64,000 nucleotides of DNA, from the IMG/VR virus record IMGVR_UViG_3300031857_000143, positions 1-64,000 of that record; one strand, given 5' to 3'. Below, piece after piece: positions 1 through 64,000 of this stretch (positions are counted from its first letter, which is position 1; every line of letters starts with the position of its first letter). This DNA is from a virus. The translations under genes and the position numbers were made by a program. The notes under the pieces were generated by a model, which was not told the origin of the DNA, made no database searches, and saw nothing but the letters and a program-made list of their open reading frames with translations.

Positions 1-2288
1 GGTTAGAAGCCGAACTGGAGCAGAAAGGGCTGCTGTCGGCAGTGCAACAGGCCGAAGAACAAAACCGGATAGAAAATGAAGCGGCAAGGCCTCCCATAGC
101 ATCCTTGGCTGAATTATATCCCGACGATGAACCCACCGTGGTGTCCAACAGCGAAATCGTGGGCCAGACAGTGGCTGACACTGCCCAAGGTGAACAAGAG
201 ATCTTGGCCGCCCAAAGAGATGTACAACAGACCGAACAGCAACTGGCCACGGCTGAAGCAGAGTTGGCTGGCACACAGCAAGAAATCGTTGCCACAGTAC
301 GGGCCGGTGGCGAACCCACCACGGAACAGTTGGAGACCTTGGCAGCACAAGAATTTGAAGTGGCCGCCTTGGAAGAACAGCTGGCCACTGATGAACAAGC
401 ACTGGTCTCTACGCAGGAAGCACAAGGAGTAGATCCAGATCCCACCACGCTGACCGCTGCAGAACAGGCGGCTGATCCCGAAGTATCAGCATTTGAAGAA
501 CAACAGGCACCGGAAGCAGTGCCCTTGGCTGAGATAGAAACTGAGGCCACAACAGAACTCACCGCAGAACAAGAAGCCGCTGATCCCGAAGTGGTCGCAC
601 CCCTGGAAGAGTTTATACCTGTGTCTGAGATAGAAACTGAGGCCACAACAGAACTCACCGCAGAACAAGAAGCCGCTGATCCCGAGATCACACCCGTGGA
701 GTCCGGTATACCACTAGGAGAGATTGACAGTGAGCCATTGACCGTGTCACAGGATGATCCGCAACTGCCAGCAGAGATCCAGCCCTTTAGTTCGGATTTA
801 GTGGAAGTAGAGCCCGAAGAAGTAGATCCTGAGACCGATCCAGAGATAGTGGAACCCCTGGAAGAGTTCGTGGCCGAAGCCGACATAGAAACCGAAGACG
901 ACACGGAACTCACTGAGGAAGAAGAGGCAGCCGATCCAGAGATAGTGGAACCCCTGGAAGAGTTCGTGGCCGAAGCCGACATAGACACAGAGGCAACTGA
1001 TGTGGATGCTTTCATTGATCCCGAAGTGCCGCAACAAGACGATTTTGTGCTGTCGGCAACTGATATTGACACCGGTGATGACCTCACAGTCACAGACACC
1101 GGCGGAGTACCCACTCAGACCCTGGCAGACATTGGCGGTGACACAGGGGTCCCCTTCGTCCAACAAGATGTGTTTGCCGAGGATGTGGTAGAATATTTTG
1201 AAGACACTCCAGATGATTTTGGAGTATCGGATGCCGACATCGATCGTGGTAATGATTTAACGGTGTCAGACACAGGTGGTGTGCCTACCCAGACCTTGGC
1301 TGATTTCACCGGCGAAGACACAGGTGGTGTACCAACCCAGACCTTGGCTGATTTGACTGTGTCGGACACAGGTGGTGTGCCAACTGAAAGCCTGGCAGAC
1401 ATCGGTGGCGATACCGGGCTATTGCCGTCCGAAGTAGAACAACAGGCCTCAGACGCGGCCAGGATACAGGCCCAGGTCGCCCAGGCCCGCGCACAGCAGA
1501 CCGTGCAGGAGCAACGCAAAAATGTCAATACTGCAGACTGGCGTGTGCGTTTGCGCTTGGCACCACAGGCCACATATCTTTACAAAGACACCGGAAACGA
1601 AGGTATCTTAGCACCGTTGGTCGAAACCGACGGTGTGATTTTTCCTTATACACCTACTATACAGACAGTGTACAAAGCCAACTACAACGCCTATGATCTC
1701 ACCCACTCAAACTATCGTGGTTATTTTTATCAGGGCTCCAACGTAGATGACATCCAGATAACCGGAACTTTCACGGCACAAGACACCGACGAAGCCAACT
1801 ATCTCTTGGCAGTGATACATTTTTTCCGTTCTGTGACCAAGATGTTCTACGGACAAGATCCAAATCGTGGTGCGCCACCACCTTTGGTATTCCTTTCAGG
1901 ATTTGGTGAATATCAATTCAACGAGCACCCTTGTGTGGTGTCGCAATTTAACTACAATCTACCGGCAGATGTAGACTACATACGTGCTCGCAGTCCTAAC
2001 ATCAACGGTACAAACTTGCTAAAACGTCGCACACGCCAAGACCTGCCTACCAATCCTTTCAGCAGTGCTCTGGCACGGCTTAAAGCTGCTCGTTTACCAA
2101 AAGGGGCACAACGACCATTGCCACCGGTCACCGCTCCAACGCTGGGATTGAATTCACCCACATATGTGCCCACCAAGATGGAGATCACCATAGTGTTACA
2201 TCCCATGCAGACCCGGCAACAGGTCAGCAAACAGTTTGCTGTTCGTGATTTTGCACCTGGTAGATTGCAACGCGGAGGATTCTGGTAA
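1..2288 (+). CDS. Tail-tube-cap/baseplate structural protein (gp48-like C-terminus) with acidic repeat region, 5' truncated
   Basis: The reading frame is open from base 3, so the gene begins outside the window; 761 residues are visible. The first two thirds are very acidic and rich in Glu, Asp, Ala and Thr: a coiled-coil-like stretch, then near-identical repeats (ETEATTELTAEQEAADPE twice, ADPEIVEPLEEFVAEADI twice, SDTGGVPTQTLAD-type four times). The last ~245 residues are compact and contain AVIHFFRSVTKMFYG followed by GAPPPLVFLSGFGEYQFNEH and a tract ending NLPADVDYIRA. From memory of the family, this matches the tail-tube cap (gp48-type) proteins of T4-like marine phages. The stop overlaps the start of the gp53-like gene (TAATG), consistent with translational coupling inside a baseplate operon. 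The acidic region is probably disordered and its role is unknown. The gp48 assignment rests on motif recall without an alignment. Confidence 0.6.
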   Translation, partial: LEAELEQKGLLSAVQQAEEQNRIENEAARPPIASLAELYPDDEPTVVSNSEIVGQTVADTAQGEQEILAAQRDVQQTEQQLATAEAELAGTQQEIVATVRAGGEPTTEQLETLAAQEFEVAALEEQLATDEQALVSTQEAQGVDPDPTTLTAAEQAADPEVSAFEEQQAPEAVPLAEIETEATTELTAEQEAADPEVVAPLEEFIPVSEIETEATTELTAEQEAADPEITPVESGIPLGEIDSEPLTVSQDDPQLPAEIQPFSSDLVEVEPEEVDPETDPEIVEPLEEFVAEADIETEDDTELTEEEEAADPEIVEPLEEFVAEADIDTEATDVDAFIDPEVPQQDDFVLSATDIDTGDDLTVTDTGGVPTQTLADIGGDTGVPFVQQDVFAEDVVEYFEDTPDDFGVSDADIDRGNDLTVSDTGGVPTQTLADFTGEDTGGVPTQTLADLTVSDTGGVPTESLADIGGDTGLLPSEVEQQASDAARIQAQVAQARAQQTVQEQRKNVNTADWRVRLRLAPQATYLYKDTGNEGILAPLVETDGVIFPYTPTIQTVYKANYNAYDLTHSNYRGYFYQGSNVDDIQITGTFTAQDTDEANYLLAVIHFFRSVTKMFYGQDPNRGAPPPLVFLSGFGEYQFNEHPCVVSQFNYNLPADVDYIRARSPNINGTNLLKRRTRQDLPTNPFSSALARLKAARLPKGAQRPLPPVTAPTLGLNSPTYVPTKMEITIVLHPMQTRQQVSKQFAVRDFAPGRLQRGGFW
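529..685 (+). repeat. 61-bp direct repeat pair, period 96 bp, in the acidic region
   Basis: Bases 529-589 and 625-685 are identical over 61 bp, 96 bp apart (32 codons), and in frame. They encode the ETEATTELTAEQEAADPE unit. Confidence 0.9.
835..985 (+). repeat. 55-bp direct repeat pair, period 96 bp, in the acidic region
   Basis: Bases 835-889 and 931-985 are identical over 55 bp, again 96 bp apart. They encode DPEIVEPLEEFVAEADI. The shared period suggests that a 32-codon module was duplicated more than once. Confidence 0.9.
1090..1404 (+). repeat. Four degenerate copies of a 13-residue DTGGVPTQTLAD unit
   Basis: The protein motif (S/T)DTGGVPTQTLAD occurs four times, near 1090, 1265, 1316 and 1361. 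Diverged partial copies (DTGVP, DTGLLP) lie nearby. The units stay in frame but differ at third codon positions, so they are older than the 96-bp repeats upstream. Confidence 0.8.
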
Positions 2289-2587
2289 TGGCCCAATATC
2301 CTGCCAACAGTGCGTATTTTGATACCGGTTATAGCCAGTTCTTCCTTGATCTCATGGTCAATAGGCCAATACCTAAACTGGCCGATGATGAAGTCTTTAT
2401 CATAAATCAGACCTATCAATATCGCCCTGATCTTTTGGCCTTTGACCTTTACGACCAATCACAATTGTGGTGGGTGTTTTACCAGCGCAATCCCAACACC
2501 CTCTCACAACCGCCCTGGGACTTCCAGGCCGATGTGCAGATATATCTGCCCAAGATCAGCACGCTGAGATCAGCGCTGGGATTGTAA
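2288..2587 (+). CDS. 53: Baseplate wedge subunit, gp53-like
   Basis: This 99-residue protein matches the gp53-type wedge component in length and layout. It has an N-terminal segment with a Tyr-rich MAQYPANSAYFDTGYSQFF start, then YRPDLLAFDLYDQSQLWW, then RNPNTLSQPPWDF and a closing IYLPKISTLRSAL. The YRPDLLA, LWWVF and NPN elements followed by a short valine/tyrosine strand resemble the LysM-like fold noted for gp53. In T4, gp53 joins the wedge arms around the hub. The start overlaps the preceding stop (TAATG), and three bases separate it from the next gene. Confidence 0.85.
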   Translation: MAQYPANSAYFDTGYSQFFLDLMVNRPIPKLADDEVFIINQTYQYRPDLLAFDLYDQSQLWWVFYQRNPNTLSQPPWDFQADVQIYLPKISTLRSALGL

Positions 2588-2590
2588 TCA

Positions 2591-5500
2591 ATGGCCGATT
2601 TGATCGCACTGCGTGCCCGGCGCGGCGAACTCGTAGAACAGATAGCCACTCTCACTGCGGAAAAGATCAGCGCTGAACGATTGCTGGCACGAGCCCAATC
2701 AGACCTGCAGTTTACCACAGATCCTGTTGTGCGTCGCAATCGCGAACAGCAGATCCAGCAGGCCAAAGGCATCATTGCCAAGAACAATGCCGAGCTGGTC
2801 ACATTAAATGCCCAACTGGCCGATGTAGATCGACAGATAGCAGTGGCCCAACAACAGCAAGGCAGCAGAGAAAGCACAGGTCAAACTGTGCCCCAGGCCC
2901 AGAGAGCCAGAGATGATGCAGCCAACTCTGCGGTGCCGCCTCCAGAACAAGCCGGTGCCGAATCTACAACCAGCAATGCCGAACGATTTGAACCCGAAAC
3001 TACGACAGACTTAGGTACGGATGATCCACCCAACACGGCCGAACAAAACCAGAGTTTGCCACCACGCACTGCCTTTCCTGGCGGACCTGTGCCCGATGAT
3101 GCCTTCGGCGACCAACCTACTGTGGTTGATGCCCGACCAACATCGCAGCCCGGAGCGGCATCACCCAAAGACGATGCTTCAGGCGGAGCCGCAGTCAGGG
3201 CACGCATCAACAGCATCTTTGGAGGCGACGGTGGCCGCATCGTACCCCAAGGCAATGTCTTGGATCAATACTCTTCATATGCGTACAGTATCAGCATCTA
3301 TCTGCTGAGTCCGGAAGATTATCAGCAGATGCTGAAAACCAAACGACCCCCATCGGGTTGGCAGTTGTTGATCCAAAGCGCTGGTGCCGCGCAGGGCGGT
3401 GGTATCATTCCCGGATCGCAATTGGGACCTGAGTTCAATCAAGAAGATTACCGTCAGGCGGCCGAAGCCACTCTGGCCCGCCTGGGTCGCAACCAGTTTT
3501 TCCGCAATGATTATTATATCGATGATGTCAGCATCCGGACTCTGATATCAGGCAAAGGAACCAACGGGGCCCATAATGCCGTGGCATTGAGATTCAAACT
3601 CTTGGAACCCAATGGTATAACCTTGCTGGACAATTTGTACAAGGCCACCAGAGAATATGTGAACATCCGTGGCGGTAACAGCAACTCCAACTATGCCGCG
3701 CAAACCTATCTCATGGCCATAAGATTTTATGGGTATGATCAGAACGGTAATTTAGTGTCAGCACAGCGACTCAATGCCACAGACCTTGAAGGAAAAAATT
3801 ACAGCGCAGTGGTGGAAAAATTCATTCCATTCCAATTCACAGGCATCAAATTCCGTGTCGCTAACAAGGTCACTGAGTACGAATGTGATGCAGTATGTCC
3901 ACAGAACATGGTCAATACCGGTCCGGCCCGTGGTGTCATACCCTACAATATCGAACTCAGCAGCCAGAGCCTTAAAGATCTCCTGACCGGTCCTTTGGGA
4001 TTTGCCAAGTCAGAATCGGCCAGCAAAGCCGTACCTGACAATGCACGTGCCGCTGCCACACCAACCAATGCTCCACAAAGATACAATCCTCGCCGAGGTG
4101 GAACCAGTACCCAGGCAGCGCCATCGGTGTCGACTTGGCCTCCAGGCGGCGGCGAATTTGCTGATCTGTTCAATTACAATCCTGCAGGAGACTTCCAAGG
4201 ACCAGCAACTACAGTCACAGCCGGTGGTAGCCCTACACAAAGCCAGGCGCCACCCAAGGCCGACGCGGCCAGCCGTGCCAAGTCATTGACCATAACACAA
4301 GGTCTTTCAGATGCCTTGAACAAGTTCCAAGAGGAATTGGTCACTGAGGGCGTGCAAGAACTCGCTGATATCTATGAAGTGCGCATTCTGGAACCGGTGC
4401 TTAAATCTGCCAAGTTGGTACCACCGGGCGAATTCAATCCTCGTCAATCGGCCATGATCAAAGCCCAGACTGCCAAGGAACAAAAAGATGGCAAGACCCA
4501 AAGCATGGACACCAACAGCAAGACCACCAAGGTCATAGCAGGTACCAGCGTGGTACAGTTTATTGATCAAGTCTGCCGCACCAGCAGTTATATCCTTGAA
4601 CAACAGACTGCATACATCGATAGCAAGACCGGCAAGCAGGTTGAAAATGGTACGCCGGCACAGACCATTGGTTGGTATCGCATAGGTCTCCAGGCCGAGC
4701 CCACAGGCAAGTACGACACCAAACGCAACGACTATCAGTACAAGATAACCTACAGCCTGGCAGCCTACCAAGTCAATCAGGTCAAGAGTGATTTTTTCCC
4801 TCGCACACAGTTTTTAGGCACACACAAGAAATACAATTACTGGTTTACTGGTGAAAACACGCAGATCTTGGATTTCCAGCAGGATTACAACTATCTTTAT
4901 TACATCGTGCAAAACACCGAGTCCAGACCCAAGATCACCAGTAACTATCGTGAAGCCGATCGCTATTTTTATCAACCTCGAAGTCCAGAAAGCAGCCAGG
5001 GACAAGACGACGACAAGGTCTATGAACCATCGGCCCAGGCCGCAGACTATCTTTACTCACCAGCAGATCAGAGCAGGATCAAACTGCAGATAGTGGGCGA
5101 TCCTGCCTGGATCTTCCAGGGCGAAGCCACATCGGGCATCCAAGGTCTGCAGAGCATATACGGTGCGTTTCTTCCTGATGGAACGATCAATCCCGAAGGC
5201 CGACAGGTATTATTTGAAGTGGCCTTCAATCGTCCTACTGATTATGACATCAACACCGGTCTCATCGATCCTGGCATAAACAACTATGGCGCCGATCGAT
5301 CCAACGGCGTAGCAGGTGATGCGCGGCAGAGTTTCATATATCAAGCCGTGGACTGTACCAGCAATTTCAGCAAAGGCAAGTTCACGCAAGAACTCAATGG
5401 TGTGCTCCAAACCTTTCCTTTGGAAGAACCCACGGCTCGAGGTCGTGCTGCCACAGAGCAACAGCGCACCAACACACAGACCGCACAGACCAGAAACACA

Positions 5501-5998
5501 GCCGCACAGGCCAATAGATCTACCAGAAACACCGCAGGACCCCCAGGGGCCCGTGTGGGACGAGGTGCCTTGCCTGTGCGTGTGAGACCAGATCCACCAT
5601 TGACTGGCAGCCTCACTGACGCGGAGTTTGGCGGATCAGGATCTGGCGATGGCATCTCATCTGCCTTGGGCACAGTCAATGCCGAACCACTGGCGAGTCC
5701 GCAACCTCCAACCAGTGCTACCCAGACCGTGGGCCCAGCGGCCACTGGATCCGCTGCCATAAGATCGCAAGGTGGCGCTGCCGGCTCAAATGTAGGACAG
5801 CCCGCTACTTTTGTGGTGTTGTCCAACGGTCGAGCACAGACTGTTACATCACAGTCTGAGATCAATGCCTTGGTAGCCAGCGGTCGTGTGTCGGCCATCC
5901 AAGGTCAAGAAGCCAGCCGCACTTTGTCTTTGCAACAGCAAGCGGCTAACAATCCAAGAACCACAGCCAATAGACAGACTGGCGCGAGAGAATCATAA
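2591..5998 (+). CDS. Large virion protein, candidate baseplate hub subunit
   Basis: The product has 1135 residues. Residues ~1-95 form a charged, Gln-rich coiled coil; ~95-210 are low-complexity Pro/Ala/Thr linker. A folded region from ~215 contains YAYSISIYLLSPEDYQQM and LLEPNGITLLDNL. A second folded region at ~570-920 contains SYILEQQTAYID and FTGENTQILDFQQDYNY, which resembles the tail-hub strand motif. The C-terminal ~220 residues are again low-complexity. Its place between gp53- and gp5-like genes, and the hub-like motif, suggest it supplies the gp27-type hub function. No firm family match can be claimed. It ends in a TAATG overlap with the gp5-like gene. Confidence 0.5.
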   Translation: MADLIALRARRGELVEQIATLTAEKISAERLLARAQSDLQFTTDPVVRRNREQQIQQAKGIIAKNNAELVTLNAQLADVDRQIAVAQQQQGSRESTGQTVPQAQRARDDAANSAVPPPEQAGAESTTSNAERFEPETTTDLGTDDPPNTAEQNQSLPPRTAFPGGPVPDDAFGDQPTVVDARPTSQPGAASPKDDASGGAAVRARINSIFGGDGGRIVPQGNVLDQYSSYAYSISIYLLSPEDYQQMLKTKRPPSGWQLLIQSAGAAQGGGIIPGSQLGPEFNQEDYRQAAEATLARLGRNQFFRNDYYIDDVSIRTLISGKGTNGAHNAVALRFKLLEPNGITLLDNLYKATREYVNIRGGNSNSNYAAQTYLMAIRFYGYDQNGNLVSAQRLNATDLEGKNYSAVVEKFIPFQFTGIKFRVANKVTEYECDAVCPQNMVNTGPARGVIPYNIELSSQSLKDLLTGPLGFAKSESASKAVPDNARAAATPTNAPQRYNPRRGGTSTQAAPSVSTWPPGGGEFADLFNYNPAGDFQGPATTVTAGGSPTQSQAPPKADAASRAKSLTITQGLSDALNKFQEELVTEGVQELADIYEVRILEPVLKSAKLVPPGEFNPRQSAMIKAQTAKEQKDGKTQSMDTNSKTTKVIAGTSVVQFIDQVCRTSSYILEQQTAYIDSKTGKQVENGTPAQTIGWYRIGLQAEPTGKYDTKRNDYQYKITYSLAAYQVNQVKSDFFPRTQFLGTHKKYNYWFTGENTQILDFQQDYNYLYYIVQNTESRPKITSNYREADRYFYQPRSPESSQGQDDDKVYEPSAQAADYLYSPADQSRIKLQIVGDPAWIFQGEATSGIQGLQSIYGAFLPDGTINPEGRQVLFEVAFNRPTDYDINTGLIDPGINNYGADRSNGVAGDARQSFIYQAVDCTSNFSKGKFTQELNGVLQTFPLEEPTARGRAATEQQRTNTQTAQTRNTAAQANRSTRNTAGPPGARVGRGALPVRVRPDPPLTGSLTDAEFGGSGSGDGISSALGTVNAEPLASPQPPTSATQTVGPAATGSAAIRSQGGAAGSNVGQPATFVVLSNGRAQTVTSQSEINALVASGRVSAIQGQEASRTLSLQQQAANNPRTTANRQTGARES

Positions 5999-8436
5999 TG
6001 CCTGATAATTTACAAAAAACCAAAGGTCGTACCGCAGGATACAAATTTGACAGAGGTGGCTCACCCACTGAATTTGGTCCATACATCGGCAAGGTAACCA
6101 ACAACATAGACCCTACAAGGTCTGGTAGATTGCAAGTGTATATCGAGCAATTTGCCGGCGAGGATGAAACTGACGAAAGCCTATGGCGCACTGTGAGTTA
6201 TGTTCCGCCTTGGTACGGTGTGACTCCTCACACTGGTACCGGTGCTGGTGCTGGAACCTTCACAGGCAACCAACAGAGTTATGGCATGTGGTTCACTCCT
6301 CCCGATCTTGGTACCCAGGTCATATGTTTCTTTGTGGCAGGTGACCCCAATCAGGGGTATTACACAGGATGTGTGCCTGAAGTAGGTATCAGTCACATGA
6401 TACCGGCCATTGGTGCCAGCACCAAGTATCAGCTACAAAACGGTCCACAGGACAGTTATTTCCAAGGCGCAAGACAATTACCAGTCACGGAGATCAACAC
6501 AGAAAACCTTGAGATCACGGAAAATCCGCGATTCTTTGATCAACCCAAACCGGTGCATAGCTATGTGTCGGGTATTTTAATGCAACAAGGCCTCATACGC
6601 GATACCGTGCGCGGACCTATCACCAGCAACAGCCAGCGCGAAACACCATCAGCGGCCTTTGGTTTGGTCACACCAGGCCAGGCCATATATCAAGGTGGTC
6701 TAAACGAACGAGATATCAAAGCACAGTTAGACAGTGGCAGCTTACGACCGCAAGATGTCAAGGTCATAGCCAGGCGCGGAGGCCACAGCATCGTAATGGA
6801 CGACGGTGACCTTGAAGGCAAGGACAATCTGGTACGCATACGCACAGCCAAAGGCCATCAGATCACCATGAGCGACGATGGTGACTGTTTTTACATCATA
6901 CATGCCAACGGCCAGACCTGGTTGGAGTTTGGCAAGCAGGGCACTGTGGATGTGTTTTCTACCAATTCAGTGAACATCCGTACCCAAGGAACCATCAATC
7001 TGCACGCCGACAAAGACATCAACTTGTACGCTGGTGGATCTATCAATGCTAAAACCAAAAACATGAAACTGCAAGCCGAGGTCAATCTTGATCTCATAGG
7101 CGATGCCAAAACTACCATATACAGCAAGAGTCTGATTGGATTGAAAAGTGATGGCTCATTGTTTATCAAAAGCGCCAGCAGTGGAGCCTGGGATGCTGGA
7201 TCTTCTATGAACCTCATCGCAGGTTGTATCAATCTCAATTCAGGAGGATCGGCTCCGGTGGATGCACCCACACCGTTGAGAGACATCAGTCTGCCCGATA
7301 CTGTGTTTAAAAACTCCCAAGGCTGGGTCAGCGAGCCTGGCAAACTCAAGACCGTGGTTACTCGTGCGCCCACGCACGAGCCCTATGCCTATCACAATCA
7401 AGGTGTGAACTCATCCACTGCGCTGGGAGAAGCTCCACCAGTGGCCACATCCGATCAGGCTGCTGCCACAGTGGCCTCTTTGCAGGACGAACCAGTGACC
7501 AATGGCATCGATCAAGAACAACTCTTGAGCCAGGAACCTGCGGAAATCAGCGTAGGTAGCCTTGACACACCTCAGGTCACAGGACTTTTGGCCCAGACCG
7601 CAGCCGATGTTGATCAGTCATTTACAACTGTCAGCGAAGACAAAGGTATTGGCAAGTTTGGCTTCCAGCCAGACCAGTTAGAAGCCGCTGGTTATCTAAA
7701 ACCTGGCACAGTAGAAACCTATCTCAGCGATCCGTCGCAGTTGACGTCGGTATTGGCATCTCCAGGTGTGTGGACCGGCAAGAGCGGAGTAGACACCCTG
7801 GCCAATCTCCTGGGCGATGAAAAATTACAGAATCTCACACAGAACGAAATCATGGTAGGAGCTCTGCAGGGGCTGCGAGCAGCTGGCGTGGTCACAGGAC
7901 TCGAGACACCAGCAGATCTCGGCATGTTTGTACAAAACGCTGCCAAGTTTGGTGTTAATACCACAGTGGATTGGGTCAAAGGTCAAGCACCATCTGACCT
8001 GGTTCAGCAGTTGAATACCACGGCACGCAACGCACAGTTTGCGGTGCAATTTGTAGATGAGAAAAGCACAGGATTTACAGCCGTGCCATTTGGTGTGGGC
8101 GGATTCGTGGGCACCACTCAGCGTCTGGCCTTGGATGAAGCAGTGGTAGATATCATTGGCGATGAAAAAGTTCCAGCGCCGATATACAATCAAGACACTG
8201 AACTGGTAGAAACCACTACAATTGTGGAAGAAACCGGTGGTGGTGAAACAGTTACGATCAGCGACTATGGACGCGGGGTGCCCGACATAGCACAACAGAT
8301 CACTGATTTAGAAAATGAAATATACCAGGTTGAAGCATCTATAAGGTTCCGCACACGCCGCGGCAGAGACACTGCTGATCTCGAAATCAAGCTGGCTGAT
8401 CTACAGGCAGTCCTGGCGTCGTTGAAACAGGGTTAA
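5998..8436 (+). CDS. 5: Baseplate central spike / hub protein, gp5-like
   Basis: This 812-residue protein begins with an OB-fold region (GKVTNNIDPTRSGRLQVYIE, then PPDLGTQVICFFVAGDPNQG) typical of gp5 and gpV. A central tract at ~265-415 has repeated short strands (VNIRTQGTINLHADKDINLY, AGGSINAKTKNMKLQAEVNL) that mark the triple-stranded beta-helix of a membrane-piercing spike. The C-terminal ~270 residues contain GKFGFQPDQLEAAGYLKPGT and VWTGKSGVDTLANLL, a helical domain also found in gp5-type proteins of marine T4-like phages, followed by a terminal coiled coil. The T4 gp5 lysozyme domain is not visible between the OB fold and the helix. The role is to puncture the host envelope at the tip of the tail tube. 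Confidence 0.88.
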   Translation: MPDNLQKTKGRTAGYKFDRGGSPTEFGPYIGKVTNNIDPTRSGRLQVYIEQFAGEDETDESLWRTVSYVPPWYGVTPHTGTGAGAGTFTGNQQSYGMWFTPPDLGTQVICFFVAGDPNQGYYTGCVPEVGISHMIPAIGASTKYQLQNGPQDSYFQGARQLPVTEINTENLEITENPRFFDQPKPVHSYVSGILMQQGLIRDTVRGPITSNSQRETPSAAFGLVTPGQAIYQGGLNERDIKAQLDSGSLRPQDVKVIARRGGHSIVMDDGDLEGKDNLVRIRTAKGHQITMSDDGDCFYIIHANGQTWLEFGKQGTVDVFSTNSVNIRTQGTINLHADKDINLYAGGSINAKTKNMKLQAEVNLDLIGDAKTTIYSKSLIGLKSDGSLFIKSASSGAWDAGSSMNLIAGCINLNSGGSAPVDAPTPLRDISLPDTVFKNSQGWVSEPGKLKTVVTRAPTHEPYAYHNQGVNSSTALGEAPPVATSDQAAATVASLQDEPVTNGIDQEQLLSQEPAEISVGSLDTPQVTGLLAQTAADVDQSFTTVSEDKGIGKFGFQPDQLEAAGYLKPGTVETYLSDPSQLTSVLASPGVWTGKSGVDTLANLLGDEKLQNLTQNEIMVGALQGLRAAGVVTGLETPADLGMFVQNAAKFGVNTTVDWVKGQAPSDLVQQLNTTARNAQFAVQFVDEKSTGFTAVPFGVGGFVGTTQRLALDEAVVDIIGDEKVPAPIYNQDTELVETTTIVEETGGGETVTISDYGRGVPDIAQQITDLENEIYQVEASIRFRTRRGRDTADLEIKLADLQAVLASLKQG

Positions 8437-8444
8437 ATATTCAC

Positions 8445-8819
8445 ATGCCCACCTACATTGGATTCAACACTATTAATCAGTTTGGCAAGTTCACTTTGCT
8501 GGACTTTGAACTGATCAAGCGTGACCTCAGCAACGCTTTCAACATACAGCAGGGAGAACTGCCGGGACGCCCGGACTATGGCACAGTGATTTGGAGTTTT
8601 ATATTTGAAAACCAGACACCCGAGACTGAGCAGGCCATACGCAACGAGATACAACGAGTAGCCGGAGGTGACCCAAGGATCGTGGTCAACTCTATCAATT
8701 TCTATCCCCAGCAAAACGGAATCTTGTTAGAGGTAGAACTGCAATTGGCTGCCACACAGACTGCCGAAATCTTGGCTATCTTTTTTGATCAAGAAACACG
8801 CCGCGCCAGTTTTATCTAA
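8445..8819 (+). CDS. 25: Baseplate wedge subunit, gp25-like
   Basis: The product has 124 residues, the usual gp25 length. Diagnostic elements are the central GELPGRPDYGTVIWSFIFE, then TEQAIRNEIQRV, then DPRIVVNSINFYPQQNG and a closing beta strand. gp25 connects wedge and sheath and starts sheath polymerisation in contractile machines. The start is eight bases after the previous stop. This is one of the safest calls in the window. Confidence 0.93.
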   Translation: MPTYIGFNTINQFGKFTLLDFELIKRDLSNAFNIQQGELPGRPDYGTVIWSFIFENQTPETEQAIRNEIQRVAGGDPRIVVNSINFYPQQNGILLEVELQLAATQTAEILAIFFDQETRRASFI

Positions 8820-8840
8820 AACTGAGCCGTTTTTTGTTCA

Positions 8841-8848
8841 AATAAATA
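8841..8848 (+). promoter_or_regulatory. Candidate T4-type late promoter box AATAAATA
   Basis: The octamer matches the T4 late box TATAAATA at seven of eight positions. It lies in the 48-bp gap between the gp25 and gp6 genes, about 20 bp ahead of the gp6 start, which leaves room for a short leader. Confidence 0.35.
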
Positions 8849-8867
8849 ACAGAACTGATGAGAGATC

Positions 8868-11800
8868 ATGGCCAAGACTGCTAGACAAACCGCTATATTC
8901 GGCGTAGAAGACTGGAAAAGACTATATCAAACATTCCGCGAAGCGGACTTCCAGTCCTATGATTTTGAGACTCTACGCAAGAGTTTCATTGATTATCTCC
9001 GCACCTATTATCCTGAAACCTTCAACGACTACATTGAAAGTTCAGAGTTCATAGCCCTGCTGGATGTCATGGCATTCATGGGACAGGCCCTGGCCTTCCG
9101 CAACGACCTCAACACCAGAGAAAATTTCTTAGACACTGCTGAACGCCGAGACAGCGTGGTGCGTTTGGCCAACTTGGTCAGTTATACTCCCAAACGCAAC
9201 TTACCAGCACAGGGATTCCTCAAAGTGTTTTCCGTGGCTACTACAGAGAACGTGGTAGATTACAACGGCATCAATCTCAGCAATGTGACCATCGATTGGA
9301 ATGATCCAACCAACCCCAACTGGCTGGAGCAGTTCACACAGATCATCAATGCATCTTTGGTTGACAGCCAAAAATTCGGTCGCCCGGGCAATGATCAAGA
9401 GATCCTGGGCGTGAAAACTGCTGAATATGCCATCAACCTCGTACCTGGATTCTTGCCAGTAATACCCTATACTTCCACAGTGGACGGTGTTGGTATGCCA
9501 TTCGAAGCAGTTAGCAGTACCTCCGAAGGTCGCGACTATATCTACGAACCCGCACCAAGACCATCGGGCTTGTTCAATGTGCTGTATCGCAATGATCAGT
9601 TGGGATTCGGCAGCGACAATACTGGATTTTTCTTCCTGTTCAAGCAAGGTGTGCTACAGAACCAGGATTTCAACCTGGCTGAAGCCATTTCAAATCGCAC
9701 GGTAAACATAAACATCGAAGGTTGTAATCAAGATGACCATTGGTTGTACCAACTCGACGATGTGGGTACCATAGCATCCGAGTGGTTGTTTAGCGAAAAT
9801 ATCTTTGGATCTGCGGTAGAGATACTGCAACCTAACCAACGAAAACTCTATGGCATCAACAGCCGCGCCAACGATCAGATCACGCTGACCTTTGGTGATG
9901 GTGTGTTCTCAGAGATACCTGTGGGATTTTTCCGCACCTATGTGCGTGCCAGCAATGGTCTGCAGTATATCATCAATCCGGAAGAAATGCAGAGTGTGGT
10001 CTTGAACATTTCTTACATTTCAAGATTTGGTCGCACCGAAGTCATCACATTTACCTGCGGTATCACACAGCCAGTGAGCAATGCACAACCGCGCGAGACC
10101 ATAGAAGAAATCAAACAACGTGCTCCGGCTCGATACTATACACAGAACAGGATGGTCAACGGAGAAGATTACAACAACTTCCCATTTACCCTGTTCAACT
10201 CTATTATTAAAAGCAAGGCCGTGGCCCGCAGTTCCATCGGCACCAGCCGGTATGTAGATCTCACAGATGTGACTGCCAAGTATTCCTCAACTAATATCTT
10301 TGCCGACGACGGCATGATCTGGCGCCAAGATGTGTTGCCAACATTTGATTTTACTTGGGTCAATCGCAACGAGATCGCCGATGTCATTGCCAATCAGATA
10401 GAACCTCTGTTGGGCGGTCGCAGCCTACTTCAATTTTATTATGCCAATTTCGTAAGACCTTCACTGACAGTGATCAACATAGCTTGGCAGCAGAGCACGC
10501 GATTGGTCAACGAAACCACGGGGTATTTCTATTATGGTACTCCTAACAGCCCAGCCTCCATCGGATCCTATGCCAGCAACAATGCCAAGTATATCACGCA
10601 AGGCAGTCTGATCAAATTCGTGCCGCCCACTGGTTACTATTTTGATGCCAACAACAGATTGGTTGCAGGCATTCCTGTGCGTGCCGACGAAAAATTAGAG
10701 ATCTGGGCCACGGTCACTGCTGTGATCTTGGACGGAACTAATCAAGGCACTGGTAACCTGGCCACAGGCGAAGGTCCAGTCACGCTGAACACATTTGTAC
10801 CGGCTGGAGCCTTGGGTAGCCAAGTCATACCAAAGTTTGTGACCGATCTTCCGACCAGTTTAGAGACCAGCATGATCGAACAGATCGAACTGGCTCGTAA
10901 CTTTGGTCTTGGATACAACAATGAAACAGCCACATGGTATATCATTACCAGCGCCAATCTCGCACAAGACAGCACATTTAGTTTACAATACGCACAGAAC
11001 ACATCGGGTACCAATCTTGATGCATCCTGGCTGTTGCAGTTTGTGACCGATGGGGTAACCTACACCGTGACATCACGTGGACTGAACTATTATTGGGCCA
11101 GTGTGGTTGAAGTAAGATTCGTATTTGACGGCACAGAGCCAGTGTACGACAGCAAGACCGGCACATCAATCAAAGACTTTGTCAAGGCCTTGAAGACTAA
11201 CAATCGTCCTGATACCAACGAACCTTTGTTTGGCGATATCAACATGGAAATCATAGATCAGCCAGTTGAGAGCGATGGCTACGTCAACGATTATCAAGTG
11301 GTAGTAAGTTACACCGACAGCGACAATGATGGCGTCGCTGACAATCCTGATTTTTTTGACACTCTCGTAGCACCGTCGGTGGATCCAACTACCAAGTTGG
11401 TATTCTTGCAGTTAACCACGGACTTTGACGATCTCGAGCGTTATCTACCTGTGCAGGCAGGGGTGGTCAACACCCTATATGCCACCAAGGATGATATAGA
11501 ATTGGTCAAGTCAGAATACGAAGATGGCCAGATTTTCTACTGTACTACTACGGATACAGCCGAGCCCAGCTACAACAAATTCTATGAATTAGAGATTGAT
11601 ATCATCAATGGTGTAGCCGACAGAGAATTGATCGAGCGTACCGATTTTGTAGCACGCACAGGCCGGCAAAGCCTGTATTTCCAATACAGACACAATAGTC
11701 CGTTGACCAATGTGATCAATCCTGGCGCTACCAATATCATTGATCTATACGTGGTTACACAAGAATACTACACACAATATCAAAATTACATCCGGGATAC

Positions 11801-12443
11801 TACGGGCACGGTGCCTGAGCCTGCTATCCCCACCATCGATGAACTGAATACGGCCTATAGCCAACTCAATGATTACAAGATGATTTCAGACAACGTGATC
11901 TTGAACTCGGTGATTTTCAAGCCTCTGTTTGGAGCCAAGGCAGCACCCGAACTGCGGGCCATTATCAAAGTTGTGCGAGCACCCAAGATCACAGCATCAG
12001 TGAGCGAAATCAAGAGCCAGGTAGTGGCCAACATCAACAATTATTTTGCCATTGACAAATGGGATTTTGGTGATTATTTCTTTTTCTCAGAACTAGCAGC
12101 TTATCTGCACGAGCAAATGGGATCAATCATAAGTTCTGTCGTCTTGGTGCCGCTGAATCCTTTGAAGACCTTCGGTGACCTATATGAAATCCGATCAGCG
12201 CCCAATGAAATTTTCGTCAATGCAGCTACTGTGGCCGATGTTGAAGTGATTGAAGCGTTGACACAGAGTAACCTGCGCACGCAGACCTCGGTCACAGGAC
12301 TTTATCCCAGTGCCGTGAGCCAGACTTCTCCGCTGTCGAGTATATCCACTACCAGCACATCGACGACCAACTCGTCGTCATCCGGCGGTGGTGGTAGTTC
12401 CGGCAGTGGTGGTAGTTCCGGCGGTGGTGGAGGTGGCTACTAA
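8868..12443 (+). CDS. 6: Baseplate wedge subunit, gp6-like (J family)
   Basis: The 1191-residue protein opens with a gp6 hallmark region: RKSFIDYLRTYYPETFNDYI, then SSEFIALLDVMAFMGQALAF, RNDLNTRENFLDTAERRDSV and VRLANLVSYTPKRN. Further in are the QITLTFGDGVFSEIPVG and ENRMVNGEDYNNFP-type strands of the J-like core. T4 gp6 is about 660 residues, so this version is much longer, like those of marine relatives. The last ~35 residues are Ser/Thr then Gly/Ser only, a flexible tail. gp6 forms the iris ring of the baseplate. The stop overlaps the next start (TAATG). Confidence 0.92.
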   Translation: MAKTARQTAIFGVEDWKRLYQTFREADFQSYDFETLRKSFIDYLRTYYPETFNDYIESSEFIALLDVMAFMGQALAFRNDLNTRENFLDTAERRDSVVRLANLVSYTPKRNLPAQGFLKVFSVATTENVVDYNGINLSNVTIDWNDPTNPNWLEQFTQIINASLVDSQKFGRPGNDQEILGVKTAEYAINLVPGFLPVIPYTSTVDGVGMPFEAVSSTSEGRDYIYEPAPRPSGLFNVLYRNDQLGFGSDNTGFFFLFKQGVLQNQDFNLAEAISNRTVNINIEGCNQDDHWLYQLDDVGTIASEWLFSENIFGSAVEILQPNQRKLYGINSRANDQITLTFGDGVFSEIPVGFFRTYVRASNGLQYIINPEEMQSVVLNISYISRFGRTEVITFTCGITQPVSNAQPRETIEEIKQRAPARYYTQNRMVNGEDYNNFPFTLFNSIIKSKAVARSSIGTSRYVDLTDVTAKYSSTNIFADDGMIWRQDVLPTFDFTWVNRNEIADVIANQIEPLLGGRSLLQFYYANFVRPSLTVINIAWQQSTRLVNETTGYFYYGTPNSPASIGSYASNNAKYITQGSLIKFVPPTGYYFDANNRLVAGIPVRADEKLEIWATVTAVILDGTNQGTGNLATGEGPVTLNTFVPAGALGSQVIPKFVTDLPTSLETSMIEQIELARNFGLGYNNETATWYIITSANLAQDSTFSLQYAQNTSGTNLDASWLLQFVTDGVTYTVTSRGLNYYWASVVEVRFVFDGTEPVYDSKTGTSIKDFVKALKTNNRPDTNEPLFGDINMEIIDQPVESDGYVNDYQVVVSYTDSDNDGVADNPDFFDTLVAPSVDPTTKLVFLQLTTDFDDLERYLPVQAGVVNTLYATKDDIELVKSEYEDGQIFYCTTTDTAEPSYNKFYELEIDIINGVADRELIERTDFVARTGRQSLYFQYRHNSPLTNVINPGATNIIDLYVVTQEYYTQYQNYIRDTTGTVPEPAIPTIDELNTAYSQLNDYKMISDNVILNSVIFKPLFGAKAAPELRAIIKVVRAPKITASVSEIKSQVVANINNYFAIDKWDFGDYFFFSELAAYLHEQMGSIISSVVLVPLNPLKTFGDLYEIRSAPNEIFVNAATVADVEVIEALTQSNLRTQTSVTGLYPSAVSQTSPLSSISTTSTSTTNSSSSGGGGSSGSGGSSGGGGGGY

Positions 12444-15400
12444 TGGCCATCCGACGCACCGTAGATTTACTGCCAGAGATTTTCCAGACCGGAACAAACA
12501 AACAGTTCTTGGCAGCAACACTGGATCAACTCACAGCTGAGCCCAGTGTCAAGCGCACTCAAGGGTTTGTCGGTCGTAGAGTTGGCCCTGGCGTCAATGC
12601 CGCTGACAATTACGTTGTTGAAACCACAGCCGATAGGCAAGATTATCAATTAGAACCTGGCATTGTCAGTTTCCAGCCCGACACAACCAAGGTCATTGAT
12701 GCCTTGACATATCCGGGCATGGTAGACAGCCTAAAGATACAGGGCGCCAATGTCTCACGACAAGACAGACTGTTCCAGGAACAGTATTATACCTGGGATC
12801 CATTTGTAGATCTCGACAAATTCGTTAATTACAGCCAGTATTATTGGTTGCCTGGTGGTCCGGACAGTGTAGATGTCAGCACTGCATTCTTTCCGTTGAC
12901 CGATGAGTGGGAAGTCTCACGCGATGCAGTAGACAGTGCCTACACTTTCAGTGATGTGGCTGGCAAGAATCCTATACTGACCCTGGTGCGGGGCGGCAAC
13001 TACAAATTTCGTATCAATCAGTTAAGTCACAATTTCTGGATCCAGGCTGCACCCGGTGCCGATGGACTCATGCCAGGTACCACAAACATATCCAGCCGCG
13101 ATGTGTTAGGTGTGATAGACAATGGGATTGATCTTGGAGTTATAGAATTCAATGTGCCTGATAAAACTGCACAGAGTTTTTACTATGGCTTGACCGAAGT
13201 CGGGCCTGTAGACCTTGTGACCACGCTGAAGTTCAATGAGATCAACAATGTTTATGTCAATGAGTTTTTGAATCGACATCCAGATGGCATCGATGGCATA
13301 ACCAATCTTGAAAACCGTACCGTGGTTTTCTTGAATCGCATAGTGGACCCCACCGACGGTGGCTGGCAGGTAACCACGCAGTTTGATCCTTTGGAACGTG
13401 TGCCCAGCAACAATGGCTTGGTGGGCAGTTATGACACAACAACCTTTGACCAAACCACTGACATCACCTTGCAGAGCCAGCGTTACAGCATCTGGCAGAT
13501 ACAGTACATCCCTGACAACGATGGCGAGTTTTACATGCGTCTGGCCAACTTGGCACCGGTACCCAATCTAAACAAATTCAACATATTGTTTGGTACCACC
13601 TATGCCAACACATCCTGGTACAAAGATGCTTCGGGTTATTTTGAACGTATTCCATTATTGACTGCGGCTCTGGACGAACTGTGGTATCAAGATGCTGACG
13701 ATCCAGCCATGTTTGGCCAGATCAAATTGGTTGATCAAACTCTTAACAATCCCTTGGATATCAGCGACATCCTCGGAGCCAAAGACTACACATCTCCCAA
13801 CGGAGTAAAATTTACCAATGGTTTAAAAGTTCAGTTCCGCGGCACTGTGATTCCTGAATCATATCAAAATAACAGTTATTATGTAGAAGGAGTTGGTACC
13901 GGCCCAGGCATTGATACTCGTGTGGGATTTATTGATGGTGAAGCTTATTTTGGGCCATTCCATGTGCATCAAGGACAAAAAATGACCGGTGCACAGCATG
14001 TAGACACTTTCCATCAGTTCATCTATGAAACTATACAGGAGAGCCTGGATAACCAAGGTGCTGGCGGCCCTGCTGGGGCTCCTTTGCCTTTGCAAGGTGT
14101 GCCTGGTGCGCTGTTGGGCAACGGTATTAGATTAGTTCCCACTGACAGCTTAGTAACCCCGGAGACCTATACCAAGAGCGCGACCATACCGTTTGACAGC
14201 TTGCCTTATGATGACGGTCCCTATGACGCTGCCTTAAATGCCCCTGAAATACAAGATTATATCACTATCAATCGCAGTAGTCGAGACCTTAATCCCTGGA
14301 GCCGTAGCAATCGATGGTTCCACAAACAAGTTATCGAGGATACCGCAGCCTATAATAATCAGATAGCTGTGTTGAATCAGGGCCAACAAGGCAAGCGTCC
14401 CATCTTGGAGTTCCGGGCCAACATTGATCTTTTTAATTTTGGAACGCAGGGCAAGACCCCGATTGACATCATCGATCTCAACGCAACTGATGCCTTTAGC
14501 AACATCAATGGTCAAACTGGATACAGTTTAGACGGATATAATTTCATCAATGGTACCCGCGTAATTTTTGCCAATGATTCTGACCCAGCTGTGCGCAATC
14601 AGATCTATGAAGTTCAATTCATTGATCCAAACTTGTCAGGAACCTTTATCATCGACCTTGAGCCTGTGCTCAATGGTCTGGCTCGGGAAGGCCAGACCGT
14701 GGTGTGCTTGTCTGGCAATACCCTGCAAGGCAAAAGTTTTTGGTTTAATGGATCAGATTGGATTTCAGCACAACAAAAAATCAGCGTGAACCAGGCCCCG
14801 CTGTTTGATGTATTTGATAACAATGGTATCAGCCTCAGCAACACTGCTACCTATCCCAGCACAACCTTTGCTGGAACTAAACTTTTCAGTTATGCCATTG
14901 GCGAAACTGATATCGTTGATCAGATCTTAGGGTTCAGTCTCAAATTCTTGAACATCAATAACGTTGGCGACATACTGTTTGAAAACAACTTCTACAAAGA
15001 CACCTTTTTGTATGTCACCGATTCGGTCAGCAAAGAAGTCAACATCAGTCTTGGATTTGCACGGCAGTACATAGATCGTGTGTCATTTACCAGTCTTATT
15101 GGTTGGGAATCGGCTGCAGGAACAGCACGAAGCAGACAGCAGTTTAGATTTGTTTACAACAATGAGCCTTTGATTTTAGATGTGCCAGCAGACACTGACA
15201 GCGTGTTTCCGTCGGTCAAAGTATTCCAGCAAGCATCATTCTTGAATCCGCAGGATTATGTCGTTACTGTTTCTGGTAGCCAAACCACTGTGACCTTGAT
15301 CAATCCTCCGGCCATTGGTACCGTTATCGAAGTACAGGTCTTGAGCGATGTAGCCAGCGACATAGGATTTTACCAGGTTCCAATAAATCTTAGCAACAAC

Positions 15401-18400
15401 CCGCTGAATGAAAACAGTGATCAATTTACCCTGGGTACCATTAGATCACATTACCAGACCGTTGGACAAAACCTCAAAAACATCAGCGGCGCTATCGATG
15501 GTTCCAACAACACACGCGACCTTGGCGATATCTCGCGCTACGGCGAAAACATCGTGCAACATGCCAGCCCTATGCCTTTGCTAGGGCCATTCTTGAGACA
15601 GCGTCAGTTTGAAGTGATCTCGGCTATAGAATTCAACAGCCGGGAATATGAAAAATACAAGGCAAGATTATTGGATGCTGCCAGCCGAGGCAATTATGTC
15701 AACAGCACACCCACACAGGTCTTGGATTCGGTAATATCAGAAATAGCCACCGGAAGAGACAGCGTTAGTCCTTTCTATTGGTCGGACATGTTGCCCTGGG
15801 GTCAAACCTATACTGAACTGATATACGATTTCACCGACATCAGTGACAATGTGTTTGATCTCACTGAAACTTTTAATTTTACCGACAGCAACTATCGAGG
15901 ACTATCGGTTTACTACAACGGCACCATACTACAACGTGGCGCGGAATATACCGTGGGAGTGGACACACCAACTCTCACGGTGTTGATTCCTTTGCAAGTA
16001 GGTGACGTCATCAAGATCCGCGAGTATACTACCACCTATGGTAGCTTTGTGCCCAACACACCATCCAAGATGGGACTGTACCCGGTGTATAGACCTGAGA
16101 TGTACCTGGATGAAACTTTTGTCACGCCGACCATGGTCATCCGTGGGCATGATGGTTCCGTTACCGTTGCGTTTGGTGACTATCGAGATCAGGTGTTATT
16201 GGAATTTGAAACACGCATCTTTAACAACGTCAAGATCGTTACAGAGATTCCGCTGTCTCTGGTAGACGTTATTCCTGGGCAGTTCCGCACCACAGATTAT
16301 TCTCTGTCAGAGATCAACAGCATCCTGGCACCTGACTTCTTGGCATGGGTAGGTTGGAACAAGTTGGATTATCCAAGCCAGACTTATCTTGGCGATGATC
16401 CGTTTACCTACAATTATTCACAGAGCCAAAACAAACTCAATCGGCAGCCTTTGCTGGGCGCTTGGCGCGGGATCTACAACTATTTTTATGACACAATATA
16501 TCCCAATACCAGACCTTGGGAGCTGCTGGGATTCAGCCAACAACCCTATTGGTGGGAATCATACTATGGACCGGCTCCTTATACCGATGGCAACTTGGTT
16601 CTGTGGGATGACCTGGCGCAGGGCCTGGTTAGAGATCCCGTGCAACCTTATTACAAACCTCGCTACGCACGTCCGGATCTGTCGGCAGTGATTCCGGCGG
16701 GCTCTGAGGGAGCCTTGGTATCACCATTAGACAGCGTGGTCAGCAACTATGATGCCACCAGTTTCCGCAGATCCTGGGCGTTTGGCGATGATGGCCCTGT
16801 AGAAAATACCTGGCGCACCTCCAGCGCATGGCCGTTTGCTGTAATGCGATTGCTGGCGCTGACACAACCAGCCAAATTTTTCAGCCTGTTCGCCGACAGA
16901 GATCTGTATACATTCAACAGCGAGTTGGATCAGTATCTCTATAATAATCGCTATCGATTAGATGCTACACGCTTGGCACCACTGTATGGTGACGGCACCA
17001 GCAAAGCAAGTTATATCAACTGGATCATCGACTACAATCGGCAGTTGGGTACCAACGGTACTAAAAAACTTGAAATCGATCTGTCTAACCTTGGAGTGAG
17101 ATTGTGTTGGAGACTGGGCGGTTTCAGTGACAAGCGATATCTCAAGATATTCACAGAGCGTAGCACACCCAACAGTCTCAATGCCAGCCTCTTGCTGCCG
17201 GATGAAAGTTATACTGTTCTGTTGTATAAAAATCAAACCTCACGCGAAATAACCTACAGTTCCGTGATCATCCAGCGCAGTGACACAGGATGGCAGGTGT
17301 TTGGTTACAATCAGATCAAACCCTATTTCACTGTCTATGCCAGCCTGCCCAATGGCAATCTACGCTTGATCACAGCAGGCGATGTCACTGCCAGAGTGTC
17401 TGTAGACTATAGTGATAATACAGCGCAAGTGCCCTATGGCTATACCTTTACCAATGTCAATGCTGTTTGTGATTTCTTACTGAGCTATGGTCGTTATCTC
17501 ACGCTGAATGGCTTCACATTCGCCACACGCGAAAACGGCTACACCATGGATTGGTACCAAATGGCCGAGGAATTCCTTTATTGGAGCGGTCAAGGCTGGG
17601 CCCCAGGATCTATCATCAACCTCAATCCATCGGCTATCAAGGCCACTCTTGATACTCCTGGCTACGTAGTAGACAGCATGGCCGAACCTCGACCAGAAAA
17701 TCTTATCCTCAATCAGAACCGTGTCCCGATCAAATCGGAACAGATGGTCATAGAGCGCATGGACAATACCTTCAGCGTGACCACGCTGAACGAAAATACG
17801 ATCAACTTCCTAAGCACCAGACTCACACAGTTTGAAAGCACAGTGGTCTTGGACAATGTCAGCATATTTGCTGATTTAATTTACTCACCTGTGACTGGGG
17901 CGCGGCAGAGCCGCGTGCAAGCGTCGGGTATCATCAGCGGCGACTGGAATGGCACAGTGAATGCACCAGGATTCGTGCTGAATCTTGACAACATCATAGA
18001 ATGGCAACCAAATCGGCAGTATACCAAGGGCGAGATAGTGCTGTTTAAGAACGATTATTGGACGGCAAGCCGTATCATCGAGCCCGCGGCCAAGTTTGAC
18101 TACAGCATCTGGATCCGGGCCGATTACGATCTCATACAGAAAGGGCTGTTGCCCAATGCAGCCAATGCCAGCGATCAATTGGCCACTGCCTACGATGTCA
18201 GCCAGGCCAATCTCGAAACCGATGTAGATCTCTTTAGCTATGGTTTAATTGGATTCCGTCCGCGACAGTACATGTCGGATTTAAACCTGGACGATGTCAG
18301 CCAGGTACAGTTGTATCAACAGTTCCTGGGAACCAAAGGCACCATTGGTGCGCTGGAACAATTCAACCGTGCAGATCTTGGCAAAGAAACAGCAGAATAC

Positions 18401-21400
18401 AATATCTATGAATACTGGGCCATGTTGCGTAGCAGTTATGGTGCCACTGCCAATCGCAATTACTTTGAAATCTTGCTCAATGAAGCAAGATTGCGTGCCG
18501 ATCCCAGCCTGGTAGAAATCGTACAAACACAGCAGATCAGTGAAGCTGATCAGGCTGTGTTGCTACAGGATTTGTGGAAATCCAGCGAAAAATTCACTAC
18601 TACCAATATCATGCCAACCACGTTGGAACCAGAGACAGATGCAAGTCTTCCATCGGCAGGATATGTTGATCTTGAAGATGTAGATTTTACTGTGTTTGAT
18701 CTTGAAGATTTTGCTGCCACTTCATTGGCACTGGATCAACAGATCGATGAGCTTTCAGAAGGTGATACCATATGGACGGCCAAGAAAAATCGCTACGACT
18801 GGGGAGTCTATCGTTTGCAGGAAGTTCCTGGCGATGTAGTGCAGGTCAGCGATAATTTAAATGGCAGATCCTTGGTAACCATGACTGCGCAACATGGCTT
18901 AAAGGTCAATGATTACATCGTGATCAGATATTTTGATCCTGTGGTTGATGGCACATATCGAGTTTTAGGTGTGCCCAGTCTCGACACCTTGCTGATTGGC
19001 TTGGCTTTTTTGGGCACCCAGACACAGATCATAGGAGAAGGTGTGGCATTTACCTTGGCCACTTCCCGTGTCGCTCAAGCATCAGATGTCAGCACTCTAA
19101 GTTATGTTAATGTGCTCCGATCCGGTGCCAAGGTCTGGGTAGATGACAACGGTTTCGGCCGTTGGACAGTGTTGGAAAAAACCGATCCATTCACATACAG
19201 TGATGTGTTGCCTATCGCGCAACCTGAAAGCAGTAGTCAATTTGGTGCCAGCGTGACTCAAGGATTCAATAATCTTGCTGCCATGGTGGGAGCCCCTGGA
19301 TATCTACAGGCCGTGGATGACAGCACCTTGTTGGCCACTGGTGCAGTCTACACCTATGTCAAGACCGCGGCAACCAACGCCTATGAGCAAGGTATCCTAA
19401 TCGAGCCATTGACCGAGGGATTAAAAGATTTTGGTCGCAGCATGGACATGGGCGATCAAACCTATGCCGTAGTCGGAGCACCACGCAGTCTTGGTGATCG
19501 TGGTTATGCCTATGTGATATACAATCCTGTGGCCACTAATGCCTTCTTACAATCACAGATATTGTTGTTGCCAGACGGTGAAACAGCCCCTGGAGCATTG
19601 TTTGGTCAAAGTGTGACCATGGCTCGAGACGAGTATTGGTTGTATGTAGGCTGCCCTGGAATCAATCGCGTGTATTGTTACGGCCGGCAAGATATACAAT
19701 TGCAAAGCGTTCGTTATGTTTGCGACGGTAGCACATCACAATTTAATTACAGCGATCATGTGGTAGTAAACAATGGCACACAGTTAGCAGTGAATCTCAA
19801 CAACGTGAATCTAACTTTGGGAGTGGATTTCACAGTGTCTGGCACCAACGTTAATCTGTTGGCAACGCCCACACAAGGACAGACCCTGGTCATCAGTCGT
19901 CGAGTGGGCGAGCTTTTCATAGGCGACGGATCTACTACCACTTACTCGTTGGACAATTTATACCTTGCAACAAGCATAGAATCGTTCTCGGTTTACATCA
20001 ACGATGTGATCCAACGTCCTCACTACGATTATACCTTTGGTGCTGATAGCAGTATAGATCTGGTATTCACCCAGGCCCCAACCAACGGTGCAGTTATCAA
20101 TGTGGTTTGTCAAACACATTGGAAACAGGTATCTTCGATCTCAGTGGCTGGCTTATCTGCCGATGCGAGATTTGGTTATTCGGTAAGCACTTCCACCGAT
20201 GGTCGAAAACTCATCGTGGGCGCGCCTGGAGCAACCAACAATCAAGGATTGGTTTATGTGTTTGACCGGTCAACACAAAACTTTGTGCAACAGACCAGCA
20301 CCAATACCACGTTTACTACAGTTCAGAGCCTGTCTAATCCTGGGGAACCAATCAACGTGTTCCTCAACAGCGTATTGCTTGTCGACGAAGCAAACAACGT
20401 GGGTGGACAATATTCTATTTCAGGCAACACAATCACCATGGTTACAGCACCTGCCGTGGGAGACGTGCTCACAGTAGAAACCAATCAATTCACTTTAGAA
20501 CAGACTCTCGTGGATCCAGCAGCCGCGGCGGCCGATCAATATGGTTATGCTGTGGACCAGTGCGTCAACGATTGCAGTCTCTACATTGGCGCACCATACT
20601 ATGGCGAAGATATACCAGAACATGGCCATGTGGATTACAAGATCAATCAAGGTCGTGTATATGGTACCTTGACTTCGAGCATAAGCAATTGCGTGCTTAC
20701 ACCCGGACAGTACCTGTCTGTAAACAATATCTTTGTAGAAGTGTCATCTCCTGCCGCCTGGAACAGTGGATTGGCCTATGCCAAAGATATCATAGTTTCC
20801 ATTGGCAGCGATCTCTATCAATCGCGTGTTACAGTACCCGTGGGAACTGCCATAACTGACACAGTATACTGGAAACCAGTGAACTGGTCCACTGTGCTGG
20901 CCCAAGACATCGTGGATGCAGCCGTGGCCAATGTAACAGTTTCTGTGGGGGAAAATAGAGAATTCATCAGTAACGGACGCACTCAACAATTCAATATTGG
21001 TGATCTTTACAGCGCTGCCGATAGCTACACGCCATTGGTATATTTGGACAATGTATTGCAAACATTGAACACAAACTACACCTATAACAACGACACTCAG
21101 ACCATTACATTCAATCTCACACCGGCCTATGACACCAAGATCAATGTGATCGGTGGCCGCATCACGATCTCTGTAAAAAATGCCAATGCCACCCTCACAT
21201 TTAACAGATTGAGAGTTGGGCCTGGCACCGGAACCGTGTTCCAGGATCTTGGGTTGACGACCTATATCGATGTGCAAACTATCACCGCACCGTTGTTGCA
21301 AGATTATGCACATTTTGGACAGTCTTTGTTTGTTTCTGAAACCGCCACCAATCTTGTGGTAGGAGCGCCTGATGCCAGCACCATAGGTTTTGCAACCTTT

Positions 21401-24400
21401 GATGACAATACCACTGTGTTTGATGCCAACACCTGTGTTTTCAGCAACACCGTGACACAAAGCGGAGCGGTCTACATATTTGACTTCTTGCCAGCGGCAT
21501 CAGCTTCGGCAACCAATCAAGGTCAGTTTGTGTTCGGCCAACAGATTTACAGTTCAGATATCACTGCGTTAGAAAGATTTGGCACAGCAGTAGATTACAC
21601 CACAGGCATATTATTGGTTGGTGCTCCAGGAGAAGATCTTGGTGATTCTACCGAAGCCAATTATGGACAGGTGCAACAGTTTGCTAACATAGCGAGACTA
21701 CCGGCCTGGCAGGCCAAACGAACCCAAAATCCCGTGGTTGATATCACACGATTAAACAGCGTGTTCATGTATGATAGATTCAGCGGAGCCTCGAGGCAGT
21801 ATTTTGATTTTATTGATCCTTTACAGGGCAAGATACTCGGAGCCGCACAGCAAAACATTGACTACACAGGTAGCGTTGATCCTGCGGCGTACAATGTGGG
21901 TACACTGAACAACTATGGCGAGCGCTGGGGCGAAAGCTATGTAGGCAAGATTTGGTGGGATACCACAAATGCACGATTCATCGATCCCAATCAGAATGAT
22001 ATCGTTTATGCCAGCCGGCGCTGGGCTCAATTGTTCCCAGGATCGACTATAGAAGTTTATCAATGGGTGGTCAGCGATGTGCCTCCGGCACAGTATGCTG
22101 GTCCTGGGCAAGTGCGCAGTACCAACAACTATGTTGTTTTGAGTAGTATCAACGAAGCAGGCTTATTTGGTACACAGTATTATTTCTGGGTCAGCGGCAT
22201 ACGTGAAGTCAATCGCAAGGCTCGTAAAACACTCAGCATTGAAACAGTGGCCCGTTATATCCAGGATCCTAAGACTTCGGGCATAGCTTATATCGCGCCT
22301 ATCAATGCCAGCACTGTGGCCATATACAACGGCCTTCCATACATCGTAGCACAAGACACAGTTTTGCATGTGGAATTTGATGAAACAGCCAACGATGCCC
22401 CAGTGTATGTAGAATACCAACTTATTGCGCAAGATCGACGTGACGGATTCCTCACAGACCTATTGTATCGCAAGTTCCTTGACAGCTTCTGTGGTGCCGA
22501 CATCGAAGGACACAAGGTTCCGGATCCTTTCTTGCCAGTGAGCGAGTTGTATGGTGTACAGTTCAGGCCTCGTCAGAGCATGTATGCCAACAGATTCTTG
22601 GCCTTGGAAAACTACTTAACAAGAGCCAACAGAGTGATGTCCTTGTATCCTATCAGCGAGATACGCACATTCCCGTTGTTGCAAAGCCAAGAACCCGAAC
22701 CCACGGTCAGCAGTGGTCAGTGGAACAAACGAGTGGCAGATTATGCCGAACTTACCTATCAAGATTTAGAAATCGTGCCCATTGGCTACAAGTATCTGGT
22801 GGTCACAGACAGCACCAACAGTGGCCTATGGACTATCTATGAAGTGGTATCTGGCGCATCGTTTGGCAGCAAAGAATTGTTGTTGGTCCGGGTACAAACC
22901 TATGACACCAATCTATATTGGAACTACATTGATTGGTATTTGCCAGGATATAATTCTCGCCAGCTGATCAGCGCAGAAGTGGCCAATTTCAATGATCTGG
23001 CACAGTTGGATCTGCCACCAGGCAGTGCTGCCAAGGTCACTACAAACGGCGGCAACAAATGGGAGATATATCTCCTGGAAAACACGACCTGGACTCGGGT
23101 AGGGTTACAAGACGGTACCATAGAAATAAAAGCAGAGATCTGGGATTACAGCATTGGACGTTTTGGTTTTGACGTCGAAGTATTTGATGCACAATATTTT
23201 GACCAAGAACCCGTGATTGAAACCCGCAACATCATCCGCAGTCTCAATGAAGAAATTTTCATAGATGATCTTGGCATCGAGCGAAATCGTCTGTTAGTGT
23301 TGATGTTCAACTTTATCTTGCAAGAACAAGTGGCACCACTTTGGTTGACCAAGACGTCATTGATTGACGTAGACCATGTGATTCGAGACCTTGAACCATA
23401 TCAAATATATCGCCGAGACAATCAAGACTTTGTGCTAGATTACATCCAAGAGGTCAAACCATATCACGTGCAAATACGCGAGTTCAATCTCATATATCGA
23501 GGCAATGATGCATATCAAGGCAGCCTGACTGACTTTGATCTACCGGCTTATTATGACACCGCTGAATCCATGTTTATATCACCGGTGTTAGATGATGATC
23601 CATTAGAGCCTCTCAGCACAACATCCAGCGTGCCAAGCACAGATCCAGTCTGGACAACGTTCCCCTGGGATCAATGGTTCAACAATTACACCCTGGCAGT
23701 ACAGTCTATAACCACGGTCGATGGTGGCACAGGATACACCGTGCCTCCCACAGTGATAGTGGGAACAGAATGGCAGAAAAACACAGCCTACGCTCAAGGC
23801 CAGCAGTTGTTCTTCAACAACAATCTGTATACCGTTACAGTGGCCGGGGTTTCGGGCCAAAGCGAACCAAGATTTACCAGTGGCAGCAGGGTCAACGGTA
23901 CAACCACACTGGCCTATGCGGGTACCCGTACATTGGCTGTGGCACGTCTGTTGGGCGGTGGTCAAGTAGGGCAGATCGAAATCGTTGTGCCCGGCAGTGG
24001 CTATATCGTAACACCTGCTGTGACCTTGGAAGGCGGCAACGGTCAGGGTGCTGTGGCTGTGCCTGTGATGACAGGAACCGGTATCGGACGTGACTTCAGT
24101 GCTGGGGATCCTACAGACCCCACTGAGATCTATTACACACTGGTGCGATCTTTTACTACTACCATCAAGTTTGATCGATATGAGTACACAAGCCAGGTAG
24201 TTAACTGGGAACCAAATGTGCAGTACGAGGATGGTACCTTGGTACGATACGCAGATAAAGTTTGGTCGGCTTCCAGCACCGACAGCACTGCCGTGGTGGG
24301 CCCAACTTTTGATCCGCAACAATGGACTCTGGTACCAGCAGGGGATCTCAATGGCGTTGATCGCACCCAAGGTTACTACACTCCTGGCCCCAACGAGCCT

Positions 24401-26785
24401 GGTCTGGATCTTGCGCTGTTGATGACTGGCATAGACTATCCAGGAGTTCAGGTAGATGCGCCAGATTTCAATCAGAACACCGGATTTGATGTGGGCAATT
24501 ATGACATCAATCCTTATGACAACATCAGTTATGGTCCTGAGGGGCGCCCTACATACGATCCAGCGATCCTGGATGCTATCTATGAAAGTTACTTTGGAAC
24601 GCCGGCCACAGGCCCAATACCCACGGGCACAGCCGACACGGATATCAATGTTGACGGCGGCGCTTTCGTAGATACCTATGAAAGCCATGCACCGGAAGAG
24701 TTGGTTCCTGGCATAATATTTGATACCCTGGATCTGCGTGTGTTTACCACACCGGGTGCAGACTGGCAGATGGACGGTCATGGATTCCCCTTGCGTGTGC
24801 TGGGCTACACTTATGACAGTACCAGCCCTGTGTACAGTTGGGCCAACCTGGTAGATTATCCCACAGTCATTGAAATCTACAACGCTACCTGGGGTCTACG
24901 ACTCATAAGAGACGTTCAATTTATTGTAAATTGGCCGACACGCACAGTGACCATATTGGGTGGCATCGTGGATGGCGAAAGCCTGCAGATCAATGTGTAT
25001 GGCCTGGGTGGCGGCAATCAGGTTTGGAAAAACAGCATCATTGGAGATCAAGTCAACGATGGCGTCATAGTGGAGTATCCATATGCGCAGATTGATAGAT
25101 TTGCTATCTATGTCAATGGAGAACCAACTACTGCTTATACATTCAGCCAATACTCTACTACACAGACCTTGCTGACCCTGAACAATACTTACAACGACAC
25201 ACAATTGCTGACCATAGCAGCCATGGGCCTGGAAGAAGATTCATATACACACGATTGGAGTTCTCCGGTCATACAGGCTGAAATCGCCGACGGCAGCACA
25301 CTGACCTGGACCTTGGACAACAGTGTGCAAGGTACCAACCCTGCCAATCTCGTGGTTGAAATCAACGGGCGTAGAGCCAGACCACCCGAAGGCATTCAGT
25401 GGACCGTGGATGGCAGTAGCCGAACATATTTCTTGCCCAATCGAGGTGGATACGATCAAGGACTCATAGGTAACAACGAAGTTTACGCCTGGATCGACAA
25501 CACTCCTTTGACCTATGGTGTGCAGTTTGTGTTAGATCCATATGATGGCAGTTCAGACCGTACTATCACCTTGAGTTTTGATCCTGAGCCTGGCGCTCAA
25601 CTTCTGATCTCTGTGGATCATGCCGCAGATTACTATCTTGATGGATCTACACTAATCTATAAACCCACGGCCAGTCTCTTGCCGCTGTTGGGAGATGTAG
25701 TGACATTCACTACTTTCAACGATACCAGCCAGCAAAATATCCTAACCCAAGTCTTTGTAGGCCCTACTACACAGGGCTCACAGATCAACGTTGGCTATGA
25801 TACCACACGCTATGATCAAGGCACACCGTTTGTGGATTCCACATTTGATGAAGGAACAGGAACCATAATACTGACCAATGTGTTTGATACCGGACGAGTC
25901 ATTGACAATCCAAACAGACTCCTGATTACCATTGACAACGAATATCTATTCCCCTATCAAGATTGGTACGTGGATGGCACAGCCGTGGTCATATCCGGAC
26001 CACCGATCAACCCAGCATCCGTGGTGGCCATTACAAACTTCACACAGAGCATCACACCTGATGCTGAAGCTTTCCGCATATTCCAAGACATGCGTGGAGA
26101 ACAGTTGGTTTATCGCATAACCCCAGAGACCACGACCAAGACCGTGGCACAGGTCATGAGCACATCAGATGTGGTCTATGTAGAACAGGTCAGTCATCTG
26201 AGTCAACCCAATCTACCGGATGGCATATTTGGACAGATCACTATAGACGGTGAGCGAATCACTTATCGCTTCCGTGAAACCGCTGCCTTAGAAGAGATCA
26301 GCACAGGAGCATCGATCTATACCTTGGGCGGAGCCAACTATACCCTGCTTGGACAAGGTATCTTGACAGCCGTATTGGTCACACCCGGCGGCGTCGAAGT
26401 TTCCGCGCCCTATGTGGTGTTGAACAACGACGATTGGATAGCAGTACAATTCCTTACAGTCCCACCCATAGGTTACACTGTGCGTGTGTCGTTCACCATT
26501 GCGGGAGCAGTGTTTGGTCTGCGCCGTGGTACCGCTGGCACTGGTGCGTCAGAGCATGCACCCGGAGCCTGGGTATATGATATTGGTTTGGGCAACCTCT
26601 TACCTGCACAGTATCAGAATCAAACATATCCCGGATTTGGCATAGGTGGGTACGATCTTAGCAACTACGACATGCCCACAACCATAGCCCAGAGTTGGTA
26701 TCAACCCGGAAACGGTACACCCAGCAATGGACAACCACTGCAGGTCACGGATACCCTGGCTGCGAGGTTCATCCGGGGCGAATAA
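12443..26785 (+). CDS. Giant virion protein (4780 aa), baseplate/tail-tip adhesin with FG-GAP propeller and CBM-like modules
   Basis: This single 14.3-kb frame encodes about 520 kDa. The N-terminus (LLPEIFQTGTNKQFLAATLD, LEPGIVSFQPD, FVDLDKFVNYSQYYWLPGG) matches a giant structural protein of T4-like marine phages that follows gp6. Residues ~2260-3075 hold seven FG-GAP-type units, starting near 2267, 2330, 2387, 2577, 2700, 2958 and 3046. Each has (F/Y)G.(S/A)V, then a short strand and VGAP. Between units sit inserted strand modules with V(Y)LN.V.....Y...G patterns. Segments near 1852, 2770, 3774 and 3920 read W....Y..G....(F/Y).....Y, like family 5/12 carbohydrate-binding modules. The likely role is structural baseplate anchoring plus binding of host surface glycan; this is inferred. 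The frame is intact, with no sign of a frameshift. Confidence 0.8.
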   Translation: MAIRRTVDLLPEIFQTGTNKQFLAATLDQLTAEPSVKRTQGFVGRRVGPGVNAADNYVVETTADRQDYQLEPGIVSFQPDTTKVIDALTYPGMVDSLKIQGANVSRQDRLFQEQYYTWDPFVDLDKFVNYSQYYWLPGGPDSVDVSTAFFPLTDEWEVSRDAVDSAYTFSDVAGKNPILTLVRGGNYKFRINQLSHNFWIQAAPGADGLMPGTTNISSRDVLGVIDNGIDLGVIEFNVPDKTAQSFYYGLTEVGPVDLVTTLKFNEINNVYVNEFLNRHPDGIDGITNLENRTVVFLNRIVDPTDGGWQVTTQFDPLERVPSNNGLVGSYDTTTFDQTTDITLQSQRYSIWQIQYIPDNDGEFYMRLANLAPVPNLNKFNILFGTTYANTSWYKDASGYFERIPLLTAALDELWYQDADDPAMFGQIKLVDQTLNNPLDISDILGAKDYTSPNGVKFTNGLKVQFRGTVIPESYQNNSYYVEGVGTGPGIDTRVGFIDGEAYFGPFHVHQGQKMTGAQHVDTFHQFIYETIQESLDNQGAGGPAGAPLPLQGVPGALLGNGIRLVPTDSLVTPETYTKSATIPFDSLPYDDGPYDAALNAPEIQDYITINRSSRDLNPWSRSNRWFHKQVIEDTAAYNNQIAVLNQGQQGKRPILEFRANIDLFNFGTQGKTPIDIIDLNATDAFSNINGQTGYSLDGYNFINGTRVIFANDSDPAVRNQIYEVQFIDPNLSGTFIIDLEPVLNGLAREGQTVVCLSGNTLQGKSFWFNGSDWISAQQKISVNQAPLFDVFDNNGISLSNTATYPSTTFAGTKLFSYAIGETDIVDQILGFSLKFLNINNVGDILFENNFYKDTFLYVTDSVSKEVNISLGFARQYIDRVSFTSLIGWESAAGTARSRQQFRFVYNNEPLILDVPADTDSVFPSVKVFQQASFLNPQDYVVTVSGSQTTVTLINPPAIGTVIEVQVLSDVASDIGFYQVPINLSNNPLNENSDQFTLGTIRSHYQTVGQNLKNISGAIDGSNNTRDLGDISRYGENIVQHASPMPLLGPFLRQRQFEVISAIEFNSREYEKYKARLLDAASRGNYVNSTPTQVLDSVISEIATGRDSVSPFYWSDMLPWGQTYTELIYDFTDISDNVFDLTETFNFTDSNYRGLSVYYNGTILQRGAEYTVGVDTPTLTVLIPLQVGDVIKIREYTTTYGSFVPNTPSKMGLYPVYRPEMYLDETFVTPTMVIRGHDGSVTVAFGDYRDQVLLEFETRIFNNVKIVTEIPLSLVDVIPGQFRTTDYSLSEINSILAPDFLAWVGWNKLDYPSQTYLGDDPFTYNYSQSQNKLNRQPLLGAWRGIYNYFYDTIYPNTRPWELLGFSQQPYWWESYYGPAPYTDGNLVLWDDLAQGLVRDPVQPYYKPRYARPDLSAVIPAGSEGALVSPLDSVVSNYDATSFRRSWAFGDDGPVENTWRTSSAWPFAVMRLLALTQPAKFFSLFADRDLYTFNSELDQYLYNNRYRLDATRLAPLYGDGTSKASYINWIIDYNRQLGTNGTKKLEIDLSNLGVRLCWRLGGFSDKRYLKIFTERSTPNSLNASLLLPDESYTVLLYKNQTSREITYSSVIIQRSDTGWQVFGYNQIKPYFTVYASLPNGNLRLITAGDVTARVSVDYSDNTAQVPYGYTFTNVNAVCDFLLSYGRYLTLNGFTFATRENGYTMDWYQMAEEFLYWSGQGWAPGSIINLNPSAIKATLDTPGYVVDSMAEPRPENLILNQNRVPIKSEQMVIERMDNTFSVTTLNENTINFLSTRLTQFESTVVLDNVSIFADLIYSPVTGARQSRVQASGIISGDWNGTVNAPGFVLNLDNIIEWQPNRQYTKGEIVLFKNDYWTASRIIEPAAKFDYSIWIRADYDLIQKGLLPNAANASDQLATAYDVSQANLETDVDLFSYGLIGFRPRQYMSDLNLDDVSQVQLYQQFLGTKGTIGALEQFNRADLGKETAEYNIYEYWAMLRSSYGATANRNYFEILLNEARLRADPSLVEIVQTQQISEADQAVLLQDLWKSSEKFTTTNIMPTTLEPETDASLPSAGYVDLEDVDFTVFDLEDFAATSLALDQQIDELSEGDTIWTAKKNRYDWGVYRLQEVPGDVVQVSDNLNGRSLVTMTAQHGLKVNDYIVIRYFDPVVDGTYRVLGVPSLDTLLIGLAFLGTQTQIIGEGVAFTLATSRVAQASDVSTLSYVNVLRSGAKVWVDDNGFGRWTVLEKTDPFTYSDVLPIAQPESSSQFGASVTQGFNNLAAMVGAPGYLQAVDDSTLLATGAVYTYVKTAATNAYEQGILIEPLTEGLKDFGRSMDMGDQTYAVVGAPRSLGDRGYAYVIYNPVATNAFLQSQILLLPDGETAPGALFGQSVTMARDEYWLYVGCPGINRVYCYGRQDIQLQSVRYVCDGSTSQFNYSDHVVVNNGTQLAVNLNNVNLTLGVDFTVSGTNVNLLATPTQGQTLVISRRVGELFIGDGSTTTYSLDNLYLATSIESFSVYINDVIQRPHYDYTFGADSSIDLVFTQAPTNGAVINVVCQTHWKQVSSISVAGLSADARFGYSVSTSTDGRKLIVGAPGATNNQGLVYVFDRSTQNFVQQTSTNTTFTTVQSLSNPGEPINVFLNSVLLVDEANNVGGQYSISGNTITMVTAPAVGDVLTVETNQFTLEQTLVDPAAAAADQYGYAVDQCVNDCSLYIGAPYYGEDIPEHGHVDYKINQGRVYGTLTSSISNCVLTPGQYLSVNNIFVEVSSPAAWNSGLAYAKDIIVSIGSDLYQSRVTVPVGTAITDTVYWKPVNWSTVLAQDIVDAAVANVTVSVGENREFISNGRTQQFNIGDLYSAADSYTPLVYLDNVLQTLNTNYTYNNDTQTITFNLTPAYDTKINVIGGRITISVKNANATLTFNRLRVGPGTGTVFQDLGLTTYIDVQTITAPLLQDYAHFGQSLFVSETATNLVVGAPDASTIGFATFDDNTTVFDANTCVFSNTVTQSGAVYIFDFLPAASASATNQGQFVFGQQIYSSDITALERFGTAVDYTTGILLVGAPGEDLGDSTEANYGQVQQFANIARLPAWQAKRTQNPVVDITRLNSVFMYDRFSGASRQYFDFIDPLQGKILGAAQQNIDYTGSVDPAAYNVGTLNNYGERWGESYVGKIWWDTTNARFIDPNQNDIVYASRRWAQLFPGSTIEVYQWVVSDVPPAQYAGPGQVRSTNNYVVLSSINEAGLFGTQYYFWVSGIREVNRKARKTLSIETVARYIQDPKTSGIAYIAPINASTVAIYNGLPYIVAQDTVLHVEFDETANDAPVYVEYQLIAQDRRDGFLTDLLYRKFLDSFCGADIEGHKVPDPFLPVSELYGVQFRPRQSMYANRFLALENYLTRANRVMSLYPISEIRTFPLLQSQEPEPTVSSGQWNKRVADYAELTYQDLEIVPIGYKYLVVTDSTNSGLWTIYEVVSGASFGSKELLLVRVQTYDTNLYWNYIDWYLPGYNSRQLISAEVANFNDLAQLDLPPGSAAKVTTNGGNKWEIYLLENTTWTRVGLQDGTIEIKAEIWDYSIGRFGFDVEVFDAQYFDQEPVIETRNIIRSLNEEIFIDDLGIERNRLLVLMFNFILQEQVAPLWLTKTSLIDVDHVIRDLEPYQIYRRDNQDFVLDYIQEVKPYHVQIREFNLIYRGNDAYQGSLTDFDLPAYYDTAESMFISPVLDDDPLEPLSTTSSVPSTDPVWTTFPWDQWFNNYTLAVQSITTVDGGTGYTVPPTVIVGTEWQKNTAYAQGQQLFFNNNLYTVTVAGVSGQSEPRFTSGSRVNGTTTLAYAGTRTLAVARLLGGGQVGQIEIVVPGSGYIVTPAVTLEGGNGQGAVAVPVMTGTGIGRDFSAGDPTDPTEIYYTLVRSFTTTIKFDRYEYTSQVVNWEPNVQYEDGTLVRYADKVWSASSTDSTAVVGPTFDPQQWTLVPAGDLNGVDRTQGYYTPGPNEPGLDLALLMTGIDYPGVQVDAPDFNQNTGFDVGNYDINPYDNISYGPEGRPTYDPAILDAIYESYFGTPATGPIPTGTADTDINVDGGAFVDTYESHAPEELVPGIIFDTLDLRVFTTPGADWQMDGHGFPLRVLGYTYDSTSPVYSWANLVDYPTVIEIYNATWGLRLIRDVQFIVNWPTRTVTILGGIVDGESLQINVYGLGGGNQVWKNSIIGDQVNDGVIVEYPYAQIDRFAIYVNGEPTTAYTFSQYSTTQTLLTLNNTYNDTQLLTIAAMGLEEDSYTHDWSSPVIQAEIADGSTLTWTLDNSVQGTNPANLVVEINGRRARPPEGIQWTVDGSSRTYFLPNRGGYDQGLIGNNEVYAWIDNTPLTYGVQFVLDPYDGSSDRTITLSFDPEPGAQLLISVDHAADYYLDGSTLIYKPTASLLPLLGDVVTFTTFNDTSQQNILTQVFVGPTTQGSQINVGYDTTRYDQGTPFVDSTFDEGTGTIILTNVFDTGRVIDNPNRLLITIDNEYLFPYQDWYVDGTAVVISGPPINPASVVAITNFTQSITPDAEAFRIFQDMRGEQLVYRITPETTTKTVAQVMSTSDVVYVEQVSHLSQPNLPDGIFGQITIDGERITYRFRETAALEEISTGASIYTLGGANYTLLGQGILTAVLVTPGGVEVSAPYVVLNNDDWIAVQFLTVPPIGYTVRVSFTIAGAVFGLRRGTAGTGASEHAPGAWVYDIGLGNLLPAQYQNQTYPGFGIGGYDLSNYDMPTTIAQSWYQPGNGTPSNGQPLQVTDTLAARFIRGE

Positions 26786-26801
26786 CGCAGGTAAATAAGT
26801 C

Positions 26802-26951
26802 ATGGACGATAATAAACAACAAACCCTGAGCCAAACACAGAAACCGGTCATGCCTCAGCGCCCTAATGAACACAGTGGATTGAACATAGATGAATTCGTG
26901 AAAATCACGGATCCACAAACACAAAAAGTTATTTTGGAGAAGAGAGGATGA
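26802..26951 (+). CDS. Small conserved phage protein (49 aa) upstream of a virion protein
   Basis: The ATG at 26802 opens a 49-codon frame ending in an ATGA overlap with the gene at 26948. The N-terminal 28 residues are polar and Gln/Pro-rich. The C-terminal part reads EFVKITDPQTQKVILEKRG, which resembles the IKIFDPNSQEIFVEKKN strand near the start of the next protein. Similar tiny proteins sit here in marine T4-like phages, as far as I recall. The ribosome site is weak (CAGG at 26787-26790). The tight coupling and the shared motif argue that it is real. Function is unknown; it may be a small partner of the next protein. Confidence 0.7.
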   Translation: MDDNKQQTLSQTQKPVMPQRPNEHSGLNIDEFVKITDPQTQKVILEKRG

Positions 26952-27553
26952 TCCAGTTATCTCCATGGTTGATCGAAGGTCGGATCAAGATTTTTGATCC
27001 TAACAGCCAAGAAATTTTCGTAGAAAAAAAGAACGCCATCCACTACGAAAACATGAGCGTGGCTCTGGCACAGAGCATAGCAAACAAGAACATCGGGTAC
27101 ATCTACGAGATGGCCTTTGGCAACGGCGGCAGCTCAGTGGATCCCACTGGAGTGATCACTTATTTGCCCCCTAATACCACGGGACAAAATGCCGATTTAT
27201 ACAATCAGACCTATGCCAAAGTAGTTGATGCTAACTCAGCAGCCAACACTGATCCTACGCAGAATAACATGACCGTGTTACACACATCAGGACAGGTTTA
27301 CACTGATGTTTTAGTAAGTTGTTTGTTGGACTACGGCGAGCCTGCCGGACAGCAGGCTTTTGACAATAGTACCAACTTCAATGGGGAGTTTGTTTTTGAC
27401 GAACTGGGTCTCAAAGCATGGGAAGGATCAGCAGATGATCTTTTACTGCTGACCCATGTGATTTTCCACCCAGTGCAGAAGAGTTTGAATCGCCAGATAC
27501 AGATTGATTATACTGTGCGTATACAGACCCTAACAAATCTGAGTGCAACATAA
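26948..27553 (+). CDS. Virion structural protein of T4-like marine phages, function unknown
   Basis: The 201-residue protein starts SPWLIEGRIKIFDPNSQEIF, then AIHYENMSVALAQSIANKN and YIYEMAFGNGGSSVDPTG, and closes with VIFHPVQKSLNRQIQIDYTV. I recognise this as a conserved family downstream of baseplate genes in marine T4-like phages, probably a baseplate-periphery or fibre-attachment component. No catalytic motif is visible. It starts inside the ATGA overlap with the 49-residue gene and is followed by two late-promoter-like boxes. Confidence 0.65.
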   Translation: MIQLSPWLIEGRIKIFDPNSQEIFVEKKNAIHYENMSVALAQSIANKNIGYIYEMAFGNGGSSVDPTGVITYLPPNTTGQNADLYNQTYAKVVDANSAANTDPTQNNMTVLHTSGQVYTDVLVSCLLDYGEPAGQQAFDNSTNFNGEFVFDELGLKAWEGSADDLLLLTHVIFHPVQKSLNRQIQIDYTVRIQTLTNLSAT

Positions 27554-27556
27554 ATA
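27549..27556 (+). promoter_or_regulatory. Candidate late promoter box CATAAATA
   Basis: This is a seven-of-eight match to the T4 late box, overlapping the stop codon of the preceding gene and 25 bp upstream of a perfect box. It may be a second start point or coincidence. Confidence 0.3.
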
Positions 27557-27573
27557 TGGGTAGAAAATACGCC

Positions 27574-27581
27574 TATAAATA
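27574..27581 (+). promoter_or_regulatory. T4-type late promoter TATAAATA
   Basis: This is an exact match to the T4 late promoter consensus, recognised in T4 by the gp55 sigma factor. It lies 23 bp before the ATG at 27605. A good ribosome site (GGACGGAG, about 27589-27596) lies between the two. Both promoter and gene type (fibre protein) fit late expression. Confidence 0.65.
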
Positions 27582-27604
27582 CTGACAGGACGGAGTAACG
27601 ACAC

Positions 27605-28984
27605 ATGGCATATACCATTAACTTAACAGACGGTACCATATTTGCTACCATAGCAGACGGTACCATCAACACCAGTTCCAGTATGACGCTGGTTGGTAAG
27701 AATTACGCAGGCTATGGAGAATTCCTCGACGAAAACTTCATACACTTGTTGGAAAGCGGAGCCAACACTTCGGCACCAGGAGCTCCGTTGACAGGTCAGC
27801 TCTGGTGGGACAAAAGCACCAGCACCATGAAGGTGTATAATGGTACGACTTTCAAGGTGATTTCAGCCTCGACTGCCAGTGCCACAGCACCAACCAGCAA
27901 CGTGGCTGGCGATCTTTGGTTTGACACAGTCAACGGTCAGTTAAAAGTCTACAATGGTAGCACATTTATCCTGGTAGGTCCAGCATCCACGTCCGGTCAG
28001 GGCACTTCGGGTGCCATCGTCGTCACGGTCACTGACAACACGTCAGTGGATCACGTGGTGGTCCAATTGTACGTGAACAACACCATAGTGGCCATTGTGT
28101 CTAAAGATGCTACCTTTACTCCGCAGGTGGCCATCACTGGATTTGCCACAATCGGTCCTGGTATACAACTTTCCAGCACGGTAAGTTCTGCGCTGTTCCG
28201 TGGCACATCTACAGATGCACAACTGCTTGACGGCATTGATAGCACAGGTTTCTTGAGCTCGACCAGCAACGACACTACATCGGGTACGCTGGGCATACTC
28301 AATGACACTGGACTGACCGTGGGCGTGGATCAAGATTTCCAGGCGCAAGTCATCACAGCTAATTCGGCGGTAATCCTACGCAACCAGACACAGAACGGCA
28401 ACCTCAGTATCCGTGTCAATGCTGGGGGAGTAGACACACCGGCCATCAGTATCAATGGTACCACAGGTGAAGTGGTACTACCACAGGCCCTGACTGTGCA
28501 GTCAGGCATTTTAAACGGCCAGGGAGGCGGTGCTGGCAACATAGGAACTTCAGGCTCTCCTTTCAACACAGTGTTTGCCACAGCAACCACTGCTTTGTAC
28601 GCTGACGTAGCAGAACGCTTTGAATCTGACACAGCAATCTCTCCAGGATCAGTGGTTGAGCTTGGTGGTTTGAAAGAAATCACTATTTCTCAGCAGGAAC
28701 TCAGTGAAAATGTATTCGGTGTGGTAAGTACTCGAGCAGCTTATCTAATGAACGCTGGCGCTGGTACAGACGAAACACACCCAGCCGTGGCAGTCACAGG
28801 ACGTGTGCCGGTCAGAGTCATAGGCCAGATCAACAAAGGCGACAGATTGGTATCAGCCGGAGGTGGTATCGCCCGAGCAGCCAAGCCAGGTGAAGCGACT
28901 CCTTTCAACACAATTGGGCGAGCCTTGCAAGATAAATCAGATCATGATGCAGGTACCATCGAAGCCATCGTGATGATCAAATAA
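27605..28984 (+). CDS. Tail fibre-like protein
   Basis: The product has 459 residues. The N-terminal ~120 contain the opening TLVGKNYAGYGEFLDENFI and two copies of a G(Q/D)LW(W/F)D.....(M/L)KVYNG motif, a hallmark of marine T4-like fibre and baseplate-linked proteins. The middle is Thr/Ser/Gly-rich with beta-strand periodicity. The C-terminal ~110 residues (DVAERFESDTAISPGSVVEL, then VAVTGRVPVRVIGQINKGD) resemble the chaperone or self-cleaving tip domain of some fibres. A role in host recognition is inferred. Expression is probably from the exact late promoter just upstream. Confidence 0.7.
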   Translation: MAYTINLTDGTIFATIADGTINTSSSMTLVGKNYAGYGEFLDENFIHLLESGANTSAPGAPLTGQLWWDKSTSTMKVYNGTTFKVISASTASATAPTSNVAGDLWFDTVNGQLKVYNGSTFILVGPASTSGQGTSGAIVVTVTDNTSVDHVVVQLYVNNTIVAIVSKDATFTPQVAITGFATIGPGIQLSSTVSSALFRGTSTDAQLLDGIDSTGFLSSTSNDTTSGTLGILNDTGLTVGVDQDFQAQVITANSAVILRNQTQNGNLSIRVNAGGVDTPAISINGTTGEVVLPQALTVQSGILNGQGGGAGNIGTSGSPFNTVFATATTALYADVAERFESDTAISPGSVVELGGLKEITISQQELSENVFGVVSTRAAYLMNAGAGTDETHPAVAVTGRVPVRVIGQINKGDRLVSAGGGIARAAKPGEATPFNTIGRALQDKSDHDAGTIEAIVMIK

Positions 28985-28994
28985 GGAAACAAGC

Positions 28995-29990
28995 ATGACA
29001 TATTCTGTAGGCAACCTAATATCAGCAGCGGATTACAACGGATTCGTAAGTACCACCCTGGGTGGCAACGTCAACGTGATTTGGAGCACAGGTGCCGGCG
29101 CAGATGGTTATGGCCAGACTGCTCTATCCACGGTATCGGCCGCTGGCAACATCACAGCGGCACAATGGGCCAGTCTTGTAAACACTGTCTCTAACATCGG
29201 GGCTCACCAAGGAACCACGCTGACTTCACGCACAGCACCTGTGGCAGGTAATGTGATCACCATCTTGAGCAATCTTGGGTCAGATCTTGCCAACTGCTAT
29301 AACAACGTTGGCAACGCCTCTTCTGCAGGCACGCAGTTCGGAACCTTCAGCGGCACCACCAGCAAGACCACGGGCACAGGTTCGGGATCAACACCATGGA
29401 CCATAACCTTTACCCACACCATCACTTGGTCATCAGCCGATGCAGTGCGGTATTTTTTCAATGCCGGCGGCCTGATCAGGATACAGTTTGGCAAGACCAG
29501 CACAGGTACAGCAGCCGACGACGAGTGGAATGATCTAGCCGAGACTTTGTGCGGCGATATCTACATCAGCCATGGCGAAGGTGGCACACACACCATCAAC
29601 GGCACGAGTTATACCGGTACCACCAAGATTGGCGGCACAGGTACACCTAATACCTTAAACACCAATGTGGGATGGTTCGACTTGACCACAAGTGACACAA
29701 CCCTTTACAAGCAGTTCGCGGATACTGTTCCTTATACCTTGGACTTTATCCAGGTACAGGCCAAGACCGCAGGTACAGGAACACAATTGGTGCTGACCAC
29801 GACCTGGGCCGATACCGGTTTATCAGGACCAGGATCAGATGACACTATTTCGGGCGGCACAGCCACTTCATCACCGTCGACCACGATCACCGGAACCGCG
29901 CCTACCACTTTGGTAACATATATTCCGCCATCTACTACCTATCTCACAGCATCCTGGGGCACGCCTACCATAGCAGCCTCAGTGACCTAA
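28995..29990 (+). CDS. Putative tail fibre / virion protein
   Basis: The 331-residue protein is rich in Thr, Gly and Ser with alternating hydrophobics, typical of fibre proteins. It starts with a SAADYNGFVSTTLGGNVNVI element and a helical stretch near 45-110, then ITFTHTITWSSADAVRYFFN followed by GGLIRIQFGKTS, a motif I associate with virion proteins in marine myoviruses. A ribosome site AAGGAAA lies 8-13 bases before the ATG. It is the last gene before a strong terminator, closing the structural block. Confidence 0.6.
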   Translation: MTYSVGNLISAADYNGFVSTTLGGNVNVIWSTGAGADGYGQTALSTVSAAGNITAAQWASLVNTVSNIGAHQGTTLTSRTAPVAGNVITILSNLGSDLANCYNNVGNASSAGTQFGTFSGTTSKTTGTGSGSTPWTITFTHTITWSSADAVRYFFNAGGLIRIQFGKTSTGTAADDEWNDLAETLCGDIYISHGEGGTHTINGTSYTGTTKIGGTGTPNTLNTNVGWFDLTTSDTTLYKQFADTVPYTLDFIQVQAKTAGTGTQLVLTTTWADTGLSGPGSDDTISGGTATSSPSTTITGTAPTTLVTYIPPSTTYLTASWGTPTIAASVT

Positions 29991-30012
29991 TCTGCGCTGA
30001 TTGGGTGAATCG

Positions 30013-30050
30013 GTAAAGGACCCACGGGTCCTTTACTTTTATGTTTTTTT
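30013..30050 (+). terminator. Rho-independent terminator after the structural operon
   Basis: A perfect 11-bp stem (30013-30023 with 30026-30036) leaves a two-base centre, so in practice a tetraloop. It is followed by TTTT, then a run of seven T from 30044. It ends transcription 23 bp after the last fibre gene. Confidence 0.9.
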
Positions 30051-30066
30051 CCTGTAAAATAACTGC

Positions 30067-30372
30067 ATGGACACAGACAAACTATTCCAACACGCACGGG
30101 CCCGTTTTGATCATCAGGCCGCACGTCGCGTTCTTAAAGAAAAATATCAGGCAAAACTGATTTTTGCTCATGCTGGTGGCATGTGGCGTGCCGGTCCAGA
30201 ATTGTTGACCACCCTCCATGTATGCACGGATGCCGAAGTAGTGCTGTTAGACCTTTACGAAACTCCGGTGCGTGTACAAGTAAATGAATTACGCGATCTG
30301 GCATACCAACGCTGGCAAGAACAAATGATAGGTTGGTTGATCGATCTGGAAACACAAAACACCCAGCGATGA
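30067..30372 (+). CDS. Small conserved phage protein, unknown function
   Basis: A 101-residue soluble protein, mixed helix and strand: an N-terminal helix (DKLFQHARARFDHQAARRVL), a central KLIFAHAGGMWRAGPELLTT, then EVVLLDLYETPVRVQVNELR and a C-terminal helix. Similar ~100-residue proteins occur in marine T4-like phages. It opens the accessory operon after the terminator and shares an ATGA overlap with the glycosyltransferase gene at 30369. No catalytic motif can be named. Confidence 0.65.
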   Translation: MDTDKLFQHARARFDHQAARRVLKEKYQAKLIFAHAGGMWRAGPELLTTLHVCTDAEVVLLDLYETPVRVQVNELRDLAYQRWQEQMIGWLIDLETQNTQR

Positions 30373-31169
30373 CACGTGGTGCTTTGATCTTTGCATTCAA
30401 CAACGAATCATTTGATTACGTTGGCATGGCTGCTTGGGCCGCAGCTCGGGTACAACGCTGGCTGGATATACCGGTGACCTTGATCACTGACGCCTATGTT
30501 GATAATCGTGTATTTGACAAGGTAATCGTGGTCGAACCTGAACCATCTGATCCACGTTATTTTGCCGATGTTGCGAAAAAGGTTTCCTGGCATAACAAGT
30601 CCAGGCCCTTGGCCTTTGACGTAACACCCTACGATCATACTCTGGTATTGGATGCTGATTACATTGTGGCGTCAGATGTGCTGGGTCAATACTGGCACAG
30701 TGACTTGGATTTTTTATGTTACTGCACAGCCTATGATGTAGCTGCACTCAATGATTACAGGACTCTGAACACTTTTGGCAAACATGCCATGCCTATGAGT
30801 TGGGCCACGGTCATGATGTTCCGCAAAACCAAGCACACGAGACAAATATTTGATGTCATGCACATGGTCAAACAAAACTGGACCCATTATAAAGAGATCT
30901 ACGGAGTAGGTCGCAGTCCTTATCGCAACGATCATGCTATGAGCATAGCCTGTAGCTTGGCCAACGGTCATGCACCCACCTGGCCTGGATTCCATGGCAG
31001 CATGGCCAATGTTGATCCTGCGTACAAGATTACGGCCTTGGACCAAGACTCTTTCCGGATAGATTATATCAATAGAGAATCCAAACCTGGTTACATCGTG
31101 GTCAAAAATTTAGACCTGCATGCCATGAACAAAAGATCTTTAGGAGAAATGATTGCCAGCCAACCGTGA
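30369..31169 (+). CDS. GT-A-type glycosyltransferase (GT8-like)
   Basis: The start at 30369 is chosen because its ATG sits in an ATGA overlap with the upstream stop and gives MTRGALIFAFNNESFDYVG, the normal first strand of a Rossmann-like GT-A fold; an ATG at 30333 would add 12 unlikely residues. The 266-residue protein has TLITDAYVD and then the metal-binding DXD-type motif in HTLVLDADYIV. Later blocks include SRPLAFDV and NDHAMSIACSLANG. This fits nucleotide-sugar-dependent transfer; donor and acceptor are unknown. It is paralogous to the next gene. Confidence 0.75.
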   Translation: MTRGALIFAFNNESFDYVGMAAWAAARVQRWLDIPVTLITDAYVDNRVFDKVIVVEPEPSDPRYFADVAKKVSWHNKSRPLAFDVTPYDHTLVLDADYIVASDVLGQYWHSDLDFLCYCTAYDVAALNDYRTLNTFGKHAMPMSWATVMMFRKTKHTRQIFDVMHMVKQNWTHYKEIYGVGRSPYRNDHAMSIACSLANGHAPTWPGFHGSMANVDPAYKITALDQDSFRIDYINRESKPGYIVVKNLDLHAMNKRSLGEMIASQP

Positions 31170-31896
31170 ACGTGGCTATGTGATCATGGCCATCAACAGC
31201 ACAGAGACAGATTATGAATCTTGTGCCCATACTCTGGCACGGAGCATACGCCATTGGCACCCTGATGCTGACATAACCATTGTCACACGAGATCAATTAC
31301 CTCACGGGCACCGTCAAGGTTTCGCCAACGATTGGCAAGCCTGGTGGGTGTCACCTTACAGGCAAACCATCAAACTCGAAGCCGACATGTTCATGGCCAG
31401 CCCTTGCGATCATTGGTGGTCTATGTTTGAAAAAAATGATGTGGTTGTGAGCACTGGTGCTCGAGACATCTATGACAAACCGGCAGTATCGCGGCAATAT
31501 CGTAGAGTATTTGACGAAAATCATTTGCCCGATGTTTACAATGCCATCACGTATTGGCGTCGATGCCCAGTGGCGCAGGAATTCTGGACCTGGGTGCGCA
31601 CCATATTTGAGAATTGGGCACAATATCGTACCTTGCTAAAATTTGCCGACGACGAACCTAACACCGATCTTGTATATGCTATGGCAGCACAGATCATGGG
31701 TCCAGAAAAAATCACCCAGTGCTGGGCCGAACATCCTCGCATCGTGCATATGAAGCCGGGCATATTGCCTACCAAGATCAAAGATTGGACACAAGGCCTT
31801 GTCTGGGAGTTGCATCAAGGAGATCTCAGGATCAACACCGTGAGCCAGTGGGGAGCGGTACACTACAATGTCAAGACATGGAGGCCATATGGATGA
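31153..31896 (+). CDS. Glycosyltransferase-like protein, paralogue of the preceding gene
   Basis: A TTG at 31153 is the best start: a strong ribosome site AGGAG (31142-31146) lies six bases before it, and residues RGYVIMAINSTETDY then align with the first strand of the neighbouring enzyme. GTG 31180 and ATG 31186 are alternatives. The 247-residue protein has DADITIVTRD, and an acidic motif in IKLEADMF at the place of the DXD. The first acid is Glu, so metal binding may be altered. PNTDLVYAMAAQIMG corresponds to the neighbour's NDHAMSIACSL. It overlaps the upstream gene by 17 bases. Confidence 0.65.
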   Translation: MPANRERGYVIMAINSTETDYESCAHTLARSIRHWHPDADITIVTRDQLPHGHRQGFANDWQAWWVSPYRQTIKLEADMFMASPCDHWWSMFEKNDVVVSTGARDIYDKPAVSRQYRRVFDENHLPDVYNAITYWRRCPVAQEFWTWVRTIFENWAQYRTLLKFADDEPNTDLVYAMAAQIMGPEKITQCWAEHPRIVHMKPGILPTKIKDWTQGLVWELHQGDLRINTVSQWGAVHYNVKTWRPYG

Positions 31897-32227
31897 ACAA
31901 GAATTCTTGAAGTTTTGGCAAACTCACGCATGGCCGGATATCAAACCAGTGTTCTGGCGACTGTATCATGACGGTCAAGGGCAGCCTATCTGTTATTCTA
32001 TGGAAGATCTGCCAGGTACTTGGATTGACGTCACACCAGAAGAATATCAATTGGCCGATTTACGTGTGCGGGTGATAAACGGACGCATACATAAACTTAA
32101 CGGCACCACATCTCGCAAATTGGTGCATGATAATGAATCTGGTACACCTTGTCATCCTGAAGACATAACCATAGTAGTGTCGCCCGATCAAACAAACCAA
32201 AGATGGAAAATCCGCTATGAAAATTGA
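31889..32227 (+). CDS. Conserved hypothetical phage protein
   Basis: The ATG at 31889 is preferred: GGAGG (31880-31884) lies four bases before it, and it overlaps the upstream stop. The 112-residue protein reads FLKFWQTHAWPDIKPVFWRL, then PICYSMEDLPGTWIDVTPEE and VRVINGRIHKLNG. The (L/F)YSMEDLPG(T/N) and VTPEEY elements recur in small proteins of marine phages next to glycosylation genes. Function is unknown; no catalytic residues are evident. Confidence 0.6.
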   Translation: MDEQEFLKFWQTHAWPDIKPVFWRLYHDGQGQPICYSMEDLPGTWIDVTPEEYQLADLRVRVINGRIHKLNGTTSRKLVHDNESGTPCHPEDITIVVSPDQTNQRWKIRYEN

Positions 32228-33140
32228 CGTGGCCGACCTTGATTGCATCTATCTCAGTTATGACGAACCGCAGAAAGAAGAATTTTGGGTGCGTATACGT
32301 AACATGGTTCCTTGGGCCAAGCGTGTAGACGGAGTCAAAGGATCAGACGCCGCGCACAAAGCTGCGGCTGAAGCCAGTGGCACCGATCGATTCATACTGA
32401 TCGACGGAGACAACATCCCCGACGAAGGTTTTTTTAACCTTACATTAGACTTGCAAGACGAGCATTGGCAAAGTGCAGTATTCCGCTGGCGTGCAAGGAA
32501 TCACATCAACGGTCTTACGTATGGCAATGGCGGGCTCAGTAGTTGGACCAAGACTTTTGTTAAAGGCATGCGAACCCATGAGAACACTGATGGGCGAGAT
32601 GAAACCGTGGTTGAATTTTGTTTTGATCCTTTGTATTGGTCCATGCATGACTGTTACTCTTCTACATATCCCAACGGCAGCGCCAAGCATGCTTGGCGTG
32701 CTGGCTTCCGTGAAGGGGTTAAAATGTGTCTAAACAAGGGTGCCAGACCTAGTGTGACAGAATTCCGAGACAGGGTGCACCAACGCAATCTTGATCATCT
32801 CACTGTTTGGCACAATGTCGGAGATGACATTGAGCATGGTATCTGGGCTATCATGGGCGCCAGGATGGGCACCTATATGACCATGCTCACAGACTGGGAT
32901 TATCGAGATGTACAATCATTTGATGCCCTCGAAAAGATCTGGCAAGTTGAACGACATGTGGATCCTTATGAAGCCACAGACACTTATTCACAGTCGTTGA
33001 GCGGTCAATTAGATCTCCCGATGAGTTTGTTGGATAAAAAACAAAGTGCATTCTTTAAACATCATTATCGATCAAATTGGCACAACCAAGGTATCATGAT
33101 CCGCGAGATAGACGTGATACGCAGACAAGAAGGATGGTGA
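32217..33140 (+). CDS. Glycosyltransferase-like protein with DGD motif
   Basis: The 307-residue protein begins with an IYLSYDEPQKEEFW strand-helix, then WAKRVDGVKGSDAAHKAAAE and a DXD-type motif in RFILIDGDNIPD. This order (strand, VDG.KG, SGTD, DGDN) fits a GT-A nucleotide-sugar transferase. The same VDG.KG......A...SGTDWF pattern recurs in the C-terminal half of the 534-residue protein at 48998. It overlaps its upstream neighbour by 11 bases, and one base separates it from the amidinotransferase-like gene. Substrate unknown. Confidence 0.6.
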   Translation: MKIDVADLDCIYLSYDEPQKEEFWVRIRNMVPWAKRVDGVKGSDAAHKAAAEASGTDRFILIDGDNIPDEGFFNLTLDLQDEHWQSAVFRWRARNHINGLTYGNGGLSSWTKTFVKGMRTHENTDGRDETVVEFCFDPLYWSMHDCYSSTYPNGSAKHAWRAGFREGVKMCLNKGARPSVTEFRDRVHQRNLDHLTVWHNVGDDIEHGIWAIMGARMGTYMTMLTDWDYRDVQSFDALEKIWQVERHVDPYEATDTYSQSLSGQLDLPMSLLDKKQSAFFKHHYRSNWHNQGIMIREIDVIRRQEGW

Positions 33141-33141
33141 T

Positions 33142-34188
33142 ATGAGTTTGGTCAACAGCCATTGTGGGTTTGCTCCATTGCAAGAAGTATGGTTAGGGGA
33201 CGTATACCCTGAACAGTTTTATGATCATTTATCCACCCCGGTGCGTGACGCCTTCCAAACCATCACTGCATGGACAAAACAAGATTTGACCAAGATACAC
33301 AATAAGTTGACGGAACTTGGAGTGGTTGTTCGCAGGCCCGAATATCACAGCATAGATGACTGTTTAAATACCAACGATAATTTACTAAAGCCAGTAGTGG
33401 CCGCACGCGATGATACCCTGGTACTGGGATCAACCATGTATCATTTGAGGAATCAATTCCGGCGCAACCCATGGCAACATGCCATTGATGATTATAGAAA
33501 CAGCGGTGCTACAGTGTTAGAGTACAATGAAGGAACACCCTGGGCCTGTTTGAGTCCACCTTGCATGGTACGCATTGGTCGTGATTTATATATTGATTGG
33601 ATATATCATGAACATGTATGGGGTATGGTCACAGAACCATTGGTAGAGTTAGCCAAGCAGTATCGTGTGCATGTTAGTATGATTGACGGGCACAGCGATT
33701 GTGTATTTTGTCCAGTGAGAGAAGGTCTGATCATGACCACGGATTACAAAAAATCTTACGACACCACATTTCCTGGATGGGACATATACAATATCAATCA
33801 TCACAACCGCAAAAAACCTTTGAACATGGGCAGCGGTTTCCACCAATGGGAAGTGCCAGATGTCAAAATTGGCGCCAACAAAGAATTCCAACAGCATGTC
33901 CAAACCAAGGCACAGGACTGGGTGGGCAGTTATCAAGAAACTGTATTTGATGTAAACTTGTTGATAGTAGATGACAAAAACATTCTCAGCATAGGCGACG
34001 ATGATGATACCTTTGAATTCTTGCACCGCCAAGGGTACAATGTACATGCGTTTGATTTTAGATGTAGGAATTTTTGGGATGGAGGCATGCATTGTTTAAC
34101 CAACGATATCCGCAGAAGTGGTTCTTGCCCTGACTACTTTCCTGAACGAGGCAGGCCCGGCCTGGATTGGTTAGTTGATGATCGTTAA
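33142..34188 (+). CDS. Amidinotransferase-fold enzyme (glycine amidinotransferase-like), copy 1
   Basis: The 348-residue protein has the guanidine-modifying enzyme fold. It starts with a GFAPLQEVWLGDVYPEQFY block, has the catalytic His region MIDGHSDCVFCPV, and ends with FWDGGMHCLTNDIRRSG, where the Cys is the expected nucleophile. In arginine:glycine amidinotransferases a Cys-His-Asp set moves the amidino group from arginine to an amine; this length and motif order fit that group better than arginine deiminase. It sits in the glycosyltransferase/radical SAM operon, so an amino-sugar or peptide acceptor is plausible. A diverged paralogue lies at 45735-46781 on the other strand. Confidence 0.75.
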   Translation: MSLVNSHCGFAPLQEVWLGDVYPEQFYDHLSTPVRDAFQTITAWTKQDLTKIHNKLTELGVVVRRPEYHSIDDCLNTNDNLLKPVVAARDDTLVLGSTMYHLRNQFRRNPWQHAIDDYRNSGATVLEYNEGTPWACLSPPCMVRIGRDLYIDWIYHEHVWGMVTEPLVELAKQYRVHVSMIDGHSDCVFCPVREGLIMTTDYKKSYDTTFPGWDIYNINHHNRKKPLNMGSGFHQWEVPDVKIGANKEFQQHVQTKAQDWVGSYQETVFDVNLLIVDDKNILSIGDDDDTFEFLHRQGYNVHAFDFRCRNFWDGGMHCLTNDIRRSGSCPDYFPERGRPGLDWLVDDR

Positions 34189-35146
34189 AGCAATTACAAG
34201 TGACTCTTTGTTATGGAACAAGCAACAGTTTGTGTTTGACCTAATCTCGGCTGCACAACAAGGGCCTGTGATCATAGATCTACTGCACGAAGGACCGGAT
34301 TGTGTGGCAGCCGGCATTGATGCTGTCATTGACCAAGTGCGTGAATTGTTGGATCTGCCCAAAGATCATTTTCTAATACGCACAAGCAATCAAATCAAGT
34401 CCAGTGCATATCCAGAGATCAGGACCAAGTTTGTTGAACTGAATCTGGCCAAGAATCTTATCCAACAATCGCAACCAGTATCCAGCACACTCAAACACCT
34501 GTTTGGAATATTCATAGGGCGCAGTAATTGGCAGCGATTAGGACTGGCCGCACATCTGCATCAAAAATACAGAGATCGGACTGTGATGACCTTTCATTAT
34601 GACCACAATCTTGAATTCCATCGAAACAATCTGGGTTTAGAAGAATTTGTACACAAGCATTGGGACAAAAGTAAACATGTATATGAATTTCTTAAACATT
34701 TGCCCATCAAACACGATGAGCAAACTTATCCTATACTATGGAACGAGCAGGGGTTTGGTCTTACCCAACAGTATCGCTCTGTATTCATAGAAATCGTATG
34801 TGAAACTTATTTTACAGGTCGCACATTTTTTATCACAGAAAAGACATTGCGGTGTATCATAAACCGCAGGCCCTTCATCGTGCAAGGACCCATTCACTAC
34901 TTGAAAAATCTCAAATCATTGGGATTCAAGACCTTTGACACCTGGTGGGACGAAGGCTATGATCAAGATCCCTCTGATGCCAGATATGACACACTGTGTG
35001 ATGGCATAGATTACATCGCCCTTCAACCAGATCAACGAATAAAGCAATGGTACGACGAAATGCAACCAGTACTGGCACACAATGTGAGATGCCTCCAGGA
35101 ATTAACGGATCAAAAAATAATGTCTACGGAATTTTTTTGCGACTAA
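34178..35146 (+). CDS. TEK-motif glycosyltransferase-like protein, copy 1
   Basis: ATG 34178 gives 322 residues; a TTG one codon earlier is also possible. The C-terminal block FITEKTLRCIINRRPFIVQG...LGFKTFDTWWDEGYD defines a family with four members in this window. The (F/L)(I/R/L)TEK(T/I)...I....P(F/W)(I/L/V) pattern recalls the donor-site motif of GT10 and GT47 glycosyltransferases. The N-terminal half shows no known motif. It overlaps the amidinotransferase gene by 11 bases. The stop lies inside a long AU-rich hairpin. Confidence 0.5.
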   Translation: MIVKAITSDSLLWNKQQFVFDLISAAQQGPVIIDLLHEGPDCVAAGIDAVIDQVRELLDLPKDHFLIRTSNQIKSSAYPEIRTKFVELNLAKNLIQQSQPVSSTLKHLFGIFIGRSNWQRLGLAAHLHQKYRDRTVMTFHYDHNLEFHRNNLGLEEFVHKHWDKSKHVYEFLKHLPIKHDEQTYPILWNEQGFGLTQQYRSVFIEIVCETYFTGRTFFITEKTLRCIINRRPFIVQGPIHYLKNLKSLGFKTFDTWWDEGYDQDPSDARYDTLCDGIDYIALQPDQRIKQWYDEMQPVLAHNVRCLQELTDQKIMSTEFFCD

Positions 35147-35160
35147 AAAAATCCTCCGTA
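35125..35160 (+). other. Hairpin across the stop codon of the TEK gene
   Basis: TACGGA (35125-35130) pairs with TCCGTA (35155-35160), and ATTTTTTT (35131-35138) with AAAAAAAT (35145-35152). A CC bulge and a six-base loop remain, giving 14 pairs. The stop TAA lies at the loop/stem edge. No T run follows, so it is not a classic terminator; it may be an RNA stability or processing element. Confidence 0.6.
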
Positions 35161-35314
35161 CCATATGCTGGATTTTACATCACCAATGCATATCATTCTA
35201 CAAGCATCTGTTGTAATCGCTTTGATAATGTCAAGTTCGAAGACACGGAATCGATCTTGGAACATACCAAAAGATTCTTCGAACTGACTGACTAAGATCT
35301 GGAAAGTACATTCA
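35147..35314 (+). other. 168-bp intergenic region with inverted repeat, no convincing gene
   Basis: This is the longest gap in the accessory operon. It holds a perfect 10-bp inverted repeat, AGTTCGAAGA (35234-35243) with TCTTCGAACT (35276-35285), and a smaller nested stem (TTGG/CCAA). An 82-codon frame (35047-35295) crosses it but starts deep inside the upstream gene and has no ribosome site. A structured leader for the radical SAM genes is possible. Confidence 0.5.
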
Positions 35315-36724
35315 ATGCCGCAAAATAAAGACAATGAAATAGCGCAGAATTTTAAATCAAAATTTCTCAGCGACGCCGAAGTGATGAAACAACGTCTGGA
35401 CTCAGTGAGTCCCAGTTTGTGTCTGGCCAAATGGAAACAGGTTAGTCTGCATCTAACCACGGGCATGAACAATTCATGTTATCATCCACCGTTACATCAG
35501 ATATCTATTGAAGAAATTGGAAGAGATCCTGGAGCCTTGCACAATACTTCGCATAAGAAACAACAACGACGCATGATGTTACAAGGACAACGTCCCGCAG
35601 AATGCCAGTATTGCTGGAACATGGAAGATCTTGGTGAGATGAGCGATCGACATTATCGTTCCGGCGAATCTTGGGCTGCCATAGATTTTGATCATATCGC
35701 AGGTTCTACTGGTAACGAAGATGATGTCGTCCCCAGTTATGTTGAAGTTAATTTCAACAGTGCTTGTAATCTCCGCTGTAGTTATTGCAGTCCACAATTT
35801 TCGTCATCGTGGATGGACGAAATTCAGCGTCATGGATCCTACCCTACTGCTACTCCTCATAACAGTCCTGAGCATTTCTCAGGATCTCGACTCCCTATCC
35901 CTGCAAGAGAACACAATCCCTATGTGGAGGCATTTTGGGCATGGTGGCCTACTCTGTATCCTCGATTGAGACATTTCCGCATGACCGGCGGCGAACCTCT
36001 CATGGATCGAAACACATATCGGGTATTTGATTATGTGCTGGCCTTGCCCAAGCCCGATTTGCATCTCAATGTGACCAGCAATTTCTCAGTGGAACCTGCG
36101 CTGTTTAATCGCTATCTTGACTATGTTAAAAAATTGTGTGATACCAATATCGAACATTTCATGCAGTATGTCAGCATTGATTCTGGCAATCCCGGCCAAG
36201 CTCAATATATCAGGAATGGTCTGCAGTTCCGACGACTATGGGACTACGTACATCGCTATCTTGGCGAAGCTCCTCGGCGCAACAGTCTGACTTTTATCGT
36301 TACTATGAACAATCTGTCAGTGTTGGGATTGCAAGATCTCCTGCAATGGATATTGGATCTGCGCAAAAAATACAGTAGCACTTATCAGCGTGTGTGGTTT
36401 GACACTCCGGTACTGCGCCAACCGGCCTGGCAGAGTTTGCAGACCTTGCCTGAAAGTTATTCGGCCGTGCTGGAACGCACTGCCGACTGGATGGAATTGA
36501 ATCAAGATCCCATGCATGGATTCCGAGACTTTGAAATACAAAGATTACGACGTGACATTGCCTGGATGAAGCAAGGACTGACACAGGATCAAAGCAGGAA
36601 TAGGGCAGACTTCTATAGGTTTTTTGCCGAGCACGATCGGCGACGCGGTACAGACTTCCTGGCTACTTTTCCACAGATGCGCCAATGGTGGGAGGAGTGT
36701 CGTGGACATGCTCAACGGTCGTAA
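35315..36724 (+). CDS. Radical SAM protein, subtype A, copy 1
   Basis: The 469-residue protein carries the SAM-cluster motif CNLRCSYC (Cys ~151, 155, 158) and the SAM-binding RMTGGEPL. Ahead of the core is a cysteine region: NNSCYHPPLHQI and ECQYCWNMED, like an auxiliary-cluster SPASM/twitch region moved to the N-terminus. The final ~60 residues (RNRADFYRFFAEHDRRRGTD) are helical and shared with copy 2. Radical SAM enzymes cleave SAM reductively to start difficult reactions; SPASM members often modify peptides or sugars. It is one of five in a row. Confidence 0.82.
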   Translation: MPQNKDNEIAQNFKSKFLSDAEVMKQRLDSVSPSLCLAKWKQVSLHLTTGMNNSCYHPPLHQISIEEIGRDPGALHNTSHKKQQRRMMLQGQRPAECQYCWNMEDLGEMSDRHYRSGESWAAIDFDHIAGSTGNEDDVVPSYVEVNFNSACNLRCSYCSPQFSSSWMDEIQRHGSYPTATPHNSPEHFSGSRLPIPAREHNPYVEAFWAWWPTLYPRLRHFRMTGGEPLMDRNTYRVFDYVLALPKPDLHLNVTSNFSVEPALFNRYLDYVKKLCDTNIEHFMQYVSIDSGNPGQAQYIRNGLQFRRLWDYVHRYLGEAPRRNSLTFIVTMNNLSVLGLQDLLQWILDLRKKYSSTYQRVWFDTPVLRQPAWQSLQTLPESYSAVLERTADWMELNQDPMHGFRDFEIQRLRRDIAWMKQGLTQDQSRNRADFYRFFAEHDRRRGTDFLATFPQMRQWWEECRGHAQRS

Positions 36725-37847
36725 TCTCGTAGTAGATACTTTCAGCTTGGTGTACAGAGATCTCCGGCCCTGGATCACACACGAATTTTGGACTCTGGAG
36801 AATCATGACATCGTGGCCAACAGTGTGTATGTCATAGGTCGCAAGTTGTTTGTAGAATATCGACCCATGATTGAGATGTTGCTGACAAGACCCGACGTCA
36901 CTGTGGTATTTGACAATGCATTCGAAGGAAGCCGTACCCTCATGGATCAACTGCGGAGCATGAATTTAGAATCTCATGCTCGAGGTGGTAATCTGCGCAT
37001 CATTGGTGGTGGCGACATGGATCCGGCCTATGCTTATACACGAATAGATCATTTTTTAGTCCACATCCTGGATTACCAAGAAAACATACAAGCTCAACAG
37101 CGTACCGATGAGATCTTTGCTGGAAATCCAAAACCATACACCTTTATGTTCCTCAACGGAAGAGCCAGACCTCATCGCAAGTATCTCTGGGAGAGATTCC
37201 GTGAAAGCCAGATTCTTGATCAAAGTCTCTGGACCATGCTTGAAAGCCGGCCTTGTATAGATCGCGAGTTGAAACTCATGCGTGGTGATGTCAATGTAAT
37301 GGCCACACCCACACCCTTGCGTAGATTGCCTGCGCTGTATGAATATCGCGATTACCGTGACACTGAGATCATGGTAGACATGCCCGATCGCGCTTTTATC
37401 AAACAAGACATGTTCCAAAATACCTGGGGTGAGATCTATCTTGAACCCCAGGGCTATGTGGATACCTATTTCAGTTTAGTTACGGAAACTGTGTATGATG
37501 TGCCTTACAGTTTTCGCACCGAAAAAATAGCCAAAGTTATTGCCATGGGGCATCCCTGGATCTGTGCTGCCAATCAATATTTTTATAGAGACATGCGCGA
37601 TCTTGGATTCCAGACTTTTGGATCCGTGATCGACGAAAGTTTTGATAGCATAGAAGACAACCAACAGAGATTGGATCGCATACATGATATCGTAGTGGAT
37701 CTTGTAGGCCAAGATCTACAGTCTTTCCTACAGGCCTGTGAACCTATCTGTAAATACAATCAACAGCGATTGCGAGAATTCCAAAAGGAACATCGTGCGC
37801 AAATCCCCCAACAATTTTTTTCTTTGATAAATCATGGACGACCTTGA
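36708..37847 (+). CDS. TEK-motif glycosyltransferase-like protein, copy 2
   Basis: ATG 36708 is chosen (GTG 36702 is possible); the ribosome site GGAGGAG lies at 36691-36697. The 379-residue protein has RPYTFMFLNGRARPHRKYLW-like residues (exact local order KPYTFMFLNGRARPHRKYLW) in the middle and SFRTEKIAKVIAMGHPWICA, then LGFQTFGSVIDESFDSI near the C-terminus, matching the other three TEK proteins. NGR..PHR in the middle resembles the LNRTHKTWR stretch of copy 3. It lies between two radical SAM genes and overlaps both (17 and 14 bases). A role in transferring a sugar processed by its neighbours is inferred. Confidence 0.5.
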   Translation: MLNGRNLVVDTFSLVYRDLRPWITHEFWTLENHDIVANSVYVIGRKLFVEYRPMIEMLLTRPDVTVVFDNAFEGSRTLMDQLRSMNLESHARGGNLRIIGGGDMDPAYAYTRIDHFLVHILDYQENIQAQQRTDEIFAGNPKPYTFMFLNGRARPHRKYLWERFRESQILDQSLWTMLESRPCIDRELKLMRGDVNVMATPTPLRRLPALYEYRDYRDTEIMVDMPDRAFIKQDMFQNTWGEIYLEPQGYVDTYFSLVTETVYDVPYSFRTEKIAKVIAMGHPWICAANQYFYRDMRDLGFQTFGSVIDESFDSIEDNQQRLDRIHDIVVDLVGQDLQSFLQACEPICKYNQQRLREFQKEHRAQIPQQFFSLINHGRP

Positions 37848-39171
37848 ATTCCGCCAGCAGGTGCTGGACCCAATCTCTAACAGCTTCTGTGGTGCTAAGT
37901 GGTACAATGCGACCATTTGGCTGGGTTCAGGACAGACCACTTCGTGCCATCATCCTCCAGCACATGCCATTGGACCAGAATTCAGCACCAATCCCAAAGC
38001 CATACACAACACAGCACAGAAGAAACAAGATCGCAAGATGATGCAGGCAGGAGAACGCCCGCCGGGCTGTGAATATTGCTGGAAGATCGAGGACATGGGT
38101 CGAGATGCTGTGTCGGACAGAGTTTACAAGAGCAAGATATACAAGATCGAGGATCTCAATCATGCGGCTAAAGCACCAGTGGAAACAGATGTTGATCTCC
38201 GCACTCTGGAGATCAGTTTTGATCGCACATGTCAGTTTGCATGTAGTTACTGCAATCCTGCTTTTAGCACTTCTTGGGTCAACGATATCCGCAAGCACGG
38301 ACCTTATACAGGACTCATTAGCGACGGCAGGAACCACTTTACTCATGCTCATGACAGTGCTCAGTTATACCGTTATGGGCAAACCAATCCATATGTGGAA
38401 GCGTTCTTCCAGTGGTGGGAATCGGACCTCCACAGGACCTTAGACGAACTACGCATCACCGGTGGCGAGCCACTGATGTCGGGCTATACCTGGAAACTCA
38501 TAGACTGGTTCAGAGACAATCCTGGTCGTAGTCATACCCGCCTGGCTATCAATTCCAATCTTGGCATGGAAGGAGATGTGATACAGCGTGCCATAGATGG
38601 CTGTGAAGGTGTAGAATTAGATCTATACACTTCTAACGAAAGTATAGGACCGCACGCAGAATACATCCGCGATGGGTTGAATTACGGACAGTGGACCTAC
38701 AACATGGAACATATCATGCAAACCAAGAAAGTGCGTGCGTTGCATGTGATGTGTACAGTCAATGCCTTGTGCCTGGAAAGCCTGCCAGAGTTCTTGCACT
38801 ATCTCATGTTATGGAAACAGGATTTTGGTGCAGACTTTCCGAACTTTACCTTGAACATACTCAGATTCCCCAGTTTCCAAAGTCCCTTGGTGTTGCCAGA
38901 TCGCATACGCATGCACCATAGAGACAGATTGCAGGCCTGGTTAGATCGATGGAATCATAACATCTGTTTGCAACCACACGAACGCAATCATGTGCAGAGA
39001 CTGATTGATTACCTCGATGTGGTCAAGACACCACATTCTGAGGCCTTTGACATGCCCCGACTACACAATGATTTCCGTGCATTCTATGAGCAATATGACA
39101 AACGGAGAAATCACAACTTCCGCCGAACTTTTCCTAACTTGGTATCATGGTATGACTCAATACAAATATAA
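37834..39171 (+). CDS. Radical SAM protein, subtype A, copy 2
   Basis: The 445-residue protein has CQFACSYC (Cys ~133, 137, 140) and LRITGGEPLMSG. The N-terminal cysteine region TTSCHHPPAHAI and GCEYCWKIED parallels copy 1, as do KWYNATIWLGSG and the C-terminal FRAFYEQYDKRRNHNFRRTF. The two are therefore paralogues, separated by a TEK gene. It may act on a related substrate or pair with copy 1. It overlaps the upstream gene by 14 bases. Confidence 0.82.
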   Translation: MDDLEFRQQVLDPISNSFCGAKWYNATIWLGSGQTTSCHHPPAHAIGPEFSTNPKAIHNTAQKKQDRKMMQAGERPPGCEYCWKIEDMGRDAVSDRVYKSKIYKIEDLNHAAKAPVETDVDLRTLEISFDRTCQFACSYCNPAFSTSWVNDIRKHGPYTGLISDGRNHFTHAHDSAQLYRYGQTNPYVEAFFQWWESDLHRTLDELRITGGEPLMSGYTWKLIDWFRDNPGRSHTRLAINSNLGMEGDVIQRAIDGCEGVELDLYTSNESIGPHAEYIRDGLNYGQWTYNMEHIMQTKKVRALHVMCTVNALCLESLPEFLHYLMLWKQDFGADFPNFTLNILRFPSFQSPLVLPDRIRMHHRDRLQAWLDRWNHNICLQPHERNHVQRLIDYLDVVKTPHSEAFDMPRLHNDFRAFYEQYDKRRNHNFRRTFPNLVSWYDSIQI

Positions 39172-40414
39172 CAGCCCTGATTTATTGAAGCCGGTGGATC
39201 TTACCGAGCGCGAAAATTTTTTATTGAAAGAATCAAAGACTTTTTGTATCTATCCCTGGATACATTTACATGCATATCCCACGGGAGAAGCCTATCCTTG
39301 TTGTCATGCAGAAATGAAAGTGGGACAGGTTGGAGATTGTAGGTCTCAGACTCTGCAAGAAATCTGGACCGGTGATGCCATGGGCCAGTTGCGCGACAAT
39401 ATGTTGCATGACATCAAAAGCAAAGCTTGCCAACGTTGCTATGAACAGGAGTCTGCAGGTTTTTTCAGTGGTAGGCAGTCGGCCAACAAGCATCATGGAC
39501 ATCATATAAAAAAGTTATCAACTAATCCTTTTGAAATGACTTACTGGGACATACGCTTTTCTAATCTTTGCAATCTCAGTTGTCGCAGTTGTGGACATAT
39601 TTTCAGCAGTTCGTGGTATCAGGATCAGGCCAAACTGGCGGGCACCGACTGGGCATCAAAGAATCGCGCTCTGAACATCGCTGGGCGAACCGCCAACGAC
39701 ATGTGGGAGCAGTTGTTGCCACACATAGATTATGTGGAGCAGATTTATTTTGCCGGTGGTGAGCCATTGATGATGGACGAACATTATCGTATCTTGGAAG
39801 AATTGGAACGCAGAGGCCGATTTGATGTGCGACTGATTTACAATACCAATTTTACCCAGGTAAGATTAAAAGATAGGTATGTGTTTGACTATTGGAAAAA
39901 ATTCGACAGCGTAGCAGTGGGAGCCAGCCTTGATGCCATGGGATCACGTGCTGAGTATATACGTAACGGTACAGACTGGCAGCAGGTAGAAGAAAATAGA
40001 CGCCGCATGATAGATATCTGCCCCAATGTAGATTTTTATATCAGTCCTACTTTGAGTATACTCAATGCCTGGCATTTACCAGATTTCCACCGACATTGGG
40101 TTGATCGAGGACTCATACGACCTCAAGATTGTAATATAAACATATTGCAAGATCCAGCATGGTATAGATTGGATATTGCGCCCGTCAAGTACAAGCAAAG
40201 ATTACGCATCAAGTTTGAGGAACACATTGAGTGGTTGCGCGGTCGAGACAGTCTTTCTCGTGTTACTGTGGGACTACAATCAGCCATAAATTTCATGATG
40301 GCATCTGATAGATCTGATCTAGTCGATACCTTTTGGCAAAAGACCCAAGAACTTGATCGAATCAGATCGCAAAACATTGCCACTGCTCTTCCTGAATTAG
40401 AGGCGCTCCGATGA
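39152..40414 (+). CDS. Radical SAM protein, subtype B, copy 1, with N-terminal SPASM-like region
   Basis: The start at 39152 is chosen because it gives a 20-base overlap with the upstream gene; earlier ATGs would overlap by over 80 bases. The 420-residue protein opens with TFCIYPWIHLHAYPTGEAYP then CC (Cys 32, 50, 51), and later ACQRCYEQES. This C..PW.......G...PCC...C..C layout is normally C-terminal in SPASM proteins but here precedes the core. The core has CNLSCRSC (Cys 140, 144, 147) and YFAGGEPLMM. It most resembles the next two genes. Confidence 0.83.
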   Translation: MTQYKYNSPDLLKPVDLTERENFLLKESKTFCIYPWIHLHAYPTGEAYPCCHAEMKVGQVGDCRSQTLQEIWTGDAMGQLRDNMLHDIKSKACQRCYEQESAGFFSGRQSANKHHGHHIKKLSTNPFEMTYWDIRFSNLCNLSCRSCGHIFSSSWYQDQAKLAGTDWASKNRALNIAGRTANDMWEQLLPHIDYVEQIYFAGGEPLMMDEHYRILEELERRGRFDVRLIYNTNFTQVRLKDRYVFDYWKKFDSVAVGASLDAMGSRAEYIRNGTDWQQVEENRRRMIDICPNVDFYISPTLSILNAWHLPDFHRHWVDRGLIRPQDCNINILQDPAWYRLDIAPVKYKQRLRIKFEEHIEWLRGRDSLSRVTVGLQSAINFMMASDRSDLVDTFWQKTQELDRIRSQNIATALPELEALR

Positions 40415-41616
40415 AGGTTCCTCACGACAAGTTTTGCGTGTTGCCTTGGATAAGCCTTGAAGCCAGTCCTATCGGCACCGTGAGACCTTGCTGTTTGTCT
40501 CGCAACGAGATAGTGGACGAACATGGTACCAAGTTCGGCCTGGGGGAAACGTCTATCCAGACTATCAGACAAAGCCAGCACATGCAAGAACTACGAAAAT
40601 CTTTCTTGCAAGGACAACAGACCCCTGACTGTGAACGTTGTTGGAACGAAGAACGTGCGGGCCGAACCAGCAAACGCATGCATACTTTGGATCGCCTGAA
40701 ACACGTCGTGGACACTGAACAATGGACAGATCAACCCGAACCCTTGATGTTCTTGGATCTCAAACTGGGTAATATATGCAATCTTAAATGCCGCATTTGC
40801 GGATCATGGTCATCATCGACCTATGCAGCCGAAGAAATAAAATATCAGCAAGAAAAGAAAAATAACTTCCATTATGTCATGATGAAGTTGGGTCGCTGGC
40901 CCAGAGAAGAACAGAGATTCTGGCAAGATCTCGAGTCTAACCTCGAAAGTTTACGATATCTTGAATTCACCGGAGGTGAACCATTCATGATACAAGAACA
41001 TTTTGATCTCCTGGCCAAGTTGGTTGATCGAGGCTTGGCTGCCAACATTGATATACACTACAACACCAATGGTACCATGTATCCTGTAGGAGCAGAAGCA
41101 CTGTGGAAAAACTTCCGGCACGTAGAAATAGCGTTCAGCATTGATGATGTGTCCGAAAGATTTGAATATCAACGGGCCGGAGCCGACTGGACTGCCGTGA
41201 ATGGTCATGTAGAACTATTCCGTCAAATGCGTGCAAGGAACAAAAATATAACCCTGCAGGTTTGTACCACGGTCAATGTGTTTAACGTGATGTATCTTGA
41301 AGATGTGGCTGCCTGGATAGATCAGCAGGATTTTGATTTTGTTTACTGGAATATGTTGCATGATGCTCCGCAATTCTGTATAGCCAATCTGCCGGCCAAA
41401 GCCAAAGAAATCACGCAGGCCCGATTAAGGAGCGGCCGATTCAGTGTCAAACACGATACTGAGATACAACGCATCATTGATTTTATGAATCAAGGTACCA
41501 GCACTGATGGTAGCGATCTTAGAAGAAGCGTCTACGAGGTCGATCAGAGACGCGGACAAAATCTCAATCAAGTGGCTCCCGAATTTGCATTTGCTATAGA
41601 TTATGATTTCCTCTAA
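40411..41616 (+). CDS. Radical SAM protein, subtype B, copy 2, with N-terminal SPASM-like region
   Basis: The 401-residue protein begins KFCVLPWISLEASPIGTVRP then CC, followed by DCERCWNEERAG. The radical SAM core has CNLKCRIC (Cys 123, 127, 130) and LEFTGGEPFMIQEHF. The CERCW block resembles auxiliary-cluster ligands. The ATGA overlap at 40411-40414 couples it to copy 1. It ends with a YEVDQRRGQNLNQVAPEF segment equivalent to the C-terminal helix of its neighbours. Substrate unknown. Confidence 0.83.
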   Translation: MKVPHDKFCVLPWISLEASPIGTVRPCCLSRNEIVDEHGTKFGLGETSIQTIRQSQHMQELRKSFLQGQQTPDCERCWNEERAGRTSKRMHTLDRLKHVVDTEQWTDQPEPLMFLDLKLGNICNLKCRICGSWSSSTYAAEEIKYQQEKKNNFHYVMMKLGRWPREEQRFWQDLESNLESLRYLEFTGGEPFMIQEHFDLLAKLVDRGLAANIDIHYNTNGTMYPVGAEALWKNFRHVEIAFSIDDVSERFEYQRAGADWTAVNGHVELFRQMRARNKNITLQVCTTVNVFNVMYLEDVAAWIDQQDFDFVYWNMLHDAPQFCIANLPAKAKEITQARLRSGRFSVKHDTEIQRIIDFMNQGTSTDGSDLRRSVYEVDQRRGQNLNQVAPEFAFAIDYDFL

Positions 41617-42904
41617 ACCTAACACCTTGTGCCTTGCGCCGTGGACACACACTTATCTTTCGCCGCAGACTGAGCGAAGGATGTGTTGTGCCAGTAGAGA
41701 GCCTGCTCAAAATTTCCAGCAATACATTGACACAGCTGCAGGCACCGGTCGTTATATTCCTATTACATTAGACGACCATTGGAACAGCGAGCACATGCGT
41801 AGTGTGCGTCGTCGCATGATGGCTGGCGAAATCTTGCCCGAGTGTGAAGTTTGCAATGAAAAATTGTTAAACACAGACGTTTACAGAGATTATTTCAATC
41901 GTTTGTTTGCACACAAATATGAGCAGGCCATGGCATCCACAGCCGAGGATGGATCCACTACCATGCAACCGGTGAGCTGGGACTATAGATTTTCAAATCT
42001 TTGCAATTTCAAATGCAGGATGTGTGGTGACATGTTAAGTTCGGCCTGGGAAAGTGAACAGAGACAGCATAACATGATTGACTGGTCTAATACCAAAAAC
42101 AACTGGATGCTCCCCGCCGTCAGAGCACAAATAAGTAAGTTTCAAGACACCCAGATAGAACAAGAGTTTGCTGATGCAGTGGAACAGCATCGTGTGGAAG
42201 AGGTTTACTGGGTGGGCGGCGAACCGTTGATGTACGAACAGCATTGGCGGTACATGAAAAGAATAATTGACCTGGGTGACGGGCCCAAACTCTATGCCAG
42301 ATATAACACCAATCTTTCTCGTATCCACTATCGTGGGATTGATCTTTATGACGATATTCTTGGACATGTTCGCGACTGGCAAATCTGTGCCAGCCTTGAC
42401 GGAACCGGAGCCACAGGAGAATACATCCGAACCGGACTCGACTATGAACAATGGCGACATAACTTTGCCCGAGGATTGGACCTATGCAAGAATCGCCGCC
42501 AGATGCGAATCGATTTCACACTCACTTTACCTGGACTGTTTGAAATCAGAAGAATACAAACGCTCGCTGACGAATTCGGAGTTGACATCCTTGCCAAAGT
42601 AGTGTTTGGGTTTTCACCCGATATAGTGATGAGTCCTCTTGCATTGCCACGATGGCTTCTCGACAAGAAAATCAATAATTTGCTGGAAGATTTACCACCC
42701 GGGGCGTTAAAAGATGTGCTGTGTCAATTGAAACATAGGCCTACTTTCCAGGAAGCATGGCCAGATTCCTGGCAACAAGGTCTTGTTGATGGCAAAAGAC
42801 GTGTGTTAAAATTAGAGTCTATACGAAAAGATACATACACCTGGAATGATATTACCAAAGAGGACGAAGAAATACATGCATGGTGGCAAGAAATATCCTG
42901 TTGA
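41603..42904 (+). CDS. Radical SAM protein, subtype B, copy 3, with N-terminal SPASM-like region
   Basis: The 433-residue protein starts TLCLAPWTHTYLSPQTERRM then CC, followed by ECEVCNEKLL, so the N-terminal cysteine layout is kept while the sequence is diverged. The core has CNFKCRMC (Cys 134, 138, 141) and YWVGGEPLMYEQHW. An insertion of ~40 residues lies between the two. It overlaps the upstream gene by 14 bases and the next one by 29. It is the last of five radical SAM genes in 7.6 kb. Confidence 0.83.
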   Translation: MISSKPNTLCLAPWTHTYLSPQTERRMCCASREPAQNFQQYIDTAAGTGRYIPITLDDHWNSEHMRSVRRRMMAGEILPECEVCNEKLLNTDVYRDYFNRLFAHKYEQAMASTAEDGSTTMQPVSWDYRFSNLCNFKCRMCGDMLSSAWESEQRQHNMIDWSNTKNNWMLPAVRAQISKFQDTQIEQEFADAVEQHRVEEVYWVGGEPLMYEQHWRYMKRIIDLGDGPKLYARYNTNLSRIHYRGIDLYDDILGHVRDWQICASLDGTGATGEYIRTGLDYEQWRHNFARGLDLCKNRRQMRIDFTLTLPGLFEIRRIQTLADEFGVDILAKVVFGFSPDIVMSPLALPRWLLDKKINNLLEDLPPGALKDVLCQLKHRPTFQEAWPDSWQQGLVDGKRRVLKLESIRKDTYTWNDITKEDEEIHAWWQEISC

Positions 42905-43958
42905 AATAGATCTGATAGATCGTCGATCACAGCATGTCATCACAGTAAAAATTGATGTCATTGATCATAATCTGGGTCGTAAGTGGATACAAGCATTGGA
43001 TCATGTGCTATTCAACGAGTTACATTTGGAAAAAAATTATTGTTTCCTCGGCTTTGCTGACAGCGATCGAGATGGCCAGATGATCTTGGATCGAGTCAAC
43101 GCAAGCATTTTATATATCAATGATGCCGACATTGGTTACCATATTGATGATTGGTTTACTATGGCCAACACCATGACAGACGAACCCCAAGGCAATCGTA
43201 CAAAAGGCAGGAACATCGTACAACACCGTCTCAACATGCTCCATAGATATTTTGAAGATTTACAGGGCAGTAGCGGCCGCATGAGTGATTTCTACATCAA
43301 GGCGGATCACGAAATAAGATGGCATATCCGGCAACTTAATCTACTGTGCCACGAATTCGAGTCTTGGGCCTTGTCTTATCGCAAGCAGATCGAGGCCCCA
43401 GATTGGCAAAGGCCCAGCCAACTCATGTGCTGGCTCAGTGCTCCACGTTTTGCTTTGGAAATTGAAGATCTTGATTTGTTCGGGGTGGACACTATCAATC
43501 GTGATCTTGGCGGCGTATACATAGGCGTGAACAAAGCCGTGGGCAAACATCATTGGGAAGTGTTCCAGGATGAAGGACGTGATAGCAGGATCGGAGAATT
43601 GACAACCAGCGCCTTGCGCAATCAGTCCGAAGCAGCCGCAGACTTTGATATAGAGTGGGGGCGCAATCCCAAAGATTTCCCCTGGCAGACGAAAATGTTG
43701 GAAGACTTCCGACATTGGCTTACCATCAATGGGTTTGACCCTGAGGATCCTGAATTGACCATTGGCCATCCTAAGATAGCACAGGTAGATCTAAAGGTCT
43801 CTTTTGGTACAGAAGATCCGCAAAAAATCTGGGCAATGTTGAACCAACATCTTGACGTAAGTGAAGTGCGCACCTTGCGCCATAGGGCACATTATGCTTA
43901 TCACTGGAGTGACGAGGATTACATACAGAGACAGATTGAAATTTTGAAACAAGGATAA
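42876..43958 (+). CDS. Unknown protein linked to the radical SAM cluster
   Basis: ATG 42876 (361 residues) is preferred over 42846, since it gives the shorter overlap. No known family is recognised. Visible features are NYCFLGFADSDRDGQMILDR, then an ADIGYHIDDWF acidic stretch, RHIRQLNLLCHEFE-type helices and a C-terminal SFGTEDPQKIWAMLNQHLD. It is rich in His, Asp and Trp and looks soluble. Its position directly after the radical SAM genes suggests a substrate or accessory protein. This is inference from place only. Confidence 0.55.
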   Translation: MHGGKKYPVEIDLIDRRSQHVITVKIDVIDHNLGRKWIQALDHVLFNELHLEKNYCFLGFADSDRDGQMILDRVNASILYINDADIGYHIDDWFTMANTMTDEPQGNRTKGRNIVQHRLNMLHRYFEDLQGSSGRMSDFYIKADHEIRWHIRQLNLLCHEFESWALSYRKQIEAPDWQRPSQLMCWLSAPRFALEIEDLDLFGVDTINRDLGGVYIGVNKAVGKHHWEVFQDEGRDSRIGELTTSALRNQSEAAADFDIEWGRNPKDFPWQTKMLEDFRHWLTINGFDPEDPELTIGHPKIAQVDLKVSFGTEDPQKIWAMLNQHLDVSEVRTLRHRAHYAYHWSDEDYIQRQIEILKQG

Positions 43959-43961
43959 AAT

Positions 43962-44063
43962 ATGAACTGGTTTAGAAGATTGGTAGCCAAAATTAAATTA
44001 GAAATTCGTTATCGTAGAAAGCTCAAAGAACTGCGCAAACGCGACCCTTTCATTTACAAATGA
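43962..44063 (+). CDS. 33-residue basic peptide between the radical SAM block and carbamoyltransferase
   Basis: The ATG at 43962 opens a 33-codon frame that ends in an ATGA overlap with the carbamoyltransferase start. The peptide is very basic (MNWFRRLVAKIKLEIRYRRK, then KELRKRDPFIYK) and would form an amphipathic helix. The RKRDPFIY ending recalls tiny proteins of marine phages, by memory. A ribosome site AAGGAT lies six bases before the ATG. Overlap and length make it a likely gene. The function is unknown. Confidence 0.65.
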   Translation: MNWFRRLVAKIKLEIRYRRKLKELRKRDPFIYK

Positions 44064-45541
44064 AACACATTTTAGGAGTTTCGGCGGGTTTTCATGACGC
44101 CGCGGTCAGTATCGTGCGTGGTGATGGGGAGATCGTGTTTGCTGGACACAGCGAACGATACAGCAAGATCAAGAATGATCCCAACATTCATCCAGCGCTC
44201 ATGGAAGAATGCTGTGAATGGGATTATGATACCGTGGCTTTTTATGAACGTCCATGGATGCACAACATCCAGCAATGGAGATCGGGGCAAAAGTTGTATG
44301 GACCATGGACAGCGAGCGGTGCGCTGAAAAAGCATCTCGGCTCATGGTATCAACATCCAGCTCATCGTGAGTTGTGCTTTGCCCATCACCTCAGTCATGC
44401 CGCGGCCGGATTCCAGACATCACCATTTGATCAGGCCGCAGTAGTGGTCATCGACGCCATTGGCGAACTTGATACTGTGTCGATTTATAGTGCTGCCTAC
44501 GATAACCAAGGTCGTGCGCACTATAAAAAAATGTGGGGACAACGATATCCACACTCAATAGGGCTATTTTATTCGGCCATAACCAAGGCAGTGGGACTGC
44601 GACCCATGGATGAAGAATACATCACCATGGGCATGGCAGCCTATGGTAATCGACTGGGGTGTGCATGGATGCGAGATCAGTTTGTTGAAGATGATATTGC
44701 TATGCAATTCAAACAAAATCTGCACATTGGATTTGATGATGAGTTGAGTTTTGCCAGCAAGGAAGATATCGCGGCATCGGCGCAGGCACTGGCAGAACAT
44801 TTAATCAAGTCAATCATGCGTCGTGCCAAAGAATTGACTGGCTGCGAAAACTTAGTTTACATGGGCGGCGTCGCTTTGAACTGCGTGGCCAATGCGCATC
44901 TCGGCAAGTATTTTGATAGAGTTTGGATCATGCCCAATCCCGGTGATGCTGGTAGCAGTCTTGGTGCAGCCGCATTAGCTCATGGTGGTCGCCTGCGTTG
45001 GCGAGATGCGTATCTTGGACACCGGATATCCGGAGATTACCCTGTCAAACCTTTGTTGGATCATCTGCTCCGAGACAAGATAGTAGGAGTAGCATCAGGA
45101 AGAGCCGAATGGGGACCACGAGCCTTGGGCAATCGTAGTTTGTTAGCCGACCCGCGCGGGTGGGAGATCAAGGATCGAGTGAATGAAATCAAACGCAGAC
45201 AGAAATTTAGACCGTTCGCACCGGTCATATTGGAAGAACTGGCTGATGAGTATTTTGTTATGTCTCTTGGGTGGAATCGTTGTCGCTATATGCAGTCAGT
45301 CGCTCATTGCCGCGAGCCTGATCGTTTTCCTGCTATATGCCATGTCGATGGAACCAGCCGAGTACAGACAGTTCCAGCAGATGGCTCGGGCATCAGACAG
45401 TTGTTAGAACAATGGTACCTGCTCACGGGCTGTCCCATGCTTTTGAATACCAGCCTCAACATCCGTGGAGAGCCCATGGTCAACGATCGATCAGATGCTG
45501 ATAGATTTGAAAAGAACTATGGTGTCGTGGTTTGCTCATGA
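44060..45541 (+). CDS. O-carbamoyltransferase, NodU/CmcH/TobZ family
   Basis: The 493-residue protein starts ILGVSAGFHDAAVSIVRGDG, the typical Kae1-like opening. It has the metal-binding FAHHLSHAAAGF, the GGVALNCVANAHLG region and the C-terminal domain with EWGPRALGNRSLLADPR and KFRPFAPVILEE. These enzymes use carbamoyl phosphate and ATP, through a carbamoyl-AMP step, to carbamoylate a sugar or other hydroxyl. Family lengths run 480-620, so this one is near complete. A carbamoyl-sugar product fits the surrounding glycosyltransferase genes. Confidence 0.9.
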   Translation: MKHILGVSAGFHDAAVSIVRGDGEIVFAGHSERYSKIKNDPNIHPALMEECCEWDYDTVAFYERPWMHNIQQWRSGQKLYGPWTASGALKKHLGSWYQHPAHRELCFAHHLSHAAAGFQTSPFDQAAVVVIDAIGELDTVSIYSAAYDNQGRAHYKKMWGQRYPHSIGLFYSAITKAVGLRPMDEEYITMGMAAYGNRLGCAWMRDQFVEDDIAMQFKQNLHIGFDDELSFASKEDIAASAQALAEHLIKSIMRRAKELTGCENLVYMGGVALNCVANAHLGKYFDRVWIMPNPGDAGSSLGAAALAHGGRLRWRDAYLGHRISGDYPVKPLLDHLLRDKIVGVASGRAEWGPRALGNRSLLADPRGWEIKDRVNEIKRRQKFRPFAPVILEELADEYFVMSLGWNRCRYMQSVAHCREPDRFPAICHVDGTSRVQTVPADGSGIRQLLEQWYLLTGCPMLLNTSLNIRGEPMVNDRSDADRFEKNYGVVVCS

Positions 45542-45744
45542 ATGAAAAATCTCAACGCAGTTTTTTAAAAACCGTGTCGTGGCGGGTGACTGGAAGCACC
45601 AGCACTGCTGTCATCGCTTGGCTCGTCACCGGAGATATAGGTGTGGCCGGTGCACTTGCTCTGATACAGGCCATGACTAATACTGTGCTTTATTACCTGC
45701 ACGAACGGTTGTGGAACAGAACAGATTTTGGTCGTCAGAAATAG
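45538..45744 (+). CDS. DUF2061 small membrane protein
   Basis: The ATG at 45538 overlaps the upstream stop (ATGA). The 68-residue protein reads RSFLKTVSWRVTGSTSTAVI, then AWLVTGDIGVAGALALIQAM and NTVLYYLHERLW: two hydrophobic segments with the DUF2061 signature KT.SWR..G and YYLHER.W. Members are integral inner-membrane proteins of unknown function that often sit with sugar or sulfate-activation genes. It closes the plus-strand operon; its last 10 bases overlap the opposite gene. Confidence 0.85.
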   Translation: MNEKSQRSFLKTVSWRVTGSTSTAVIAWLVTGDIGVAGALALIQAMTNTVLYYLHERLWNRTDFGRQK

Positions 45745-46781
45745 TTTTCTAAAGGGCCGCGCCTACGCAAATCCTGTGTCACGCAGGATATTCCACCATC
45801 CCAAAAATATTTGTGCCTGAGTTCGCAGATGATTGGTGTAATACCGTGTTTTTCACAAAGATCGAACACGGCTTTGTTGTAGCCGCTGAATACCACGTGT
45901 TGCTCGTCTAACACCAAACAGTTGACATCAAACACTGTCTCTTTAACAAAACCAGTCCAATCCTTCAAATATGTGTCAACAAATCGTGCAAAGTTTTTTG
46001 TAGGTTTGACCCCGGGCAAGTACCAGCGGCCATCCATGGTCTCGTAGCGGAACTTGCCCACCGCCATGGCAGCATTGATCGAACTGTCATTGATCCGCAA
46101 GACCTCCCAGCCAGGAAAATCCTGTTGATAATTGATATTGGAGTCATGCATGGTACTGAGTATCAAGCCGGGTTTTAAAATAGCAAAAACCGCATCTCCA
46201 TGCCCTTCGGTCACAGCACGTCTTAGCCGAAAACGATCATCCAACACATTTTCTCTGATCCATTCCATTTGCTCAGTGGTCAACCATTGACTGTTGTCAA
46301 AAAATATGTCGGTGCCCACTCGAACTATGCAGCTTGCCACAGCACTGGACATTACATGATCTGCATTCCATCCCCCGCAATGCGGATCGATCACTGTGCC
46401 GGGTTTGGTGGCATCGATGACATGGCAAATCGGATCTAATTCGCGCAGACTCAGCACACGCAACAGATGTTCGCCCAGGGTGATTTGCCAATCTCTTGGT
46501 GTCAATGGCGGCAAAGGTGCGCTGGTAGGAGATTCGCTGGTTTGGACGTTGATCCAGTAATCTTTGTCTGGTAGGTCGGGTCTGTAGACTTCGGCACCAT
46601 ACTGTATGATTGTCTGAGTGAGATTGTCAAGGTCTTCTGCACTTTCTTGTAAAATTTGCTGAAGTTGTCCGCGCACCTGCGGATCTTCGACAAAATCAAA
46701 GTAATCTGCGGTATACACACGTCCGACTATGACTGCTTCCAGAGGTTGCCAAGAAGTATAGGCTTGTACTGGTAAATTCAT
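45735..46781 (-). CDS. Amidinotransferase-fold enzyme (glycine amidinotransferase-like), copy 2
   Basis: The 348-residue protein, the same length as copy 1, has QPLEAVIVGRVYTADYF at the N-terminus, the catalytic-His block TEGHGDAVFAIL and the Cys block FWDGGISCVTQDLRRRG. Between these, DFPGWEVLRIND matches TFPGWDIYNINHH in copy 1. Overall similarity is modest, so this is an old duplication or two separate acquisitions. Copy 1 is on the plus strand about 11.6 kb away. It forms an ATGA overlap with the TEK gene that precedes it on the minus strand. Confidence 0.75.
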   Translation of the reverse strand: MNLPVQAYTSWQPLEAVIVGRVYTADYFDFVEDPQVRGQLQQILQESAEDLDNLTQTIIQYGAEVYRPDLPDKDYWINVQTSESPTSAPLPPLTPRDWQITLGEHLLRVLSLRELDPICHVIDATKPGTVIDPHCGGWNADHVMSSAVASCIVRVGTDIFFDNSQWLTTEQMEWIRENVLDDRFRLRRAVTEGHGDAVFAILKPGLILSTMHDSNINYQQDFPGWEVLRINDSSINAAMAVGKFRYETMDGRWYLPGVKPTKNFARFVDTYLKDWTGFVKETVFDVNCLVLDEQHVVFSGYNKAVFDLCEKHGITPIICELRHKYFWDGGISCVTQDLRRRGPLENYF

Positions 46782-47935
46782 GTTTGTAATCTCATGGCAA
46801 GTTTACTTAAGGCCGGATTGCGCATGGAAAGAAATAATTCTTGATTGTGTGCAATATCTTCTTGACATCGATGATGCCATGCCGGCCCCAACTGTCCACG
46901 CAGGTCTTTAAGCAAGTTTCGGATGCGTAAATATCGTTCTGTGGTGTCCTGGATGGTATCATAACTGGAATCTATCACTGTATCAAAAGTGCGATATCCG
47001 TTATCGCGCAACTGTGCCAGGCTGCCCGCGGTGCCAATGATCACAAAAGGCTGTCCATACTTGATACATTTATAGGTTTTTTCGGTCAAGAAACTTCCGC
47101 CGCTGCCATCAGCGTCCATCATGGTCTCGACTATGATATGGCACCAAGATTGGGTGTAGAGATCGGTATTGACCAAGGCATGATCGTTGTGAACATCACT
47201 ATCTGCACCGTCTACATGATAAGGACCCTGAGACAAAAACTCTTGGGTGATTTGATCCCAATAGGGCAACTCACTGGTACGCAGGGGATTTACTACGTCG
47301 GCGTCTGGCATGGTAAAATCTGTGTTGTAACTCCACAGGCTGTTGTCCAGCACATGCTGGGCTCGTAGATCGGCCACGACATTGGCACGCCATGTCTTAT
47401 GAGTGCGATTCAGCAGGCTGAAATCTCGTTGCGGCATTGTTTTGTCTCGAGGTGATTGATTCCGATTGACATAGCGGAAAAAATATTCATGATCGGGGAA
47501 GTGATAGAAATTTTCTATGATGGTAGCCGCTGTGTTGGCGCTGACAAATAGATAGGTCTTTGGTAGATCATGTAAATCGCAAAGATGATCCATGCGGAGT
47601 TTTATCTTGCTTGGTGCATCTGCTTCATGGTAATAAAACAGCACACGCACACGAAATTTTTTTATTGAGTCGCGCACATGGGAGCTCATTAATGCAAAAT
47701 AGTCACATTCAAAATCATGCCACGCCAGCGACACTGGATACCACGATCCTCCGGGGCAGACATCAACCGTGTGGTGTGCCACTGGTATGCCTTGTGTTTG
47801 CAAGTACATCAGCAAACGCAACGGAGTGGTCCGCGGCCACACATGATCAAATTCATTGGGATGCAGATCCGGCCGGGCCAAATTTGGGTAGCCTATGCGA
47901 TACTGCCCAAGATTGTCATAGCAAAAATTTACCAT
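46778..47935 (-). CDS. TEK-motif glycosyltransferase-like protein, copy 3
   Basis: The start at 47935 overlaps the preceding gene by seven bases and gives 385 residues; an upstream start would overlap by 67. The family block is FLTEKTYKCIKYGQPFVIIG followed by NGYRTFDTVIDSSYDTI. LNRTHKTWRANVVADL in the middle resembles the corresponding region of copy 2. The N-terminal ~180 residues (DHVWPRTTPLRLLMYLQT) are distinct. It is co-transcribed with copy 4 and the second amidinotransferase-like gene. Confidence 0.5.
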   Translation of the reverse strand: MVNFCYDNLGQYRIGYPNLARPDLHPNEFDHVWPRTTPLRLLMYLQTQGIPVAHHTVDVCPGGSWYPVSLAWHDFECDYFALMSSHVRDSIKKFRVRVLFYYHEADAPSKIKLRMDHLCDLHDLPKTYLFVSANTAATIIENFYHFPDHEYFFRYVNRNQSPRDKTMPQRDFSLLNRTHKTWRANVVADLRAQHVLDNSLWSYNTDFTMPDADVVNPLRTSELPYWDQITQEFLSQGPYHVDGADSDVHNDHALVNTDLYTQSWCHIIVETMMDADGSGGSFLTEKTYKCIKYGQPFVIIGTAGSLAQLRDNGYRTFDTVIDSSYDTIQDTTERYLRIRNLLKDLRGQLGPAWHHRCQEDIAHNQELFLSMRNPALSKLAMRLQT

Positions 47936-48999
47936 TGCTCGATCATTTGTTGTGTTTCCTTCCAAAGCACCTGTTGGAAATCTCCATAAAACCATTCAAA
48001 GTTGTGTTTGATTATCGGCCATGCTCGCTCCTGCGCTTGCCGCATCTGTGTCGGTGACCACTGTTGAATCTGTTGGCATATATCTGCTATTGCAGATATT
48101 CTCTTATCGTCATCGAGATTGTCATAACTTTCGTCCCAGATGCAATCAAAGGTTTTAAATCCGTATCTACGTAGATAAGCCAGACTGTGTTTGGCAGATA
48201 TTAACAAAAACGGCTGTTGTAAAACTATCGGTTTGAATGTTTTTTCAGTGAGATGGATTCGATCGCTGACGTACACAGTTTCTGTGACCACGTGACTGAA
48301 GCATCGCATGGCTTCATCCCAAAAATCAATCTTGTGGCTGTCATGTGCGTGATTTTTTTGTGTGTCGATGATCAACGGTAAAGAGATTGAAGTTGGGAGG
48401 TTCCATCCATGATCTCTCATCAACTCCTGCACTGATTGCCCGGAATAAGGACAAGTTGCTGGAAAACTCATCATGCCATCGGAAAGTAGACCTCGCTGGG
48501 AAAATTCGTGTAGTAAACTCAGACGATGTTGCCGGTTACCGCTGACTATGTTATTGGGACAGATATAAAGTTTGTCAAAACTGCGTTGCATCCACGGCTG
48601 ACCAAGGTAGCTGTGATTGTATCCTCGGTACCAATCTAACGCTGCCCAACCATGGAAGAAATAGTGTGCGATATTTTCAATTTTATAAGTATCTTGCAAC
48701 CATTGTACATCTTTGCTATCACATTCGCTGGTAACCAGAGTTAGTGTGGTATGGTAATTGGGACGTCTCCGTGTTCGATATATCTTGCAAAACTGATCGA
48801 AAAATACCTTGGCCGAATCTTTATACACGGGTTCTTGATCCCAAAACAAAATCCTATGCCCCTGCACTATAGCAGGATAGGCTACCAAGTCATGGAAATC
48901 TTTTGAACCAAAAGGGTCAAACCAATGCAGCGCCACAGCGGATTTCTGTCGCATTGCCGAAGCAAATACGTTATAATAAATTTCATCTATTCTAATCAT
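47929..48999 (-). CDS. TEK-motif glycosyltransferase-like protein, copy 4
   Basis: The 356-residue protein has HLTEKTFKPIVLQQPFLLIS followed by YGFKTFDCIWDESYDNLDDD, the full family signature. The N-terminal domain (GHRILFWDQEPVYKDSAK, ENIAHYFFHGWAALDWY) differs from the other copies. Its start codon (48997-48999) shares two bases with the plus-strand start at 48998, so the upstream signals lie inside the opposite gene. A TCTAAATA sequence (late-box-like) lies at 49013-49020 on the minus strand. Confidence 0.5.
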   Translation of the reverse strand: MIRIDEIYYNVFASAMRQKSAVALHWFDPFGSKDFHDLVAYPAIVQGHRILFWDQEPVYKDSAKVFFDQFCKIYRTRRRPNYHTTLTLVTSECDSKDVQWLQDTYKIENIAHYFFHGWAALDWYRGYNHSYLGQPWMQRSFDKLYICPNNIVSGNRQHRLSLLHEFSQRGLLSDGMMSFPATCPYSGQSVQELMRDHGWNLPTSISLPLIIDTQKNHAHDSHKIDFWDEAMRCFSHVVTETVYVSDRIHLTEKTFKPIVLQQPFLLISAKHSLAYLRRYGFKTFDCIWDESYDNLDDDKRISAIADICQQIQQWSPTQMRQAQERAWPIIKHNFEWFYGDFQQVLWKETQQMIEQW

Positions 49000-50602
49000 G
49001 TTTGACGTTTTTTATTTAGATCGACCTACTGGACTCTTTCCGCATGAACAGCGGGTAGATAGTATTGAACACGCCCGAGGACTCAGCCGCACAAGGTACT
49101 TATGGATCGTGGATAGGCATAATGACTATTCTCAGTTCGATTGGTTGTGGGAACCCGTGCCCTGGCAGGCCAATCAAATACATGTATGGCCCAGCCAACA
49201 CCAGGACAGTGGTGGGACCATGTTAGTGCCCAAGCATGCTGTGACCGATATCAATCGTGAACACAGCATGGTTCCAAGGCGTGGCACTGTGCCTCGATTA
49301 CATATCAAACACAATCCTCGCAGTCCCGATCAGGGTGATATCAACACACGTTTTATTTCAGACTACCTTGGAACACTACGCAGAGCCTTGAATCGCGTGG
49401 ATTGGCATTACTGTTGGGTGACCACGGACGTGTGTGATTATACAGATTTTGATTGGACCTGGCACCCCAGCGAATGGCAGGATCGCATGTTACATGTCTG
49501 GGCCAGCAACGAACAAAAGTTTGGTGACACTTTCTATGTGCATGTACCCAGTTTTTTGGACGGCAGTAGTGACCTTGCTCTATTGGAATGGTATGATACT
49601 ATAAACTTCGTATCCCACAGTGTCAGCAGATCAAGACCACCGGCCATCGCCTATGAAACTGATTCCGTGGTACCGGCTGTGTGGCAACATGAGTTCACTG
49701 AACCCGTGGTTGAATTTTATCGCTATGAGTCCGCAGAATCTGTGCCTACTGTCAATCTTTGGAGACCTGCAACACGATCTGTGCATCCTCTGCGTCGGGG
49801 AGGAGAATCTGTGTTGGTTCCTCGCGATGCTAAAAATTTCCTTGACACCCAACTATATGATTATCCAGTGATAGATAGACAGAGCCAGCCTCAGACCAGC
49901 CATGCTATGGACATAGTGTTTATCAGCAACGGAGAATACGGGGCAGACCATAATTGGAAAATTTTGGAACAGGCAGTGGCTGGCACTCCAAATCGTTTGC
50001 ATCGCGTGGACGGTATAAAAGGTAGGGTGGCGTCATACCAAGCGGCAGCCAAATGTAGTGGCACCGATTGGTTCTTTGCTGTGTTTGCCAAGTTGCAGGT
50101 AAATGAAGATTTTGATTGGTCTTGGCAGCCTGATAGATTACAAGAAGCCAAACACTACATCTTCCATGCGTACAATCCAGTGAATCATCTTGTGTATGGA
50201 CATCAGGCCATGATCGCATACAACCGGAGATTGGTCTTGGAAAACACCGGCCAGGGCCTGGACTTTACTCTTGATCAACCTCATGAAGTAGTACCGATAA
50301 TATCAGGCACGGCTTACTATGACAATGATCCCTGGACCTGCTGGCGAACTGCTTTCCGTGAGGCGTTGAAGCTGCGCCACAGCCTTCCTGATGTTGAGAA
50401 TGAATATCGCTTGACTGAATGGTTAGACAAAGGTGACGGTGTCAATGGATACTGGTCAACAAAAGGGGCCAATGATGCAGTTGATTATTACGATCGAGTG
50501 CAGGGTCGATTTGACGACATCAAGAAAAGTTACGAATGGGATTGGTTGGCATCGTATGCCATGATGCTACATCCTCAACTGTTTACACAGTCCAAGACCT
50601 GA
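48998..50602 (+). CDS. Repeat-containing glycosyltransferase-like protein
   Basis: The 534-residue protein has three related units, near residues 40, 140 and 365, each with D(Y/E)..FDW.W.P..(W/L)Q followed by H(V/I)(W/F)......G....VP. The last unit follows RVDGIKGRVASYQAAAKCSG then TDWFF, the same order as in the gene at 32217, where a DXD-type motif is present; here the corresponding site reads FAVFAKLQ and lacks a clear DXD. It may be a multidomain transferase with partly degenerate repeats, or a binding protein. Its end overlaps the opposite aminotransferase gene by 28 bases. Confidence 0.55.
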   Translation: MFDVFYLDRPTGLFPHEQRVDSIEHARGLSRTRYLWIVDRHNDYSQFDWLWEPVPWQANQIHVWPSQHQDSGGTMLVPKHAVTDINREHSMVPRRGTVPRLHIKHNPRSPDQGDINTRFISDYLGTLRRALNRVDWHYCWVTTDVCDYTDFDWTWHPSEWQDRMLHVWASNEQKFGDTFYVHVPSFLDGSSDLALLEWYDTINFVSHSVSRSRPPAIAYETDSVVPAVWQHEFTEPVVEFYRYESAESVPTVNLWRPATRSVHPLRRGGESVLVPRDAKNFLDTQLYDYPVIDRQSQPQTSHAMDIVFISNGEYGADHNWKILEQAVAGTPNRLHRVDGIKGRVASYQAAAKCSGTDWFFAVFAKLQVNEDFDWSWQPDRLQEAKHYIFHAYNPVNHLVYGHQAMIAYNRRLVLENTGQGLDFTLDQPHEVVPIISGTAYYDNDPWTCWRTAFREALKLRHSLPDVENEYRLTEWLDKGDGVNGYWSTKGANDAVDYYDRVQGRFDDIKKSYEWDWLASYAMMLHPQLFTQSKT

Positions 50603-51675
50603 TCAATGACATACTCGACTTCTAAATCAGTGAGTTCTGGATAGATTGGCAAACTCAACACCCGACGGCTTAAAGCACTGGCACAACTAAGGATGTCAGG
50701 TCCTTGGTATTGTCTAAATACACCCATTTCGTGCAACGGTTGTGAATAATGAATCTTGGTTTCAATCTTGCGGATTGAAAGGTTTCGTTGTAGTATGTCT
50801 CGATTATTAACATCAATCACAAATTTGTGACACGAATGATCATGATAGTTATCATTGTCGATGAGGCATCTGATTTCGGTATTTTTTAATTTTGAACGCC
50901 AGTATCCTGATATGTCCTGGCGCCGCTTTTGCCATTGGTCTATGTATCTTGATTTGACCATTAGATGAGCACAGTCTATTTCACTCATGCGACTGTTGGT
51001 TCCGGTAGTGGCGTGCGACGATTTTCCATTGTCTCTCCAAGCACGAACAAAATGGAATACATCGCTGTCATTGGTGACCACAGCCCCACCGTTGCCATAA
51101 CAAGGAAGATTTTTCATTGGATCAAAACTTATCGCGGCAGCCTTGCCAATGCGTTGGGCATCGGCAGATAACCAATGCTGTGCCGCATCTTCTATGATTA
51201 TCTTGTCTGATAGAGTCCATTGCCTCCAGGTGTTGATATCTCCTAAGTGGGTTATGCTGGCTCCATAGAGACCCACCAATACCGCCGCTTGATAACTGAC
51301 ATCCGGAATTTTTCTGACATCAAAAACTCCATTATGATCTGTGTCGATAAACTGTATGTTCCATCCTGCACGCATAAAAGCATTGGCAGTGGCCGCATAA
51401 GTCAGACTGGGAATCAATACAGTGGGTGGATCTGGTGACAGTTGGTCTGTGGCATAATATTCTGCGATGGCTTCCAATGCCGATGTTCCAGAATGCACGC
51501 AGACTGCATACTTGACGCTGTTTTTCTTGGACAGCCAATTTTCAAATTCTGCTGTGTTGTTACCGTTCATTAACTGTCCGCTACGCAAGACTTCATCGGT
51601 AGCATCGAGTATTTCTTGCCGGAGATTGCTATACTGTTTTTTTAGACCAGTAAACGGAATTGTTAAGCCATTCAT
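50575..51675 (-). CDS. DegT/DnrJ/EryC1-type PLP aminotransferase
   Basis: ATG 51675 is chosen because it gives MNGLTIPFTGLKKQYSNLR, the normal start of this family; an ATG at 51699 would add eight residues. The 366-residue enzyme has CVHSGTSALEAIAEYYATD, VLIPSLTYAATANAFMRAGW, EDAAQHWLS and SFDPMKNLPCYGNGGAVV, whose Lys is the PLP-binding residue. It would convert a keto-sugar nucleotide to an amino sugar. The first 47 bases overlap the upstream epimerase gene, so the two are probably co-translated parts of one sugar pathway. Confidence 0.88.
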   Translation of the reverse strand: MNGLTIPFTGLKKQYSNLRQEILDATDEVLRSGQLMNGNNTAEFENWLSKKNSVKYAVCVHSGTSALEAIAEYYATDQLSPDPPTVLIPSLTYAATANAFMRAGWNIQFIDTDHNGVFDVRKIPDVSYQAAVLVGLYGASITHLGDINTWRQWTLSDKIIIEDAAQHWLSADAQRIGKAAAISFDPMKNLPCYGNGGAVVTNDSDVFHFVRAWRDNGKSSHATTGTNSRMSEIDCAHLMVKSRYIDQWQKRRQDISGYWRSKLKNTEIRCLIDNDNYHDHSCHKFVIDVNNRDILQRNLSIRKIETKIHYSQPLHEMGVFRQYQGPDILSCASALSRRVLSLPIYPELTDLEVEYVIDQVLDCVNS

Positions 51676-52606
51676 AGTATCGCTGGAAACCTTCTTCAAT
51701 GTCTACCTTAGGATCATACCCGAAATCTCTACGAGCGGCTTCGATGTTGAGCGCACCTCTGCTGGGGAAGTCGGCATCTTTGTCACGCACTTCTACCGAA
51801 CCTTGCCCCACGATTTTTACTGCCAGATTGGCCGCATCCAACAGGCTCCAACTATGGCTCTTGGTTATATTGTAAGGTTTATTATTGGCAGTAGGACTCA
51901 ATGCTGCCGCAACGATACCATCAGCGGCATCTGCCACATAGGTAAAGTCCAGGGTTTCAGATGCACCGTTGACTTTGAGTGTGCCACCACGCATGGCTGT
52001 CAGCAGAAACTTTGAGATAACACGATCTTCAACATCGAGTTCTCCGTATACAGCGGAAGGACGGATAATAACATGATCAAAACAACCACGCCGACTATAA
52101 TCTTTGACAAGCCACTCTCCTGCCAGTTTCATTATGCCATACTGCCCTTGTGGACGGCATATAGCATCTTCTCGTACATCATCAGTAAAATCACCATAGA
52201 CCATGCTGGACGAAATATACACAAATTTACTTACCTTGTGCTTTGCCGCAGATTCGCACAGGTTCAGCAATCCCTCGCTCATGGCTCTGCTGCCTGTCAT
52301 GGGGTTGACATTCACAACTTTTTGTCTGGGAAAACTGGCCATGTGTATGATTACTTCGGGTTTATAGTGACTGAGCAACCAATCTATACCTGGTTGATCG
52401 GCTATGTCAATTCTATGCGTGCGTAGATCCATTTCGGGTATCTTGGCCCGACGCTCACGGATAAGATAATCTAATTCCGCTTGTGGAATGATTCCGTAAT
52501 TGGTCTGGGTGTCTGTAATGCACACTTCATGCCCAAGGTCCAGCAGTCGGCGCACCACATTGTGACCGATCAGACCCAGTCCACCGGTAACTAAAAATCG
52601 TGTCAT
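51629..52606 (-). CDS. NAD-dependent sugar epimerase/dehydratase (SDR)
   Basis: ATG 52606 lies in a TAATG overlap with the upstream gene and starts MTRFLVTGGLGLIGHNVVRR, the glycine-rich GxxGxxG NAD site. The 325-residue protein continues with DIADQPGIDWLL, VSKFVYISSSMVYGDF, and YGIMK, the catalytic Tyr-Lys pair, followed by RPSAVYGELD. These are extended SDR traits seen in UDP-glucose 4-epimerase and 4,6-dehydratase families. The exact substrate cannot be read. With the DegT enzyme it forms an amino-sugar branch. Confidence 0.87.
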   Translation of the reverse strand: MTRFLVTGGLGLIGHNVVRRLLDLGHEVCITDTQTNYGIIPQAELDYLIRERRAKIPEMDLRTHRIDIADQPGIDWLLSHYKPEVIIHMASFPRQKVVNVNPMTGSRAMSEGLLNLCESAAKHKVSKFVYISSSMVYGDFTDDVREDAICRPQGQYGIMKLAGEWLVKDYSRRGCFDHVIIRPSAVYGELDVEDRVISKFLLTAMRGGTLKVNGASETLDFTYVADAADGIVAAALSPTANNKPYNITKSHSWSLLDAANLAVKIVGQGSVEVRDKDADFPSRGALNIEAARRDFGYDPKVDIEEGFQRYYEWLNNSVYWSKKTV

Positions 52607-52839
52607 TATCCCCATTTCAAAAAGTATTCTGTAGCTTTGATGTCTGGCAATATACCCGTAACTGTGACCAAAGAGCCAAATGATCTAAAGTCTGGCCTGA
52701 CATCGTAGGAAAGATCATGGGCATTTTCCATGACCCATTTGCCTTGCTCGGTTTTTTGCCAATCAAACAAAGGCGGAGCCACGTAAATGTCAACATCATC
52801 TACATCACCCATGGTAAAGGAATGGAATACTATCCTCAT
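52606..52839 (-). CDS. Small conserved phage protein
   Basis: The 77-residue protein starts MRIVFHSFTMGDVDDVDIYV, then FDWQKTEQGKWVMENAHD. This FTMGDV(D/E)D(P/V)DIY...P...W....G.W(V/I)M pattern belongs to a small protein of T4-like phages, by memory. No enzyme motif is seen. An extended -10 sequence (TGTTATAAT, minus strand, about 52848-52856) lies just ahead of the start, so it may have its own promoter downstream of thyX. Confidence 0.7.
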   Translation of the reverse strand: MRIVFHSFTMGDVDDVDIYVAPPLFDWQKTEQGKWVMENAHDLSYDVRPDFRSFGSLVTVTGILPDIKATEYFLKWG

Positions 52840-52859
52840 ACTTTATTATAACAATAAAC

Positions 52860-53546
52860 TTAGGATTTTTCGACGAATTCGGCACTCATGGGGAAGATCT
52901 GTGCTATAACGTCAGCACAGGCATGGGCTACTTGCATGTGTTCCAGTTGAGTACCGTGGCCTGAACGCAGTTCAATAAAGTGTATCCATGATCTTAGCGT
53001 GCCGTTCATATAAAGTCTGCTTTCAGTGAGACCTTCGGGCAACACAGCACGGGCTTGTTCTTTGGCTATGCCATTAGCGATAGCCCAGGTATAGACATCT
53101 CTACTGACTCGTATGACTTGATCTTGTTTTTCTTGCCATAACCGGGCAAGTTCTCGATCGTTTGCGTTGGACATGTCAAGAGTTGTGGAGTTCTGTCGAT
53201 TTTTTGTGTCTTGCAATCGTGCTTCTTTACGAACAAAATCGAGGTCTCGAGTAGGGTCAGCATATCGCTGGCTGAACTCTTGGAAACTAAAACTCCTATG
53301 TCGCAAGATTTGTCGGGCGATGTCTCTGGTTGTGGTGATTTCACAGCAGGCTGAGACCATTTCGAGTGGGCTCCAGTGTTGATGCTTGACCAAGTATCGG
53401 ATGAGTTTCTCTGATGATTCAGTGTTAAGCTGATTTGAGGGATTGGACACACGGGCGCAATACGCAATGAGTTCCTGCGCATCCGAGATGCCCAGATCTC
53501 TATATTGGTCTGTGGGTTGGCTGTAGGATACCAAACGAACATGCAT
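52860..53546 (-). CDS. thyX: Flavin-dependent thymidylate synthase ThyX
   Basis: ATG 53546 overlaps the preceding stop (TGATG); a GTG one codon earlier is possible. The 228-residue protein has LIAYCARVSNPSNQLNTESS, the HWSPLEMVSACCEITTTRD region and the ThyX signature RHRSFSFQEFSQRY. C-terminal LRSWIHFIELRSGHGTQLEH supplies substrate-binding residues. ThyX uses FAD, NADPH and methylene-tetrahydrofolate to make dTMP, supporting phage DNA synthesis. Length is in the normal family range. It sits among small conserved phage genes, as in other T4-like marine phages. Confidence 0.95.
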   Translation of the reverse strand: MHVRLVSYSQPTDQYRDLGISDAQELIAYCARVSNPSNQLNTESSEKLIRYLVKHQHWSPLEMVSACCEITTTRDIARQILRHRSFSFQEFSQRYADPTRDLDFVRKEARLQDTKNRQNSTTLDMSNANDRELARLWQEKQDQVIRVSRDVYTWAIANGIAKEQARAVLPEGLTESRLYMNGTLRSWIHFIELRSGHGTQLEHMQVAHACADVIAQIFPMSAEFVEKS

Positions 53547-53848
53547 CACATGCCTTTCAACAATTTGTCAGTTTCGGGTTGGACGATACCGGCAATGGCT
53601 TCTACATCTAAGACCAGTTCCATGCTGAGTATGGTCTCTTCATGCTGGGCAATGAAACTGCTCACACATTTTTCTATGCTGTCCTCATCTATGCCTTGCT
53701 TGCGCAAATTGCGGATGTTGATACTGCGCTGCCGCCGGTCGGTGGTTTTGAACACCACCTTTTTTACACAATGGATGGGAATATGATCTTTGTCAACATC
53801 GTTGACTATCTGTTCCCATCTTTTTTGGAAGTCGTGATCAAGCTGCAT
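53546..53848 (-). CDS. Conserved phage protein, helical
   Basis: ATG 53848 is preferred because it overlaps the upstream gene by only 11 bases and yields 100 residues beginning MQLDHDFQKRWEQIV; the ATG at 53902 would overlap by 65. Almost entirely helical, it ends SMELVLDVEAIAGIVQPETD then KLLKGM. I recall this family as a hypothetical protein of T4-like marine phages lying next to the gene at 53838-54518. No function can be given. Confidence 0.65.
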   Translation of the reverse strand: MQLDHDFQKRWEQIVNDVDKDHIPIHCVKKVVFKTTDRRQRSINIRNLRKQGIDEDSIEKCVSSFIAQHEETILSMELVLDVEAIAGIVQPETDKLLKGM

Positions 53849-54518
53849 CGGCAGACTTGACCTTTTTGGGTCTACCTGCCTTGGGTCTGGCACCGTCGCC
53901 ACCCGCCAAAGCTGCTGCCTCTTTGGCCAATCTCGCGGCTTCTGCGATCAGGCCTTTGGCTTCACGCTCCATCTTTTGAGCTTGAGCCATGAGGTCACCA
54001 GCAATGCTTCGGTCATCCAGTGCTTTGGCCGCATCACTGCCTGCCACTTGTGCGCCGCGCAACCGATCATTGGGTGCGCCTACTTCGCGACCAAAATCAT
54101 CTTTGCGTCGCACAGCGCCAGTCATACCACGCTGACTATCTAATTCTGCCAGGCGCTTGACCGCATCTTCTCCCATCTTCATTTCACGCAGGATAGCATT
54201 CATCTCATCCAGTTTGACATGGCTGGTAGCAGTGGGTGTCACAGTGATGTTCTTGGTCTGTACTTTTTTGATCATGCCTTCTTGATGCAAGGTTGTCAAA
54301 ATAGGACGTCCATCTGGCAATAGACTGCGGAACAAAGCATCGCCGAAATTTTCTGCTTGTTGTCCTACCTCTGATTCCAGCACTTTCATGATGGTGTCAT
54401 GCATGTGTACAGGCAAGATATCTGGATAGATGACCAGAGCCATGTGCTCCTCGCCCGGCACTTCACGGAACACGATCGCTACCTTGCGATCTTGTTGTTT
54501 GCCGATGTGTTTAAGCAT
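53838..54518 (-). CDS. Conserved phage protein, function unknown
   Basis: ATG 54518 has a strong ribosome site (AGGAG) eight bases before it and starts MLKHIGKQQDRKVAIVFREV, so the longer frame upstream is not used. The 226-residue protein has GEEHMALVIYPDILPVHMHD, then SEVGQQAENFGDALFRSLL and LDEMNAILREMKMGEDAVKR. The C-terminal 55 residues are an Ala/Lys/Glu coiled coil ending in a basic KAGRPKKVKSADAA tail that could bind nucleic acid. The family is conserved in T4-like marine phages, without known function. It overlaps the small gene upstream by eight bases. Confidence 0.65.
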   Translation of the reverse strand: MLKHIGKQQDRKVAIVFREVPGEEHMALVIYPDILPVHMHDTIMKVLESEVGQQAENFGDALFRSLLPDGRPILTTLHQEGMIKKVQTKNITVTPTATSHVKLDEMNAILREMKMGEDAVKRLAELDSQRGMTGAVRRKDDFGREVGAPNDRLRGAQVAGSDAAKALDDRSIAGDLMAQAQKMEREAKGLIAEAARLAKEAAALAGGDGARPKAGRPKKVKSADAA

Positions 54519-54717
54519 TTGTTTCTCCTTGGGTTGTTTGTGGAGCCTGCTCGGCTTGTTGAACAATGTAGTCGAGGAAGGCGGATAGTTTGTCATATAT
54601 CTCACCAACCGTGCGCATTTCACCGGCTTGCCAAGTACCACGTTGACAGGCCAATTCTATCATGTTTTTGACCACGATAAGATCGTTTAAAGACAAAGGC
54701 TGGGCAGACTCACTCAT
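54511..54717 (-). CDS. Small conserved phage protein
   Basis: The 68-residue protein reads LSLNDLIVVKNMIELACQRG, then TWQAGEMRTVGEIYDKLSAF. The helix-turn pattern LND(I/L)......I(D/E)(V/L)A.QRG.........VG..(R/Y)D(K/R)L..F is typical of a small family in T4-like marine phages. It is translationally coupled to the next gene. A terminator lies just upstream on the minus strand, so transcription of this group probably begins between that terminator and 54717, or by read-through. Confidence 0.7.
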   Translation of the reverse strand: MSESAQPLSLNDLIVVKNMIELACQRGTWQAGEMRTVGEIYDKLSAFLDYIVQQAEQAPQTTQGETNA

Positions 54718-54730
54718 GTAGATATTTACG

Positions 54731-54770
54731 TCAACAAAAAACCCCGGCCACGTAAATGACCGGGGTTTTT
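54731..54770 (-). terminator. Rho-independent terminator after the VWA gene
   Basis: An 11-bp stem (54737-54747 with 54760-54770) with a 12-base loop. On the minus strand the stem ends in a run of six T at 54741-54736. The plus-strand side also carries five T, so the element could work in both directions. It lies 16 bp past the VWA-gene stop. Confidence 0.88.
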
Positions 54771-54786
54771 GCGGGTTTTGGCTAAA

Positions 54787-56076
54787 TTAGTCTTGCTCGC
54801 CGTACTCGGCCCAGACACCAAACGGCGGGTCAGGCTGTTTATTGCCATGAATGATCCATACTGTGTCACAGTAGTTGGGATCACCCCAGGATCCAAACGG
54901 ATACCCATCAGTGAACACCACCAGTTTTCGTGGCTCAATGTCTTCGGCTTTCATGAACTCAAAGATTGCTTCGAAGTCAGTACCGCCACCGCCTTGGATA
55001 TCGTAGTCTTCGATGTCTTCTAAATTGTCCGAAGTATAAATCTGCGGATTGTAGCATTTGGTATCGAAGGTGAACACATGGATCTTGTAGGAATCGAACG
55101 ACTCCATGATGCCACGGATCTCGCTGAGGAAGTCTCGGGCCTGTTTGTCTGAGATCGAACCCGATGTGTCTATGGCCACTGCGATGTCAATGGCGTCTGT
55201 GGTCTTCATGCCAGGCATCACAGCATCTACATGCCAACCCTTGCGGCTGGATCTGAGCCAAGTGTAGTCTGACTTGATAGTGCTCTCTAACTGCATGCGG
55301 AGCAGTTCGCGCCAGTTCATTTTGGGTTCGGTGAGTTGCTGGATCAGTCGCTTGACACCCAAAGGCAAGTTACCAGCATCGCAGGTCTGTGCGGCTGACA
55401 GCATGGCTTCTTTGATCTCGTCGCGAATCTTGTCACGCTCTTCTTGGCTCAACTTGGGACGACCTTTGCCCTTGCCTTCATCTTGCCCGGAGCCAGAGCC
55501 ATCACCGTCATCGCCATCCATGTGCTCGTCTAAGATGCGATCGATCAAATCATTGATATTGATCTTTTCAGCATTCTCGTATAGGTAGTCATAGATCTCT
55601 TCTGACGATTTGCCTTCGAACTTGCTGTCATATAAGCAAGGCACTGAAGTGATGAATTCGCCCACACGATGTTTTTTCAAGTCGGCATTGACACAGTAGT
55701 CATTGGCGATGTTGAATAACTGAGGATCACGATTGCCACGGCGTCCAAAGTGATCATACACACAGTGGAGTACCTCGTGACCAAACAAGAACTCGATCTC
55801 TTTGGGCTTGAGCATCTTGATGAATCGGCTGTTGTAATAGAAGTTCCTGCCGTCTGTGGCGGCGGTGGCACACCATTCATCGGCGTTGACCAGTTTAAGA
55901 CGGGTGGCCAGATTGCCAAAGAAACTGGCCCGGAGTAACATTCCCACACGGGCAGTGACCAGCATCTCGCGCACTTCGCGATCTACTTTGGGATCCATGG
56001 GACCGATAAGTTCAGCGAATCTTTTGGCGTCGTCTTTGTTGGCTGAATCTACTGTGGCTGTGGCTTGTGCTGTCAT
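54787..56076 (-). CDS. DUF2201-type metallopeptidase-like/VWA protein
   Basis: The 429-residue protein has an N-terminal putative metallopeptidase domain with IEFLFGHEVLHCVYDHFGRR (HEVLH zinc motif, residues ~99-103). A charged Gly/Asp linker near 190-215 follows. The C-terminal VWA domain has DIAVAIDTSGSISDKQ (MIDAS DxSxS) and GGGGTDFEAIF. This two-domain layout is DUF2201. VWA proteins usually work with MoxR AAA+ ATPases, and the MoxR gene is at 57711-58802. The pair recalls cobalt/magnesium chelatase subunits (CobS/CobT) but may serve another remodelling role in the phage. A ribosome site AGGAG precedes the ATG, and a sigma70-like promoter lies at 56100-56128. Confidence 0.85.
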   Translation of the reverse strand: MTAQATATVDSANKDDAKRFAELIGPMDPKVDREVREMLVTARVGMLLRASFFGNLATRLKLVNADEWCATAATDGRNFYYNSRFIKMLKPKEIEFLFGHEVLHCVYDHFGRRGNRDPQLFNIANDYCVNADLKKHRVGEFITSVPCLYDSKFEGKSSEEIYDYLYENAEKININDLIDRILDEHMDGDDGDGSGSGQDEGKGKGRPKLSQEERDKIRDEIKEAMLSAAQTCDAGNLPLGVKRLIQQLTEPKMNWRELLRMQLESTIKSDYTWLRSSRKGWHVDAVMPGMKTTDAIDIAVAIDTSGSISDKQARDFLSEIRGIMESFDSYKIHVFTFDTKCYNPQIYTSDNLEDIEDYDIQGGGGTDFEAIFEFMKAEDIEPRKLVVFTDGYPFGSWGDPNYCDTVWIIHGNKQPDPPFGVWAEYGEQD

Positions 56077-56099
56077 AGTCGCTCCTTGATTATATCTAT

Positions 56100-56128
56100 A
56101 TTATAGCAAAATGGGCATTTCTGGTCAA
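56100..56128 (-). promoter_or_regulatory. Sigma70-type promoter before the VWA gene
   Basis: On the minus strand: -35 TTGACC (56128-56123), 17-bp spacer, -10 TATAAT (56105-56100). The surrounding ~30 bp are nearly identical to the promoter at 59486-59514, including CCATTTTGCTATA. Confidence 0.85.
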
Positions 56129-56373
56129 CCGCCATATTTCAGCACGCACAAGGTGTATTTCTGGGGGTCTGTGATCTCCGGTTTTCCAGTTATTGCTCCA
56201 TTCTCGTCGTATATAGGGCGGAACCCGTGCTGGGTTTCGCACCAGTCTTGGAACACCATATCAGTACTTTCACTGGTAAACATGATACGACCCAACATGG
56301 CGAAGTAAGATTTATTATCACCTACTATGGTGTCCAGTCTTGAGTCGCGGTCTCGGTAGAGATCGTTGCTCAT
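56125..56373 (-). CDS. Small hypothetical protein
   Basis: ATG 56373 lies in an ATGA overlap with the SGNH gene, giving 82 residues. It reads DLYRDRDSRLDTIVGDNKSY, then FAMLGRIMFTSESTD, FQDWCETQHGFRPIYDE and ends LKYGG. The single-domain look and the tight coupling support a real gene. The family is not recognised. Its last bases contain the -35 of the downstream promoter. Confidence 0.6.
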   Translation of the reverse strand: MSNDLYRDRDSRLDTIVGDNKSYFAMLGRIMFTSESTDMVFQDWCETQHGFRPIYDENGAITGKPEITDPQKYTLCVLKYGG

Positions 56374-57047
56374 CCCAGTTTCCATGCCCATTCGGGATAA
56401 AGATAGTTATGTAAAATCTTATGACCAGTGCGATCTGGATGTGATCCGTCGGTATGGAAAATTTTATTCCAACTTTGATTTTTTGCGATTACCATGTCTG
56501 CGATGTCATTCCAGTCATCCAAATGATGCGGGTATTGTGTTTTTATTGTCAGCCCGATGTCTGTCCAGGATCCAGGATAAAATAAACCGATGCTGTATTG
56601 TTGGTCCAACAACTGTCCCCAACTCGCTACACTTACATCGAGATGTTCATATTTAGAAATATCTATCACATTTAAATCGCACAATCCACCTATCAAGTTG
56701 ATCCTCACACCATGATGGTCGGCAAGTTTTTGTGCGGTATCCAGAGATTGAAACAAATAATCAATCAGTTTTTGTTTCAATGATTCAGAATCTGGCAGGC
56801 ACTGGTCAATATCTATATCTCTACTGGGACAGGTCACGATCCAATATATGGTATCGTACTGGTCTGCCTTGAATTTTTTTAAAAATTGGGATAGACGATC
56901 CAGGGAATCGGTATTACTACCTGCACCCAGGCTGAGATTACATACCTGATCGTGCAACATCAAGTATTGGCCAAATCTCGGTCCACCGAGATTACAGCAT
57001 CGATCCCACTCACCTACTCCCCAAGAATCGCCTATGATTATTATCAT
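56370..57047 (-). CDS. SGNH/GDSL-like hydrolase
   Basis: The 225-residue protein starts MIIIIGDSWGVGEWD (GDS block, Ser 8), continues with NLSLGAGSNTDSLDRL (block with the Asn) and ends with TDGSHPDRTGHKILHNYLYP (Asp ~200 and His ~203, the block V DxxH). This is a complete SGNH set. Such enzymes act on esters of sugars or lipids, for example removing O-acetyl groups. No signal peptide is seen, so it is probably cytoplasmic. It is coupled to its neighbours by ATGA overlaps on both sides. Confidence 0.75.
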   Translation of the reverse strand: MIIIIGDSWGVGEWDRCCNLGGPRFGQYLMLHDQVCNLSLGAGSNTDSLDRLSQFLKKFKADQYDTIYWIVTCPSRDIDIDQCLPDSESLKQKLIDYLFQSLDTAQKLADHHGVRINLIGGLCDLNVIDISKYEHLDVSVASWGQLLDQQYSIGLFYPGSWTDIGLTIKTQYPHHLDDWNDIADMVIAKNQSWNKIFHTDGSHPDRTGHKILHNYLYPEWAWKLG

Positions 57048-57421
57048 GAGTTTTGATTAGGCCATCTCAGCTGGAAAAAATTCAGTTCTCGATCTGTGGC
57101 CACATAGATTCGGAGATCGTCGTAGCCATTAGTCCAGGACCAATGTGGGTTGCAATGATCAGGCACTTCTTCTAACAAACCTGATGCCGCTTGGAGCCGC
57201 GGAGAACCCATCCATTGTGTGGCCTGGCGGGTCCATTTGTGCATTTTAGAGTAGTCACGGATCTCGGCACTCCAGCCATAGGTGTCTGTGAACCATCGCA
57301 TGGCATCATTGAACTTGAGTGGACCATTATCTACAGCCATGCGATTTGAGAACTTGATGCAGTACCCAAACAAGTCGCGGTAGGTAAAACGACCATCCAA
57401 TTTCACTATTTCGTATTTCAT
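57044..57421 (-). CDS. Hypothetical protein
   Basis: A 125-residue protein with a Trp/Tyr-rich sequence: MKYEIVKLDGRFTYRDLFGY, FNDAMRWFTDTYGWSAEIRD and NPHWSWTNGYDDLRIYVATD. It looks like a compact alpha/beta domain. The family is not recognised. It shares ATGA overlaps with the gene on each side, so it is part of a five-gene minus-strand operon. Confidence 0.6.
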   Translation of the reverse strand: MKYEIVKLDGRFTYRDLFGYCIKFSNRMAVDNGPLKFNDAMRWFTDTYGWSAEIRDYSKMHKWTRQATQWMGSPRLQAASGLLEEVPDHCNPHWSWTNGYDDLRIYVATDRELNFFQLRWPNQNS

Positions 57422-57684
57422 CGCTGATATTTAAGGCTGAATATCATGGCATCATGTGCATCAGCAAAGTAGAAATCCAACTGCCATGCGTTGGGTTCAT
57501 CAGCCGCTTCTAATGGGTCGGGACTACGATATTTCCAACGATCGCTGGGACGCCCAAAATCACTTGCCACCTGTCGGAGCATGGTCTGCACAGCGTCATG
57601 ATCGTAAGGACGAAAAACCACCCGTATGGGTGGTTGCTGGAAGATGGGAAGGGCGAGGTCAGACATAGCCCTATGTTCGCTCAT
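57418..57684 (-). CDS. Hypothetical protein with structured start region
   Basis: An 88-residue protein (ATG 57684, or ATG 57666 six codons later) reading PPIRVVFRPYDHDAVQTMLR and WQLDFYFADAHDAMIFSLK. Both start codons lie in the loop of a 10-bp inverted repeat, and codons ~17-25 form a terminator-like hairpin (57611-57635). Coding composition looks genuine, as DFYFADAHDA-type strands occur in small phage proteins. The function is unknown. Expression may be tuned at the RNA level. Confidence 0.6.
   Translation of the reverse strand: MSEHRAMSDLALPIFQQPPIRVVFRPYDHDAVQTMLRQVASDFGRPSDRWKYRSPDPLEAADEPNAWQLDFYFADAHDAMIFSLKYQR
57611..57635 (-). terminator. Terminator-like hairpin inside the 88-residue gene
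   Basis: On the minus strand an 8-bp perfect stem AACCACCC/GGGTGGTT with an ATAC loop is followed at once by TTT (five T in all). It has the form of an intrinsic terminator yet lies within coding sequence, so it could attenuate transcription from the MoxR gene. Confidence 0.5.
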
Positions 57685-57701
57685 CGCGATAGACCTCGCC
57701 C
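57651..57701 (-). other. Inverted repeat enclosing both possible start codons
   Basis: GGGCGAGGTC (minus strand, 57701-57692) pairs with GACCTCGCCC (57660-57651). The 31-base loop contains both ATGs and a second small palindrome ACATAG-GG-CTATGT. In the transcript this would hide or present the start region. Confidence 0.55.
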
Positions 57702-57710
57702 TGTTGGCTC

Positions 57711-58802
57711 TTAGGAGTTGGCTTGCAAGATGTACTTGCCATAACGCTGATGGAACTCGTCGAAGTTCTTCAACTTGGTAGGCTGGAACGGTAAGTTGTA
57801 GGTGGTAAGTGCAATACGGGCACCCATGACCACCAGTTCAGTCTCGAAGTTCTTCATCATGTAAGCGAAGAAGTTATCGGCCATGCCATGGAACTCCGAA
57901 TCTTTGACCTTGCGGACTTCCAAGGCATCTTTGAGTTCATAGCACAGGCTAATCACCAGGCTGTACATGGCCGACACTTCTTTCACTGCCAGGTCTTTTT
58001 CCTTGCCTGACAAGATGTCTTCGGGCTTGGGTAATTTGCCTGCGATCTTGCGATGTGCTTGGAACTTCACTGCCAGGCCTTCGCCCACAGTGCCTGCGAT
58101 AAGATCAGTGGCCGAAGCGTCGTCGAGATCTTCATCTTCGAGCAGTTCGCTGACAAAGGTCCAAGAGCGTGGTGTAGCGAATGCACGGCTGGAACTCTTG
58201 GCATCAAAGTCATATAAATCCTGCTTGGCGAAACTGAGATAACCCACTACATCCTTGTGGATGCCGTTGAGCACGGCCCACTCTTGCCATACTGCAAAGT
58301 CAGGGCGCATCTCGATGTGAACGAAGCGGTTGGCCAAGGGCGTGGGCATGCGATAGGTAACACCTTTGTCGCTCTCACGGTTACCTGCGGCAATCATGAC
58401 CACATTGTCGGGCATGACATATTTGCCGATGCGTCGGTTCAACACCAACTGATAGGCCGCGGCCTGTACTGCGGGCGCCGCAGAATTCATCTCGTCCATG
58501 AATAGCACGATCACGGGATACTGGCTGGCCAGTTCCGCATCGGGCAAGTCGATGGGCGGTGCCCAGTCCATCTTGCCCAATTCTTTGTTATAGAACGGAA
58601 TGCCACGGATGTCTGTGGGATCCATCTGGCCCAGGCGCAGGTCGATCATGAAGCCTCCCAGTTCACGGGTGATATCGGCCACTACCTCGGATTTACCGAT
58701 TCCGGGAGGACCCCACAGGAACATGGGGCGTTTTTTGTTAAAGCACTTCTTGACTGCTTTGCGAGCACCAATCGCGGTAACGGTGCGGTTTTCTACTGAC
58801 AT
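57711..58802 (-). CDS. MoxR-family AAA+ ATPase
   Basis: The 363-residue protein has Walker A GPPGIGKSE (residues 31-39), LRLGQMDPTDIRGIPF, Walker B VIVLFMDEMNSA and a sensor region MIAAGNRESDKGVTYRM, then PTPLANRFVHIEM. This is the MoxR/CobS layout. These ATPases act as chaperones with VWA proteins, here the one at 54787. T4-like cyanophages carry a related cobS gene of debated role. A ribosome site AAAGG precedes the ATG and a promoter of the shared family lies at 58838-58867. Confidence 0.9.
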   Translation of the reverse strand: MSVENRTVTAIGARKAVKKCFNKKRPMFLWGPPGIGKSEVVADITRELGGFMIDLRLGQMDPTDIRGIPFYNKELGKMDWAPPIDLPDAELASQYPVIVLFMDEMNSAAPAVQAAAYQLVLNRRIGKYVMPDNVVMIAAGNRESDKGVTYRMPTPLANRFVHIEMRPDFAVWQEWAVLNGIHKDVVGYLSFAKQDLYDFDAKSSSRAFATPRSWTFVSELLEDEDLDDASATDLIAGTVGEGLAVKFQAHRKIAGKLPKPEDILSGKEKDLAVKEVSAMYSLVISLCYELKDALEVRKVKDSEFHGMADNFFAYMMKNFETELVVMGARIALTTYNLPFQPTKLKNFDEFHQRYGKYILQANS

Positions 58803-58837
58803 GGGCTATGCCTTTCTTGTTTAATTATTGAAATACT

Positions 58838-58867
58838 ATTGTAAAAGATATTGGTATTATTGGTCAA
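58838..58867 (-). promoter_or_regulatory. Sigma70-like promoter before the MoxR gene
   Basis: On the minus strand: -35 TTGACC (58867-58862), 18-bp spacer, -10 TACAAT (58843-58838). GGTTGACCA is shared with the other three minus-strand promoters. Confidence 0.65.
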
Positions 58868-58868
58868 C

Positions 58869-59192
58869 CTATCGTGGTATGCGATAGATGACTCCCTGCG
58901 CAGACTCGCACTTTTTGATTCCTTTGGCTTCCCACTCGGCCTCCAGCAGATCAAGATTGCGTTGATCACGTACACGACCATTTTCTACCTTGATGGTGAT
59001 AAACTTCTGGCGCGGGTTCACATATACTTCGCGGCAGGCATAAACCAAGGGCAACACCTGCTTCATGGATTCGGCCTGGATCAGTTTAGATTGATCCCAG
59101 GTGGATGCCATTACAATGTTCCGCATCCGGGCGTCTCTTGATGCCCACCACCGATTCGGGGCCTGCTGGGTGTCTAAGTCTCGGCTCTGCAT
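58869..59192 (-). CDS. Hypothetical protein
   Basis: A 107-residue basic protein: NRWWASRDARMRNIVMASTW, AESMKQVLPLVYACREVYVN and a C-terminal KKCESAQGVIYRIPR. The middle reads like a small alpha/beta fold with repeated strands (KFITIKVENGRVRDQRNLDL). The family is not recognised. An AAGGA ribosome site lies nine bases ahead of the ATG, in the nine-base gap after the upstream gene. Confidence 0.6.
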   Translation of the reverse strand: MQSRDLDTQQAPNRWWASRDARMRNIVMASTWDQSKLIQAESMKQVLPLVYACREVYVNPRQKFITIKVENGRVRDQRNLDLLEAEWEAKGIKKCESAQGVIYRIPR

Positions 59193-59201
59193 GGCTGGTC
59201 C

Positions 59202-59453
59202 TTAGGCGAATTCGTAGAACTTGACGCTGGGATCTAACTTCTGCAGTTCGCTGGCCGCGGTAGTGAGTTGGCGATAGCGACGGTTGACTTCGGTGCGACT
59301 GAGTTCACCATCACAGGTGAGATTTTCGGGAGACAACTCGGAGTCGATCATGTTGGCGATCTTTTGATTGTCCGGGCCAATGACCAATGGTCGGCCACCA
59401 AAGATAGCGTTCCAACGGTTTTTCTGTTCCACGTAAGATTTAAGATTTTTCAT
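59202..59453 (-). CDS. Small hypothetical protein, first gene of its operon
   Basis: An 83-residue protein: MKNLKSYVEQKNRWNAIFGG, RPLVIGPDNQKIANMIDSEL and SRTEVNRRYRQLTTAASELQ. Helical and charged. A ribosome site AGGAG and a strong sigma70-like promoter (59486-59514) lie just upstream, so it is probably the first gene of an early operon. Function unknown. Confidence 0.65.
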   Translation of the reverse strand: MKNLKSYVEQKNRWNAIFGGRPLVIGPDNQKIANMIDSELSPENLTCDGELSRTEVNRRYRQLTTAASELQKLDPSVKFYEFA

Positions 59454-59485
59454 AGTAGGGCTCCTATGTGTGTTATGATATCAAT

Positions 59486-59514
59486 AGTATAGCAAAATGG
59501 CAATTTCTGGTCAA
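59486..59514 (-). promoter_or_regulatory. Sigma70-type promoter
   Basis: On the minus strand: -35 TTGACC (59514-59509), exactly 17 bp, -10 TATACT (59491-59486). It matches the promoter at 56100-56128 almost base for base and is correctly placed for the gene at 59202-59453. Confidence 0.88.
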
Positions 59515-59519
59515 CCACC

Positions 59520-59630
59520 CTAAAAACAAGTGGTTAGCAAGCACTTACCTACGTCAACCATGATCCCGGGCTTAGGATTTACGTGATTAACAACCCTGGT
59601 TGACTGCCGGGAGTGGAGTATGTTCTTCAT
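59520..59630 (-). CDS. Possible 36-residue ORF or small RNA gene
   Basis: The 235-bp gap at 59454-59688 holds two minus-strand promoters. Between them is an ATG (59630) opening a 36-codon frame that starts MKNILHSRQSTRVVNHVNPK and ends KCLLTTCF. The -10 (TAACAT) of the upstream promoter ends eight bases before this ATG, so the message would be nearly leaderless. The frame ends in a weak hairpin (AAGTG/CACTT) followed by GTTTTT. A ~110-base small RNA is equally possible. Confidence 0.35.
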   Translation of the reverse strand: MKNILHSRQSTRVVNHVNPKPGIMVDVGKCLLTTCF

Positions 59631-59637
59631 TGTGCTT

Positions 59638-59666
59638 ATGTTACGACAACGAGAATTTTTGGTCAA
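59638..59666 (-). promoter_or_regulatory. Sigma70-like promoter in the 59454-59688 gap
   Basis: On the minus strand: -35 TTGACC (59666-59661), 17 bp, -10 TAACAT (59643-59638). GGTTGACCA is shared with the other three members of the set. It would drive the 36-codon frame or small RNA. Confidence 0.6.
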
Positions 59667-59688
59667 CCTGTATACAGTGCTTAGATTT

Positions 59689-60921
59689 TCAAGGGATCAC
59701 TGATTCTAAGTCGTATCCATTGCTGGTCTTTACCAAACCGAATCTTTGATTTCTGTCCACGTTACCCAAGACGGGTTTATATCGTTTGGCGAATCTGGCA
59801 AACTCAGTGTAGAATTGTCGACTGTGTGCGGGCAGTTTGTCTCTTATCCATTGATCTCTGGGATGTATGAGGCGATCTACGTTTTTGCCTTGATTGTAAA
59901 TCACAGGATCTGTACCAGCGTAGATAGTCTGGTTAACTACCGCAGGTTTCATGCACCACCATTGTCGATTTCTATAGGTTACTATCATGCTTGAAAGAGG
60001 ATTGTCTATCTTGAATCCCGGGGCATGTGGACTGTCAATGGGCTGGTCTGCTATGCTTTTGTTGGTCATGATATCAGAGAACGTCACAGGATTACGCATG
60101 AGATCCAGCAAGACATGGCACTGTTTGGCCACTATCTCGGGCATGTCCGGTGTGGTATAAAACAATTCATCATGCCGTGTGGGATCCGCGGTGTCTTGAT
60201 GATATGCGTTACAGATCATGTCAAACCCCGATTCATTAAAATGCACTTGATGACGGCCTGTGGTGCTGTTGTAATCTATGCGTGGTTTGCATTCAGCCCA
60301 GACCAGGCATAGGCTGCGACCTGAATCTATGATATATTTGTACTCAGGAACCAGGCGCCTTACATCAAATCTGGCCAGATTGCCTAAATTGTGTGCTACG
60401 TTCCAGTGATACATGGTAGCAGTGATCGAGTCTGGCGTGAGAGACTCTACTGCTTGGTACTGTGCCCGGGCACTGTCTACTATGCGCAGTTTGGTATGAT
60501 GGCGCGATCCCACATTGGCATTTACATAAGGCAAGGCTGAATGGAATATTTCCCCTGTCAGGAAGGCATGTTTGTCGTCGGTACCTTGATGCTCATGTAC
60601 GCTACAAATTTCATCCGGCAGGATGTTGTTTTCAAAAAACACCCGGACCATGTTTGTACTGTCAATGCCTCCGCTGTACATCAAGACTACATAATCATAC
60701 CGGTCTCGGATCTGCTGTGCTCTTATCCTGTACAGGGTTTCTAAAGACTGTGACGGCTCTTGGGTCCACGGAACTTGAGAAAATGAATCTTCGTTGAAGT
60801 GCCATTTGATACTGCCACCGTGTGCCATGGCATGATCCATGGCTTCAAATTTTGAGTAGGTACGAAACGTACCTGAAGAATAGTATCCGAATCTGTTCTT
60901 AGGATTGTCAGCACGCCACAT
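59689..60921 (-). CDS. PP-loop ATP-pyrophosphatase-type enzyme
   Basis: ATG 60921 follows the stop of the upstream gene by one base; the longer frame would overlap that gene. The 410-residue protein has YDYVVLMYSGGIDSTNMV, the SGG(I)DS PP-loop (residues 83-88), and DKHAFLTGEIFHSALPYVN. This fold activates carboxylates or carbonyls as adenylates and appears in asparagine synthase-like, QueC-like and sugar amidotransferase enzymes. No glutaminase domain is visible, so the amine donor is separate or not ammonia. Located next to a 2OG-oxygenase, it may act in small-molecule or DNA/sugar modification. Confidence 0.75.
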   Translation of the reverse strand: MWRADNPKNRFGYYSSGTFRTYSKFEAMDHAMAHGGSIKWHFNEDSFSQVPWTQEPSQSLETLYRIRAQQIRDRYDYVVLMYSGGIDSTNMVRVFFENNILPDEICSVHEHQGTDDKHAFLTGEIFHSALPYVNANVGSRHHTKLRIVDSARAQYQAVESLTPDSITATMYHWNVAHNLGNLARFDVRRLVPEYKYIIDSGRSLCLVWAECKPRIDYNSTTGRHQVHFNESGFDMICNAYHQDTADPTRHDELFYTTPDMPEIVAKQCHVLLDLMRNPVTFSDIMTNKSIADQPIDSPHAPGFKIDNPLSSMIVTYRNRQWWCMKPAVVNQTIYAGTDPVIYNQGKNVDRLIHPRDQWIRDKLPAHSRQFYTEFARFAKRYKPVLGNVDRNQRFGLVKTSNGYDLESVIP

Positions 60922-60922
60922 G

Positions 60923-61519
60923 TCAATCAAACCAGTGTGGAGGCACCTGATCAAGATTGAGGCTGACTTGGAACTGCACACGAGGCCGTTCTATGCCTTC
61001 GGTGCTATGTAAGATGCGTGCGTCATGGAAAAACCACCCTTGCTCATACCCGCGGAAGTCCATGACAGGATCAACAAGATCAAAATCCAATATCTGCACG
61101 CCAGATTCTCTTAGCAAAGGTTTATTTTTTTCTCGCCACCAGGTTATTCCTGCGTTGGGTCCGCCGTTGTCGATGTTGTATGTCAGGCTGAACTGCCGGC
61201 TGGTATCGGTATGTATGCCACCGGTATCTGCATTAAAGTGGCGGTAATTAACTCCGGCATGAACAAATTCTGAGATGATATTGTCTCGAACCCATTGTTC
61301 AAATTCAGATTGGAGATCTGCGGGCAATTCTGCTCGCACGCTTGGGCTGGCCAAGAATTGCTTGCCTTGCCTACGGCAGAATCGGACTCGTACTTCATGG
61401 AATGGACTGGTAGTGGGAAAGTCATTGGGATCCAGGCTTATGGCTTCCACGAAACGTTCAGGCGGATGTGGAAGATTCGGCAGCGTGCTATAATAAAAAG
61501 GTTTGGCTATAGTATGCAT
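60923..61519 (-). CDS. 2-oxoglutarate/Fe(II)-dependent oxygenase-like protein
   Basis: The 198-residue protein has NADTGGIHTDTSRQFSLTYN (HxD iron ligands) and later RILHSTEGIERPRVQFQVSL, which supplies the distal His and the Arg that binds 2-oxoglutarate. WFFHDARILHS fits the cupin-type core. It is typical of the 2OG-Fe(II) hydroxylase fold, common in marine phages. The substrate is unknown. Its stop is one base before the PP-loop gene start, so the two are co-translated. Confidence 0.8.
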   Translation of the reverse strand: MHTIAKPFYYSTLPNLPHPPERFVEAISLDPNDFPTTSPFHEVRVRFCRRQGKQFLASPSVRAELPADLQSEFEQWVRDNIISEFVHAGVNYRHFNADTGGIHTDTSRQFSLTYNIDNGGPNAGITWWREKNKPLLRESGVQILDFDLVDPVMDFRGYEQGWFFHDARILHSTEGIERPRVQFQVSLNLDQVPPHWFD

Positions 61520-61521
61520 GA

Positions 61522-62484
61522 TTATTCGGGACGGATTTTTTGTGTGGCAGGCAAAAGATCTCGCCTGATTTTTTCGGCATATGATTTCACAGATACTGGA
61601 TCCAATCTCCGCTCGTTTACTATGATAAGATTAGCATCGGCCCAGCGCCTGTACTTATCGCTACGTATGGCCCGACTGAATTCTCTCTGATACCAGGCAA
61701 CGGCAGCCGGATCAGTTTGTTTTGGCAAGGTCACGAACCAACCAGAATAGATTTCAAATCCTGGTAACACGTCTGCCAAGATGCTGACTTCAGATAGGGC
61801 TGTCAAGCGAGCCGAGGATGTGACAGCAATTATCTTTACCTTGCCAGAATCCACGGCAGCCCTGGCCGCGGTCACTGGTACGAAACTGTAATCGACTTCT
61901 TTGCTGGCCACTGCTAACACAGTCTGTCCAGCGTTTTGATAGTTCACATGCTGGATCTTGTCACGATCTCCGCTGATCACATGCATGAAATATTCGTAAG
62001 CGATTCGTCCTGTACCTCCGGATATAGCCACGTTGACTGGACGTTGTGGATTTTTGAAATAGGTCACCAAGTCACGGGGTGAGTTGATCTTGCTGTCTAT
62101 GTGGGCTATCACAGCCGAAGGAGTTTCTCCCATGATAGCCAGATTAATGAAACTATCCCAGTCATAGGTTTTAGTGGACTTTTGCCAGATATCATTGGCC
62201 ACGAACAAGCTGACCACGCTGGGCACCGAGATATGGTATCCATCAGCGGGCTGGGTAGACAAGTGATTCTGTGCTATGACACCATCGGCTCCAGGGCGTG
62301 TTTGTATCAAGAACTTGACATCTGGATTGTTTTCTGTGACTATCTCAGTGACTTTACGAAACACTTGCTCGTTTGTGCTGCCGGCGCTGTAACCAATATA
62401 CACAGTGATGGATCGTTGTGGTGTCCAAGCCCAGGCTGGCCAAGTGACCACGATGATCAAAATAGAAACAAAGATTTTTTTCAT
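61522..62484 (-). CDS. TctC/Bug-family periplasmic substrate-binding protein
   Basis: The 320-residue protein begins with a signal peptide (MKKIFVSILIIVVTWPAWAW, cleavage probably after AWA). It continues VYIGYSAGSTNEQVFRKVTE, TRPGADGVIAQNHLSTQPAD, then AISGGTGRIAYEYFM and a VKIIAVTSSARLTALSEV segment, the order of tripartite tricarboxylate transporter binding proteins (TctC/Bug). Bug proteins bind carboxylates such as citrate and are very numerous in betaproteobacteria. No TctA/TctB membrane genes are near. In a phage this is an accessory gene that may alter host uptake or be a captured host gene. The tmRNA terminator lies just upstream. Confidence 0.8.
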   Translation of the reverse strand: MKKIFVSILIIVVTWPAWAWTPQRSITVYIGYSAGSTNEQVFRKVTEIVTENNPDVKFLIQTRPGADGVIAQNHLSTQPADGYHISVPSVVSLFVANDIWQKSTKTYDWDSFINLAIMGETPSAVIAHIDSKINSPRDLVTYFKNPQRPVNVAISGGTGRIAYEYFMHVISGDRDKIQHVNYQNAGQTVLAVASKEVDYSFVPVTAARAAVDSGKVKIIAVTSSARLTALSEVSILADVLPGFEIYSGWFVTLPKQTDPAAVAWYQREFSRAIRSDKYRRWADANLIIVNERRLDPVSVKSYAEKIRRDLLPATQKIRPE

Positions 62485-62500
62485 GTTGTGATAATTTGCT

Positions 62501-62523
62501 GAAAAAGCCCGCCAAGGCGGGCT
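62501..62523 (-). terminator. Rho-independent terminator of the tmRNA gene
   Basis: On the minus strand AGCCCGCC-TT-GGCGGGCT (62523-62506) is followed by TTTTT down to 62501. It is a strong, compact stem, placed just after the tmRNA coding piece and before the TctC-like gene. Confidence 0.92.
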
Positions 62524-62564
62524 GGTGTTTTCTGTTTCTTGGTATGTCCTACCTCAGCAAGCCG

Positions 62565-62597
62565 TCAAGCGGCCAATGCGTAAACGTCGTCGTTGGC
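62565..62597 (-). other. tmRNA tag reading frame
   Basis: Resume codon GCC at 62597, tag ANDDVYALAA, stop TGA at 62567-62565. The stop lies in a small hairpin (GCCG/CGGC), as in tmRNA helix 5. Confidence 0.92.
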
Positions 62598-62599
62598 GT

Positions 62600-62770
62600 T
62601 TATGGTTTTTCGCTGATTACGTCAGTCGACTCTCGTGTTGTCTGCTCACTTACTCTTTGCACAATCGATCCTGGTTCGGCCCCATCAACAGAAGACTTGA
62701 TCTTGAGATGTTCTGGACACATACCCCAGCCTACGATACGTTGCCAATCGCGTTCGGTATATAGTTCCAT
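62600..62770 (-). CDS. Possible 56-residue ORF inside the tmRNA intervening segment
   Basis: An ATG at 62770 with a good ribosome site (AGAGAGG, eight bases away) opens 56 codons starting MELYTERDWQRIVGWGMCPE. The frame covers the segment between the tmRNA halves and then runs through the 5' half, stopping two bases before the tag. Its first ~30 residues look protein-like; the rest must also serve as RNA. It may be a real overlapping gene or chance. Confidence 0.3.
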   Translation of the reverse strand: MELYTERDWQRIVGWGMCPEHLKIKSSVDGAEPGSIVQRVSEQTTRESTDVISEKP

Positions 62771-62864
62771 GTCAAATCCTCTCTTGGTGGAGCCGGCGGG
62801 TGCTGCCCCCGCGTCTTGCACATTTTTCGGCTTGCTTCATACAACAATATCACTACTGTACTAC

Positions 62865-63029
62865 TTATTGCGGAACCAGTCGAGGCAGATAGGGAATCGA
62901 TCTTGGTCCATACAACTCCTGCAATCGGTGCCGGGCTTCTTCGGCAGTTTCGGCCCCTATGCGCACGGTACGTTCTTGTGTTCCGGGTCCGGGATCTCTC
63001 ACAGTGGCTTCCCATAATTTCATAGCCAT
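62865..63029 (-). CDS. Small phage protein (54 aa) upstream of the tmRNA
   Basis: ATG 63029 (or ATG 63023) gives 54 residues: MAMKLWEATVRDPGPGTQER, VRIGAETAEEARHRLQELYG and a basic end PYLPRLVPQ. The strand-strand-helix layout with VR..A....EAR..L...YG is typical of small single-domain phage proteins. It starts two bases after the metallophosphoesterase stop and ends one base before the estimated tmRNA start, so the three are probably one transcript from which tmRNA is processed. Function unknown. Confidence 0.65.
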   Translation of the reverse strand: MAMKLWEATVRDPGPGTQERTVRIGAETAEEARHRLQELYGPRSIPYLPRLVPQ

Positions 63030-63031
63030 AT

Positions 63032-63637
63032 TTAATCCACTATGGGTCCATTACCGTTATTAAATCCAACCACGCCGCCCTCCTCTTTGATGCGTTTGAC
63101 AACGTCTTCGAATAAGATAGGTGCAAAGTCCGGAGTCTGTTCCACACACACGCAATGATACCGTGTGTCAATTTCCGCACCATACAATACTTCGCCTGTG
63201 CGAGCATCTACACCACGAGGCCGCCTCACACGCTGATAGTGCAAGTGCCCGTGTATGTTCACACCAAAGCGGCCCAATGACGCTTCGTGAACTGGAATGT
63301 GGCTCAGGATCATGCCATTCATCACATGATAGGCCCTTAGTTCACGGAAGTATTGATTGTATTCGGTGTCACGGAAGATGTCGTGGTTACCACGGATCAG
63401 GACCTTGTCACCATTGAGCCTGCCTAAAGTCTTCAAGGCTTTACGGTTGATTACCGCATCGCCCAAGTGATATACTTTATCGTTGGGTCGAACTCGTTCG
63501 TTCCAGGCCTTGACCATGTCTTCGTCCATCTCTACAGGATCGTTCCAAGGACGTAGTTTGGTTCCATCGTCGCGGGTAAAGCGGCACACGCCAGCGTGAC
63601 CAAAGTGCGTGTCGCTAACTAAAAATACGCTAGGCAT
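63032..63637 (-). CDS. Calcineurin-like metallophosphoesterase
   Basis: The 201-residue protein has all metal motifs: VSDTHFGHAG (DxH, Asp 9), VYHLGDAVI (GD), LIRGNHDIFRD (GNHD), MILSHIPVHEA (His) and NIHGHLHYQR (GHxH). It matches the small phosphoesterases of phages that may act on nucleotides, phosphodiesters or polynucleotide ends. The length is normal for the family. A ribosome site AAAGGAG lies 6-7 bases ahead of the ATG. It follows the 53-residue gene. Confidence 0.88.
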   Translation of the reverse strand: MPSVFLVSDTHFGHAGVCRFTRDDGTKLRPWNDPVEMDEDMVKAWNERVRPNDKVYHLGDAVINRKALKTLGRLNGDKVLIRGNHDIFRDTEYNQYFRELRAYHVMNGMILSHIPVHEASLGRFGVNIHGHLHYQRVRRPRGVDARTGEVLYGAEIDTRYHCVCVEQTPDFAPILFEDVVKRIKEEGGVVGFNNGNGPIVD

Positions 63638-63658
63638 AATGTGCTCCTTTCATGTTAG

Positions 63659-63820
63659 TTAATGAACTGCGTTTTTTACTTCGCATTCTACCACCCAGTT
63701 TTCAAACTGAGTAGCACCCGATACATCTACGCCCAACCCCACTGCTTCATGTACAAAATGTTTTAGCAACGCATTGTACAATTCATCAGGCATGGTATCC
63801 TTGCTAAATTGAATTTTCAA
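63659..63820 (-). CDS. Small phage protein (53 aa), TTG start
   Basis: The start TTG at 63820 has a strong ribosome site AGGAG(T) five bases ahead. The 53 residues read MKIQFSKDTMPDELYNALLK, HFVHEAVGLGVDVSGATQFE and NWVVECEVKNAVH. It looks like a compact alpha/beta domain and is a plausible gene despite its size; the rare start codon hides it from ATG-only searches. It overlaps the upstream partial gene by 17 bases. Confidence 0.7.
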   Translation of the reverse strand: MKIQFSKDTMPDELYNALLKHFVHEAVGLGVDVSGATQFENWVVECEVKNAVH

Positions 63821-64000
63821 TCTGTACTCCTAAATATTTTCTTTGAAACTTTAGATGACCTTTCATGGCCGCGGCACAGGGAAACTGCTCATCTTTTTTA
63901 AATTTCACACCGTTTAACTTAAACGGCTTTAGCACACGATCACCGTTCCACCATCTACGTTGAACTTGAATATATCCTTGTTGTTCCAACTGCTCACGAA
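63804..64000 (-). CDS. Hypothetical protein, truncated by the window edge
   Basis: The frame is open to base 64000; at least 64 residues are visible. They read EQQGYIQVQRRWWNGDRVLK, LNGVKFKKDEQFPCAAAMKG and KFQRKYLGVQIENSI. A TTG at 63989 could be a start, but codons continue upstream in frame. Basic and Trp-rich; no family is recognised. Confidence 0.5.
   Translation of the reverse strand, partial: REQLEQQGYIQVQRRWWNGDRVLKPFKLNGVKFKKDEQFPCAAAMKGHLKFQRKYLGVQIENSI

Follow-up and report, generated by a model that had tools for sequence, protein, structure and literature searches.

A permuted tmRNA gene in a T4-type phage whose intervening segment probably doubles as a small protein gene

Few bacterial RNAs have been studied as thoroughly as tmRNA. 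Where its gene is circularly permuted, the intervening segment (IVS) is described as absent from the mature RNA and is normally regarded as waste. Permuted genes are also found in phages: Methylophilales phage Melnitz, a lytic aquatic myophage that infects OM43, encodes a two-piece tmRNA, and of the 133 unique phage tmRNA structures in a phage database from 2021, 53 were called two-piece, 50 of these 53 being aquatic (PMC9004378). The 2025 tmRNA database, the source of the Rfam model RF04321, lists 79 unique phage tmRNAs, and notes extra content in a permuted tmRNA IVS twice, a tRNA-Ala in one case and a repetitive element in another (PMC11915505). Our search of the open-licence literature yielded no account of protein genes lying in the IVS of a tmRNA, though an earlier report elsewhere is possible.

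The locus described here lies on the minus strand of a 64,000-nucleotide stretch (the window), positions 1 to 64,000 of the 65,734-base IMG/VR virus contig IMGVR_UViG_3300031857_000143. It shares with the RF04321 and RF01850 families the gene order, the tRNA-like domain, acceptor pairing across the IVS and a tag ORF, but differs in that its IVS appears to be protein-coding, whereas none of the parsed bacterial IVSs is filled by an ORF. Given Melnitz and the earlier surveys of phage tmRNAs, the permuted tmRNA as such is of an already known kind. A first, sequence-only reading had called it unusual in a lytic-type phage, which holds only in part, as permuted tmRNAs had already been reported in aquatic myophages (PMC9004378) and were found here on dozens of viral contigs. 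That reading also suggested, as putative roles, ribosome rescue during the decay of host RNA or the retagging of proteins. The Melnitz tmRNA (MZ577097, L500) resembles that of the window in carrying a Shine-Dalgarno (SD)-ATG ORF in its IVS, which is 142 nt long with GGAG and an ATG at +19 opening the ORF MFKWLSKTRLVVITRDYFRERNRKADAKIPKYLSGTRSVYDGG...; it differs in being alpha-type and in being followed by a glutamine riboswitch. SsrA is the sole annotation over this ORF in the Melnitz record, and the accompanying paper makes no mention of it (PMC9004378). Group I introns that carry homing endonuclease ORFs, among them tmRNA_intron (PMC11915505), are likewise segments removed from a structural RNA that bear a protein gene. 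Viral IVSs differ from them in lacking self-splicing and ligation, so that the pieces stay separate, and in a cargo that is mostly non-endonuclease. The tRNA-Ala and repetitive-element IVSs (PMC11915505) also hold extra content, but are single cases and not protein genes.

The sequence-only reading had proposed a circularly permuted phage tmRNA at this locus and named an Infernal search of Rfam as its check. A cmscan of the whole window (Rfam 15) matched RF04321 (tmRNA_permuted) at 62846-62565 with 130.7 bits (E 2.7e-25, full model 1-213; gathering cut-off 47 bits) and RF01850 (beta_tmRNA) at 62897-62500 with 114.2 bits (E 5.4e-34; gathering cut-off 84 bits). Together with the relatives and the phage context, these matches bear the proposal out. 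Taken on its own, the acceptor piece gets its best score from alpha_tmRNA, whereas the 5' piece is nearer to beta_tmRNA. ARAGORN did not detect the window tmRNA, probably because of its T-loop, GGCAGCA.

The acceptor (3') piece (62785-62846 within the RF04321 match) contains the T-stem GCGGG/CCCGC (62812-62808/62800-62796), the T-loop (62807-62801), the acceptor 3' strand CGGCUCC (62795-62789), A73 (62788) and an encoded CCA (62787-62785). The 101-nt IVS follows (62684-62784), its ends set by the CCA and by the pairing of CGGCUCC with GGGGCCG (62683-62677), the acceptor 5' strand. The latter belongs to the 5' (mRNA-like) piece (62565-62683, continuing further downstream), which also comprises the D-loop CCAGGAUCGAU, the pseudoknot 1 region and the tag ORF (62565-62597) with its resume codon GCC (62597-62595), tag (62597-62568) and UGA (62567-62565). 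All seven acceptor pairs form, G3-U70 included, and the tag ANDDVYALAA, recovered both by translation and in the cmscan alignment, has an Ala resume codon and a hydrophobic ALAA-type end. In all of this the earlier reading proved accurate: the CCA end at 62785, the start of the 5' piece at 62683, the seven pairs with the G3.U pair, the encoded ACCA and the tag are exactly as it gave them. Where it placed a strong terminator, a terminator-like hairpin AGCCCGCC-UU-GGCGGGCU and a U-run are present (62502-62523, stem 62523-62506); the stricter T rule of a minus-strand scan omits the hairpin. No sigma-70 promoter was found near the tmRNA, and an exact 20-mer of its 5' piece had no hit in the viral contigs. 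The tag ANDDVYALA with its resume context occurs in GTDB genomes at three gamma-type loci, of which the two that were scanned both fall below the permuted tmRNA cut-off.

In the minimum free energy (MFE) fold, the T-stem and the acceptor stem both form, and a further stem, of 11 bp, links the ends of the IVS. The overall energy of this fold is only modestly better than that of shuffled sequences (z -1.8), so the case for a tmRNA rests on the covariance models and the relatives. All seven acceptor pairs form in 152 of 170 unique viral permuted tmRNAs, in which the 5' start was chosen without using the pairing; when the partners were shuffled, the four variable pairs all formed in a mean of 32 and a maximum of 46 of the 170. 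The T-loop of the window is unusual and departs from UUCRANY, which is canonical and typical but not obligatory, the GGCRGUA class being common among permuted tmRNAs. A GGC-type or near loop is present in 37 of 41 parsed bacterial permuted tmRNAs, so it does not exclude membership.

The IVS starts with AGAGAGGAUUUGACAUG, an SD motif followed by an ATG 14 nt past the CCA, and both positions match those in other viral IVSs (ATG offset 14). This ATG opens a 56-aa ORF, MELYTERDWQRIVGWGMCPEHLKIKSSVDGAEPGSIVQRVSEQTTRESTDVISEKP (62600-62770), whose predicted protein begins MELYTERDWQRIVGWGMCPEHL... and whose UAA stop lies immediately 5' of the resume codon. Approximately the first 29 codons lie inside the IVS and the remaining 84 nt overlap the mature 5' piece, which places the ORF in a minority class whose frame runs on in this way. 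Its SD, GAGGA (62777-62781), falls within the 11-bp stem, formed in both the MFE and centroid folds by the 5' arm AGAGGAUUUGA (62782-62772) and the 3' arm UCAAGUCUUCU (62690-62700), and the predicted probability that it pairs with the final 25 nt of the IVS is 1.00. The apparently protein-coding IVS is the most unusual feature of the locus and was overlooked by the reading that recognised the permuted tmRNA around it.

The nearest relative found (L088/L201, a 192-kb contig) encodes an AAA ATPase 92% identical to that of the window and a tmRNA 5' piece 85% identical; its 103-nt IVS has an SD, an ATG and a homologous ORF, MEKYTQREWDRLVGIG... More distant YYTE relatives occur in the IVSs of L202-L206, which have MPVDMYYYTESEWNRLGCGPLPPERN... 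at the equivalent position, and of L003/L064. The IVSs of L003/L064 and L222 contain the motif with no clear ATG start, and that of another near relative, L074, is of similar length and non-coding. A scan of viral contigs with the aligned motif also retrieved standalone small genes (L212-L216, L218-L221 and L223; for example MQKNEYYTQRDWDRVVGWGTVPTKYQYPHL...), in whose records no permuted tmRNA was detected. A profile built from the standalone proteins only was searched against 1737 translated frames, taken from both strands of 175 IVSs. The ORFs of L088 (E 5.9e-10) and the window (E 3.8e-8, 29.8 bits) rank top, and no other frame passes 0.01. The window ORF is identical to a standalone homologue at 12 of 18 residues (67% over 18 aa), a similarity that reaches past the eight motif residues that were taken from the IVS ORFs for retrieval and make the motif match itself partly selected. 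By the profile match, the window ORF belongs to an unnamed family of small phage proteins, the YYTQRDWDRVVGWG family. PHROGs has no family for it, and tblastn gave no significant match in isolate phages for the IVS ORFs of the window and its relatives. The pN/pS between the window and L088 is 0.56, a value from 19 codons and a single relative within a short IVS coding stretch (29 codons). For the window, the coding claim is carried more by homology and position than by the substitutions in the ORF itself.

Coding IVSs are widespread in related viruses. A blind set was assembled from viral loci gathered by resume-site sequence alone, ignoring IVS content, and yielded 39 unique parsed IVSs. An SD-ATG ORF fills 9 of the 19 that are at least 70 nt long (shuffle mean 0.4) and 8 of the 10 that are at least 120 nt long (shuffle mean 0.1, never more than 1 over 200 shuffles), the shuffles keeping the first 26 nt of each IVS. 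With two further scans, the total reaches 111 unique coding IVS ORFs in approximately 52 protein families. Set B requires an SD-like motif after the CCA and set C an SD plus ATG, so these sets show diversity and frequency is taken from the blind set only. The parsing script demands canonical features, making the counts lower bounds; duplicate contigs were collapsed by identical IVS, and the parsed set may include a few false parses. Three loci (L022, L053 and L125) look like such false parses and were given no weight.

Several cargo proteins are recognisable. These include a thioredoxin with a CGPC active site (L320, Pfam E 4e-21), DUF6356 (L010, E 5e-12; L431, E 5e-11), PGDYG (L299) and an HNH/homing endonuclease (L313, phrog_655, E 7e-15). 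The 124-aa ORF in the L344 IVS has no Pfam match; its YHAT...GL...YLA pattern is reminiscent of ADP-ribosyltransferase-like proteins. Infernal, applied again to 12 coding-IVS loci, scored every one above the RF04321 cut-off. Variants of these ORFs, where available, differ mostly by synonymous changes. The median pN/pS is below 1 in each of the 16 testable IVS ORF families, and the ORFs of L010 and L017 differ by eight synonymous and no non-synonymous changes. The ORF stop lies one base short of the mature 5' end in 33 unique cases and twelve bases short of it in 32 (65 of about 105). Many viral IVSs are non-coding, and the two kinds can occur on nearly the same tmRNA: L016 and L020 have an identical 130-nt 5' piece with a 68-nt non-coding IVS in one and a 267-nt IVS (78-aa ORF) in the other, and L190 and L320, 95% identical in the 5' piece, have IVSs of 59 nt and 268 nt (the thioredoxin). 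As a bacterial control, 398 Pseudomonadota genomes were searched. Permuted tmRNAs were present in 135, and 50 loci were examined, comprising the 30 best-scoring and 20 of the longest. The 41 that parse have a median IVS of 37 nt (maximum 126), and an SD-ATG ORF fills none of them. Judged from these comparisons, the IVS in related phages appears to be a cargo slot for unrelated small genes.

We consider it likely that the permuted tmRNA gene in the window comes from a T4-type phage and that its IVS also serves as the gene of a small protein, with maturation and translation probably competing. A single precursor would be transcribed through the locus. Its halves would join via the 7-bp acceptor stem, the 11-bp IVS stem would keep both cut sites together, and host RNase P would cut at 62684/62683, with a 3' endonuclease or trimming acting at the encoded CCA. 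The released two-piece tmRNA could then be used by host AlaRS, EF-Tu and SmpB to add the tag ANDDVYALAA; the 65.7-kb record contains no smpB, so the host protein would presumably be needed. The IVS would not be waste, since it would supply the SD, ATG and ORF for a small YYTQRDWDRVVGWG-family protein. The folded, processable precursor would hide this SD in the IVS stem. Because the processable fold is also the SD-hidden fold, maturation and translation may compete, and competition would be stronger in the window, where 84 nt of the ORF overlap the mature 5' piece. In 70 unique short-leader coding IVSs, the median predicted probability that the SD pairs with the 25 nt at the 3' end of the IVS is 0.97; the corresponding value for 39 longer-leader coding IVSs is 0.38. 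Against this model, the SD may be buried simply as a consequence of forming the stem.

That the locus is a tmRNA pseudogene or a captured host remnant, functionless in the phage, is very improbable. The divergent T-loop, the ARAGORN miss and the absence of smpB from the record would fit it; against it stand all seven acceptor pairs, the G-U identity pair, ACCA, an ALAA-ended tag and a terminator-like hairpin. A GGC-type T-loop with the matching D-loop class is moreover present in 46 of the 170 viral permuted tmRNAs, and the 5' piece of L088 remains 85% identical. It is also unlikely, if less so, that this is an ordinary phage permuted tmRNA in which only the RNA matters and the ORF is a chance frame or decaying relic. 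The shortness of the IVS-coding part, the same-length IVS of L074 without such an ORF and the many non-coding viral IVSs favour this explanation, as does the frame into the 5' piece, open in several relatives merely through RNA conservation. Against it, the exact frame is homologous to standalone phage proteins, L088 has a homologous ORF with SD and ATG, and the general pattern is of coding under purifying selection.

A third explanation leaves the coding claim untouched and concerns the coupling step only. The IVS may simply be an insertion-tolerant site, in which small genes are harmless and kept because the segment is cut out, with no regulatory link between cargo translation and tmRNA maturation; we judge the chances of this to be even. 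The sharing of a single position by dozens of unrelated protein families, the coding and non-coding IVSs on nearly identical tmRNAs and the presence, as in introns, of an HNH/homing endonuclease among the cargo are all consistent with tolerance. The SD and stop positions are nevertheless tightly fixed (stops at -12 or -1), and the short-leader SD lies nearly always in the stem linking the processing sites, which suggests more than tolerance. A broader version may be offered tentatively, and we judge it to be somewhat improbable: the phage permuted tmRNA would be a dual-function locus, its IVS a dedicated cassette slot and its stem a means of hiding the ribosome-binding site, so that a transcript makes tmRNA or cargo, or both in turn. 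If both are made in turn, the excised IVS would be a mini-mRNA with the SD at its 5' edge and the stop codon at its 3' edge.

The IVS proteins, dozens of unrelated conserved small proteins from uncultured phages and one cultured phage, would constitute a hidden class of phage genes, which annotation pipelines miss because the genes lie under the tmRNA call. A coding IVS suggests a route by which ribosome rescue and protein production could be coupled on one transcript. More speculatively, the protein families in this fixed slot are candidate host-takeover or counter-defence factors.

Other features of the related tmRNAs also vary. The tag ORFs of L190, L191, L192 and L320 are 24-31 codons long (e.g. 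ANADTFDFSAMSFTGNTVRGAANESRFALAA), apparently through a tag insertion that contains a hairpin, both arms of which differ together between L190 and L192. The window (62565-62812) and L088 (10758-11041) differ jointly in T-loop and D-loop class despite their 85% identical 5' pieces, GGCAGCA occurring with CAGGATCGAT in the window and TTCGATT with CTGGTTTCGAC in L088. The two classes go together across the 170 viral tmRNAs, a sequence pattern that suggests coupled replacement or recombination of the tRNA-like core. In Ruegeria phage vB_RpoS-V10 (L506, 542-975), a GOLLD RNA (RF02032, 151.4 bits) lies just upstream of the permuted tmRNA.

The source record encodes T4-type baseplate wedge and hub proteins, and window DNA matches phage isolates in short conserved patches only. 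A calcineurin-like phosphoesterase (63032-63637) is encoded upstream of the tmRNA. Directly downstream is a TctC-family (tripartite tricarboxylate transporter receptor) solute-binding-like protein (61522-62484, minus strand), for which no match was found in isolate phages. Elsewhere in the window, sequence motifs point to glycosyltransferase-like and several radical-SAM-like proteins (30333-45541, plus strand, and 45735-52615), the same cluster encoding a NodU-type carbamoyltransferase (44060-45541) and an epimerase (51629-52615), which suggests surface-sugar modification by the phage. The tail/baseplate region includes a single ORF of 4780 codons (12443-26785, plus strand).
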